DNA of 40,532 bases from Candidatus Sulfotelmatobacter sp. (GTDB lineage Bacteria > Acidobacteriota > Terriglobia > Terriglobales > Acidobacteriaceae), in NCBI GenBank assembly GCA_030038255.1, contig JASHPH010000095.1, positions 1-40,532 on the forward strand. The letters are read 5' to 3'. Every line of letters begins with the position of its first letter. The stretch's first letter is position 1. Made by a program: the position numbers and the translations under genes. Of the stretch, positions 1 to 40,532 are shown piece after piece. Below the pieces are notes generated by a model. It made no database searches. It was given only the letters and a program-made list of their open reading frames with translations, and had not been told where the DNA came from.

Positions 1-503
1 ACGCCGTACAGCATCACCGTTACTCCCAGGGCCACACCATACGGGACTTTAAGCGATTGGGGGTTATCCAGCGAAACCTGCGTGCCAGGCAGGCGGAACG
101 TTACCAGCGAAACCAGTATGTGGCCAATGTTCTTCATCGTCTGCACGAACCTGCCCTTGTAAATCACCAAAGCCAGTGCCATCACTCCTGCGACGAAGAC
201 CGACCCCATCAGCAAGTCAACAAGCGTACCCGGCCCAACGAAGGCTCCGATGGCCCCGGCCAGCTTCCAATCACCCGCGCCCAAGGCGCGTAAAAGCACG
301 AACGGCAGCAGCAAGGCCAGACCGAGTCCCGCACCTAGCAGCGACGCTTTCAGCCCCGCCCAGCCGCTAAACACCGTGCTGAGAATCGCCCCCAGCAGCA
401 ATCCCGGAACGGTCAGCCAGTTCGGGATGCGGCGGCTGCGCCCGTCCGTCCAAGCCGCAATCAGGGCTACCAGCAACGCGCCCGCAAGAATCGCTGGCTT
501 CAA
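1..503 (-). CDS. type IV prepilin peptidase (A24 family, CpaA/TadV-like), 3'-truncated by the window edge
   Basis: This gene reads leftwards and leaves the window after 167 codons, so its C-terminus is missing. The frame opens after an in-frame TAG and the first usable start is TTG at 503-501; there is no ATG. The product is very hydrophobic. It carries the two aspartate motifs of A24 aspartic proteases: a first Asp in TDGRSRRIPNWL near residue 19, and the GxGD-type motif GAGDWKLAGA near residues 79-88. The family cleaves leader peptides of type IV pilins or Flp/Tad pilins at the inner membrane. The short form, without the N-terminal methylase domain, points to the CpaA/TadV type. Neighbouring pilus genes, if any, lie outside the window. 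The family call is firm; the exact start is less so. Confidence 0.85.
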   Translation of the reverse strand, partial: MKPAILAGALLVALIAAWTDGRSRRIPNWLTVPGLLLGAILSTVFSGWAGLKASLLGAGLGLALLLPFVLLRALGAGDWKLAGAIGAFVGPGTLVDLLMGSVFVAGVMALALVIYKGRFVQTMKNIGHILVSLVTFRLPGTQVSLDNPQSLKVPYGVALGVTVMLYG

Positions 504-804
504 GTGCGCCCCATGCCGCGGAAGGTGAGGCTAAGCACTCGTCCATGCCTCACGCGGTCTTCGCATTGAGAAAGAACCATGGATTGAAAAAGAGCCATCG
601 ACTGAAATAGAGCCATGTCTCGAAGGCCCGGAAATCGCCCGCGGGGAGGTATGGGTTAACTCCTGCCGCCCGCGCCATTACCGCTGCAAAAGCGGCCTTC
701 TGCGCGGATTTTCACACAGCAGGGGAGTCAAGTCAACGGAATGACCGAGCCAGGACGTAACTCCTAGTAACCGCACCTGGCGGTCAGACCGAAGACTTGT
801 TTTC
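504..804. other. 301-bp intergenic stretch between ctpA and the prepilin peptidase gene
   Basis: No convincing gene is seen. The stretch should hold the 3' end of the ctpA transcript and any promoter of the prepilin peptidase gene, both read leftwards. It contains a three-copy 18-bp repeat (572-625) and a small hairpin at 681-695 (CCGCT, 5-base loop, AGCGG) with no T-run, so it is not a clear terminator. Confidence 0.6.
572..625. repeat. three degenerate tandem copies of an 18-bp unit
   Basis: The copies are at 572-589, 590-607 and 608-625. They share the pattern AAGAGCCATsgactgAAA, with CCAT at the same place in each copy; copies 1 and 2 differ at only a few positions and copy 3 is more diverged. 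The unit length is a multiple of three, but no frame through it has a credible start and a protein of sensible length. Function unknown. Confidence 0.7.
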
Positions 805-2406
805 TCAGCGGTTAAACGCCGGCGCCGCGTTGTGTTCGGCGATGATCTTTCGGGCGTTATCGGCCAGGGCTTTTGCCTGAGGCAGCAGCTCAAGCCCCTT
901 TATCACTTCCGGATCCGATTCGGCGCGGACCTTCATGCCCTCGTCCTGCCCGAAAGCATCCACGAAAATCTCTGCCTTGATGCCCGCCTTGATCCAGTCG
1001 TTGTTGTCGAGAAGATCAGCCTGCGTGTACGGGATGCCAGCGTCGTCGAGCGACTTGGCGAAGTCGCGCAGGAGTGCATCGTCCACCTCGAAGCTTTTCG
1101 TCGGGTGATAATCCACCACATACCGCTTGGCGAAGTTGAAAAAGGCGTAGTGCTGCAGCAGCGTGTCCTGGAAGTGGTTGGTCTTGACGGGAGGAATCAT
1201 CACATCCGGTGTGATCCCGCCACCGCCGTAGACGGTGCGGCCGCTATCGGTGAGCTTCACTTCGCGGTTGGCATTGCTGGAGGTATCGCTGTCGCGGTTG
1301 TAATAGTAGTCGTAGAGCGAAATGTTCGAGTAATCACGCTGGATCAGCCGTCCGCTGGGTGTGTAGTAGTGCGCCGTGGTCAGGGCAAGGCCGGTGTTCT
1401 CCGAAAGCGGATACACGGTCTGCACCAGTCCTTTTCCGAACGTGACCTCGCCAGCAATCAAGCCGCGGTCGTGATCTTGAATGGCTCCGGAGACGATTTC
1501 TGCCGCCGACGCCGTCAGCCGGTTCACCAGCACGACGATGGGATAGTCTTTGCCGCCATTGCCATGCTGCGCCACATAACGCTTCTCGGCAGAGGCGCGG
1601 CCGTGGTGCGAGACGATCAGTTGACCCTTCTTCAGGAACTTGTCGGCAACGCCAACACCTTCGCTAAGCAGCCCGCCGGGGTTGCCACGAAGATCAAGAA
1701 TCAACCCCTTCAGGTCTCCGAACTGGTCAAGAGCCTCGGATACTTCATGCTCGGTGGTCTCGTTGAATCCGTTGACGTGCATGTAGCCAACGCCCGGCCG
1801 GATCAGGAAATGCACGTCTACGCTGTAGCGCGGGATTTCATCGCGCACCAGCGTGAACTCCATCGGCTTCTCCACACCGTCGCGCGCGATGCTGATGTGC
1901 ACCGTCGTGCCCTTGGGCCCCTTGAGCATGTCAGCGACGGCAGTGGTATCCATGTTTTCGGTAGACTTGCCATCAACTGCGATGATCACGTCGCCAGGGT
2001 GAATGCCGGCCTTATAAGCGGGCGTTCCCACAAACGGGTAGAGCACGATCACTTTGTTATTGCGCGGTCCCACGGTCATGCCCACGCCGTAGTATTTGCC
2101 GCGCTGGTCTTCGCGCATCAGCGCGTACGACTTGGGGTCGAAGAAATTCGAGTGTGGATCAAGCGCATGCAGCATGCCCGGGATGGCACCGTTGTAGATG
2201 GCTTTGTCGGCATTGACGGGCTCGGCGTAGTTCTCCTCGACGATCGAGTAGACATCAGTGAACTGCTTGAGGCTATCCTTGACCTCGGACTCGCTCGCCA
2301 TGGAAGGCTGCTGGCCCGAACGCTGGGCGAACAGAATGCCTAGAAAGCCGCAAGCAAGAAGAAAGAAAACTACCAGGTAGAGCGACCGGCGAGAACTACG
2401 TGCCAT
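805..2406 (-). CDS. ctpA: carboxyl-terminal processing protease, S41 family (CtpA/Prc)
   Basis: A 533-residue exported or membrane-anchored serine protease. Residues 9-27 form one hydrophobic anchor or signal segment. A PDZ domain lies at about 105-175 (YYGVGMTVG ... PGDVIIAVDG). The S41 core follows, with LILDLRGNPGG at about 235-245. The Ser/Lys dyad is S300 (in LTASAAE) and K325 (in TFGKGLVQ). The family trims C-termini of periplasmic or secreted proteins and degrades tagged ones. The ATG at 2406 has an AAGGA ribosome site about 8 bases upstream. The gene is divergent from the tat genes, with a 266-bp gap. The final 120 residues beyond the core are less conserved in type but intact. Confidence 0.95.
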   Translation of the reverse strand: MARSSRRSLYLVVFFLLACGFLGILFAQRSGQQPSMASESEVKDSLKQFTDVYSIVEENYAEPVNADKAIYNGAIPGMLHALDPHSNFFDPKSYALMREDQRGKYYGVGMTVGPRNNKVIVLYPFVGTPAYKAGIHPGDVIIAVDGKSTENMDTTAVADMLKGPKGTTVHISIARDGVEKPMEFTLVRDEIPRYSVDVHFLIRPGVGYMHVNGFNETTEHEVSEALDQFGDLKGLILDLRGNPGGLLSEGVGVADKFLKKGQLIVSHHGRASAEKRYVAQHGNGGKDYPIVVLVNRLTASAAEIVSGAIQDHDRGLIAGEVTFGKGLVQTVYPLSENTGLALTTAHYYTPSGRLIQRDYSNISLYDYYYNRDSDTSSNANREVKLTDSGRTVYGGGGITPDVMIPPVKTNHFQDTLLQHYAFFNFAKRYVVDYHPTKSFEVDDALLRDFAKSLDDAGIPYTQADLLDNNDWIKAGIKAEIFVDAFGQDEGMKVRAESDPEVIKGLELLPQAKALADNARKIIAEHNAAPAFNR

Positions 2407-2465
2407 CTTGAATTTCCTTCGGTTGAGGGCTTGCTTTCACCCCAGCTACCGCGCTGAATACAGGC

Positions 2466-2474
2466 AGTATATCA
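2466..2474 (-). promoter_or_regulatory. possible extended -10 promoter element of ctpA
   Basis: Read on the minus strand, this is TGATATACT: a TATACT -10 hexamer preceded by the TGn extended motif, 60 bases upstream of the ctpA start. No good -35 hexamer lies at the standard distance, which is tolerable for an extended -10 promoter. It was found by eye only. Confidence 0.4.
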
Positions 2475-2635
2475 CTACGTTAGACTGCCCCGGATCGGGA
2501 TTGTCACCGTAGTAACCACCCCCTGGAACGCGCTACTTATGAGATGCACCTGCAGCGCGGGAGGTCTCCTCAGACCAGCCAATGCACCGAGTTGGAGCCG
2601 CGCACTGGGCTTCGCGGCTAACATGTGTCTAGCAT

Positions 2636-2657
2636 TGCCGCCTTTCATTCGGCGGCA
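2636..2657. promoter_or_regulatory. 7-bp perfect hairpin in the leader of the tat genes
   Basis: TGCCGCC (2636-2642) pairs with GGCGGCA (2651-2657) around an 8-base loop, ending 15 bases before the tatA-like start at 2673. It would fold in the mRNA just upstream of the ribosome-binding region, where no clear Shine-Dalgarno sequence is seen. It could also be part of a DNA site. No function is assigned. Confidence 0.4.
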
Positions 2658-2672
2658 GTATGATGAAAGCGC

Positions 2673-3101
2673 ATGAGTTTCTCCGAGACCATCTTCTTAT
2701 TCTTGCTGGCCCTGGTCATCTTCGGGCCCAAGAAGTTGCCGGAGATCGCACGTCAGGCGGGCAAACTTTTGAACGAGTTGCGGCGTGCTTCCAACGAGTT
2801 CAAATCGCAGATCGAGCAGGAGATCGCTCATCTGGAGGTGGAAAATAAGAAGCCGACCATCCTTGCGCCCACGACGCCTCCCCAAGGCACGACCAACCGC
2901 AACCTGACTCTTGTACCTGGAGGTGAGCTACCGGCCCCCACAGCCCCCGCGACGTCGGCCGCTTCTGACGACGAGCCGCTGTTTGCCACAAGTGCAGCCG
3001 CTGCTGAAGCCGCCCCCAGCAACGGATCCGGCTCGCCCGGCGCTTCCACCGTTGCCTCCGAACCTGTAGCTTCCTCGACCTCACAGGAGTCTCATGCCTG
3101 A
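2673..3101 (+). CDS. Sec-independent (Tat) translocase TatA/TatB-type subunit
   Basis: A 142-residue protein with the TatA/B plan: a short N-terminal membrane helix (residues 4-17), a hinge FGPKKLPE at about 17-24, an amphipathic helix to about residue 50, and a long Ala/Pro/Ser-rich tail. The GPxxLP hinge is closer to TatB than to classical TatA, but annotators often label such single copies TatA/TatE. With TatC it forms the receptor or pore that exports folded proteins bearing twin-arginine signals. The stop overlaps the next start by 8 bases, so the two are translationally coupled. No second small Tat subunit is in the window, so this protein may serve both roles or a partner may lie elsewhere. 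Confidence 0.88.
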   Translation: MSFSETIFLFLLALVIFGPKKLPEIARQAGKLLNELRRASNEFKSQIEQEIAHLEVENKKPTILAPTTPPQGTTNRNLTLVPGGELPAPTAPATSAASDDEPLFATSAAAAEAAPSNGSGSPGASTVASEPVASSTSQESHA

Positions 3102-3903
3102 GGTCGCGGTCGCAACCTCCAGTGGTGAGCCGGAAAAAGAATCCATGCCCACCATGGGCTTTCTCGATCACCTCGAGGAGTTGCGCACGCGAATCGTGCG
3201 TTCGGCCATCGCGGTAGGAGTTGGCACTGCCGTGTGCTGGGCATTCCGGGAGCGCATCTACGACTTGATGCAGAGGCCGATCGTGCAGGTGCTGCACGAA
3301 AAGCATCTGCCGGACAAACTCGTTTATCTCAATCCAATCGACCCCTTCAACCTTTACTTGAAGATCGCGATGCTGGCCGGTCTATTTCTAACGTCTCCCT
3401 TCGTCCTGTACCAGGTCTGGATGTTCATTTCGCCCGGGCTGTATCGGCGCGAGAAGCGTTACGTTCTGCCCTTCATGGTGTCGACGATCACGTTGTTCGC
3501 AGTGGGCGGCTACTTTGGCTACAGCGTCGCTTATCCGCGGGCGCTCGATTTCTTCGTAGTAAAGTTCAACGGGCAGTTTCAGCCCATGATCACCATCGGC
3601 GAATATACGCAGCTTTTCCTGAGCATCGTGCTGGGCATGGGGCTGATCTTCGAAATGCCGATCCTGGTTTTCTTTCTGGCGTTCATGGGCATCTTGAGCC
3701 CGGGCTTCATGTTGAAGCATTTCCGCTATGCAATTTTGCTCATTTTCATCATCGCGGCCATCGTGACGCCGACTCCTGATGTGGTGAACATGTGCATTTT
3801 CGCGGCACCGATGCTTGGCCTCTATGCGCTCAGCGTAGGCGTGGCGTGGCTCGTACATCCCAAGCAACGCGAGGCACGGAAAGCGAAACAGGCACGGGCA
3901 TGA
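3094..3903 (+). CDS. tatC: Sec-independent protein translocase TatC
   Basis: A 269-residue inner-membrane protein with the expected six transmembrane segments. The N-terminal TatC signature MGFLDHLEELRTRI (about residues 21-34) is the twin-arginine signal recognition region. Internal markers include NPIDPFNLYLKIA, PGLYRREKRYVLPF and TPTPDVVNM near the end. It starts inside the 3' end of the tatA/B-type gene. The 3' end (TGA 3901-3903) overlaps the ATG of the following peptidase, so the three genes look like one operon. Length and motifs are normal for the family. Confidence 0.97.
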   Translation: MPEVAVATSSGEPEKESMPTMGFLDHLEELRTRIVRSAIAVGVGTAVCWAFRERIYDLMQRPIVQVLHEKHLPDKLVYLNPIDPFNLYLKIAMLAGLFLTSPFVLYQVWMFISPGLYRREKRYVLPFMVSTITLFAVGGYFGYSVAYPRALDFFVVKFNGQFQPMITIGEYTQLFLSIVLGMGLIFEMPILVFFLAFMGILSPGFMLKHFRYAILLIFIIAAIVTPTPDVVNMCIFAAPMLGLYALSVGVAWLVHPKQREARKAKQARA

Positions 3904-4913
3904 GATCGAAGTCGCTTTTGCCGATTGTGCTAGCTATGGGTGTGCTCTCGGCCCTTGGCTGCGATCACAGCAAGGAGCAGGTTCAGGCGCAGAGCCAGAC
4001 GTCGCCGGCGGTTGCCGAGACCCCGAAGCCCATGCTCAATTTTCCGCCCGATAGCGGCCCTCTACCGACGTTCAACGGTGATCGCGCCATGCAGTATGTG
4101 AAGGAAATTGTGAAGTTCGGCCCGCGGCCGCTGAGCAGCCCGAATCACAAGAAAGTCGAAGACTACCTGGACTCGCACCTCAAGGGCGACGACGTGGAAG
4201 ACGACGTCTTCACCGCCGAGACGAACGTTGGCAAGTTTCCCGTGCATAACATCGTCGCGAAATATCCCGGTACGAAGGACGGCATCATCGTCATTGCCAG
4301 CCACTACGACACGAATTACCCGCTGCGCAAAACATCGTACGTCGGAGCCAATGACGGCGGCTCTTCCAGCGCCTTGCTGCTTGAACTGGCCAATCAGTTG
4401 AGAGGAAAGACACGCGAGGGTTACTCCATCTGGCTGGTGTGGGATGATGCCGAAGAAGCGATGAAACCCGACACGGAAGTGGATTTCATGAGCGACAGTC
4501 TGTACGGGATCACGCACCTGGCGGAAAAGTGGCAGGCGGACGGCACACTGAAGAAGATCAAGGCATTCATCCTGGCCGATATGATCGGCGATGCGGATCT
4601 CGAGATCGATCGCGACAGCAATTCAGCCGGATGGCTGCAGGATGTCGTGTTTGAAGCCGCGACTCGCATGGGCTACCAGTCCCACTTTTTCGGGCGCACG
4701 CTGGCGATGGAAGACGATCACCTGCCGTTCGTCAAACGCGGCGTACCGTGCATCGACCTGATTGACTTTACTTACGGCTACAACAACGTTTTCTGGCACA
4801 CGCCGCAGGACACGGTCGACAAACTAAGTCCCAAGAGTCTCGAGATCGTTGGCTCAGTGATTCTCGAGACCATTCGCATCCTCGGCAAGATGGAGCCGCT
4901 TCCGCCGAAGTGA
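3900..4913 (+). CDS. M28-family zinc peptidase or glutaminyl cyclase-like exported protein
   Basis: A 337-residue protein starting at the ATG of an ATGA overlap with tatC; a longer frame from 3792 is less likely because it lies inside tatC. Residues 1-20 are a signal sequence ending in ALGC, so C21 may be lipidated, although the residue at -3 is not the usual Leu/Val. The catalytic domain shows M28 metal-site motifs: SHYDT near 137, GANDGGSS near 150, a WDDAEEA acidic site, and the late FWHTPQDTVDKLS. The late motif and overall length resemble secreted glutaminyl-peptide cyclotransferases as much as aminopeptidases, so the reaction (N-terminal pyroglutamate formation or aminopeptidase) is open. 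It probably acts in the periplasm. Confidence 0.85.
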   Translation: MRSKSLLPIVLAMGVLSALGCDHSKEQVQAQSQTSPAVAETPKPMLNFPPDSGPLPTFNGDRAMQYVKEIVKFGPRPLSSPNHKKVEDYLDSHLKGDDVEDDVFTAETNVGKFPVHNIVAKYPGTKDGIIVIASHYDTNYPLRKTSYVGANDGGSSSALLLELANQLRGKTREGYSIWLVWDDAEEAMKPDTEVDFMSDSLYGITHLAEKWQADGTLKKIKAFILADMIGDADLEIDRDSNSAGWLQDVVFEAATRMGYQSHFFGRTLAMEDDHLPFVKRGVPCIDLIDFTYGYNNVFWHTPQDTVDKLSPKSLEIVGSVILETIRILGKMEPLPPK

Positions 4914-4973
4914 CGGCGACCGCAACGCGCGCGTTTTGCGCTTTTGCACAATTTCATTTCTAATGCAGCCCAT

Positions 4974-6491
4974 ATGCGCACTCGCATGAGCCTGGTCCTT
5001 TGTTTTGTCTTCAGCTTCATTGGTTTTGCTGCAACATCTCCCGCCGACATCAACGCAGAGAGTCAGGTCATTCAGGCAGCTCTCGAACCGGGAGACCTGG
5101 AAAACAATCTTCGCCGCCTGACGGACGAAATTGGCGGTCGCGTTCCCGGCACCATCGCCATGCAACATGCCGTGGAGTGGGGCGTGCAGGCCTTCACTGC
5201 CGCCGGAGCCGACGCCGTTCATACCGAAGGATTCACCATCCCGAATTCGTGGGCCGAAGGCGGCACCGAGATGACGGCGACGACATCGTACGAAATCAAC
5301 CCGTCGAAAGTGGGCGGCATGGTGCTCTCAGTGTTTCCCATTCGCGCTGTGTCCATTGCGTGGGCTCCCGCGCTCGCGCCTGTGAAACATGTTCCGGTCG
5401 TTGACGTCGGGCAAGGCACGGAGGCCGATTTCCAGAAAGCCGGCGACATTTCCGGCAAGATCGTTCTGGTTCACACCACCGTTCTGAAAACCTGGAATGA
5501 CTTGTTCGGTGAATACCGGCAGGCTCCGCCCGCCATCGATCGCGCCGTGAAAGGCAAGGCCAGAGCCATGGCATTCATGGCTACGCGCGAGCACGACATT
5601 CTTTACCGGCACACGAATTCTGGCGCCGGCGAGATCGACAAGCTGCCCATGGTTGTGGTGGCGCGGGAAGACGGCGAGCGCATGGCGCGCCTTCTGGCGT
5701 CCGGGCACAAGGTTTGGGCTGATCTATCCATTCCGAATCAGATCGGCGGGCCCATCCGCGCCGCGAACGTGATAGCCGAAATTCGCGGCAGCGAGAAGCC
5801 GGACGAGTTTGTCGTCCTCGGCGCCCATCTGGATTCGTGGGAGTTAGGCACAGGCGCGCTGGATAACGGCTGCAACGCCGCGCTGGTCATCGATGCGCTG
5901 CGGGCGATCAAGGCCTCCGGCGTGAAGCCGCGCCGCACCATTCGCTTCATTCTTTTTTCAGGCGAGGAGGAAGGCCTGATTGGCTCGCGCGCTTATGCGG
6001 TGGCCCACCGTCACGAGCTCGACAATGCCGTGGGCGTTGTGATCTACGATTCCGGCACGGGCAAGACGACCGGGTTCTCCGTCGGCGGACGCAAAGACAT
6101 ACTCGACACTGCTCACGAACTGATTGCACCCCTGGCGCGATTCGATGTGAAGGAATTGACTCCCAACATGGAGACCGGAACCGACCACGTCGATTTCATG
6201 CTGGAAGGTGTGCCCACTTTCGTTGCCGATCAGGATGAAGCCAACTACCTCGAGAACTACCACGCCGTCTCCGATACGTTCGACAAGGTGGATCTTGCCC
6301 AGCTCAGGAAACACGTGGCAGAAGCCGCCGCGCTCAGTGTGGGCCTCGCGAATCTGCCCCAAAAGATCGGCCCGCGCCTGACCCATGACCAGATCGAGCA
6401 GACCATGCGCGACAGCAACAGCGTGGACATGCTCAGGGCGGACGGCATTTGGGACGATTGGGTCAGTGGTAAGCGTGGACGACAGAAATAA
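4974..6491 (+). CDS. M28-family exported metallopeptidase (aminopeptidase/carboxypeptidase Q-like)
   Basis: About 505 residues. I chose the ATG at 4974 because it gives a clean signal peptide (basic MRTRMS, then hydrophobic to about residue 24); ATG 4986 and TTG 4944 are alternatives. A PA-type insert lies at about 100-230. The M28 zinc site follows, with GAHLDSWELGTGALDNGCNA, FSGEEEGLIGSRAY and the late YHAVSDTFDKVD. The arrangement resembles carboxypeptidase Q or bacterial M28 aminopeptidases that release amino acids from peptides outside the cytoplasm. It lies 60 bases after the other M28 gene; the two are related in fold but clearly different in sequence and length, so this is not a recent duplication. 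Confidence 0.88.
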   Translation: MRTRMSLVLCFVFSFIGFAATSPADINAESQVIQAALEPGDLENNLRRLTDEIGGRVPGTIAMQHAVEWGVQAFTAAGADAVHTEGFTIPNSWAEGGTEMTATTSYEINPSKVGGMVLSVFPIRAVSIAWAPALAPVKHVPVVDVGQGTEADFQKAGDISGKIVLVHTTVLKTWNDLFGEYRQAPPAIDRAVKGKARAMAFMATREHDILYRHTNSGAGEIDKLPMVVVAREDGERMARLLASGHKVWADLSIPNQIGGPIRAANVIAEIRGSEKPDEFVVLGAHLDSWELGTGALDNGCNAALVIDALRAIKASGVKPRRTIRFILFSGEEEGLIGSRAYAVAHRHELDNAVGVVIYDSGTGKTTGFSVGGRKDILDTAHELIAPLARFDVKELTPNMETGTDHVDFMLEGVPTFVADQDEANYLENYHAVSDTFDKVDLAQLRKHVAEAAALSVGLANLPQKIGPRLTHDQIEQTMRDSNSVDMLRADGIWDDWVSGKRGRQK

Positions 6492-6576
6492 CCTGATTTT
6501 GAAATTCCGATTGCAGAGTGGCGATTGAGTCCGCGGAGGGCTAATCGAAAATCTGCGATCAAATCGGCCATTCGCC

Positions 6577-7506
6577 TTGCTCTACGTCTGGATCCTGTTC
6601 AACCTTTTCGCGCTGGGCCTGCTGGTGCTCGACCTGCGCGTGTTTCATCGCCGCGGACGCGTCGTTCCTTTGCGTGCGGCTTTGGGTTTGAGCCTGTTGT
6701 ATGTTGCGCTGGCAGCCGCGTTCGCCGTGATGCTGTCTCTCTGGCAGGGACATCAGGCGGCGCTGGAGTTTGTCACCGCCTATGTTCTCGAGCTCTCTCT
6801 CAGCGCCGATAACCTTTTCGTCTTCCTTGTGATTTTTAACTATTTCGCGGTTCCCGAGGATCAGCAGCATCGCGTTTTGTTCTGGGGAGTTATTGCCGCC
6901 CTCATTCTGCGCGGAATTTTCATCGGCGTCGGCGTCGGTCTCATTCACCGCTTTCACTGGCTGTTCTATCTCTTCGGTGCGCTGCTTATCTACAGTGGCA
7001 TTCGCCTCTGTGTGACGGGCGCGCACAAGGTTGATCCGGCCGCGAATCCTCTGGTGCGCGCTCTGCGCCGAATCCTGCCGGTGACCAGCGGTTTCGAAGG
7101 TGGACGCTTCTTCGTATGTAACCCTCAAGAAAACTCCCGCCTTTATGCCACGCCCCTGCTCATCGTGCTGCTGGTCATTGAAACGACCGATGTCTTGTTC
7201 GCGGTCGACTCCATTCCCGCAGTCCTGGCCATTACCCTGAACGCCTTCGTCGTCTACAGCGCAAATGTGTTCGCCATACTTGGCTTGCGCACGATGTATT
7301 TCGCCGTCGCCGGACTCATGAAAATCTTCCGTTTCTTTCACTATGGGCTGGCGGTGCTCTTAGTGCTGATGGGGCTGAAAATGCTCACTGTCGACTATTA
7401 CACGATCTCTACGATGTTAACGTTGGGTGTCGTGGCAGGAGTGCTGGCAGTGTCTGTCGTCGCCTCAGTCGCTTTCCCCGCAAAGGAAAAGAAAATTGCC
7501 GACTGA
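6577..7506 (+). CDS. TerC/Alx-family integral membrane protein
   Basis: A 309-residue polytopic inner-membrane protein with about nine hydrophobic segments. Family motifs are ELSLSADNLFVFLVIFNYF (about residues 72-90) and ETTDVLFAVDSIPAVLAI (about 206-223). The paired acidic residues in the membrane are thought to bind metal. Members include Alx (manganese export in E. coli) and TerC (tellurite resistance, metal loading of exported proteins). The start is a TTG; the frame is open back to a TGA near 6527, but no ATG or GTG exists there, and the family N-terminus begins near this TTG. An 85-bp gap separates it from the M28 gene. Confidence 0.92.
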   Translation: MLYVWILFNLFALGLLVLDLRVFHRRGRVVPLRAALGLSLLYVALAAAFAVMLSLWQGHQAALEFVTAYVLELSLSADNLFVFLVIFNYFAVPEDQQHRVLFWGVIAALILRGIFIGVGVGLIHRFHWLFYLFGALLIYSGIRLCVTGAHKVDPAANPLVRALRRILPVTSGFEGGRFFVCNPQENSRLYATPLLIVLLVIETTDVLFAVDSIPAVLAITLNAFVVYSANVFAILGLRTMYFAVAGLMKIFRFFHYGLAVLLVLMGLKMLTVDYYTISTMLTLGVVAGVLAVSVVASVAFPAKEKKIAD

Positions 7507-7555
7507 TCGGCCTCTAAGGCAATTCTTACGACGGAGTGAGGCGAGTTCTCCGTTC

Positions 7556-9115
7556 TCAGGCAAACAGTACACGGTCCGCCTTCACGACCGAATGTTTCAG
7601 GAATTTCCTGTCGTCGTGGTCGGGGTAGTCCATACGGTAGTGCGCTCCGCGGCTCTCTTCGCGCGCCAGCGCGGATCGCGCCACCCACGTGGCTGCTAAA
7701 TGCAGATTAAACGCTTCGTGCGTCCGCCGCGTCTTGGGATGCGCAACCTTCGGAGTCAGTTCCTCAAGCTTCTTGATCGCCTTCTGCATGCCTATACGAG
7801 ATCTCACGATGCCGACGTCGCTCCACATCGCGTCTTGAATCTGGCCGATGACCTCCTCGACGCCCACATCCACCGGGCCGTTGGAATAGGCAGCCTTCGG
7901 TTGAGTTGGAGTTCGTGATCCCGGCTTGGCTTCTTCGCGCATCGCCTTTCCGGCACGCGCTCCATATACGATAGCCTCGAGCAGGGCATTGCCCGGCAGC
8001 CGGTTCGCGCCCTGCACTCCCGAAGCCGCAGCCTCGCCCGCGGAGTAGAGCCCGGCGATGCTGGTCTTGCCGTCGAGATCGGTGCGCACACCGCCCATTG
8101 CATAGTGCGCCGCGGGACGAACCGGAATCAGGTCCTCGGTGATGTCCAGGTTGTAATGCATGCACGTCGCGTAGACGCGGTGCAGCCGCTTCTGCACCTT
8201 GGCCGCGTCAAGGTGGGTCAGGTCGAGATAAACGAATGGATCTTTTGCCCTGCTGACTTCCATCTCGTGCATGATGGCGCGCGCCACAACATCGCGCGGC
8301 GCCAGCTCGCCCATCGGGTGATACTTGCCCAGAAAGCGGTTCAGTTCAATGTTGCGCAGATACGCGCCTTCCCTCCGCAGCGCTTCCGACAGCAGGAACC
8401 GCGGCGCTTTTTTCATATAAAGAACGGTCGGGTGAAACTGCACGAACTCCATATCACTGACCTCCGCCCCGGCACGAAGGGCAAGCGACACGCCATCCCC
8501 AGTCGCAGTTTCCGGGTTCGTCGTGTTGCGATAGATCTGCCCCATTCCTCCCGTGGCCAGCAGCACGGCAGAGCATGCGATATCTTGCGCAACTCCTTTT
8601 TCGTCGAGGAGAGAAACGGCGGTAACGCGGCCAGAATCGCAGAGCAAATCTGTCGAGAAGACATACGGCGCGAACGAAATGTGCTTCAGCGAATGCGCCT
8701 TGGCGTAGAGTGCCCGTAGAATCTCGGTCCCGAGGGATTCACCCTGAGCATGCAGAATGCGATTGTGCATGCGCGCGCCTTCCATTCCGAAAGTCATTCT
8801 TGTGCCGTGACGATCCCGCTCTGCTGCCCAGCCGATCAACTCCTCGATGCGCTCGATGCCCTCTTCCACCAGGATCTTTACCGCGGCGAGATTCGACAGG
8901 CCATCGCCCGAGCCGATCGTGTCCTGCAGATGCAGGCTGACTTCATCTTCATCGCCAAGGGGAGCAGGTTCGGCAGACTGTGCAGGGAACGATGGGATCT
9001 GCTTCTTGTCCAGCACGAGCACCCGTCCAGCAGCCGCCAACTCAATCGCGGCACGCAGTCCGGCCACGCCCGCGCCAATGACCACGAAATCGGTCTCAGC
9101 TGGAAGCCCCTTCAT
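7556..9115 (-). CDS. nadB: L-aspartate oxidase NadB
   Basis: A 519-residue flavoprotein of the first step of de novo NAD synthesis, oxidising L-aspartate to iminoaspartate. The N-terminal FAD-binding dinucleotide fold is clear (VVIGAGVAGLRAAIELA, residues 10-26). Also present are EFVQFHPT in the substrate region, PAAHYAMGGV, the FAD motif SAGEAAASGVQGANRLPGNA and the C-terminal helical domain typical of NadB and succinate dehydrogenase flavoproteins. The absence of SdhB/C neighbours and the LPGNALLEAIVYG motif favour NadB over SdhA. nadA and nadC are not in the window. The ATG at 9115 has no obvious Shine-Dalgarno. The gene is divergent from aroB across 83 bp, which must hold both promoters; I could not pick a convincing pair of hexamers there. 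Confidence 0.95.
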   Translation of the reverse strand: MKGLPAETDFVVIGAGVAGLRAAIELAAAGRVLVLDKKQIPSFPAQSAEPAPLGDEDEVSLHLQDTIGSGDGLSNLAAVKILVEEGIERIEELIGWAAERDRHGTRMTFGMEGARMHNRILHAQGESLGTEILRALYAKAHSLKHISFAPYVFSTDLLCDSGRVTAVSLLDEKGVAQDIACSAVLLATGGMGQIYRNTTNPETATGDGVSLALRAGAEVSDMEFVQFHPTVLYMKKAPRFLLSEALRREGAYLRNIELNRFLGKYHPMGELAPRDVVARAIMHEMEVSRAKDPFVYLDLTHLDAAKVQKRLHRVYATCMHYNLDITEDLIPVRPAAHYAMGGVRTDLDGKTSIAGLYSAGEAAASGVQGANRLPGNALLEAIVYGARAGKAMREEAKPGSRTPTQPKAAYSNGPVDVGVEEVIGQIQDAMWSDVGIVRSRIGMQKAIKKLEELTPKVAHPKTRRTHEAFNLHLAATWVARSALAREESRGAHYRMDYPDHDDRKFLKHSVVKADRVLFA

Positions 9116-9198
9116 AAACGGGAAATGGTACCACTTTGCAGCTTGAAGCAGACGTTTTTGCCCTTACGCTATCATTGGATTCGCACCTTGAGGTTCGC

Positions 9199-10314
9199 AT
9201 GCCGCAAGTCACCATCCACGTTGCGCCACGGCCCTATCAGGCATGGATCGAGAACGGGCTGCTAGCCCGTTCAGGCTCCGTTTTGGCTGATCTGTTGCCG
9301 CAGGCCAGCCGTATTTTTGTCGTGACCGTTCAGCCGGTGCGCAAGCGCTGGGGCACGAAATTGGTGCGCTCCCTGAGAGCCGCAGGATTCGCCACAGAGG
9401 TGTTGAGCATGCCAGACGGCGAACCTTCCAAGCGCCTGGCGACCGTCGAGCGGCTCGCGGAGAAGCTTGTTCGTCTGGGCGCCGACCGTAAAGCTGTGAT
9501 CGTCGCGTTCGGCGGTGGCGTAGTGGGCGATGTCAGCGGCTTGCTGGCCTCGCTCTACATGCGCGGCGTGGAGTTGGTGCAGATTCCGACCACGGTGCTG
9601 GCGCAGGTGGACGCTTCCATTGGCGGCAAGACGGGAGTCAATCTGGTTGCCAGTAAGAATCTGGTCGGGACGTTCTACCATCCGCGCGTCGTTCTGATCG
9701 ATCCCACGGTTCTGAAGACGCTGCCCGATCGCGAATTTCGCGCGGGGCTGTATGAAGCGCTCAAGTGCGGGGTGATTGGAAACGTCGAGCTGTTCCTGCG
9801 CTTCGAGCAAAATCGCGCGCGCATTCTGAAGCGCGATCCAGTAGAACTGGAATGGCTGATTGCGCAATCGGTGAAACTAAAGGCGGAGGTGGTGTCAGCG
9901 GATGAGCACGAAGGCGGCCTGCGCCGCGTTCTCAATCTGGGACACACCATCGGCCATGCGCTCGAGGCTGAAACCGGCTATCGGCGCCTGCTTCACGGGG
10001 AAGCGGTCGGCTGGGGCATGATCGCCGCGACCAATATCGCACTCCGCGTCGGCCGTACTGACAGTGTGACCGCGGGCCGCATCGCCGACGCCGTGTTGAG
10101 CCTGGGCCGCCTGCCGGAGCTGAACGTCAGCTCACGCAAGATTCTGGCCCGGCTGCGGAGCGACAAGAAAACTCAGAATGGAGTCGTGCACTTCATCCTG
10201 CCGCGCGAGATCGGCAAGGTCGAGGTCGCGAGCGACGTTCCGGAGAGCGTCGTGCTCGAGTCGGTTGACGAGCTGCGCCGGCTGTCGCGCGGCGGCTGGG
10301 TCTGGAAAAAATAA
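9199..10314 (+). CDS. aroB: 3-dehydroquinate synthase AroB
   Basis: A 371-residue cytoplasmic enzyme of the shikimate pathway that converts DAHP to 3-dehydroquinate using NAD and a divalent metal. Motifs: DGEPSK near 74, the NAD-binding FGGGVVGD near 107, QVDASIGGKTGVN near 137, and the metal ligands in AGLYEALKCG and NLGHTIGHALE. I chose ATG 9199 because GAGG (9190-9193) sits 5 bases upstream and the family N-terminus fits; the frame stays open upstream to a TTG at 9136. Other shikimate genes are not nearby. Confidence 0.96.
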   Translation: MPQVTIHVAPRPYQAWIENGLLARSGSVLADLLPQASRIFVVTVQPVRKRWGTKLVRSLRAAGFATEVLSMPDGEPSKRLATVERLAEKLVRLGADRKAVIVAFGGGVVGDVSGLLASLYMRGVELVQIPTTVLAQVDASIGGKTGVNLVASKNLVGTFYHPRVVLIDPTVLKTLPDREFRAGLYEALKCGVIGNVELFLRFEQNRARILKRDPVELEWLIAQSVKLKAEVVSADEHEGGLRRVLNLGHTIGHALEAETGYRRLLHGEAVGWGMIAATNIALRVGRTDSVTAGRIADAVLSLGRLPELNVSSRKILARLRSDKKTQNGVVHFILPREIGKVEVASDVPESVVLESVDELRRLSRGGWVWKK

Positions 10315-10353
10315 GGTTGGAAGAAACGGTGAAAAAATGAAAGGAGTGAAGTC

Positions 10354-10911
10354 ATGGCTGAGACCGCACAGCAATACATCCAGCGAATTCTGGGCCACGT
10401 CGAAGGTCAGGACGCGATCAAAGTGCAGGGCAAAACTGCGAGCCGATTGCAGAAAGCTGTGCACGGCCTGACCCCCAGGCAACTCAAGTGGAAGCCGGAA
10501 GAAGGGAAGTGGTCGATCGCCGAAATCGTCGCTCACCTGGCCGACGCCGAAATCGTCGCCGGCTGGCGCATGCGCCTGATCATTGGAGCCAATGGTACAA
10601 CGATCCAGCCCTTTGACCAGAACGTGTGGGCATCCGCTTTTCGATACAACGAGCGGGACGTTGATCGCTCGATTCAACTGTTCCGCGTTCTCCGTGAAAA
10701 CAACCTGGAGATGCTGAAGAATTTGCCGCCCGGGACCTGGGACAACTACGGCATGCACCTTGAGCGCGGCAAGGAAACCATCGCGCACCTGGCCCGCATG
10801 TTTGCCGGCCATGACACTAACCATGTGCTGCAAGTCGAGGCTATCGCAACTCAGCTAAGAAAAGAGACTAAGACGAAGCCGAAATCGAAGGGGAAGAAGA
10901 AAAAGAAGTAG
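10354..10911 (+). CDS. DinB-superfamily protein
   Basis: A 185-residue cytoplasmic protein with the four-helix-bundle DinB/YfiT plan. A first His lies in the helix motif WSIAEIVAHLADAE (about residues 53-66) and later His residues fall in HLARMFAGHDTNHVLQ (about 147-162), consistent with a three-His metal site. The last 18 residues are a Lys-rich tail. A strong GGAG lies 8 bases before the ATG. The family includes bacillithiol or mycothiol S-transferases and damage-induced proteins, but substrates are mostly unknown; I assign none. It sits 39 bases after aroB and 22 before ubiE. Confidence 0.85.
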   Translation: MAETAQQYIQRILGHVEGQDAIKVQGKTASRLQKAVHGLTPRQLKWKPEEGKWSIAEIVAHLADAEIVAGWRMRLIIGANGTTIQPFDQNVWASAFRYNERDVDRSIQLFRVLRENNLEMLKNLPPGTWDNYGMHLERGKETIAHLARMFAGHDTNHVLQVEAIATQLRKETKTKPKSKGKKKKK

Positions 10912-10933
10912 CGAAGCTCTTCTTCGGACCATC

Positions 10934-11707
10934 GTGCCTGACATCAGCAAATCAACCGTAGTCGGCGCAGCTCCGGCAGGAGCGAAGGACCGACACTCAA
11001 CGGCTCAGGCCGTCGAGGCGATGTTTACCTCCATCGCGCCGCGCTACGATCTGCTGAATCATCTGCTCTCGCTGAGTGTCGACCGGTTTTGGTGGAGGGC
11101 CGCAGCCCGCACATTTCAGCCGGTCGTTGCGAACTCCGACGCCACGATTCTTGACCTCTGTTGTGGCACCGGCGATATGGCGTTCGCTTTACGCAGGCAA
11201 GCGGGGAAGGTTTCGCCGCGAATTCTGGGCGCCGATTTCTCCCACGCCATGCTGCAGCGTGCGGCGGCAAAATCCGCAGCGGCAAAGACCAAGCAGAATG
11301 GCACTCCCGGCTGGATCGAGGCCGACGCTCTCAACCTGCCGTTTCCGGCCGAGCACTTCGACCTGGTCACGTCCGCGTTTGGGTTCCGCAATCTGGCTGA
11401 TTATGACGCTGGATTGCGCGAGATTGTCCGCGTTCTGCGTCCCGACGGTGAGTGCGGCATCCTCGACTTCGGCGAACCGCGGGGGGCAATCGGCGCGTTC
11501 TATCGGATTTATTTCAAACAGATCCTGCCGCGCATTGGAACCCTGATCTCCGGAGTGCGCGGTCCCTATGCGTATCTTCCCGCGTCGGTCGAGCGGTTTC
11601 CTGCGCCGGACGAAATGATCCAGCGAATGAAAGCGGCCGGATTTGCCGAAGCCAGCTGGACGCCCTACACGTTCGGGATCGCCGGTTTGTATCGTGGAAA
11701 AAAATAA
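10934..11707 (+). CDS. ubiE: demethylmenaquinone/ubiquinone C-methyltransferase (UbiE/MenG)
   Basis: A 257-residue SAM-dependent methyltransferase starting at GTG. Signatures: FTSIAPRYDLLNHLLSLSVD (about residues 31-50), the SAM site LDLCCGTGDMAFAL (about 74-87), DALNLPFPAEHFDLVTSAFGFRN split over about 130-155, and LRPDGECGILDFGEP. It methylates the quinone ring in menaquinone and/or ubiquinone synthesis. In an acidobacterium, menaquinone is the likely substrate, which is inference. The preceding Shine-Dalgarno is weak. The gene ends at TAA 11705-11707 and faces the minus-strand epimerase across about 224 bp in which I see no clear terminator. Confidence 0.94.
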   Translation: MPDISKSTVVGAAPAGAKDRHSTAQAVEAMFTSIAPRYDLLNHLLSLSVDRFWWRAAARTFQPVVANSDATILDLCCGTGDMAFALRRQAGKVSPRILGADFSHAMLQRAAAKSAAAKTKQNGTPGWIEADALNLPFPAEHFDLVTSAFGFRNLADYDAGLREIVRVLRPDGECGILDFGEPRGAIGAFYRIYFKQILPRIGTLISGVRGPYAYLPASVERFPAPDEMIQRMKAAGFAEASWTPYTFGIAGLYRGKK

Positions 11708-11931
11708 CCTAGGCGACTATCCGGCGTCGCGGAGCAGGAAAATCTCGCTCTATCTCGGAACGTACCCTCTGCCATTGCCGTCTGCGCCGCGGAAGATCGG
11801 CATATGGGCCGTGTTGCACGAGGTCGATTCAGAGTATGCACAGTTATGGACCTCCACTTTCCTTTTGATCAATGGCCGGGCAGATGGTCGCTGGATGCGC
11901 TGCTCAACAGGAGAAAGGAGGCGAGTGAAGC

Positions 11932-12993
11932 TCAGTTTGCGACGGTGTCGCGGCGGAAGGAATCGCCAAACGCATCGGCGATGGTGTAGCGGATCACGTG
12001 CTCGTATTCCGGACCGAGGAAGCGCTGCAATCGGTCCGTATTCATGATGTATTGCCCGGTCATGTAAGGAACGGCTTCGGGAGGGATGGCTGAGATTTTC
12101 TGTTTCCACAGGAATTTGAGAATCTGCCGCATCACCCATTTTCCCGGCACACGAATGAGTTTGGCCTGCGCGACTTCAATGCAGCGGGCAAAGGTCATGG
12201 GTTCGCCACGGCCGGCAACATTCAGAATAGTCAGCCGCTGAGTTTCCGGCTCGCGTTGCAGGATGTGTTGAATCAGGCGCGCCATATCGTCCACGTGAAT
12301 GAACTGTATTCTGTTGTCGAGGTATTGCTGCCCGCGCGGCAACATGCAGGGCAGCCGCTTGCCCTGGAGGCGCATCTTTTCTGCACGCGCGCTTTTTCCA
12401 TTGGGAGTGCCGCGAAAGGCCCCCATTAAATAGTTTTCCACGCTGGCGCCCGCGAAAATATGCGGCCGCAGAATGTAGACACTGCATCCGCGCAGAGCGG
12501 GCGAGCGCTGCTGTACGACCTCGTCCGATTGCCTTTTGTGCACCGCGTAGGGCAGAGTATGTGCGGCGAGCACGGACTCCTCGGTCGCCGGTTCAGGAAA
12601 GTTCGGTCCGTACGCCGAAACACTACTGGGAAAAATAAACTGCTTCACGCCGTCATCAGTGGTGCGGTTGACTTCGGTGACGGCCTCCATCACGCGGGCG
12701 GTTCCGGCTACGTTGATCTGCCACATGCGTTCAACATCCAGCACTCCCGTGCGCACCGGATCAATCACAAAGGCCAGGTGAACAACGGCGTGAGGGCGTG
12801 TGTCGCGCAGGAGCTCGTACATGCCCCGGGTGGACGACTCTTCACCCAGATCCATGCGCTCAAACCGCAGCTCGGAATCGGTGCGGGGCGGGGCCACGTC
12901 CACTCCGATCACCGAATAGGCGCTTAGCAGCGGCAGAAGCCGCGAACCTAGATTTCCTGTAACGCCAGTTACAACAACAACAGGTTTTGCCAT
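11932..12993 (-). CDS. NAD-dependent epimerase/dehydratase (extended SDR)
   Basis: A 353-residue cytoplasmic protein with the extended short-chain dehydrogenase fold. The nucleotide-binding motif is VTGVTGNLGSRLLP (residues 8-21), an acidic residue at strand 2 (GVDVAPP) suggests NAD, and the catalytic YxxxK is YAVHK near 149-153 after PSSVSAYG. The substrate is not evident; the family includes sugar-nucleotide epimerases and dehydratases. The start forms a TGATG overlap with the upstream foldase gene on the same strand, so the two are probably co-transcribed and coupled. Confidence 0.88.
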   Translation of the reverse strand: MAKPVVVVTGVTGNLGSRLLPLLSAYSVIGVDVAPPRTDSELRFERMDLGEESSTRGMYELLRDTRPHAVVHLAFVIDPVRTGVLDVERMWQINVAGTARVMEAVTEVNRTTDDGVKQFIFPSSVSAYGPNFPEPATEESVLAAHTLPYAVHKRQSDEVVQQRSPALRGCSVYILRPHIFAGASVENYLMGAFRGTPNGKSARAEKMRLQGKRLPCMLPRGQQYLDNRIQFIHVDDMARLIQHILQREPETQRLTILNVAGRGEPMTFARCIEVAQAKLIRVPGKWVMRQILKFLWKQKISAIPPEAVPYMTGQYIMNTDRLQRFLGPEYEHVIRYTIADAFGDSFRRDTVAN

Positions 12994-14279
12994 CAGTCTG
13001 GTTTTGACGCCGGGGGTTGCGCCGGAGGCGGCGTTTGCGGCTGTGCCTGCGGAGCAGTCGGGCTGGGAGCCATCCGAGGACGCGGCATCCGCTGCGGCGG
13101 CGTCATTGCTTGCGCCGGCCCAAAATACGCCTCGTTGGTTTCCACTTTGAACGAATTGCTGATTTTTTCCATCATGTCGCGGTTGCGCTGCGACTGCAGC
13201 GTGTTGTGGATCTCGTCCTTCACCTGATCGAGCGGCAATTCATCTTTGCTGTTCAATTTGTAAATGTAGTGACCGCCGGCGTCGTTGATAACCTGCGAAA
13301 CCTCGCCCGGCTTCAGATCGAACACCGCTGCATGGGCCGGTGGCAATCCGGTACGGCGCACCTTGGGCAGGTTCACAGTTGGTGATTCAATCTTCATGCC
13401 AGCGGCATCAAAAGCCTCCTTTTGCAGCTTCACGATGTCCTCACCAGCCGCGGCGCGCGCTCGCAGAGACTCGGCCAGCTTGCTCATCGCCTGCTCGTTT
13501 GCCTCAGCCTTGGCTTTCTCCGCGGCCTCCTTGGCCTTCTGCTCCTCTTCGCTCATCTTCAAATCTTGCTCTTTCTCTTCCTTGGTTTCGGGCGGCTCTT
13601 GCTTGGTGCGCGGCACAAACAGCCGGTCCAGGTTGTATTGCTCGAAGGCTTCCGGATTTGTTTTGTAATACTCTTCGATCTTGGTCTGGGGAACCTTCGC
13701 GGCCTCCTCCTGAATGTTGCGGGTCAGCTCGTTCTTCAGGATCTGCATCTTCATGAATTTCAGGGTTTCCTGAAACTGTGGCGTCTTATCGAGGCCTCGC
13801 TTTTTGGCTTCGTTGGACATCGCGATCGCAGTGGGCAGAAGGGTAGACAGCTGTTTTTTCATCTGCGGCGTGACATTGGGCGACAGGCTGTTGGCGAGTT
13901 TCTCAAACTCAGCCTTGGTGATCACAGTCTTGCAATCGGCTGGCGTCTTGGTTGCAGATGTTTTGGCCGGGGGTTTGGCGGTGGTCCCCTGGGCAGTGGC
14001 CGGTTTGGGCTGAGGAGAACATATCCCCGTAATTGTGATCACCGGTGCCGTGGGTGGAATCGACGAGGTATCCGGCGCGGCGGGCGGTTTCAGTGGAGCG
14101 CCCGGTGTTTGCGGAGCCGGCTGCCCGCCCACTACCGCCGGCGATGTCGCCGGTGCTTGAGGCCGAGGGCTCGGCGTCGAAGCTGCTGCTGGCGCCTGCG
14201 TCGAGAGAGGGGCGCTCGGCGCGGCCTGCCCCCAAGCCAACGTCCCGATAACCACACACAACACCCAACTCTTCCGCAT
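12993..14279 (-). CDS. peptidyl-prolyl cis-trans isomerase, parvulin/SurA-like, exported
   Basis: A 428-residue protein. The ATG at 14279 is preceded by a strong GGAGGAA site and gives a signal peptide (MRKSWVLCVVIGTLAWGQA); a longer frame from 14345 is unlikely. Residues 20-125 are a low-complexity Ala/Pro/Thr linker. A SurA-N-like helical region follows (about 135-225), then a highly charged Glu/Lys coiled stretch (about 230-270). The parvulin domain lies at about 285-385, with the family's GEVSQVINDAGGHYIYKL. The tail is Pro/Gln-rich. The family catalyses prolyl isomerisation and chaperones outer-membrane or periplasmic proteins. The long charged insertion before the parvulin domain is unusual. 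Confidence 0.88.
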   Translation of the reverse strand: MRKSWVLCVVIGTLAWGQAAPSAPLSTQAPAAASTPSPRPQAPATSPAVVGGQPAPQTPGAPLKPPAAPDTSSIPPTAPVITITGICSPQPKPATAQGTTAKPPAKTSATKTPADCKTVITKAEFEKLANSLSPNVTPQMKKQLSTLLPTAIAMSNEAKKRGLDKTPQFQETLKFMKMQILKNELTRNIQEEAAKVPQTKIEEYYKTNPEAFEQYNLDRLFVPRTKQEPPETKEEKEQDLKMSEEEQKAKEAAEKAKAEANEQAMSKLAESLRARAAAGEDIVKLQKEAFDAAGMKIESPTVNLPKVRRTGLPPAHAAVFDLKPGEVSQVINDAGGHYIYKLNSKDELPLDQVKDEIHNTLQSQRNRDMMEKISNSFKVETNEAYFGPAQAMTPPQRMPRPRMAPSPTAPQAQPQTPPPAQPPASKPD

Positions 14280-14465
14280 AAGTCCATTCCTCCAGGATTG
14301 GTCGATCAGAGATTGAAAAGTACCAAGCAGGAGATCGTAGCACAACGGATGCTCACACTGCTTCTTAGGCGAAACAGTTAACTCGTCCTGGGCTCGCGCC
14401 GTGCGCTCCCAGCGAGATCCGGCGTCTCACTTGGCGCATTTCGGCCTCTCGGCGATAATTCCTGC

Positions 14466-15896
14466 ATGTCGGCGCCCCCGGCCATTTCCTCGTCGGAGTT
14501 GATGCGCGCAGAAAAGCGCTCGGCGGCGGGAAACTCCGTCCTGGCCGCGGTGGTGATCACGGCGCTGAAAGTTGTAGTCGGAATCAGTACGGGCAGCCTC
14601 GGCATTCTCTCCGAGGCCGCGCATTCCGGCCTGGATCTGATCGCCGCGCTCGTCACTTTCTTCTCCGTGCGAGTTTCCGACAAACCTGCTGATGCCGATC
14701 ATCAATACGGTCACGGCAAAATCGAGAATTTTTCCGCCTTCGTCGAAACCGGCCTGCTCCTGTTGACGTGCGCATGGGTGGTCTACGAGGCGGTCCGCCG
14801 TCTCTTCTTTCACCACGTTGAAATCGAACCTTCGATCGCTGCCTTTGCGGTCATGCTGGTTTCGATGGCGGTCGATTGGTGGCGTTCCCGGGTACTGGGG
14901 CGCATCGCAAACAAATACGACAGCCAGGCTCTGGAAGCCGACGCTCTACACTTTTCCGCCGACATCTGGTCGGCCGGGGTGGTCGTTCTCGGGTTGTTGC
15001 TGGTTCTTACTGGCCGCACTTACGGCATCGAATGGCTGCGCGATTCCGATCCGATCGCCGCGCTTTTCGTGGCGGGAGTGGTGATCACGGTTAGCTGGCG
15101 CCTGGCGCGCCGCACCGTGGACGCTCTGCTCGACGCGGCTCCGCCTGGAGTGCGTTCGCAGATTCAGGACGCGGTTTCTCGAGTCGAGGGCGTTCTCGAA
15201 GTGGACCGGGTGCGCATACGCCGTGCCGGCAATCGTTATTTTGCCGATCTCAGCGTCGGCCTGGCCCGCACCGTCACCTTTGAACGCTCGCGGCAGTTGG
15301 CGGGCGCGGTGTCTGGAGCAGTGCACCGCCTCCTGCCTGATGCCGACGTCACAGTGCAGTCCCTGCCCCGCGCGCAGCGGTCCGAGAATACGTTTGACCG
15401 TATCCGGGCTGTAGCTTCGGTCAGAAACTTAAACGTCCACGACATCAGCGTGCAGGATGTGGCTGGACGACTGCACGTTGAGCAGCATATCGAGCTCGAC
15501 GAACGCATGACGCTTAAACAGGCTCACGACCAGATCACTGAACTCGAAGCGGAGATACTCCGCGACGTTCCGGAAATCTCCGATATCCTCACGCACATCG
15601 AGAGCGAACCGGCCACCATCGAGACGCCCGAGGAGATCGTCAGCGATGCCGAGCTCGAAGAGCGCCTGAAAGCCGTGGCCAGGCAGTTTCCCGAAGTGCT
15701 CGATGTGCACGAGTTCATCATCAAACGCGTGCGTGGCCGCACGTACATTTCCTGTCACTGCACGTTGCCCGACGATCTGCCGCTGGCGCGCGTGCACGAC
15801 ATTCAGACGGAGCTGGAAATCCGATTCAAGCACGACTCGCCGGCGTTGTTCCGGGTGCTCATTCACCCCGAGCCCAGCACCGATAACCGGAGGTAG
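14466..15896 (+). CDS. cation diffusion facilitator (CDF) transporter with three tandem cytoplasmic domains
   Basis: A 476-residue inner-membrane metal/proton antiporter. Residues 20-215 hold the six-helix domain. The metal site is H53xxxD57 in helix 2 and H162xxxD166 in helix 5, the zinc-type HD-HD arrangement; E50 replaces the more usual Asp of the DAxH motif. YGHGKIE is present after helix 2. Instead of one ferredoxin-like C-terminal domain there appear to be three, at about 225-300, 305-382 and 393-470. Each has a helix, the pattern V..V..(I/V)..R..G...., a strand and an ARxxHD-like or KQAHDQ helix. The usual family length is about 300 residues, so this form is about 170 longer. Zinc or iron/cobalt export is inferred. 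Confidence 0.92.
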   Translation: MSAPPAISSSELMRAEKRSAAGNSVLAAVVITALKVVVGISTGSLGILSEAAHSGLDLIAALVTFFSVRVSDKPADADHQYGHGKIENFSAFVETGLLLLTCAWVVYEAVRRLFFHHVEIEPSIAAFAVMLVSMAVDWWRSRVLGRIANKYDSQALEADALHFSADIWSAGVVVLGLLLVLTGRTYGIEWLRDSDPIAALFVAGVVITVSWRLARRTVDALLDAAPPGVRSQIQDAVSRVEGVLEVDRVRIRRAGNRYFADLSVGLARTVTFERSRQLAGAVSGAVHRLLPDADVTVQSLPRAQRSENTFDRIRAVASVRNLNVHDISVQDVAGRLHVEQHIELDERMTLKQAHDQITELEAEILRDVPEISDILTHIESEPATIETPEEIVSDAELEERLKAVARQFPEVLDVHEFIIKRVRGRTYISCHCTLPDDLPLARVHDIQTELEIRFKHDSPALFRVLIHPEPSTDNRR

Positions 15897-15921
15897 ACTC
15901 AACCAGAGGAAGAAGACAACC

Positions 15922-16320
15922 ATGATTTCTGCCAAAGCCATCTGGACCGACCGCGAGCGTTATGTTGGCGAGGCGACTTCGCGCCATGCCATCGTGATGG
16001 ACACTGCTAGCGAAAAAACCGCGAACACGCCCATGGAATTGGTGCTGATCGCGCTCTGTGGTTGTACCGCCTCGGACGTCGCTGGCATCTTGCGCAAGAA
16101 GCGCGAACCGTTCACCCACCTCGAAGTTCACGCCGAAGGCGAGCGCGCAGAAGGCTATCCAGCCGTTTATACGGCGATCAAGCTGGTTTACCGCGTCAGT
16201 GGTAAAGTGGCAGCGAAAGCGATGGAAGACGCGGTGCGACTGTCGAAGGAAAAGTATTGCTCAGTTTCCGCTATGCTTGAAAAGACCGCCAAGATTACGG
16301 TCGAGATCGAATACTCATAG
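15922..16320 (+). CDS. OsmC/Ohr-family protein
   Basis: A 132-residue cytoplasmic protein. The two family cysteines are C48 (in ALCGCTASDV) and C113 (in KEKYCSVSAM); C46 is an extra cysteine beside the first. In Ohr/OsmC proteins this pair reduces organic hydroperoxides; the short YhfA-like subgroup, which this resembles, is of less certain function. The ATG at 15922 has GAGGAAG upstream; a longer open frame from 15703 lies inside the CDF gene and is rejected. It starts 25 bases after the CDF gene and is followed at 16 bases by a small redoxin, a plausible metal/redox stress unit. Confidence 0.9.
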   Translation: MISAKAIWTDRERYVGEATSRHAIVMDTASEKTANTPMELVLIALCGCTASDVAGILRKKREPFTHLEVHAEGERAEGYPAVYTAIKLVYRVSGKVAAKAMEDAVRLSKEKYCSVSAMLEKTAKITVEIEYS

Positions 16321-16336
16321 TGGTCGGAGAAGTTTC

Positions 16337-16615
16337 ATGAGCGCGCGCATTCTAATGTTCACCCAATCCGACTGCCTCTCCTGCGAACTGATGAGAGTTT
16401 TTCTTGAAGCCCGCGGCATTGCCTTTGAAGAACGCAATATCAGCGCCGACCGCGAAGCGTACCGCACCATGATCGAAAAATATGACAGCGAGGAAACCCC
16501 TACCCTCGTGGTCATTTCCGGCAACGCGGAGGAAGTGGTTGTTGGCTTTGATCCTGTGCGGCTTGACCAGTTGCTAGCCTCAGCGCCATCATCGGATGCG
16601 GTGACCGAATCCTGA
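16337..16615 (+). CDS. small glutaredoxin/thioredoxin-like protein with a CxxC site
   Basis: A 92-residue protein with a single thioredoxin-fold domain. It begins ILMFTQSDCLSCELM, giving a C13-LS-C16 active site. The cis-proline region follows (SEETPTLVVI, about residues 54-63), then a hydrophobic strand and GFDPVRLDQLL. It probably reduces disulfides or mixed thiols in the cytoplasm. The start is ATG 16337; a longer open frame from 16058 overlaps the OsmC gene and is rejected. Pairing with OsmC suggests it could recycle the peroxidase, which is inference. Confidence 0.85.
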   Translation: MSARILMFTQSDCLSCELMRVFLEARGIAFEERNISADREAYRTMIEKYDSEETPTLVVISGNAEEVVVGFDPVRLDQLLASAPSSDAVTES

Positions 16616-16650
16616 ATTCTTTCCGAGCCAGCCCAAAGACAGCCCTTCCT

Positions 16651-17598
16651 TTGCGCGGATACCTTTTCATCGCAGGGGCTACATTTCTCTGGGGAGTCTC
16701 GGCTGTTCTCGGCCGAGCCGTTTTCACGGGAAAGCTCGAACTTGCCGGGGAATCTCTTCATCCCATCGACCCTCTGATTCTCTCGCAGACGCGAACCACG
16801 TTTTCACTCCTCATTCTGCTCTTGATCCTTGTCGGCCGCAGTGGATGGCAGCGTATCGAACTCCCCAGGCGGGATCTCATCCAATGTTTCGTGCTCGGGA
16901 TGCTGGGCGTCGCCGCGTCGAACTACTTTTACTACGTGGCAGTGCAGAGAACGAGCGTAGCCATTGCCATCGTCGTGCAGTACACGGCGCCGGTCTGGGT
17001 GCTGTTTTACGTGGTCGCGCGCAGACAGCAGAGATTAACTCTGCAAAAAGTGGCCGCGGTCGCGGTTGCCATCGCCGGCATTGCTCTGACGATCGGAATC
17101 ATCGGCGGAAACACTGCGCTGCGCCTGGACTCTTACGGCTTTGTTGCCGCGCTGCTCGCCTCGTTCTCGTTCGCGTTCTACAACGTCGGCGGACATCGCA
17201 TTCTCGCTCACTACGATCGCTGGCGCGTGCTTGTGTGGACCTTGACCGCGGCTTCGATCCTCTGGCTGGTGGTGAATCCTCCCTGGAAAGTCCTGGCCGC
17301 ACACTACTCGCCCGCGCAGTGGGCGTTTCTGTTCGTCTTCTCAATGATTTCGGTGCTGGGTTCGTTCTCGCTTTATTTCCTCGGCCTGCAGCACCTTGAG
17401 CCCACGCGCGCCATCATCGCCAGCTGCCTCGAGCCCGTGTTTTCCATTCTGCTGGCCGCCGCGCTGTTGGGCGAGGGCGTACACCCGATTCAGACGCTCG
17501 GGATTGTCCTGGTACTTGCGGCGATAGTGATCGTGCAGCTCCCGGGAAAAATCGAGGCGGCGCCCGAAGACTCCGTGGTGGTCGAACCAATTGAATAA
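16651..17598 (+). CDS. EamA/DMT-superfamily transporter
   Basis: A 315-residue inner-membrane protein made of two EamA repeats of about five helices each. The first repeat begins FIAGATFLWGVSAVLGRA and contains the late-repeat VAIAIVVQYTAPVWV. The second begins near GFVAALLASFSFAFYNVGG and contains LEPTRAIIASCLEPVFSILLAA. Members export amino acids or other small metabolites; the substrate cannot be told. The start is TTG 16651 without a clear ribosome site; a CTG 39 bases earlier is possible. The tail after the last helix is short and acidic. Confidence 0.9.
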   Translation: MRGYLFIAGATFLWGVSAVLGRAVFTGKLELAGESLHPIDPLILSQTRTTFSLLILLLILVGRSGWQRIELPRRDLIQCFVLGMLGVAASNYFYYVAVQRTSVAIAIVVQYTAPVWVLFYVVARRQQRLTLQKVAAVAVAIAGIALTIGIIGGNTALRLDSYGFVAALLASFSFAFYNVGGHRILAHYDRWRVLVWTLTAASILWLVVNPPWKVLAAHYSPAQWAFLFVFSMISVLGSFSLYFLGLQHLEPTRAIIASCLEPVFSILLAAALLGEGVHPIQTLGIVLVLAAIVIVQLPGKIEAAPEDSVVVEPIE

Positions 17599-17616
17599 TG
17601 GTGGTTCAACCGCTCG

Positions 17617-17672
17617 TGTGGGGCGGACACTCTTGTCCGTCCCTGGCAGCGGGCACGAGTGCCCGCTCCACA
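17617..17672. repeat. compact double-hairpin (three-way junction) intergenic element
   Basis: The outer arms TGTGG (17617-17621) and CCACA (17668-17672) pair and enclose two stems. Stem 1 pairs 17621-17629 with 17634-17642, with one G-T pair and a CTCT loop. Stem 2 is a 9-bp perfect palindrome, AGCGGGCAC with GTGCCCGCT (17648-17656 and 17659-17667). Base 17621 can pair in either the outer arm or stem 1. It lies between the EamA gene and lepB. The layout is like REP/BIME-type or non-autonomous interspersed repeats; copy number cannot be seen here. Confidence 0.75.
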
Positions 17673-17739
17673 TGCTCTGCCAGAATCGTTTGGACATTCC
17701 CGCTGTTGCCCGGCCAGGTTGTGTATACAATAGAAAAGC

Positions 17740-18345
17740 ATGCCAGGGCTGGAAACAGACGGAAATCCGGTCAGCGCCACAAGTTCGGCACCGCCCTCGG
17801 CGACCGCAGCGGAGGCCGCTTCGATTCCCCGATTTCGCACCGGGTTAGGCGTGTGGGTGCGCGATCTCATCATTTCTCTGGCCATCTCGGCCTTTATCAT
17901 CATCTTCCTTTACCAGCCGGTGAAAGTCGAAGGCACCAGCATGATGCCGTCGCTCGAAGACCAGGAGCGGATCTTCGTCAACAAGTTCGTTTACCGGCTC
18001 GAACCGATCGAACGCGGCGATATTGTCGTCTTTCGCTATCCGCGTGACCCTTCCAAGAGCTACATCAAACGTGTGATCGGTATGGCGGGCGACACCATAC
18101 GAATCGAGGCTGGGCAGGTGTATGTGAATGGCGAGCCTCTGGAGGAGGACTACGTCCCCACGAACTATGCCGACGCCAGGTCGTACCCCGAGACCATAGT
18201 GCCACCGCACTGCTATTTCGTGCTCGGCGATCATCGTTCCATGTCGAATGACAGCCGCGACTTCGGGCCCGTCAACCAGAGCTTCATTTACGGCAAGGCC
18301 GTCTTCGGCTACTGGCCCATGGATAAACTGGGGCGCGTACGCTGA
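17740..18345 (+). CDS. lepB: signal peptidase I (LepB)
   Basis: A 201-residue inner-membrane serine protease that removes Sec and Tat signal peptides. After about 34 low-complexity residues, one membrane helix lies at about 41-57. The catalytic Ser is S67 in GTSMMPSL and the catalytic Lys is K110 in YIKRVIG. The boxes RGDIVVFRYP, PPHCYFVLGDHRSMSNDSR and YGKAVFGYWP complete the family set. It has a single N-terminal membrane segment, the short form. A TACAAT sequence at 17726-17731 is only 8 bases before the ATG and lacks a -35 partner. Confidence 0.96.
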   Translation: MPGLETDGNPVSATSSAPPSATAAEAASIPRFRTGLGVWVRDLIISLAISAFIIIFLYQPVKVEGTSMMPSLEDQERIFVNKFVYRLEPIERGDIVVFRYPRDPSKSYIKRVIGMAGDTIRIEAGQVYVNGEPLEEDYVPTNYADARSYPETIVPPHCYFVLGDHRSMSNDSRDFGPVNQSFIYGKAVFGYWPMDKLGRVR

Positions 18346-18506
18346 GCATTTCGACGTAACTCTCGACGTCCACTGAAGCACGCAGGTGTTGATCACGTGA
18401 GGCCGATGTGATCGTGCTGGGCCTGCCTGAATCCCGCGCGATACCCCCGCAAGTTTCGGAGTGCGTCCCGGCCCGGCAAAGTTAGAATCTCCAGTGAGGG
18501 CCTGCC

Positions 18507-19106
18507 GTGATAGTTGACCCAGTCACACCGCTTGTCTATGTCTCTCCGTATGCCTGGATCTTCTGGGTGGTGTTCATCTATTGCTACGGGTCGGAGTCGG
18601 CTGTGATGCGCCGCTCGCGTCCCACGGCTGGCGAGCAAACAGACCGCGGATCGATGGCTCTGATTCTTCTGGCAGGAATGATCGGTACCCTGGCCGCGTT
18701 CGCAGTTGCCGGCATGCCGGCATTCATTCTGCAGCACGGGCAGAAATTCTGGTTCACCGGCGGTATAGCGGCTTTGCTTGCGGGCTCGGCTCTGCGGCGA
18801 CATTGCTGGCGCGTGCTGGGGCAGTATTTCACTGGAAACGTGAAAGTTGCCTCGGACCAGCCAGTCATTCAGGATGGGGCCTACCGGTGGGTGCGGCATC
18901 CCTCATACACCGGCGGCATGCTGATGTACCTCGGGACCGGTCTCGCCATGACGAACTGGCTAAGTGTAGTCATCATCGCGGTGCTGACATCCCTGGCTTA
19001 TGTCTACCGGGTTCACGTCGAGGAGCGCGCTTTGGCCGGACGAATCGGCACGCCGTACGAGGATTACATGCGGCGGACCAAGCGGTTCATTCCCTTCGTA
19101 TTCTGA
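18507..19106 (+). CDS. isoprenylcysteine carboxyl methyltransferase (ICMT)-family membrane protein
   Basis: A 199-residue protein with about five hydrophobic segments. The C-terminal SAM-binding signature is AYRWVRHPSYTGGMLMYLG (about residues 131-149), then a conserved RVHVEERAL and the ending YEDYMRRTKRFIPFVF. Bacterial members are methyltransferases of unknown, probably lipid or small hydrophobic, substrates. Start GTG 18507 has GAGGG 6 bases upstream. It lies 161 bp after lepB; that gap holds a weak inverted repeat GATCAC/GTGATC (18391-18413) and nothing else I can name. Confidence 0.85.
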   Translation: MIVDPVTPLVYVSPYAWIFWVVFIYCYGSESAVMRRSRPTAGEQTDRGSMALILLAGMIGTLAAFAVAGMPAFILQHGQKFWFTGGIAALLAGSALRRHCWRVLGQYFTGNVKVASDQPVIQDGAYRWVRHPSYTGGMLMYLGTGLAMTNWLSVVIIAVLTSLAYVYRVHVEERALAGRIGTPYEDYMRRTKRFIPFVF

Positions 19107-19177
19107 TTGGGCTTTCCGGCTAAATCCGGCTTCATGCCCACGTTTTCGATTCTCATCCGTCTTATTGGCGTGAACCT

Positions 19178-20308
19178 ATGACAAAGCGAATGATACTCGT
19201 GGTGGGCGTGGCGCTCCTGGTTGGCGCCGCATCGAACGCCAGATGCCAGGCGGTCTTGGAATCCGCTGCAGAAGCGCATGATGGCTGGATAACGGCGACA
19301 CCGGAATCCGCGGGCGTCGCGCTCAAGCCGCTGCAAGACATGGAGGCCGCCATTCGCGCAGGTGATTTCAAGAAGATCGGCAGCGTGCTGATCGCGCGGC
19401 ACGGCAAGCTGGTCTATGAAAACTACCTCGATGGCAGCGCCGATACACTGCGCGACACCCGCTCAGCGACCAAAAGCATCACGGACGCACTGGTCGGCCT
19501 CGCAATCGGGGAAAAGAGACTTACCGGCGTCGATGCCCGCGTCCTGGCGATTCTTCCTGAGCGGGCCCGTAAGATTCAGAATCCTGATCCCCGCAAAGAC
19601 AAGATTACGGTCGAGGATTTCCTGACCATGTCGTCGGTCCTCGAGTGCGACGACTGGAATGACGCCTCCCGCGGCAACGAGGAGCGCATGTACGTGATCG
19701 AAGACTGGGCGCAGTTCATTCTCGACCTGCCGGTTCGCGGGCATATGCATCTGGGCGAGCGCGAGGAGCCACCGAAATACGGACGATATTTCAGCTACTG
19801 CACAGGCGGCGTCTTTGTACTTAGCGAGGTCCTGCAAAAGGCAACCGGCGAGCGCACCGACCGTTACGCGCAGGACAAGCTCTTTGGCCCGCTGGGCATC
19901 ACCGACGTGCAGTGGGTCTACTCGCCCCTCGGCATTCCGCAGACGGGAGGCGGGCTGCGCCTTACCGGCCGCGATATGCTGAAAGTTGCGCAACTGTACC
20001 TGAACGGCGGCACCTGGCAGGGGCGCCGTATTGTGGACGAGTCCTGGGTGAAGGCCTCGACCCAGCCCCATGCGCAAATCGATGGCGAAACGGAATATGG
20101 TTACCTGTGGTGGCTCAAGGCGTTCAAGTCTGCGGGCAAAAGCTATCCCGCATTTTTCATGAGCGGCAACGGAGGAAACAAAGTCGTTGCATTCCCCGCT
20201 CTCGACATGGCAGTCGTGATTACCAGCACCAACTACAACACCCGTGGTATGCACGAACAAACCGAGAAGCTGCTTACGGACTATATTCTCCCTGCCGTTA
20301 GTGAGTGA
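19178..20308 (+). CDS. class C beta-lactamase-fold serine hydrolase, exported
   Basis: A 376-residue protein with a signal peptide (residues 1-23, ending ARC-Q). The nucleophile motif SxxK is S96-A-T-K99. The second motif appears as YFSYCTGG, with Cys where the classical YxN has Asn. The third box is SGNGGNKVVAFP in place of HTG/KTG. The family includes esterases, D-aminopeptidases and penicillin-binding-like hydrolases; a true beta-lactamase role is not supported. It is probably periplasmic. The gene is separate from lepB/ICMT by context and is followed by the carA promoter. Confidence 0.87.
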   Translation: MTKRMILVVGVALLVGAASNARCQAVLESAAEAHDGWITATPESAGVALKPLQDMEAAIRAGDFKKIGSVLIARHGKLVYENYLDGSADTLRDTRSATKSITDALVGLAIGEKRLTGVDARVLAILPERARKIQNPDPRKDKITVEDFLTMSSVLECDDWNDASRGNEERMYVIEDWAQFILDLPVRGHMHLGEREEPPKYGRYFSYCTGGVFVLSEVLQKATGERTDRYAQDKLFGPLGITDVQWVYSPLGIPQTGGGLRLTGRDMLKVAQLYLNGGTWQGRRIVDESWVKASTQPHAQIDGETEYGYLWWLKAFKSAGKSYPAFFMSGNGGNKVVAFPALDMAVVITSTNYNTRGMHEQTEKLLTDYILPAVSE

Positions 20309-20358
20309 TGACCCGCGGTCGCATCAGATAACTTCTTCTTCGTTCCTGCCAAGCACGG

Positions 20359-20387
20359 TTGGCCGCTACTGCAGTCCGTGATAAAAT
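20359..20387 (+). promoter_or_regulatory. probable sigma-70-type promoter of carA
   Basis: TTGGCC (20359-20364) and TAAAAT (20382-20387) are separated by exactly 17 bases and lie 29 bases upstream of the carA start. The hexamers match the consensus at 4/6 and 5/6 positions. Confidence 0.6.
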
Positions 20388-20416
20388 CTTTAAAATCCAC
20401 TCCCCTGGGAGCAAGA

Positions 20417-21547
20417 ATGCAGGCAATCCTTGCGCTGGAAGACGGCACGGTCTTCCGAGGCAAAGGCTACGGCGCCAAAGGCGAATGTTACGGCGAAGTC
20501 GTTTTTAATACTTCCATCACTGGCTACCAGGAAATTTTCACTGACCCATCGTATTCAGGGCAGATTGTCGTCCTGACCAACCCCGAAATTGGAAATTACG
20601 GCACGAACCAGGAAGATAACGAGGCCACCAGGCCCTGGATCGAAGGCCTGATCGTGCGCGAGTTCTCGCGCGTCAGCTCGAACTGGCGCTCGCAGCAGGT
20701 GGCCGAGGAGTATCTGGAGCAATTCAAGGTGCCGGTGCTTTCCGACATCGACTCGCGCTGTCTGGTGCGGCATCTGCGCGATCATGGCGTGATGCGCGGG
20801 GTGATCTCGACGATTGAGAGCGATCCCGGGAAATTAATCGCCAAGGCCCGCTCGATTCCGAAGATGGACGGCACGGACCTAGCGAAGGTCGTCTCCACCA
20901 AGCGGCCGTACCTGTGGGAAGTGGGCGAGCGCTCGCACGAACCGGTCGCCGTGGTCGGAGTAAAGGACGAACCGCCCCGCTTTCATGTAGTCGCCTACGA
21001 TTTCGGCATCAAGCAAAACATTCTGCGCAAACTTCGCGGCGAGGGCTGCAAAGTGACTGTCGTTCCGGCGCAAACGCTGGCCGAAGTTGTGCTCGCGCTC
21101 AAGCCGAACGGAGTTTTCCTGTCGAACGGCCCGGGCGATCCCGAGCCTTGCACGTACGCAGTGGACGCAATCCGCCGTCTGATGGGCCGCCAGCCGATCT
21201 TCGGAATTTGCCTGGGACATCAGCTGACCGGAATTGCGCTGGGCGGCAAGACGTTCAAGCTGAAGTTCGGCCACCACGGCGGAAATCATCCGGTGAAGCA
21301 GTTGCGGACGGGCAAGATCGAAATTACGGCCCACAACCACAACTTCGCGGTCGATCCCGACTCGCTGCCTGAGAGCGAAGTCGAACTGACGCACATTGAC
21401 CTGAACGACCAGACGCTCGAAGGCCTGCGCCACCGCAATCTGCCGCTGTTCAGCGTGCAATATCATCCCGAAGCCGCACCGGGGCCGCATGATTCGCACT
21501 ATCTGTTCAAGGAGTTCACCAAAATGATGGAGGAGTGGAAGGGGTGA
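20417..21547 (+). CDS. carA: carbamoyl-phosphate synthase small (glutaminase) subunit CarA
   Basis: A 376-residue class I glutamine amidotransferase that supplies ammonia to CarB for arginine and pyrimidine synthesis. The N-terminal CarA domain has FNTSITGYQEIFTDPSY. The triad is C265 (GICLGHQL) with the His and Glu of QYHPEAAPGPHDS. I chose ATG 20417, which has GGGAG 5 bases upstream; the open frame from 20378 overlaps the promoter. It is separated from carB by 774 bases that hold a broken gene, an unusual arrangement. Confidence 0.97.
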   Translation: MQAILALEDGTVFRGKGYGAKGECYGEVVFNTSITGYQEIFTDPSYSGQIVVLTNPEIGNYGTNQEDNEATRPWIEGLIVREFSRVSSNWRSQQVAEEYLEQFKVPVLSDIDSRCLVRHLRDHGVMRGVISTIESDPGKLIAKARSIPKMDGTDLAKVVSTKRPYLWEVGERSHEPVAVVGVKDEPPRFHVVAYDFGIKQNILRKLRGEGCKVTVVPAQTLAEVVLALKPNGVFLSNGPGDPEPCTYAVDAIRRLMGRQPIFGICLGHQLTGIALGGKTFKLKFGHHGGNHPVKQLRTGKIEITAHNHNFAVDPDSLPESEVELTHIDLNDQTLEGLRHRNLPLFSVQYHPEAAPGPHDSHYLFKEFTKMMEEWKG

Positions 21548-22295
21548 AGTATTTCCTCCCTATGTCGACCGTGATCGTCGCAGCATTGGGGATCCTTGTT
21601 CCCAAGAGCCAAGCGTGTACGCGGAATTTTCCGACGTATACAGTCAAATCCGACTTCAAGGTGAGGGTCTCCTACCAAGGGAAGCCTCTAAGCGGGATCG
21701 AGGTCGAGATCAAGCGGGAAATCAGGGAGCCCGAATTTCATTTTGAAACAGTAGTCTGGAATAGAACGAACGACAGCGGCGAGTTGCTCGTCCAGCACCT
21801 GCCTGCTGGTACCTACTTTATCGAGACACGGCATGCAGAGGTCGCTGGAGGAGAAGCTGCTGAACTGAACGTTTCTGATTCTCCGGACGCGTTGTCCGAA
21901 CTGGGCCTACATTGGCCCGCGCATACGATTTTCACTCTTCGAGAGATTAAAGGAATTCTTGCAGCCGAGAGAGACCCATCTGATCCATTTGAGAAATCGA
22001 ACCCGCTGACTGACGCCTCTGTTTTGTTAATGGACGCGCTTTCTGGTCGACAGATCGGTGCAACTGTTTCCGATGATCACGGGAACTTCGGGTTTGCTCC
22101 ATCGGTCGCTTATACATTCTGCGCGTTTCAGAGCGGGGTCTAGAAAACAAGGATCAAGACACATTGATCCAAGGCAGCATCTTCGTCGAAGTTGATGGTG
22201 AGGCGGCGACCCGCGAGATGCCGAGGCTGAACCTCATGATGACAACATGTGGGCTGTCCGCCTGGACCGATCATGAACATTTGATGATTTTTTGA
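21544..22295 (+). pseudogene. frameshifted gene for a secreted carboxypeptidase-regulatory-like (prealbumin-fold) protein
   Basis: GTG 21544 overlaps the carA stop (GTGA) and has AGGAG 8 bases upstream. The product begins with a signal peptide (to about residue 20), then two beta-sandwich repeats of the Cna-B or carboxypeptidase-regulatory type: VSYQGKPLSGIEVEI and, later, PLTDASVLLMDALSGRQ. The frame stops at 22143. The -1 frame, open from about 22078 to TGA 22293-22295, continues naturally with LYILRVSERGLENKDQ and GSIFVEVDGEAATREMP, so a one-base deletion (or two-base insertion) near 22095-22115 has split the gene. Without it the protein would be about 250 residues. A sequencing error is possible. 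Function is unknown; it is likely exported. Confidence 0.72.
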
Positions 22296-22321
22296 ATGAA
22301 ACGCTTTGACAACTGATTTTC

Positions 22322-25621
<3,300 letters not shown>

Positions 25622-25627
25622 CAACGC

Positions 25628-25657
25628 TTGCTTTGGCGCGCGCACGCGATTGATAAT
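25628..25657 (+). promoter_or_regulatory. possible promoter of the DapA-like gene
   Basis: TTGCTT (25628-25633) and GATAAT (25652-25657) are 18 bases apart, 23 bases before the start at 25681. The -35 match is weak (3/6) and the -10 match good (5/6). Confidence 0.35.
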
Positions 25658-25680
25658 CGTTTGTTTACTGCGAGGATTCC

Positions 25681-26757
25681 ATGCTACTTCACGGAATTTT
25701 CCCGCCCATTACTACGCCGTTCTATCCCGACGGCAATGTCTACTTCAAAAAGCTCGAACATAACGTCGAGCGCTATTCGCGCACGCCGGTCGCGGGCATC
25801 GTCGTTCTCGGCTCGACCGGAGAGGCCATTCTGCTTTCCGACCAGGAGCGGCGGGATGTGCTGAAGTGCGCGCGCGAGACGGCGGCACCGAACAAAGTTC
25901 TGGTCGCGGGCACGGGCATTGAGTCGGCGATCGAGACGCTGCGCCTCACCGAATACGCCGCTCAACTTGGCTATGACGTGGCCATGGTGCGCACGCCGCA
26001 CTATTACAAGAAGCAGATGGCGCCGGCCAACATCCTTGCGTTCTACCGCACAGTGGCCGATCGCTCGCCGCTGCCCATCATCATTTACAACTTCCCACAG
26101 GCAACGGGATACGACATTCCCGCCGAAGTCGTCATCGCGCTGGCCGAGCATCCCAACCTGATCGGCATTAAGGAATCGAGCGGCGATGTGGAGAAGGTCC
26201 GCAGAATGGTCGAGGGAACGCGCCACCTCCAGCGCAGTGCCACAGTCACGGAAACGTTTGATGCAGTTACTCCACGCATGCTTGCGGCCGCAGCCACCGG
26301 CGCTAACGGCGAGGGCGGAGAACTGGTTCCCGTAGGTGCGTTATCGGGAGATGCAAGCGTCAAGTCTTCTTCCTCAGCCGTTACGATCGTAGGCAAATTG
26401 AAGACTCGCCAAAAAGAAGTCGGCTTCCAGGTGCTCGTCGGGGCGGCCCAGAAACTGCATCCTTCACTCGATGTCGGCGCGGTGGGAGCCATACTGGCAT
26501 TTGCCTGCCCCGCGCCCACGGCATGTTACGAAATTTTCGCCGCGTGGAAGGAAGGCGACGCCGACCTCGCCCGCCTGAAACAGGACCGTATCGCACAGGC
26601 AGCGCAACGCGTGGTAAGTGATCTCGGCGTTCCCGGCGTAAAGCACGGAATGGATTTCAACGGCTACTACGGCGGTCCCTCGCGTCTGCCATTCCTGCCG
26701 CTGACGGCAGATTTGAAGGAGGAAGTCGAGCGCCTGCTGGCGGATATCAGAAACTAA
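25681..26757 (+). CDS. dihydrodipicolinate synthase/N-acetylneuraminate lyase-superfamily aldolase with an internal insertion
   Basis: A 358-residue TIM-barrel class I aldolase. Family marks are GSTGEAI (residues 44-50), the tyrosine of IIYNFPQATG (Y136) and the Schiff-base lysine K164 in GIKESSGD. DapA-type enzymes are about 290-300 residues. Here about 60 extra residues (about 186-248, Ala/Gly/Ser/Thr-rich) lie between strand 6, at RHLQR, and FQVLVGAAQKLHPSL, where family members usually read straight through. The late regions GAVGAILAFACPAP and GVKHGMDFNGYYGGPSRLP are normal. Lysine synthesis is only one option; other 2-oxo-acid aldolases share these residues. GAGG precedes the ATG. Confidence 0.87.
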   Translation: MLLHGIFPPITTPFYPDGNVYFKKLEHNVERYSRTPVAGIVVLGSTGEAILLSDQERRDVLKCARETAAPNKVLVAGTGIESAIETLRLTEYAAQLGYDVAMVRTPHYYKKQMAPANILAFYRTVADRSPLPIIIYNFPQATGYDIPAEVVIALAEHPNLIGIKESSGDVEKVRRMVEGTRHLQRSATVTETFDAVTPRMLAAAATGANGEGGELVPVGALSGDASVKSSSSAVTIVGKLKTRQKEVGFQVLVGAAQKLHPSLDVGAVGAILAFACPAPTACYEIFAAWKEGDADLARLKQDRIAQAAQRVVSDLGVPGVKHGMDFNGYYGGPSRLPFLPLTADLKEEVERLLADIRN

Positions 26758-26820
26758 CTGGTGGGATGAGTTGGTTCTCGATTGCGTGATATCCGGGAGT
26801 ATGCTACAAGTCACGCGCCA

Positions 26821-27600
26821 ATGAGAAAGACTGCCGCCTCTATCCTGCTCCTGCTGCTCGCGGTCGCCCCCTCGCGGGCGCAGTCGGACTCGCCCCTGAC
26901 CATCTTTTGGCCGAACAGCGACAAGCCGGTCCTGAAGCTTACGTTTAGCCACTTCCAGCAGAAGGGAATTGTCAACAATGAGGGCGTCTATCTCTCTGAC
27001 GTCACCGCGCAGAACGCTTCCGATCAGGGGATGCCGCGCTCGGTCTTCACAGTATTCATCTCGGATAAGAACGGCGTGCGCATTGGACGCGCCCGGCTGC
27101 AGCTTCCGGAAATTCCGGCTTACCGCTCCGAGAAGGGGCAGCTGCAATTCTCCGCTGCAGGGACTCCTGCGGCGGTAGCGGTACTCGCCGGCAAAACCAT
27201 TCCACTGCGGATCATTTCCGTTCCTCCCGGCGCCAATTTCAAAGTCGATGGAGTGGATGAGGGCGTGACGCCCAAGGTTGTGGATTTCACAATTGGAAGC
27301 CACACGCTCGAGTTCAGCAAAAAGGGCTACGCGACAGGCAGCGCGCCCCTCGATGTCGGCGCCGACGAACTGCCGGGAGGCAGCGTCAGTTTTGAACTGG
27401 GCGGGCTATCGCAAGACGCTGTCGAGCTGCGGGACGGGACCACTGTGCTCGGCGAGGTGATGTCAATGTCCATGACGTCTGTGGTCGTGCGCGTAGAAGG
27501 CAAGGACCAGAAGTACGACCGCAATCAGGTGAAGAAGATCATTCTGGTCGAGCGAGTCACAACTCAGCTAACACAGACCCAGCCGACGAAGCCGAAATGA
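26821..27600 (+). CDS. exported PEGA-domain protein (copy 1)
   Basis: A 259-residue protein with a signal peptide (MRKTAASILLLLLAVAPSRAQ). The N-terminal part is a beta-rich domain (about 22-125). A PEGA repeat follows at about 137-180 (PPGANFKVDGVDEGVTPKVV ... SHTLEFSKKGY), then a small C-terminal beta-barrel-like segment (ELRDGTTVLGEV ... NQVKKIILVERV). PEGA domains are found on bacterial surface and periplasmic proteins and probably bind carbohydrate or protein. It is clearly paralogous to the next gene over its whole length. The ATG at 26821 is chosen over a TTG at 26782. Confidence 0.8.
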   Translation: MRKTAASILLLLLAVAPSRAQSDSPLTIFWPNSDKPVLKLTFSHFQQKGIVNNEGVYLSDVTAQNASDQGMPRSVFTVFISDKNGVRIGRARLQLPEIPAYRSEKGQLQFSAAGTPAAVAVLAGKTIPLRIISVPPGANFKVDGVDEGVTPKVVDFTIGSHTLEFSKKGYATGSAPLDVGADELPGGSVSFELGGLSQDAVELRDGTTVLGEVMSMSMTSVVVRVEGKDQKYDRNQVKKIILVERVTTQLTQTQPTKPK

Positions 27601-27633
27601 GGTGCCAGCGAAAGGATCGCCGACACAACTCCT

Positions 27634-28452
27634 ATGAAGCGATACACAATCCTGTCTCTTGCATTGGTGATGCCTTGTCTTTTGCCTGTCGCTCTTGCCC
27701 CTGTCGTCCTTGCCAAAGACCAGGCCACGCAAGTACTCGTGTGGCCCGAGACGGGGACACCCGTTCTCCGCTTCACCTTCGGCAAGTTCAAGCAAATCGG
27801 ATCGCTGGGCGATCAGCACACATACATGACCGAGACATTGGTCGAGAATTTGTGGAGCAAGCCCATATCGAATGCGAATTTTGCGCTGTATTTATTTGAC
27901 GGCAACAAGGTACGGATCGGGGAGGCCACGATTACAGTCAACAACGTGGGACCCGGAGAGGCGGTGAAGTTTCAGACCACGATAGCTGCCGCAAGCCTGC
28001 CTGCCACTTTGTCAGTAGCACCGCGATCTTTGCCAAAAGAGCTTGGCCCATCCGCGCCTCCAAAAGTCATTTCCATCACCGTGAATACCGTGCCCCAAGG
28101 CGCAACCGCCAAACTTGATGGTACAGACGTCGGAACGACGCCGAAGATCGTGCAGGTTGGGGTGGGCAAGCACGTGCTCGAATTCAGCAAGGAGGGATTC
28201 AACCCGGGAACGTTTCCCTTCGAGATCGGCCCAGATGATGCCTCCGGCGGGAGCGTCAGCTTTGATCTTGGAACATCGGCGCACGACACGATCGAGCTCA
28301 GAGACGGCAGTGTGCTGAGCGGGGACCTGGTTTCAGTTTCTGGCAAGGAGGTCGTGGTCAAGGTTGCCGGCAGCCTTCAGCGGCTGAATCGCAACCAGGT
28401 GAAGCGCATTCTTTTCGTCGAACGCCAGCCGGCAGGTCAATCAAATCCCTGA
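27634..28452 (+). CDS. exported PEGA-domain protein (copy 2)
   Basis: A 272-residue paralogue of the preceding gene in the same order of domains: a signal peptide (residues 1-28, ending VVLA), a beta-rich N-terminal domain starting QVLVWPETGTPVLRFTF, PEGA (VPQGATAKLDGTDVGTTPKI ... HVLEFSKEGF) at about 151-193, and the C-terminal segment (ELRDGSVLSGDLVS ... NQVKRILFVERQ). It starts 33 bases after copy 1, so they are likely one transcript. The two differ at well over half of the positions by eye, so the duplication is old. Function unknown. Confidence 0.8.
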   Translation: MKRYTILSLALVMPCLLPVALAPVVLAKDQATQVLVWPETGTPVLRFTFGKFKQIGSLGDQHTYMTETLVENLWSKPISNANFALYLFDGNKVRIGEATITVNNVGPGEAVKFQTTIAAASLPATLSVAPRSLPKELGPSAPPKVISITVNTVPQGATAKLDGTDVGTTPKIVQVGVGKHVLEFSKEGFNPGTFPFEIGPDDASGGSVSFDLGTSAHDTIELRDGSVLSGDLVSVSGKEVVVKVAGSLQRLNRNQVKRILFVERQPAGQSNP

Positions 28453-28482
28453 AATCGGCACAAATCCAGCGCCACAATCCTC

Positions 28483-28512
28483 TTGTGATTAGAATCATAA
28501 CCGGTGTATACT
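28483..28512 (+). promoter_or_regulatory. promoter of the TetR-family regulator gene
   Basis: TTGTGA (28483-28488) and TATACT (28507-28512) are 18 bases apart. A perfect palindrome begins 2 bases after the -10, so transcription should start inside the operator, as expected for autorepression. Confidence 0.6.
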
Positions 28513-28514
28513 GG

Positions 28515-28534
28515 ATTCGAACGAACGTTCGAAT
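28515..28534. promoter_or_regulatory. perfect palindromic operator for the TetR-family regulator
   Basis: ATTCGAACG and CGTTCGAAT are exact reverse complements separated by AA (20 bp in all). The core CGAACGAACGTTCG fits CNAACGNNCGTTNG, which is the site I recall for the Thermus phenylacetyl-CoA-responsive repressor PaaR. It lies between the -10 and the regulator start, so it most likely controls this regulator and perhaps the catabolic genes downstream. Confidence 0.75.
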
Positions 28535-28554
28535 TATCTCTCCGCCACGGGATT

Positions 28555-29229
28555 ATGGGGAATGCTGCAATAGCCACACGGGTCAAAGTACCGCGCCGTC
28601 ATCGGTCGGCGGCGGCCGAGCGCCCAGCGGCGGCACAACGCTATGACCGGCGCCTGGCCGAGATACTTGCGCACGCCGCTGAAGTCTTCTGCAAGAAGGG
28701 ATACGAAGGCGCATCGATGCGCGATCTGTCGCGCGCCAGTGGCATGTCGTTGGCCGGACTCTATTACTATTTTGAGTCCAAGGAACGCCTGCTCTACCTG
28801 ATCCAGAAGCACACTTTCGCCACCATCGTGCGGCAACTTAAGGCGCGCCTGGACGACGTGACCGACGCGGAAGAACGCATCCGCATTTTCATCCTCAATC
28901 ACCTGGAGTATTTTCTTTCCAATCAGGCCGCCATGAAGGTGCTTTCGCACGAAGCCGAGGTGCTGAAGAACGGCTTTGCTGCGGAAGTGGCGGCGCTCAA
29001 GCGCGAATACTACAAAATCTGCGTGGGCTTGCTCGACGATTTGAAGCGCGAGCGTGGCCTGCAGTTTTCCACGCGGCTGGCGGTTCTCAGTTTGTTCGGC
29101 ATGATGAACTGGATCTACACGTGGCACAATCCGCGCGTCGACGCTGATGCGGCCTCGATTGCGAATGAGATGGGCGATTTCTTCCTGAGAGGCGTGATGG
29201 CGGGTGGAAAGTCGCGCAAGGACCGATGA
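28555..29229 (+). CDS. TetR/AcrR-family transcriptional regulator
   Basis: A 224-residue DNA-binding repressor. After about 35 basic residues the helix-turn-helix lies at about residues 52-82 (GASMRDLSRASGMSLAGLYYYF), followed by the usual SKERLLYLI. The ligand-binding part is alpha-helical, and a Trp-containing helix (MNWIYTWHNP) lies near residues 183-192. I chose ATG 28555 because the earlier GTG at 28504 lies inside the promoter. The gene directly precedes crotonase, diiron oxygenase and hydroxybenzoyl-CoA reductase genes. Together with the PaaR-like operator, this suggests that an aromatic acyl-CoA releases repression; that is inference. Confidence 0.92.
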   Translation: MGNAAIATRVKVPRRHRSAAAERPAAAQRYDRRLAEILAHAAEVFCKKGYEGASMRDLSRASGMSLAGLYYYFESKERLLYLIQKHTFATIVRQLKARLDDVTDAEERIRIFILNHLEYFLSNQAAMKVLSHEAEVLKNGFAAEVAALKREYYKICVGLLDDLKRERGLQFSTRLAVLSLFGMMNWIYTWHNPRVDADAASIANEMGDFFLRGVMAGGKSRKDR

Positions 29230-29306
29230 ATGACAGAGGGCAATCACGAGCATCGCGAAAGGTGCGTACGGGAAGGGCACGGCCGTAAGAGGGTGAGCTT
29301 TGAACG

Positions 29307-29358
29307 GGTGCGGCTTTTAGCCGCGCCAAAAGGAACACAGAGATTTGGGCTTTAGCCT
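29307..29358. repeat. two-hairpin intergenic repeat-like element
   Basis: Stem 1 pairs 29307-29315 with 29319-29327 (GGTGCGGCT, loop TTT, AGCCGCGCC; one T-G pair). A second small stem GGCT/AGCC lies at 29348-29357. The element fills the 169-bp gap between the regulator and the first crotonase. It looks like the short interspersed elements with paired GCGGCT-AGCCGC and GGGCTTTAGCC stems that I associate with Acidobacteriota genomes. It could attenuate readthrough but lacks a T-run. Confidence 0.55.
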
Positions 29359-29398
29359 CTGAGGGCGAGCCTGCAAAATTCAGAACAGGAGCACTCCG

Positions 29399-30220
29399 AT
29401 GGCAACCACAATGCAGCCGGCGACCGGCGAAACGACGAAGCAACTCATCAACTACCGCACCGACGGCGGCGTCGCCGTCATCGAGATGTGCGATCCGCCG
29501 GCCAACACCTACACCTATGAAATGAACCGGCAACTCGACGACGCCATCCTCAAGGCGCGCATGGCCAATGACGTTTACGTCATCGTACTGACCGGGGCGG
29601 GAGATAAGTTTTTCTCCGCGGGCGCGAACATCAAGATGCTTTCGAGCGTCGATCCCACGTTCAAGTACTATTTCTGCCTGCATGCCAACGAAACGCTGTT
29701 GCGTCTCGAGCACACGCCCAAGCTGGTGATTGCGGCTATCAACGGCCACTGCGTGGGCGGCGGGCTGGAAATCGCGATGGCAGCCGACCTCCGCATCGCG
29801 CGCAAAGACGCGGGCAAGATCGGCCTGCCGGAAGTCAACCTGGGTGTATTGCCCGGCACGGGCGGCACGCAGCGGCTTTCCCGCATTGTGGGCAAGAGCA
29901 AAGCCATCGAGCTCATGGTCACGGGAAACACGTTCTCGTTCGAAGAGGCGCAGGAATTCGGAATCGTCAATGACATCTTCGAGCGCGACGGCTTCATGGA
30001 AAACATCATGGAATACGCCAAGCAGTTCTGCCCGCCCAACAAGGCGTCGAAAGCCGTGGGACGCATCAAGCGCGCGGTGCAGACCGGCTGGGAGATTCCG
30101 CTGGAATCGGCGCTGGCTGTGGAGCGCGAGAATCAGCAGTTGCTCTTCCAGAGCGAGGACGCGAAAGAAGGTCTGGCCGCCTACGTGGAGAAGCGGCCAG
30201 CAACGTTTAAGGCGAAATGA
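29399..30220 (+). CDS. enoyl-CoA hydratase/isomerase (crotonase) family protein
   Basis: A 273-residue cytoplasmic crotonase-fold enzyme. The oxyanion-hole segments are FFSAGANIKML (about 71-81) and INGHCVGGGLEIAMAAD. Both hydratase glutamates are present: E124 and E144 (in GLPEVNLGVLPGTGGTQRL), so a hydratase reaction on an enoyl-CoA is likely. AGGAG lies 7 bases before the ATG. It is the first enzyme gene of the aromatic-CoA cluster. Its substrate may be a ring-cleavage or beta-oxidation intermediate, which the sequence alone cannot settle. Confidence 0.92.
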   Translation: MATTMQPATGETTKQLINYRTDGGVAVIEMCDPPANTYTYEMNRQLDDAILKARMANDVYVIVLTGAGDKFFSAGANIKMLSSVDPTFKYYFCLHANETLLRLEHTPKLVIAAINGHCVGGGLEIAMAADLRIARKDAGKIGLPEVNLGVLPGTGGTQRLSRIVGKSKAIELMVTGNTFSFEEAQEFGIVNDIFERDGFMENIMEYAKQFCPPNKASKAVGRIKRAVQTGWEIPLESALAVERENQQLLFQSEDAKEGLAAYVEKRPATFKAK

Positions 30221-30244
30221 CCTCTTACGAGCTGGGAAAGCGAG

Positions 30245-30598
30245 ATGACATGGTCATGGAAGCTCGGGATGTTGGCATATTTCGCGCTGGCGATTGCTGG
30301 CGTGACCCTCTTCCCTAAGCTGCGTCGTCTAGTACAAATTCGTAGGACTGAGTCTTGGTCCGAGGTACAAGGCAAGGTTGTGAGCATCAATGTGATCGAT
30401 CATGTGGCGGAGGGAGCGACGGCGGAAATAGGGTATGCATATAGCATGGGCGGGACCTCTTATGGAGGTTTCGTCCGGCGCAACTTCCTCGACGTGCAAC
30501 ATGCGTGGGATTTTGCGCACGGCTGCCGCGACATGAAGATACTCGTCCATTACAAGCCCAATCAGCCGCAGACTTCGGTTGTTTGGCGATCGATTTAA
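30245..30598 (+). CDS. small membrane protein, DUF3592-like
   Basis: A 117-residue protein with one N-terminal membrane segment (about residues 7-24) followed by a basic stretch and a small beta-rich domain: WSEVQGKVVSINV, AEIGYAYSMGGTSYGG and MKILVHYKPNQPQTSVV. That pattern (W..V.G.V, Y.Y...G..Y.G, V.Y.P..P..S) is typical of DUF3592 proteins. No catalytic residues are seen. It sits between the crotonase and the oxygenase with short gaps (24 and 9 bases), so it is probably co-transcribed, but a link to the pathway is not obvious. Confidence 0.65.
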   Translation: MTWSWKLGMLAYFALAIAGVTLFPKLRRLVQIRRTESWSEVQGKVVSINVIDHVAEGATAEIGYAYSMGGTSYGGFVRRNFLDVQHAWDFAHGCRDMKILVHYKPNQPQTSVVWRSI

Positions 30599-30607
30599 AG
30601 AGGATTT

Positions 30608-31783
30608 ATGCCCGGAAAAGTACCCAAACTCGGAACGTTCAGCGACTGGGTCGGTCTGTTTAACGATTGGCGCAAGGAAATCGGCGTCAACACCGACGAT
30701 ATTGAAGCCTTCCATTTCGACACGCTCTACGGCGCCATCGACACGGAAGAGATCGAGTTCGGTTCGTACAAGGGCCGCCGCAAGTGGGAGAACCTGCGCC
30801 AGATTCCGACCCAGCAGATGCGCGACGCCCTCATGAACATGATCGTGTACCAGGGCGACACGGAATTCGCCAGTGTCGAGCAGCAGCGCAATCTGTTCGA
30901 GATGGCACCCACCGACTGGGACCGCAAGGCGCTCACCCGCGTCATGATCGAAGAGATGCGCCACGGCTGGCAGATGTGTGCGTTGCTGATGGACCACTTC
31001 GGCTACTCGGGCAAAGTCGAAGCGCAGAAAATGCTCGAGCGGCGGGCCTTTGAGAACAAGCGCCTGCTGGGAGCGTTCAACGTCGACGTCGACAACTGGA
31101 TGGATTTCTTCACCTACACCGATTTCGTCGACCGCGACGGTAAATTCCAGCTGCAGATGCTCAAGTATTCCGCCTTCGCACCGCTCGGCCGTTCCATGTC
31201 GTACATGCTGCGCGAAGAGGCGTTTCACATGGGCACGGGCAACGACGGTTTGCGGCGCATCGTGGAAGCCGGCGTCGTACCCACGTGGCTGATCCAGAAG
31301 TATCTCAACAAGTGGATTTCGAGCTCCTACGATCTGTTCGGCACCGATCATTCTTCGTCCGCCCACTGGGCCTACGTCTGGGGCGTAAAGGGACGCTACG
31401 ACGAGCCGAAGAACGACAAGGCCCCGGACCTCGATGATCTGAACGACTACAACCGCAATCTTTACCGTGAGGAAGTCGCAGGCCTTATCGAACGCTTCAA
31501 CAGCGCGCTGAAACCGGGCGAACCGAAGCTGTACGCGCCGCACATCAAGTTCAATCGCGCGATCGGGAAATATGCCGGCCAGAAATTTCACGCGCAGACG
31601 GGCGAACCGCTCGACGACCGCGCATACGAACAGCATTTGAAGGATTACATGCCGTCGGCGGAGGACAAGGAGCTACTGCTCGACATCATCGCCACCGAGA
31701 AGAAGTGGATCAGCGAGAAAACGGGCGCCCGTGATCCTCTGGCAACGATTGGGGAAGTGCGCAAGTCGGCAATCAACTTGTAG
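30608..31783 (+). CDS. BoxB-like class I diiron oxygenase (benzoyl-CoA 2,3-epoxidase / PaaA family)
   Basis: A 391-residue ferritin-like diiron enzyme. Six candidate iron ligands are present at the BoxB spacing: E86 (GDTEFASVEQQR), E116 and H119 (EEMRHGW), D175 (FVDRDGKFQL), E204 and H207 (LREEAFHMG). These spacings match the BoxB ligands I recall, whereas phenylacetyl-CoA oxygenase PaaA differs more in surrounding sequence. BoxB epoxidises benzoyl-CoA with O2 and electrons from BoxA. Azoarcus-type BoxB is about 470 residues; this protein is shorter, mainly at the N-terminus. No BoxA, BoxC or PaaBCE gene is in the window, so the reductase must be elsewhere or different. AGGA precedes the ATG. 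Confidence 0.85.
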   Translation: MPGKVPKLGTFSDWVGLFNDWRKEIGVNTDDIEAFHFDTLYGAIDTEEIEFGSYKGRRKWENLRQIPTQQMRDALMNMIVYQGDTEFASVEQQRNLFEMAPTDWDRKALTRVMIEEMRHGWQMCALLMDHFGYSGKVEAQKMLERRAFENKRLLGAFNVDVDNWMDFFTYTDFVDRDGKFQLQMLKYSAFAPLGRSMSYMLREEAFHMGTGNDGLRRIVEAGVVPTWLIQKYLNKWISSSYDLFGTDHSSSAHWAYVWGVKGRYDEPKNDKAPDLDDLNDYNRNLYREEVAGLIERFNSALKPGEPKLYAPHIKFNRAIGKYAGQKFHAQTGEPLDDRAYEQHLKDYMPSAEDKELLLDIIATEKKWISEKTGARDPLATIGEVRKSAINL

Positions 31784-31813
31784 GGATTTTGCGAGGGCGA
31801 TCGCGGAGCATTT

Positions 31814-32596
31814 ATGGCGTCGGTAGCATCACAACTCACTCGCATTGCACTGGAAATCAGTCCGCCAGTCGCACGTATTACTCTCCGAAATGCGCCGCTT
31901 AACGTAATCGACCTGCCAATGATGGAGGATCTAACGCTGTCGTTGACAGAGATCGAAGCGCAGCGGGAAATTTCAGCCATCATTTTGAGCGGGGAGGGGA
32001 AAGCATTCTCCGCGGGCGTGGATGTCGCGGCCCACACTCCGGACAAAGTCGAAGGGATGCTGTCGAAGTTTCACGGCGTCATCCGGGCAATAGTCGGAAC
32101 GAAGAAAGTGACCATCGCCGCCGTTCACGGCCCTTGCCTGGGCGGCGGTGCTGAACTGGCGATGGTCTGCGATATTGTCTTCACGGCCGAATCGGCGCAA
32201 TGGGGATTTCCGGAGATCAAGCTCGGCTGCTATCCGCCCGTGGCATGCACTGCGTTGGCGGCGTTGGTGGGGCAGAAACGGGCGGCGGAGCTGATTCTGA
32301 CCGGGCGCACAATCAGTGGCAGAGAAGCTGCAGAGATCGGTTTGGCGAGTCGAGCTGTTGGTGGGACGGAGTTAAGCTCAGCCCTCGACGACTGCTTGGG
32401 GCGCCTTCAGAAGCTGAGTCCGGCGGCGCTTTCGATCACGAAGAAGGCTTCGTACGCGTGGGATTCCATGCATTTCGATAAGGGCCTGGCCCGGGCCGAG
32501 AGGATCTATCTCGAAGAACTGATGCAGACCGCCGATGCGCAGGAAGGCATCCGCGCATTCATGGAAAAGCGCGAGCCAAAGTGGGCAGAGAAATAG
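31814..32596 (+). CDS. crotonase-family protein resembling cyclohexa-1,5-diene-1-carbonyl-CoA hydratase (Dch)
   Basis: A 260-residue crotonase. Both catalytic-position glutamates are kept: E114 (CLGGGAELAMVCD) and E134 (WGFPEIKLGCYPP). Beyond the general fold it shares Dch-type features I recognise: N.ID...M near residues 30-37, the stretch VDVAAHTPDKVEGMLSKFHG, and the C-terminal ERIYLEELMQTADAQEGIRA followed by FMEKR. Dch hydrates the dienoyl-CoA made by benzoyl-CoA reductase in anaerobic degradation. GGAG lies 5 bases before the ATG. Its place after an oxygenase gene means its true substrate may be a different ring-derived CoA ester. Confidence 0.85.
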   Translation: MASVASQLTRIALEISPPVARITLRNAPLNVIDLPMMEDLTLSLTEIEAQREISAIILSGEGKAFSAGVDVAAHTPDKVEGMLSKFHGVIRAIVGTKKVTIAAVHGPCLGGGAELAMVCDIVFTAESAQWGFPEIKLGCYPPVACTALAALVGQKRAAELILTGRTISGREAAEIGLASRAVGGTELSSALDDCLGRLQKLSPAALSITKKASYAWDSMHFDKGLARAERIYLEELMQTADAQEGIRAFMEKREPKWAEK

Positions 32597-32619
32597 CTGC
32601 GACGGCGAGTTACGAAACG

Positions 32620-32943
32620 ATGGATTACAAAATCAATCCGGAAGATGTAAAGGCCAAGCTCGATGCGGGAGAAGCCTTTACTTTGCTGGACGTCCGCGAG
32701 CCGCGGGAGCTCGAGATCGCCTGGATTGACGGAGCGAAGCTGATGCCGATGGGCGACGTGCCGTCGCGGGCGCATCAGGAGCTCGATCCCGACGAGCCGA
32801 TCGTCGTCCTCTGTCACCACGGCGTACGGTCCATGAATGTAACCGTTTGGCTGCGCCAGCAAGGATTCGAAAGAGCGCGGTCGATGCGCGGCGGCATCGA
32901 TGCCTGGTCGCGGCGCGTGGATCCGAGTGTGCCGGTGTATTGA
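32620..32943 (+). CDS. single-domain rhodanese (sulfurtransferase-like)
   Basis: A 107-residue cytoplasmic protein with one rhodanese domain: LLDVREPRELEIAWIDGA, then the catalytic cysteine C65 in VVLCHHGVRSM, and the ending GGIDAWSRRVDPSVPVY. It carries sulfane sulfur as a persulfide. ATG 32620 is used; the open frame from 32581 overlaps the Dch-like gene. It lies directly before the molybdenum-hydroxylase-type genes, so it could supply sulfur to their molybdenum cofactor or iron-sulfur clusters, which is inference. Confidence 0.9.
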   Translation: MDYKINPEDVKAKLDAGEAFTLLDVREPRELEIAWIDGAKLMPMGDVPSRAHQELDPDEPIVVLCHHGVRSMNVTVWLRQQGFERARSMRGGIDAWSRRVDPSVPVY

Positions 32944-32952
32944 AGCTTCCAG

Positions 32953-32980
32953 CTGCTAGCTCCTAGCTACGAGCCAGCAG
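32953..32980. terminator. 10-bp hairpin between the rhodanese gene and hcrC
   Basis: CTGCTAGCTC (32953-32962) pairs with GAGCCAGCAG (32971-32980) with one mismatch and an 8-base loop; a short T-run (ATTTTT) follows about 10 bases later. This could be a partial terminator or processing site inside the cluster, or a repeat remnant (TAGCT is repeated). The T-run is too far away for a standard intrinsic terminator. Confidence 0.4.
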
Positions 32981-33018
32981 AGTTGAGATTTTTGGTCAGG
33001 AGTTAGCGCCTGTCTTTC

Positions 33019-33510
33019 ATGAAAAAGGAACTCATCGAACTGCGCGTCAACGGCCGGCTGCATGAACTCGCCGTCGAGCCCAACGCCGTACTGCTTGACC
33101 TCTTACGGCAGGATCTCCAGCTTACTGGCTCGAAGCGCGGCTGTGACGATTCTTCCTGCGGCGCCTGTACGGTCCTGGTTGACGGTGTCGCCATGATGTC
33201 GTGCACTCTGCTCGCCGCCAGCTGCGAGGGACAGGAGATTACGACGATCGAGGGCGTCAGCGAGCACGGCAGCCTGGCAGCCATTCAGAAAGCGTATGGC
33301 GATTGGGGCGGCGCGCAGTGCGGGTACTGCACGCCCGGTTTCATCATGACGCTGAAATCGCTGCTGGCGGAAAATCCAGACCCGTCCGAAGAAGACGTTC
33401 GCGTCGGGTTGAGCAGCAATCTTTGCCGCTGCACCGGCTACAACCAGATGTACGAGGCTATCCGCTCGGCGATCGAGGCAGAACGGAAGGGACTGGCGGC
33501 AGCGAAATGA
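33019..33510 (+). CDS. hcrC: 4-hydroxybenzoyl-CoA reductase, gamma subunit (2x[2Fe-2S])
   Basis: A 163-residue small subunit of a xanthine-oxidase-family enzyme. The plant-type [2Fe-2S] cysteines are C42, C47, C50 and C62 (GCDDSSCGAC...SC). The second cluster uses C101, C104, C136 and C138 (QCGYCTPG ... NLCRCTGY). It passes electrons between the FAD/[4Fe-4S] subunit and the molybdopterin subunit. By itself it could belong to several molybdenum hydroxylases; the assignment to hydroxybenzoyl-CoA reductase rests on its partner HcrB. Confidence 0.9.
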   Translation: MKKELIELRVNGRLHELAVEPNAVLLDLLRQDLQLTGSKRGCDDSSCGACTVLVDGVAMMSCTLLAASCEGQEITTIEGVSEHGSLAAIQKAYGDWGGAQCGYCTPGFIMTLKSLLAENPDPSEEDVRVGLSSNLCRCTGYNQMYEAIRSAIEAERKGLAAAK

Positions 33511-33530
33511 GAGCTGCCATTGCGGAATTG

Positions 33531-33580
33531 CTGTCATTCCGAGCGAACCGAGGACCCTGCTTTTCCTAGGGGAGTGCGGA
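33531..33580. repeat. interspersed-repeat-like sequence between hcrC and hcrA
   Basis: The 78-bp gap between hcrC and hcrA contains a stretch beginning CTGTCATTCCGAGCGAACCG at 33531, then a short purine-rich tract to about 33580. I recognise the first part as a common short interspersed element of bacterial genomes (TGTCATTCCGAGCGAAGCGAGG type). It sits inside an operon without breaking a gene. Its copy number cannot be checked here. Confidence 0.5.
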
Positions 33581-33588
33581 AACCACGA

Positions 33589-36180
33589 ATGAATACCGGC
33601 TTCTCAATCATCGGCAAGCCTACCGCCATGGTCGACGCGGCGGAAAAGACCACCGGCGCCGGCAAATATACCGACGACTTCAGTCTTCCAGGCATGTTGA
33701 TCGGAAAGATTCTGCATTCCCCGTATCCGCACGCCCGCATCAAGCGAATTGACGCGTCTCGCGCCGCGGAACTCGACGGTGTCGTCTGCGTGGTCGTCGG
33801 CAAAGACGCGCCGAAAACCTATGGCATCCTCCCGGTGGGCCACGATGAATATCCATTAGCTCTCGACAAAGTGCGCTACGTGGGCGACAACGTCGCCTGC
33901 GTCGTCGCGATCTCTGAAGCCATTGCCGAGAAGGCTCTCGAACTCATCGACGTCGACTATGAGGTCCTCCCAGCCTACTTTGATCCCGAAGATTCGATGA
34001 AGGCCGACACCGACCTCATCCACGACAACAAGCCGCACAACATCGAGAAGGACTACCACCACGTCTTCGGCGATCCCGACAAGGGTTTCGCAGAGGCCGA
34101 TCACGTTGTTGAAGCGCGCTTCATCGCCAACGAAGTCACCCACGCGGCGATGGAACCGCACTCCACGCTGGCTTCGTTCGAAATCGATCCGCACACCGGC
34201 AAGCTCGGACGCCTCACGGTCTGGTCTTCCACGCAGGTCCCGTACTACCTGCAGCACAAGCTCTCGCTCGTGCTCGAAATGCCGATGCAGCAGATTCGTG
34301 TGATCAAGCCGCTGGTCGGCGGCGGATTCGGTGGCAAGAGCGAGGTGATTCCGCTCGAGATCATCGCCGCCGTGGCTGCACGCAAGGCCAAAGCTCCGGT
34401 GAAAATCACTTATACAAGGGAAGAGGTCTTTTGGGCGCATCGGGGACGGCCGCGCACCATCATCGATCTGAAAACCGGCGTCAAGAACGACGGCCGCATC
34501 ACATCTGTGAAGGCGCGCGTGGTGCAGGATGGCGGTGCGTACTGCTCGTACGGCGTGGTGACAATTCTCTATTCCGGCGCGCTGCTCGGCGCGCTCTACG
34601 ACATTCCCAACATCCAGTACGACGGATACCGCGTCCTGACCAATAAGCCGGCCTGCGGTGCCATGCGCGGACACGGCACCGTGAACGTGCGCTTTGCTTT
34701 TGAATCGCAACTCGACGAGCTGGCCGCCAAGATCGGATTGGATCCGGCTGAAATTCGCCGCCGCAACCTGCTGCAACCGCCCTGCATCACGGTCAACGGA
34801 CTGCGCGTTCAGAGTTACGGGTTGCCCGAGTGCATCGAGAAAACCGTCGAGCGATCCGGCTGGAAGGAGCGCAAGGGCAAACTGCCTAAGGGACGCGGCC
34901 TCGGCATCGCCTGCAGCCATTACGTCAGCGGCGCCGCCAATTCGATCATTCGCTCCGACATGCCGCACTCGACTGTCAATATCAAGATTGATCGCGATGG
35001 TGGCGTGGTCGTCTACACCGGCGCGTCGGAAATCGGGCAAGGTTCCGACACGATGACCGCGCAGATCGCCGCGGAAACCCTCGGCTGCTCGCTGTCTCGC
35101 GTGCGTGTGGTTGCCGCCGACACAGACCTGACTCCGATTGACATCGGCTCATACTCCAGTCGCGTCACGTTCATGGCCGGGAACGCGACTATGCGCGCAG
35201 CCGAAGAAGTCAAGAAACTAATCGCTGCCGCCGCGGCGAAAAAGATGAGTTGTGCCGTGGATGATCTGCTGTTCCGCGACGACACGGTTTCCAGAAAAAA
35301 TGGCAATGTGGAGACGAACGTATTCGTCCGGCCCGCCGAGCAGAGTTCGTCCGAGAGAAGCTGGGCGGCAGCGTCCGTTTCCGGCCACGTCGAAGGCCAG
35401 ATTCTGCGCGGATCCTTGCAGCAGAAGCGCAAAGATGAAGGCCCGAAGGATTCGATGACTTTCGAAGAAGCCGTCGTTGCAGCGATTGACTTTCACGGCG
35501 CGCTCACCGGCAGCGGCTCTTACGCACCGCCGCAGGAAGCACGCGGCGGCAAGCACAAGGGCGCGGGTGTCGGGCCATCGCCGGCGTATTCCTACTCGGC
35601 GCAGGTAGTCGAAGTGAGTGTTGACGAAGAAACTGGCGAAGTCACCGTGCACAAGGTCTGGGCGGCGCACGATTGCGGACGAGCGCTGAATCCAGTGTCC
35701 GTCGAGGGACAGATTATCGGTTCGGTATGGATGGGCATGGGGCAGGCACTCACTGAAGAAATGGTGTGGAAAGACGGCTTGCTGATGAACCCCGGGTTTT
35801 TGGAATATCGCAGCCCGTCGTCCGTCGAGTCGCCCGCCGTCGAGCCGATCATCGTCGAGAGCATCGATCCTGAAGGCCCGTTTGGCGCGAAGGAATGCAG
35901 CGAAGGCTCGCTCGCCGCAACGATTCCCGCGATCGCCAACGCAATCTACGACGCCGTGGGCGTGCGGCTCCATGAATCGCCATTCACTCCTGAGAGGGTT
36001 CTCGCGGCGCTCCGCGCGAAAAAGAATGCGAAGCCATTGAATTTGACAGAAGGTATTGACCCAACCGCGCCCACCTGTTTCCGCGAGCACGGCGGTTCGC
36101 TTTGGTTCAAGGGGAAGGGGCCGAAGCGGCACGCGCTTGATCCGTCGCGGCGGGAAGTTCCCGGAGGGAGCGCGAATTGA
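33589..36180 (+). CDS. hcrA: 4-hydroxybenzoyl-CoA reductase, alpha subunit (molybdopterin-binding)
   Basis: An 863-residue catalytic subunit of the xanthine oxidase family. Family marks: YTDDFSLPGMLIGKILHSPYPHARI at the start (split about residues 28-52), PLVGGGFGGKSE, ACGAMRGHGTVNVRFAFE, EIGQGSDTMTAQIAAETLG, and the active-site glutamate E772 in FGAKECSEGS. The stretch DLTPIDIGSYSSRVTFMAGN resembles the hydroxybenzoyl-CoA reductase type. It removes the para-hydroxyl of 4-hydroxybenzoyl-CoA, giving benzoyl-CoA. It is about 90 residues longer than the Thauera enzyme as I recall it, with extra sequence near 570-620 and a C-terminal tail. I chose ATG 33589; the open frame from 33520 runs through the repeat. 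It overlaps hcrB by 4 bases. Confidence 0.88.
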   Translation: MNTGFSIIGKPTAMVDAAEKTTGAGKYTDDFSLPGMLIGKILHSPYPHARIKRIDASRAAELDGVVCVVVGKDAPKTYGILPVGHDEYPLALDKVRYVGDNVACVVAISEAIAEKALELIDVDYEVLPAYFDPEDSMKADTDLIHDNKPHNIEKDYHHVFGDPDKGFAEADHVVEARFIANEVTHAAMEPHSTLASFEIDPHTGKLGRLTVWSSTQVPYYLQHKLSLVLEMPMQQIRVIKPLVGGGFGGKSEVIPLEIIAAVAARKAKAPVKITYTREEVFWAHRGRPRTIIDLKTGVKNDGRITSVKARVVQDGGAYCSYGVVTILYSGALLGALYDIPNIQYDGYRVLTNKPACGAMRGHGTVNVRFAFESQLDELAAKIGLDPAEIRRRNLLQPPCITVNGLRVQSYGLPECIEKTVERSGWKERKGKLPKGRGLGIACSHYVSGAANSIIRSDMPHSTVNIKIDRDGGVVVYTGASEIGQGSDTMTAQIAAETLGCSLSRVRVVAADTDLTPIDIGSYSSRVTFMAGNATMRAAEEVKKLIAAAAAKKMSCAVDDLLFRDDTVSRKNGNVETNVFVRPAEQSSSERSWAAASVSGHVEGQILRGSLQQKRKDEGPKDSMTFEEAVVAAIDFHGALTGSGSYAPPQEARGGKHKGAGVGPSPAYSYSAQVVEVSVDEETGEVTVHKVWAAHDCGRALNPVSVEGQIIGSVWMGMGQALTEEMVWKDGLLMNPGFLEYRSPSSVESPAVEPIIVESIDPEGPFGAKECSEGSLAATIPAIANAIYDAVGVRLHESPFTPERVLAALRAKKNAKPLNLTEGIDPTAPTCFREHGGSLWFKGKGPKRHALDPSRREVPGGSAN

Positions 36181-37175
36181 GCCTGCCGCCGTTCAAAGTC
36201 CTGCGACCGCGATCGATCGATGAAGCGATCGGCCATCTGGACAAGCACGCGGCGAATATTCGCGTGCTGGCCGGTGGAACCGATCTGATTCCCTCCATGC
36301 GGCAAAGACTCTTCGAGCCAGAATATGTCCTTGACCTCCGCCGAATCCCCCAGCTCCGTGGCATCAAGCAGCGGCCCGACGGCGGCGTCGAAATCGGCGC
36401 GTTGACCACGCTGCGTACGATCGAGCGCTCTGAGTTTCTCCGCCGGCATTATCCGGTATTGACGGAAGCGGCTGCTACGGTCGCTTCTCCGGTGCTGCGC
36501 AACATGGGAACGATTGGCGGCAACATTTGCCTCGACACGCGTTGCCTCTGGTACAACCAGTCGCTTACGTGGCGCAAGGGCTGCGGATTCTGCATCAAAA
36601 AAGACGGCGATCTCTGCCACGTAGCTCCGGGCGGAACCAAGTGCTGGGCGGCGTTCTCGGGCGACACTCCTCCAGCACTGCTCTGCCTGAAGGCCGAAAT
36701 CGAAATGGCCGGCCCCTCGGGCGTTCGACGCATCGCTCTGCAGGACTTCTACACGGGATTGGGCGATAGCTACCGAAAACTTCAGTCGAATGAACTCGTC
36801 ACTCGCGTGTTCCTTCCACGAGAAACTGCCAACTACACCGGCGTATACCGCAAGCTGCGCGTGCGCGGATCGATCGACTACCCGCTAGCCGGCGTCGCTG
36901 TCGTGATGAAGCGAGCTTCGAACGGGAACGGCGTTGGCCACATCTCCGATGCGCGGATCGGAATCACCGCAGTAAATCCCGCGCCGTTACTTGTGAAGGG
37001 CGCAACAGAGCTGCTGGCAGGAAAGGAGCTAAACGACGCTCTCGCGGAGGCTGTAGGCGATCTCGCGGCGAAAACCGCAAAGCCATTGACCACGTCGGCA
37101 CTGACGCCCGAATACCGCCGCGAGATGATTCGCGTCTTCACCAGGCGTGCGATCCTTGCCGCGGCGTCCAACTAA
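36177..37175 (+). CDS. hcrB: 4-hydroxybenzoyl-CoA reductase, beta subunit (FAD, extra [4Fe-4S])
   Basis: A 332-residue FAD subunit, starting at TTG in a TTGA overlap with hcrA, with a strong GGAGGGAG 6 bases upstream. The FAD-binding motifs are LAGGTDLIPSMR (about 31-42) and NMGTIGGNICLDTRC (109-123). The diagnostic feature is an inserted loop at about 120-158 with C118, C123, C136, C139, C147 and C156. The four at 123, 139, 147 and 156 match, one residue shifted, the [4Fe-4S] ligands I recall for Thauera HcrB (122, 138, 146, 155). Ordinary xanthine dehydrogenases lack this loop, so it identifies the enzyme as the reductase type. Confidence 0.92.
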   Translation: MSLPPFKVLRPRSIDEAIGHLDKHAANIRVLAGGTDLIPSMRQRLFEPEYVLDLRRIPQLRGIKQRPDGGVEIGALTTLRTIERSEFLRRHYPVLTEAAATVASPVLRNMGTIGGNICLDTRCLWYNQSLTWRKGCGFCIKKDGDLCHVAPGGTKCWAAFSGDTPPALLCLKAEIEMAGPSGVRRIALQDFYTGLGDSYRKLQSNELVTRVFLPRETANYTGVYRKLRVRGSIDYPLAGVAVVMKRASNGNGVGHISDARIGITAVNPAPLLVKGATELLAGKELNDALAEAVGDLAAKTAKPLTTSALTPEYRREMIRVFTRRAILAAASN

Positions 37176-37218
37176 TTCGTCTGGTATTCTTCTCCGGGCC
37201 CTTAAGCACTGGCCACGA

Positions 37219-38061
37219 ATGATCACTGACTGCCACATCCACATCCAGCCCATGGAAATGTTCAAGCCCCATGCGCTGGAACTCATGAAGGTGAAGCGTC
37301 CGAACTTCGATCAGATTGTCGAATTCTGCCGTTCACCCCGCGCCTTCCTCAAGTTCATGGACGCGAGCGGCATCGACCGCGCCATGCTCATCAATTACGT
37401 CGCGCCCGAGGTCATCGGCTTCACCAATGGCGTGAACCAGTTCGTAGCCGACTACGTGAAAGAAGATCCCAAGCGGTTACTCTCCTGCGGAAGTCTGCAT
37501 CCCCGGCACACTACGAACGTGCTCGCCGATGTGGAGCAGATTCTTCGTCTGGGGATCAGGATGATCAAAATTCATCCGCCGCACCAGTTGCTGTTTCCAA
37601 ACGAATACCTGAGCGGGGCGAAAGAACTCGAGATCATCTACCGGGCGGCCGAGGCGAACGGCGTGCCGATCATGTTCCACAGCGGCACTTCCATTTTTCC
37701 CGGCGCTCGCAACAAATACGGTGACCCGATTTATGTCGATGATGTGGCCGTGGACTTTCCGAAGCTAAGAATTCTGCTGGCCCACGGCGGCCGCCCCTTG
37801 TGGATGCACACAGCGTTTTTCCTCGTGCGGCGCCATCCGAATGTCTATCTTGACATCAGCGGCATCCCGCCCAAGACACTGCTCAACTATTTCCCGCGCC
37901 TCGAAGAGATCGCGAAAAAGACTTTGTTCGGCACGGATTGGCCGGGGCCCGGCGTGCCCGACATCCGAAAGAATCTCGAGGAATTTCGGGCGCTTCCGTT
38001 CAGCGAACACGTGAAGCAGCAGATTCTGAGCAAGACAGCACTGACCATCTGGCCGGCTTGA
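37219..38061 (+). CDS. amidohydrolase-2-family TIM-barrel hydrolase/decarboxylase
   Basis: A 280-residue cytoplasmic metal enzyme. The metal site is H6-I-H8 at the very start (ITDCHIHI), a His in PIMFHSGTS, a His in LLAHGGRP and the Asp of FGTDWPGPG. This set is typical of the ACMSD/amidohydrolase-2 family, which includes decarboxylases and hydrolases of ring-derived acids. It follows hcrB by 43 bases in the same orientation and probably ends the aromatic cluster. A role in ring-fission product hydrolysis or decarboxylation is plausible but unproven. I chose ATG 37219; the open frame from 37147 overlaps hcrB. Confidence 0.85.
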   Translation: MITDCHIHIQPMEMFKPHALELMKVKRPNFDQIVEFCRSPRAFLKFMDASGIDRAMLINYVAPEVIGFTNGVNQFVADYVKEDPKRLLSCGSLHPRHTTNVLADVEQILRLGIRMIKIHPPHQLLFPNEYLSGAKELEIIYRAAEANGVPIMFHSGTSIFPGARNKYGDPIYVDDVAVDFPKLRILLAHGGRPLWMHTAFFLVRRHPNVYLDISGIPPKTLLNYFPRLEEIAKKTLFGTDWPGPGVPDIRKNLEEFRALPFSEHVKQQILSKTALTIWPA

Positions 38062-38091
38062 GTACTTACGCGACGTGTTACTTTGGAGCGG

Positions 38092-38121
38092 TTGGAAAGT
38101 CGGTGCGGTTTAAGGTATAAA
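38092..38121 (+). promoter_or_regulatory. probable promoter of the citrate synthase gene
   Basis: TTGGAA (38092-38097) and TATAAA (38116-38121) are 18 bases apart, with the -10 about 73 bases upstream of the start at 38195. It marks citrate synthase as separate from the aromatic cluster. Confidence 0.55.
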
Positions 38122-38194
38122 ACAAGGTTGCATTTCCCGCGTCCCTCCTCGCGCAGTCCGGCAACAAAAATCCTGGGGAACCAAGCGAGAGACC

Positions 38195-39337
38195 ATGTTG
38201 AGCGTGACCACGACTCATGCCCCGAAGGGCCTTGAGGGAATTGTTGCTACCACCTCCAAAATTTGCTACATCGATGGCGATGCCGGGGTGCTGGCGTACC
38301 GCGGCATCGACATCCATGAATTAGCCGATCATTCCAACTTCGAAGAGACCTGCTATCTGTTGTGGTTCGGGAAGCTGCCTACTCGAAAAGAACTGGCTGA
38401 TTTACAAGCGCGGCTGGCCGAAGAGCGCAAGCTGAATCCGGCCATCATCGATTTGCTTCGCAACGCACCCCGCTCAGCTTTGCCCATGGACGTGCTGCGC
38501 ACCGCGGTCTCAGCGCTGTCGTTCTACGATCCGGACGACAAGAAAAACGATCACGAAGCCAACGTTGCCAAGGCCATACGCCTGACTTCGCAGATCGCCA
38601 TGATTGTGGCCGCCTACGACCGCATCCGCAAAGGACTACCGGTAGTCGAACCCAACCGTTCACTGTCGCATGCCGCGAACTTCTTGCTCCTGTTGAACGG
38701 CAAGCGCCCTTCATCCACAGCCGAGCGAGCTCTTGACATCGCGCTCATTCTGCACGCCGATCACGAACTCAATGCTTCCACGTTTGCCGCGCGTGTTACC
38801 GCGGCCACGTTATCGGACATGCACTCGGCCATCACTTCGGCCATCGGAACTCTGAAGGGCCCGCTGCACGGCGGAGCCAACGAAGCTGTGTTCCGCATCC
38901 TGAAGGCCATCGACGCCGCAGGCGCCGATCCGGTCGGATACGTGAAAGACATGCTGGCGCAGAAGAAGAAGGTGCCCGGCTTCGGCCATCGCGTGTACCA
39001 CACCGAAGATCCACGCGCCACGCACCTTCGTGTTATGTCGCGCGATCTGGCACATTCCAGCGGACAGGCCAAATGGTTCGAGATGTCGAACAAGATCGAG
39101 CAGTTCGTCCAATCTGAAAAGAAACTGAACGCCAATGTGGATTTTTATTCCGCCTCTACCTACCACACGCTCGGCATTGACGTTGATCTGTTCACACCTG
39201 TCTTTGCCGTTTCGCGCATCAGCGGCTGGACCGCGCATGTGATCGAACAACTCGACGACAACCGCTTGATCCGTCCGCGCGCGGACTACCTCGGACCCGA
39301 ATACCCGAATCGTTACGTGCCAATCGACCAGCGGTAA
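38195..39337 (+). CDS. gltA: citrate synthase (or 2-methylcitrate synthase type)
   Basis: A 380-residue cytoplasmic enzyme that condenses acetyl-CoA with oxaloacetate. The catalytic residues are H225 (GPLHGGANE), H265 (PGFGHRVY) and D316 (NVDFYSAS). Other marks are the N-terminal GLEGIVATTSKICYIDG and RGIDIHELA, and HADHELNAS. The short N-terminus and the TTSKICYIDG start are of the Gram-positive/archaeal type (about 370-385 residues), not the longer NADH-sensitive E. coli type; this group includes enzymes that also use propionyl-CoA. No prp genes flank it, so citrate synthase is preferred. Confidence 0.93.
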   Translation: MLSVTTTHAPKGLEGIVATTSKICYIDGDAGVLAYRGIDIHELADHSNFEETCYLLWFGKLPTRKELADLQARLAEERKLNPAIIDLLRNAPRSALPMDVLRTAVSALSFYDPDDKKNDHEANVAKAIRLTSQIAMIVAAYDRIRKGLPVVEPNRSLSHAANFLLLLNGKRPSSTAERALDIALILHADHELNASTFAARVTAATLSDMHSAITSAIGTLKGPLHGGANEAVFRILKAIDAAGADPVGYVKDMLAQKKKVPGFGHRVYHTEDPRATHLRVMSRDLAHSSGQAKWFEMSNKIEQFVQSEKKLNANVDFYSASTYHTLGIDVDLFTPVFAVSRISGWTAHVIEQLDDNRLIRPRADYLGPEYPNRYVPIDQR

Positions 39338-39427
39338 AGGGGGTTGTGTAGGGACAGCCGCCCTTAGCCTGCCCTGGGCGACCCCGAGAAACGAGGGGAG
39401 TCGAACGGGTCCGTCCTGTCGAGCGAA

Positions 39428-39454
39428 GCTCAACCAGCTAGCCAGGCGTTGAGC
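39428..39454. repeat. 7-bp hairpin in a repeat-like intergenic region before the cysteine desulfurase gene
   Basis: GCTCAAC (39428-39434) pairs exactly with GTTGAGC (39448-39454) around a 13-base loop. The rest of the gap after citrate synthase (39338-39507) has a GC-rich stretch from GGGACAGCCGCCC (39353-39365) that looks like another short interspersed element. No T-run follows, so I do not call a terminator. TAAAAT at 39487-39492 could be a -10 for the next gene but lacks a -35 partner. Confidence 0.45.
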
Positions 39455-39507
39455 CCGATCTGCAAAAGGAAATCCCTGCAACAGCGTAAAATAGAAGCGG
39501 GTTCTGT

Positions 39508-40532
39508 ATGCGCCGTATCTACCTGGACAATAACGCCACCACCCCTGTTCTGCCTGAGGTGTTCGAGGCCATGTGCCCTTATTTCAAGGAGCATTTCGGC
39601 AATGCCTCGTCCATCCACCATCATGGGCAGGAGACGCGCGGGGCAGTCGAGAACGCCCGCGAATCGGTGGCGGCGCTGCTCGGGTGCAACACATCCGAGG
39701 TCATTTTCACTAGCGGTGGCACGGAAGCTGACAATCTTGCTGTCTCGGGCCTGCTCGCTGCCGGTGATCATGTCATCACATCGAGCATCGAGCATAGCGC
39801 GGTACTGCAGGCCTGCCGGCATCTCGAAGAGACCAGCTGCGAAGTTACGGTCGTTCCCGTGGATGCGCGGAGCCTTGTGGATCCGGATCTGGTGCGTCGT
39901 GCCTTGCGCCCGAACACGAAGCTGATCTCGATCATGACGGCGAACAATGAGACCGGAGTTCTGCAACCGGTCGAAGAGATTGGCAGGATTGCCGCCGAGG
40001 CTGGAATTTTCTTTCACACCGACGCAGTCCAGGCCGCAGCCAAAGTGCCGATCGATGTGAACCGAATCGGCTGTCATGCTCTCTCGATCTCGGGCCACAA
40101 AATTCATGCGCCGCAGGGAGTCGGCGCTCTGTACGTGCGCAAGGGAACTCGCATCCAGCCGATGTTTTACGGCGGCCGCCATGAGCGCTCGCTGCGCGCG
40201 GGTACGGAGAATGTTCCCGGGATTGTGGGTTTGGGGAAGGCTGCTGAGTTGGCCAGGCAGTGGCTCGACCGCGGCGACGACAAGAAAATGGCCGCCATGC
40301 GCGATCGCCTGCAGCAGGGAATTCTCGCGCGGGTCGGTGACGCCACGGTGAACGGTGACGGCGCCACGCGCGTACCGAACACGACTAACATTCGCTTCGA
40401 CGCGATTGAAGGCGAGGCGCTCGTGATTGCACTGGACCTCAAGGGATTAGCCGTGTCGACGGGTGCAGCGTGTTCCTCCGGGGCGATTGAGCCGTCGCAT
40501 GTGCTGATAGCAATGGGTCTCAACAAGGATCA
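39508..40532 (+). CDS. cysteine desulfurase (NifS/IscS family), 3'-truncated by the window edge
   Basis: 341 codons are visible before the window ends; family members are about 380-405 residues, so some 40-60 residues are missing. It is a fold-type I PLP enzyme that takes sulfur from cysteine for iron-sulfur clusters. Marks: YLDNNATTPVLPEV at the start, TSGGTEADNLA, IEHSAVLQ, NNETGVLQPVEEI, HTDAVQAAAKVP, the PLP lysine in SISGHKIHAPQG, GGRHERSLRAGTENVP, and the sulfur-carrying Cys in TGAACSSGAIEPSHVL. The short active-site loop is of the NifS/IscS (class I) type. IscU or NifU partners would lie to the right. Confidence 0.94.
   Translation, partial: MRRIYLDNNATTPVLPEVFEAMCPYFKEHFGNASSIHHHGQETRGAVENARESVAALLGCNTSEVIFTSGGTEADNLAVSGLLAAGDHVITSSIEHSAVLQACRHLEETSCEVTVVPVDARSLVDPDLVRRALRPNTKLISIMTANNETGVLQPVEEIGRIAAEAGIFFHTDAVQAAAKVPIDVNRIGCHALSISGHKIHAPQGVGALYVRKGTRIQPMFYGGRHERSLRAGTENVPGIVGLGKAAELARQWLDRGDDKKMAAMRDRLQQGILARVGDATVNGDGATRVPNTTNIRFDAIEGEALVIALDLKGLAVSTGAACSSGAIEPSHVLIAMGLNKD

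Follow-up and report, generated by a model that had tools for sequence, protein, structure and literature searches.

Among described systems, the box pathway of Azoarcus/Aromatoleum and Burkholderia (boxABC, boxD, and boxR) lies close to the operon reported here, with which it has in common the diiron ligands and most pocket residues of its epoxidase, an adjacent crotonase, and, in about half of the loci related to ours, an aldehyde dehydrogenase. The operon differs from the box pathway in having an epoxidase candidate of 391 aa (BoxBL; canonical BoxB has about 475 aa), a single-domain crotonase (ECH1), a TetR-family regulator in place of BoxR, and no BoxA in the genomes searched, and it adds a second crotonase (ECH2), a rhodanese-domain protein, and an amidohydrolase (AmdH). 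HcrABC of Thauera aromatica resembles the reductase genes of the operon in its three subunits, in an HcrA that exceeds the curated cut-off, and in the cysteines of the HcrB loop, whereas here Hcr is tied to an epoxidase-type operon, and HcrB and HcrC fall below their cut-offs. According to the available text of PMC9765128, Aromatoleum aromaticum EbN1 converts 3-(4-hydroxyphenyl)propanoate to benzoyl-CoA by a presumptive reductive dehydroxylation during anoxic and oxic growth, and this Hcr-type dehydroxylation is presumed to feed both the bcr and the box routes; dehydroxylation to benzoyl-CoA followed by box with oxygen is the likeness to our operon, but EbN1 belongs to another phylum and, in the same text, uses separate anaerobic and aerobic clusters rather than one operon with hcr. 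The phenylacetyl-CoA epoxidase pathway (PaaABCDE, PaaG, and PaaZ) follows a similar logic of CoA-ester epoxide, crotonase, and aldehyde dehydrogenase, and ECH1 homologues of Thermus and Haladaptatus adjoin Paa-type genes; the Paa epoxidase is, however, a multi-subunit enzyme. Finally, ECH2 resembles Dch (cyclohexa-1,5-diene-1-carbonyl-CoA hydratase), although it scores well below the Dch cut-off.

Results

The window, i.e. the whole stretch of DNA analyzed, comprises 40,532 nucleotides of Candidatus Sulfotelmatobacter sp. (GCA_030038255.1, contig JASHPH010000095.1). As shown in Table 1, the ten ORFs of the cluster (28483..38061) share the + strand; several of them overlap, and no gap exceeds 170 bp. 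Their positions and family profile matches confirm the gene set that had been proposed from the DNA letters and their translations. The true starts of HcrA and the amidohydrolase are likely to be about 33589 and 37219, respectively, estimates for which the translations were the sole basis. The gene for the DUF3592-like protein occupies the place taken by an aldehyde dehydrogenase gene in roughly half of the related loci.

Table 1. The ten genes of the cluster, with positions in the window and the profile matches on which each name is based
Product	Position	Strand	Evidence
TetR-family regulator	28504..29229	+	PF00440 and PF17932 both exceed their cut-offs; precedes ECH1 in many related loci
ECH1, single-domain crotonase, candidate BoxC substitute	29399..30220	+	TIGR03222 match, 89.2 bits; tree
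DUF3592-like small protein	30245..30598	+	PF12158, 26.3 bits (cut-off 25.3)
BoxBL, compact BoxB-like diiron protein	30608..31783	+	TIGR03225, 229.6 bits (cut-off 499.1)
ECH2, Dch-like crotonase	31814..32596	+	TIGR03189, 151.6 bits (cut-off 292.5)
Rhodanese-domain protein	32581..32943	+	PF00581
HcrC, [2Fe-2S] subunit of 4-hydroxybenzoyl-CoA reductase	33019..33510	+	TIGR03193, 177.3 bits (cut-off 257.8); Fer2_2
HcrA, molybdenum subunit	33520..36180	+	TIGR03194, 1041.9 bits (over cut-off 994.55)
HcrB, FAD subunit	36177..37175	+	TIGR03195, 323.7 bits (cut-off 404.55)
AmdH, PF04909 (Amidohydro_2) metal-dependent hydrolase	37219..38061 (ORF from 37147)	+	PF04909, 115.2 bits

The operon was found again in Ca. 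Sulfotelmatobacter and in other Terriglobia; isolate designations like palsa, bog, fen, and peat soil are frequent among the named relatives. We assessed its conservation in 63 loci with enough upstream DNA, drawn from the best 80 of at least 550 related stretches, a set biased to close relatives. All 63 have an ECH1 match upstream of the BoxBL gene, at a distance of no more than 3.3 kb; because this order is kept throughout, a chance arrangement can be ruled out. An aldehyde dehydrogenase gene, which is lacking in the window and which the original prediction had overlooked in an otherwise correct gene list, lies within the locus in 33 of the 63. The co-occurrence of hcr, AmdH, and aldehyde dehydrogenase genes was counted in the 47 loci with 3.3 kb of upstream and 6 kb of downstream DNA, 30 of which have Hcr as a partner of BoxBL. 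Since 14 of the 47 keep AmdH without hcr, the hcr genes are optional and dispensable to the operon. The rhodanese gene persists in these 14 hcr-less loci, and we rejected the view of its product as a mere Hcr helper. Further, in one locus (L143), ECH1, the aldehyde dehydrogenase, ECH2, the rhodanese protein, Hcr, and AmdH are kept, and an extra crotonase replaces BoxBL; we rejected it as a p-hydroxycinnamoyl-CoA hydratase/lyase, since it is PaaG-like, and the genome concerned has canonical boxBC at another site. ECH1 and AmdH are therefore not tied to BoxBL.

BoxBL aligns with BoxB (PDB 3per, E 1.1e-50) yet stays below the curated BoxB cut-off, which the BoxB of a class relative (L031), our positive control, exceeds with 726.9 bits. 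Using the iron ligand list of BoxB given in the available text of PMC5489048, we found all six ligands (E120, E150, H153, D211, E240, and H243) in every one of 11 BoxBL and 3 BoxB rows, as had been claimed for the window's protein. Five of seven pocket residues are kept in the window's BoxBL (Q116, T119, S123, F193, and F203), and Q116, T119, S123, and F193, which in BoxB bind or orient the benzoyl group (PMC5489048, available text), are identical in all 14 aligned rows. The other two positions are changed consistently, with F206 replaced by Tyr (Y170 in the window) and T210 by Val or Ile (V174 in the window) in 11/11 BoxBL rows. Two BoxB segments are missing from the shorter BoxBL. In the tree, five BoxB rows form a branch of their own (support 100/100), outside which the 12 BoxBL rows fall as a clade or a grade, and, with classes assigned by identity, none of the 73 genomes that gave a match, out of 297, combines BoxBL with a BoxB-type match. 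To PaaA, BoxBL is only remotely related (TIGR02156, 40.4 bits; cut-off 280). We conclude that BoxBL is, at the level of sequence, a compact type distinct from the canonical BoxB proteins, and its ligands and five pocket residues support the proposed BoxB-type epoxidase, making it a probable benzoyl-CoA epoxidase. Its substrate may nevertheless differ, because BoxBL lies below the BoxB cut-off and carries the changes at F206 and T210. The plasmids with a BoxBL match number 22, and none of them is from Geobacillus, the genus sought as a precedent through PDB 2ppy.

Neither BoxA nor BoxC exceeds its cut-off in the window's genome. BoxA does so in 0 of 61 genomes, including the 3 with BoxC over cut-off, which are those carrying canonical-type BoxB. 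BoxC proper was defined by two crotonase domains, a length of about 550 aa, and a TIGR03222 score over 712.3. ECH1 (273 aa) falls outside this definition, matching positions 42-229 of 548 only, and is the best of the five BoxC matches in the genome. In the tree, ECH1 joins the BoxC N-terminal domains, which sit on a long branch, and PDB 2ppy (support 84/71), and together with Thermus and Haladaptatus homologues they make up one side of a branch supported by 100/98. An FCxxxNET motif is common to ECH1 and 4/4 BoxC N-terminal domains, and that domain is the only catalytic one of BoxC (PMC4498308, available text). The tree, the motif, and the profile match all favor the earlier suggestion that a crotonase replaces BoxC, and ECH1 is the likely substitute. 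The second crotonase, ECH2, falls in a nine-row clade with Dch and Dch-like rows (support 100/97), in agreement with its predicted Dch-like character. It is a paralogue, 37% identical to the bcr-linked Dch on another contig (C84) of the genome, and that closer Dch (252.9 bits against 151.6) led us to reject ECH2 as the sole Dch of the genome.

The assignment of HcrCAB is strong. HcrA matches chain A of PDB 1rm6, HcrABC of Thauera aromatica, with E 7e-247, and an HcrA over the cut-off is present in 29 of 61 genomes. HcrB matches chain B with E 2.9e-63 and shares with it five cysteines in the inserted loop; in 4-hydroxybenzoyl-CoA reductase, four loop cysteines bind a [4Fe-4S] cluster. Hcr as part of the route has held up as an assignment but not as an obligatory step, given the 14 AmdH-bearing loci without it. 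Canonical box genes also adjoin hcr: in L031, BoxC and BoxB are followed by hcrC, hcrA, and hcrB (its HcrB keeps four of the loop cysteines), with a BoxR-type regulator adjacent. The HcrA next to canonical boxBC in G058 stays below its cut-off (826.1 of 994.55).

The amidohydrolase had been thought to act on a later product. The gene is present as described, but in the actinomycete Nonomuraea, an AmdH match begins about 15 bp after the boxC stop, behind boxB-boxC, and because of this position AmdH may be part of the oxygen-dependent route proper. AmdH matches and Paa-type genes also occur in the same stretch in Thermus and one Haladaptatus, and, of 129 matched plasmid records, 3 of the 6 examined show epoxidase-type genes in the stretch. 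The closest aldehyde dehydrogenase copies elsewhere in the window's genome (G000) are a full-length one with 56% identity and a fragment with 58%, and we rejected relocation of the linked gene within this genome. No reductase gene was found linked to the operon; in locus L027, a NuoF-like gene located behind BoxBL is a candidate for the electron donor.

The window's genome also carries a bcrCBAD-had-oah-dch cluster on C84 (L131), and Hcr may therefore feed two routes there. The had gene product exceeds its cut-off (429.6 over 338.65), those of bcrC (339.3 of 421.15), bcrB (317.3 of 486.55), and dch (cut-off 292.5) do not, and oah was scored via its homologue in G007 only (550.6; cut-off 464.45). 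We set contamination aside as the source of this contig, although it could still apply to this MAG, since G007 (99% complete) carries these genes too, with identities of 82-92%. Six bcr stretches (L131-L136, from G000, G007, G011, G041, G055, and G058) gave no match to hcr, BoxBL, or AmdH. Among 13 genomes tested, an HGD-D protein was found in none of seven, six of which carry Hcr and BoxBL (G012, G014, G019, G023, G036, and G039) and the seventh (G034) BoxBL with HcrA not over the cut-off; an AFOR protein was found in none of the 13. A benzoate-CoA ligase family protein over the cut-off was missing in 5 of the 13, three of them (G014, G019, and G039) from the group with both Hcr and BoxBL. 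The bcr genes of the window's own genome correct the original prediction, whose oxygen-dependent route still suits the six Hcr/BoxBL relatives without HGD-D or AFOR.

Discussion

Our main reading, to which we give a probability of roughly 65%, is that the operon encodes a box-type, oxygen-dependent benzoyl-CoA route with an optional Hcr entry module. The substrates and products that follow are predicted from the sequences. HcrCAB, by its strong homology, would reductively dehydroxylate 4-hydroxybenzoyl-CoA to benzoyl-CoA, which BoxBL, judging from its residues, would epoxidize, probably at the 2,3 position, with electrons from something other than a recognizable BoxA. ECH1, a single-domain protein akin to the catalytic N-terminal domain of BoxC, would open the epoxide or oxepin hydrolytically, and the semialdehyde would be oxidized in a BoxD-like manner by the aldehyde dehydrogenase of the relatives or, here, by an unlinked paralogue. 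ECH2 might hydrate an unsaturated CoA intermediate, and AmdH might hydrolyze or deformylate the ring-opening product. Without oxygen, benzoyl-CoA in the window's genome could also enter the bcr cluster. A wider proposal is tentative, and we would sooner bet against it than for it: that a benzoyl-CoA epoxide pathway lacking BoxA and BoxC is widespread in Terriglobia, with ring opening split between ECH1 and AmdH, with this pair also serving other aryl-CoA epoxidases (Thermus and haloarchaea), and with Hcr as a plug-in. AmdH would then be responsible for the second hydrolysis or for formate release, and the plug-in would admit 4-hydroxybenzoyl-CoA.

The rival explanations are compatible with one another, and our estimates for them are not mutually exclusive. 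We regard it as unlikely, if well worth considering, that BoxBL epoxidizes or hydroxylates a different aryl-CoA in an operon whose logic is otherwise unchanged. The altered F206 and T210, the shorter protein with its two lost segments, and the occurrence of hcr-less operons agree with this; the four invariant benzoyl-contacting residues, the frequent partnership with Hcr, whose known product is benzoyl-CoA, and the hcr genes beside canonical boxB-boxC in L031 speak for benzoyl-CoA itself. Slightly less probable to us is a phenylpropanoid (coumarate-type) operon, in which ECH1, the aldehyde dehydrogenase, and AmdH would trim the p-coumaroyl-CoA side chain, yielding 4-hydroxybenzoate or the corresponding CoA ester, Hcr would lead on to benzoyl-CoA, and only BoxBL would be concerned with ring opening. 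Coumarate gene sets with amidohydrolases (CouO and PhdC) are known, which counts for this view, as do the 3-hydroxyacyl-CoA dehydrogenase gene after AmdH in L120 and the ECH1-aldehyde dehydrogenase-Hcr-AmdH set without BoxBL in L143. Further, aldehyde dehydrogenase and Hcr tend to co-occur (21 of 47 loci have both, 13 neither, 11 Hcr alone, and 2 the dehydrogenase alone), but this link is not significant after correction for relatedness (median p 0.5, the pairs being too few to reach 0.05). Also in favor, EbN1 uses a TetR repressor to regulate its genes for 3-(4-hydroxyphenyl)propanoate (PMC9765128, available text). Against the coumarate view stand the placement of ECH1 with the BoxC N-terminal domains, the persistence of AmdH without hcr and its position behind boxB-boxC in Nonomuraea, the absence of the p-hydroxycinnamoyl-CoA hydratase/lyase model from the best 25 of 73 ECH1 matches, and locus L027, in which aldehyde dehydrogenase (39%), ECH1, and BoxBL are adjacent, with no hcr or AmdH match within the stretch.

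That the main role of the operon is to supply the anaerobic route through benzoyl-CoA reductase, with Hcr and the Dch-like ECH2 as anaerobic enzymes and BoxBL and ECH1 only handling oxygen or side products, seems to us improbable by a wide measure. The cluster on C84 and the Hcr-like genes inside a bcr/had/oah/dch-like cluster of G042 (L146) fit it, but it does not sit well with the relatives that have Hcr and BoxBL and lack HGD-D, with the absence of AFOR from the genomes tested, with a bcr-linked Dch distinct from ECH2, or with bcr stretches of six genomes that show no hcr match. For the oxygen-dependent route, the elements first proposed (Hcr, a BoxB-type protein, a Dch-like crotonase, a BoxC substitute, and gene order) have stood, and neither a loss of order in relatives nor placement among non-aromatic enzymes was seen, ECH1 grouping with BoxC and ECH2 with Dch; the bcr genes of the window's genome call for a correction, and so does the breadth of the novelty claim. 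That claim, of no described pathway with this set, was too strong, as Hcr is presumed to feed bcr and box in EbN1 (PMC9765128, available text) and hcrCAB follows boxC-boxB in L031; no description of the compact set was found. Hcr feeding box is, then, not new in principle, and the compact enzyme set of the operon is a new version of it. Our literature search found no report joining BoxB and either benzoyl-CoA or 4-hydroxybenzoyl-CoA reductase with Acidobacteria, none on benzoyl-CoA in Sulfotelmatobacter, and nothing pairing 4-hydroxybenzoyl-CoA reductase with the "box pathway" by name.

In soils and peat, where Terriglobia are found, aromatic acids that stem from lignin serve as a carbon source. 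Standard BoxABC models miss this route, because BoxBL lies below the cut-off and no BoxA or BoxC exceeds its own. If our reading is true, these acidobacteria would have a defined path by which to use benzoate and 4-hydroxybenzoate, a smaller epoxidase system would be on offer, and attention would be drawn to AmdH as a candidate hydrolase that is also found beside boxB-boxC in an actinomycete.

The operon and its BoxB-like protein

The ten genes of the operon, which include two crotonases (ECH1 and ECH2), a compact BoxB-like diiron protein (BoxBL), the 4-hydroxybenzoyl-CoA reductase genes (hcrCAB) and a PF04909 hydrolase (AmdH), were all recovered on a single strand, as the original prediction had it, and no gap between them exceeds 170 bp. 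Gene content, gene order, metal ligands and kinship are established directly by the sequence; the substrates and products of all the enzymes, the electron donor, the oxygen dependence of the route and the roles of ECH2, AmdH, the rhodanese and DUF3592 are putative. In the profile search, HcrA scored over its curated cut-off and HcrB and HcrC scored below theirs; HcrB aligned near end to end with 1rm6_B and retained five inserted-loop cysteines. Within the window, no linked reductase turned up. The neighboring genes are given in the table; the PEGA-like repeat in the tandem ORFs was recognized by eye, and this pair had matches in only some relatives.

BoxBL scored 229.6 bits against the BoxB cut-off of 499.1. 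When aligned to Azoarcus BoxB (3per) and 13 relatives, it retained six of six iron ligands, which bears out the earlier reading that all ligands are present, and it differed from BoxB by two missing internal segments and a shorter N-terminal part. Seven residues (Q116, T119, S123, F193, F203, F206, and T210) are named for the BoxB pocket in PMC5489048; the window protein retains the first five of those listed there, with Tyr replacing F206 and Val replacing T210. Tyr at 206, Val or Ile at 210, and Phe for P121 were found in 11/11 BoxBL rows versus 0/3 canonical rows. In a tree rooted on four PaaA-type rows, five canonical BoxB rows formed one branch (100/100), and all 12 BoxBL rows lay outside it. 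Since the root is weak (69/87) and the BoxBL rows do not make up one side of a branch, BoxBL may be either a sister group of canonical BoxB or an ancestral grade.

Coordinates of the operon's neighbors and of related loci (L, DNA stretches)
Feature	Location	Coordinates
carB, then dapA-like gene and two paralogous ORFs (one flank)	window	22322-25621 (carB)
Tandem paralogous ORFs, PEGA-like, upstream of operon	window	26782-27600; 27634-28452
Citrate synthase (other flank)	window	
Whole operon, PaaG-like crotonase replacing BoxBL	L143 (genome G055)	5687-16206
Canonical boxC-boxB, then hcrC-hcrA-(dehydratase-like gene)-hcrB; BoxR-type regulator adjoining	L031	3878-13377
Class I benzoyl-CoA reductase cluster bcrCBAD-had-oah-dch	L131 (contig C84, window's genome)	2867-9956
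CoA-transferase-like genes (pcaJ/pcaI family, below cut-off) flanking ECH2	L063	11142-12047; 12853-13860
NuoF-like protein and second, PaaA-like diiron protein directly 3' of BoxBL	L027	3545-5709
AmdH homologue of Haladaptatus pallidirubidus	L153	8962-9846

The two crotonases

Of all proteins in the genome, ECH1 matches BoxC best, over positions 42-229 of 548 only; according to PMC4498308, catalysis by BoxC is confined to its N-terminal domain. In a tree of 37 rows, which excluded BoxC C-terminal halves and held 13 general crotonases (a small sample), ECH1, Geobacillus 2ppy, four BoxC N-terminal domains and the Thermus and Haladaptatus homologues fell on one side of a branch (100/98). Support was 84/71 for this grouping without the Thermus and Haladaptatus rows, with the BoxC N-terminal domains on a long branch. 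The motif FCxxxNET was present in the window's ECH1, L022, L120, L143, L144, 2ppy, and 4/4 BoxC N-terminal domains and absent from L027, L034 (last letter different), Thermus, and two Haladaptatus rows. By sequence, ECH1 is a candidate ring opener. In the same tree, ECH2 and the Dch rows formed one clade (100/97).

Conservation and modularity of the operon

We compared the best 80 of at least 550 named loci, which lean to close relatives. Within this sample, the gene order that was to be checked in relatives proved conserved: ECH1 lay at most 3.3 kb upstream of BoxBL in 63/63 loci with enough DNA, with an aldehyde dehydrogenase (ALDH) gene in between in 33 of the 63, and ECH2 lay at most 4 kb downstream in 56/61. 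Of these best 80 loci, 47 extend 10 kb or more downstream; among them, HcrA occurred in 30, AmdH in 39 and both in 25; 14 had AmdH without Hcr, five Hcr without AmdH, and three neither. In the 14 hcr-less AmdH loci, AmdH comes next after a rhodanese match, with an offset of -22 to +339 bp. The Hcr label requires at least eight changes on a BoxBL tree of 46 rows, and on strongly supported branches six independent pairs differ in Hcr presence, so losses or gains of hcr occurred several times. ALDH tends to co-occur with Hcr across loci, not significantly on the tree.

L143, where a PaaG-like crotonase takes the position of BoxBL in an otherwise whole operon, shows that the link of ECH1, ALDH, ECH2, and AmdH to BoxBL is not obligate; the genome of L143 has an HGD-D pair and canonical boxBC at other sites. 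Two CoA-transferase-like genes flank ECH2, each in 9/25 loci examined (L063, at 46.6 and 36.8 bits, below the cut-offs; one or both also in L068, L070, L073, L100, L102, L103, L104, L107, and L108). Either an activating CoA transferase or an IpdAB-type ring hydrolase may be encoded by the pair. Further additions, all below cut-off, were a hotdog-type protein (L102), a 3-hydroxyacyl-CoA dehydrogenase 3' of AmdH (L120; 426.4 of 429) and the NuoF-like protein of L027.

AmdH had matches in 129 plasmid records, of which six were inspected; gene functions in these records come solely from annotation. Nonomuraea gerenzanensis carries BoxB (57% to L031), BoxC (53%) and an AmdH homologue (32%) in that order, the AmdH match beginning ∼15 bp past the boxC stop. 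On Thermus thermophilus pHB5018c, Paa-type genes have TetR, ALDH and an ECH1 homologue (41%) as neighbors; a benzoate-CoA ligase family protein, a thiolase and AmdH (30%) lie ∼8 to 11 kb from ECH1. Haladaptatus pallidirubidus has an ECH1 homologue (40%), Paa-type genes, AmdH (40%) and a benzoate-CoA ligase family protein together; an in-frame stop interrupts the matched frame of this AmdH homologue, and the annotation splits it into two pieces. Haladaptatus salinisoli was selected on account of its ECH1 homologue (42%); the stretch there contains Paa-type genes, and AmdH had no match in it. No epoxidase-type genes were found in the stretches seen around the AmdH homologues of Haloarcula (45%), Haloterrigena (42%), and Gemmatirosa (49%; its record carries no annotation).

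Distribution and related genes elsewhere

The window is the whole of contig C234 in a genome of 423 contigs (completeness 94.8%, contamination 5.2%). Among its named relatives, the best are MAGs of Candidatus Sulfotelmatobacter and other Acidobacteriaceae/Terriglobia. In this genome and 60 relatives, a match occurred in 51/61, which a reading of the match table divides into 44 with BoxBL, three with canonical-type BoxB (G051, G055, and G058) and four with weak matches (25-27% identity). BoxBL was found in 36/37 genomes of the genus, several as pieces (one of 52 residues); the sole exception is 76% complete. Among 297 genomes of the phylum (≥90% completeness requested), a match with an E value of at most 1e-30 was present in 73: 14 were BoxBL, defined as ≥50% identity, and 59, at 34-49%, were read as canonical or other BoxB types. 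No genome of the 73 had both, with classes set by identity. Genus g20 of the same family had 13 genomes without a match among those listed, with 204 further matchless genomes beyond them. Matches at 34-37% (e.g. G341, G353, G074, and G120) may represent a third BoxB-like type in other Acidobacteriota.

The genome-wide checks suggested by the original prediction detected neither BoxA (0/61 genomes) nor BoxC (only G051, G055, and G058) over cut-off in the window's genome, an absence established within MAG limits. HcrA was over cut-off in 29/61. A benzoate-CoA ligase family protein (590 bits, over cut-off) is encoded on C22, unlinked, and such proteins were over cut-off in 8/13 genomes (absent from G014, G019, G034, G039, and G041). 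Benzoyl-CoA reductase genes do occur in the window's genome: on C84, bcrC and bcrB both fall below cut-off and had passes it, alongside oah, dch and genes for two activase-type subunits. The same set is present in G007, and BcrC of G011 is over cut-off. HGD-D pairs were found in 6/13 genomes, including the window's, and class II reductase (AFOR) in 0/13. Hcr and BoxBL occur without an HGD-D protein in G012, G014, G019, G023, G036, and G039 (HcrA of the last at 915.8, below cut-off); G034 has BoxBL and neither an HGD-D protein nor HcrA over cut-off. The bcr stretches L131-L136 had no Hcr, BoxBL, or AmdH matches. Hcr-like genes lie inside a bcr/had/oah/dch-like cluster in L146; in L145, the visible stretch has Hcr-like genes and none of the other operon genes.

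Relation to known pathways

The claim that no described pathway has this set fails in principle, because Hcr-type dehydroxylation followed by box is presumed for Aromatoleum aromaticum (PMC9765128) and L031 joins canonical boxC-boxB to hcr genes. L031, from a class relative without BoxA over cut-off, has HcrA below cut-off and four loop cysteines retained in HcrB. No description of the operon was found in the open-access literature searched. As far as literature searches go, BoxBL with a single-domain ECH1, ECH2 and AmdH, without BoxA, is an undescribed variant of the box type. In G051, G055, and G058, BoxC passes its cut-off and BoxB is of the canonical type, with no BoxA over cut-off. Replacement of BoxA may be more widespread in Acidobacteriota.
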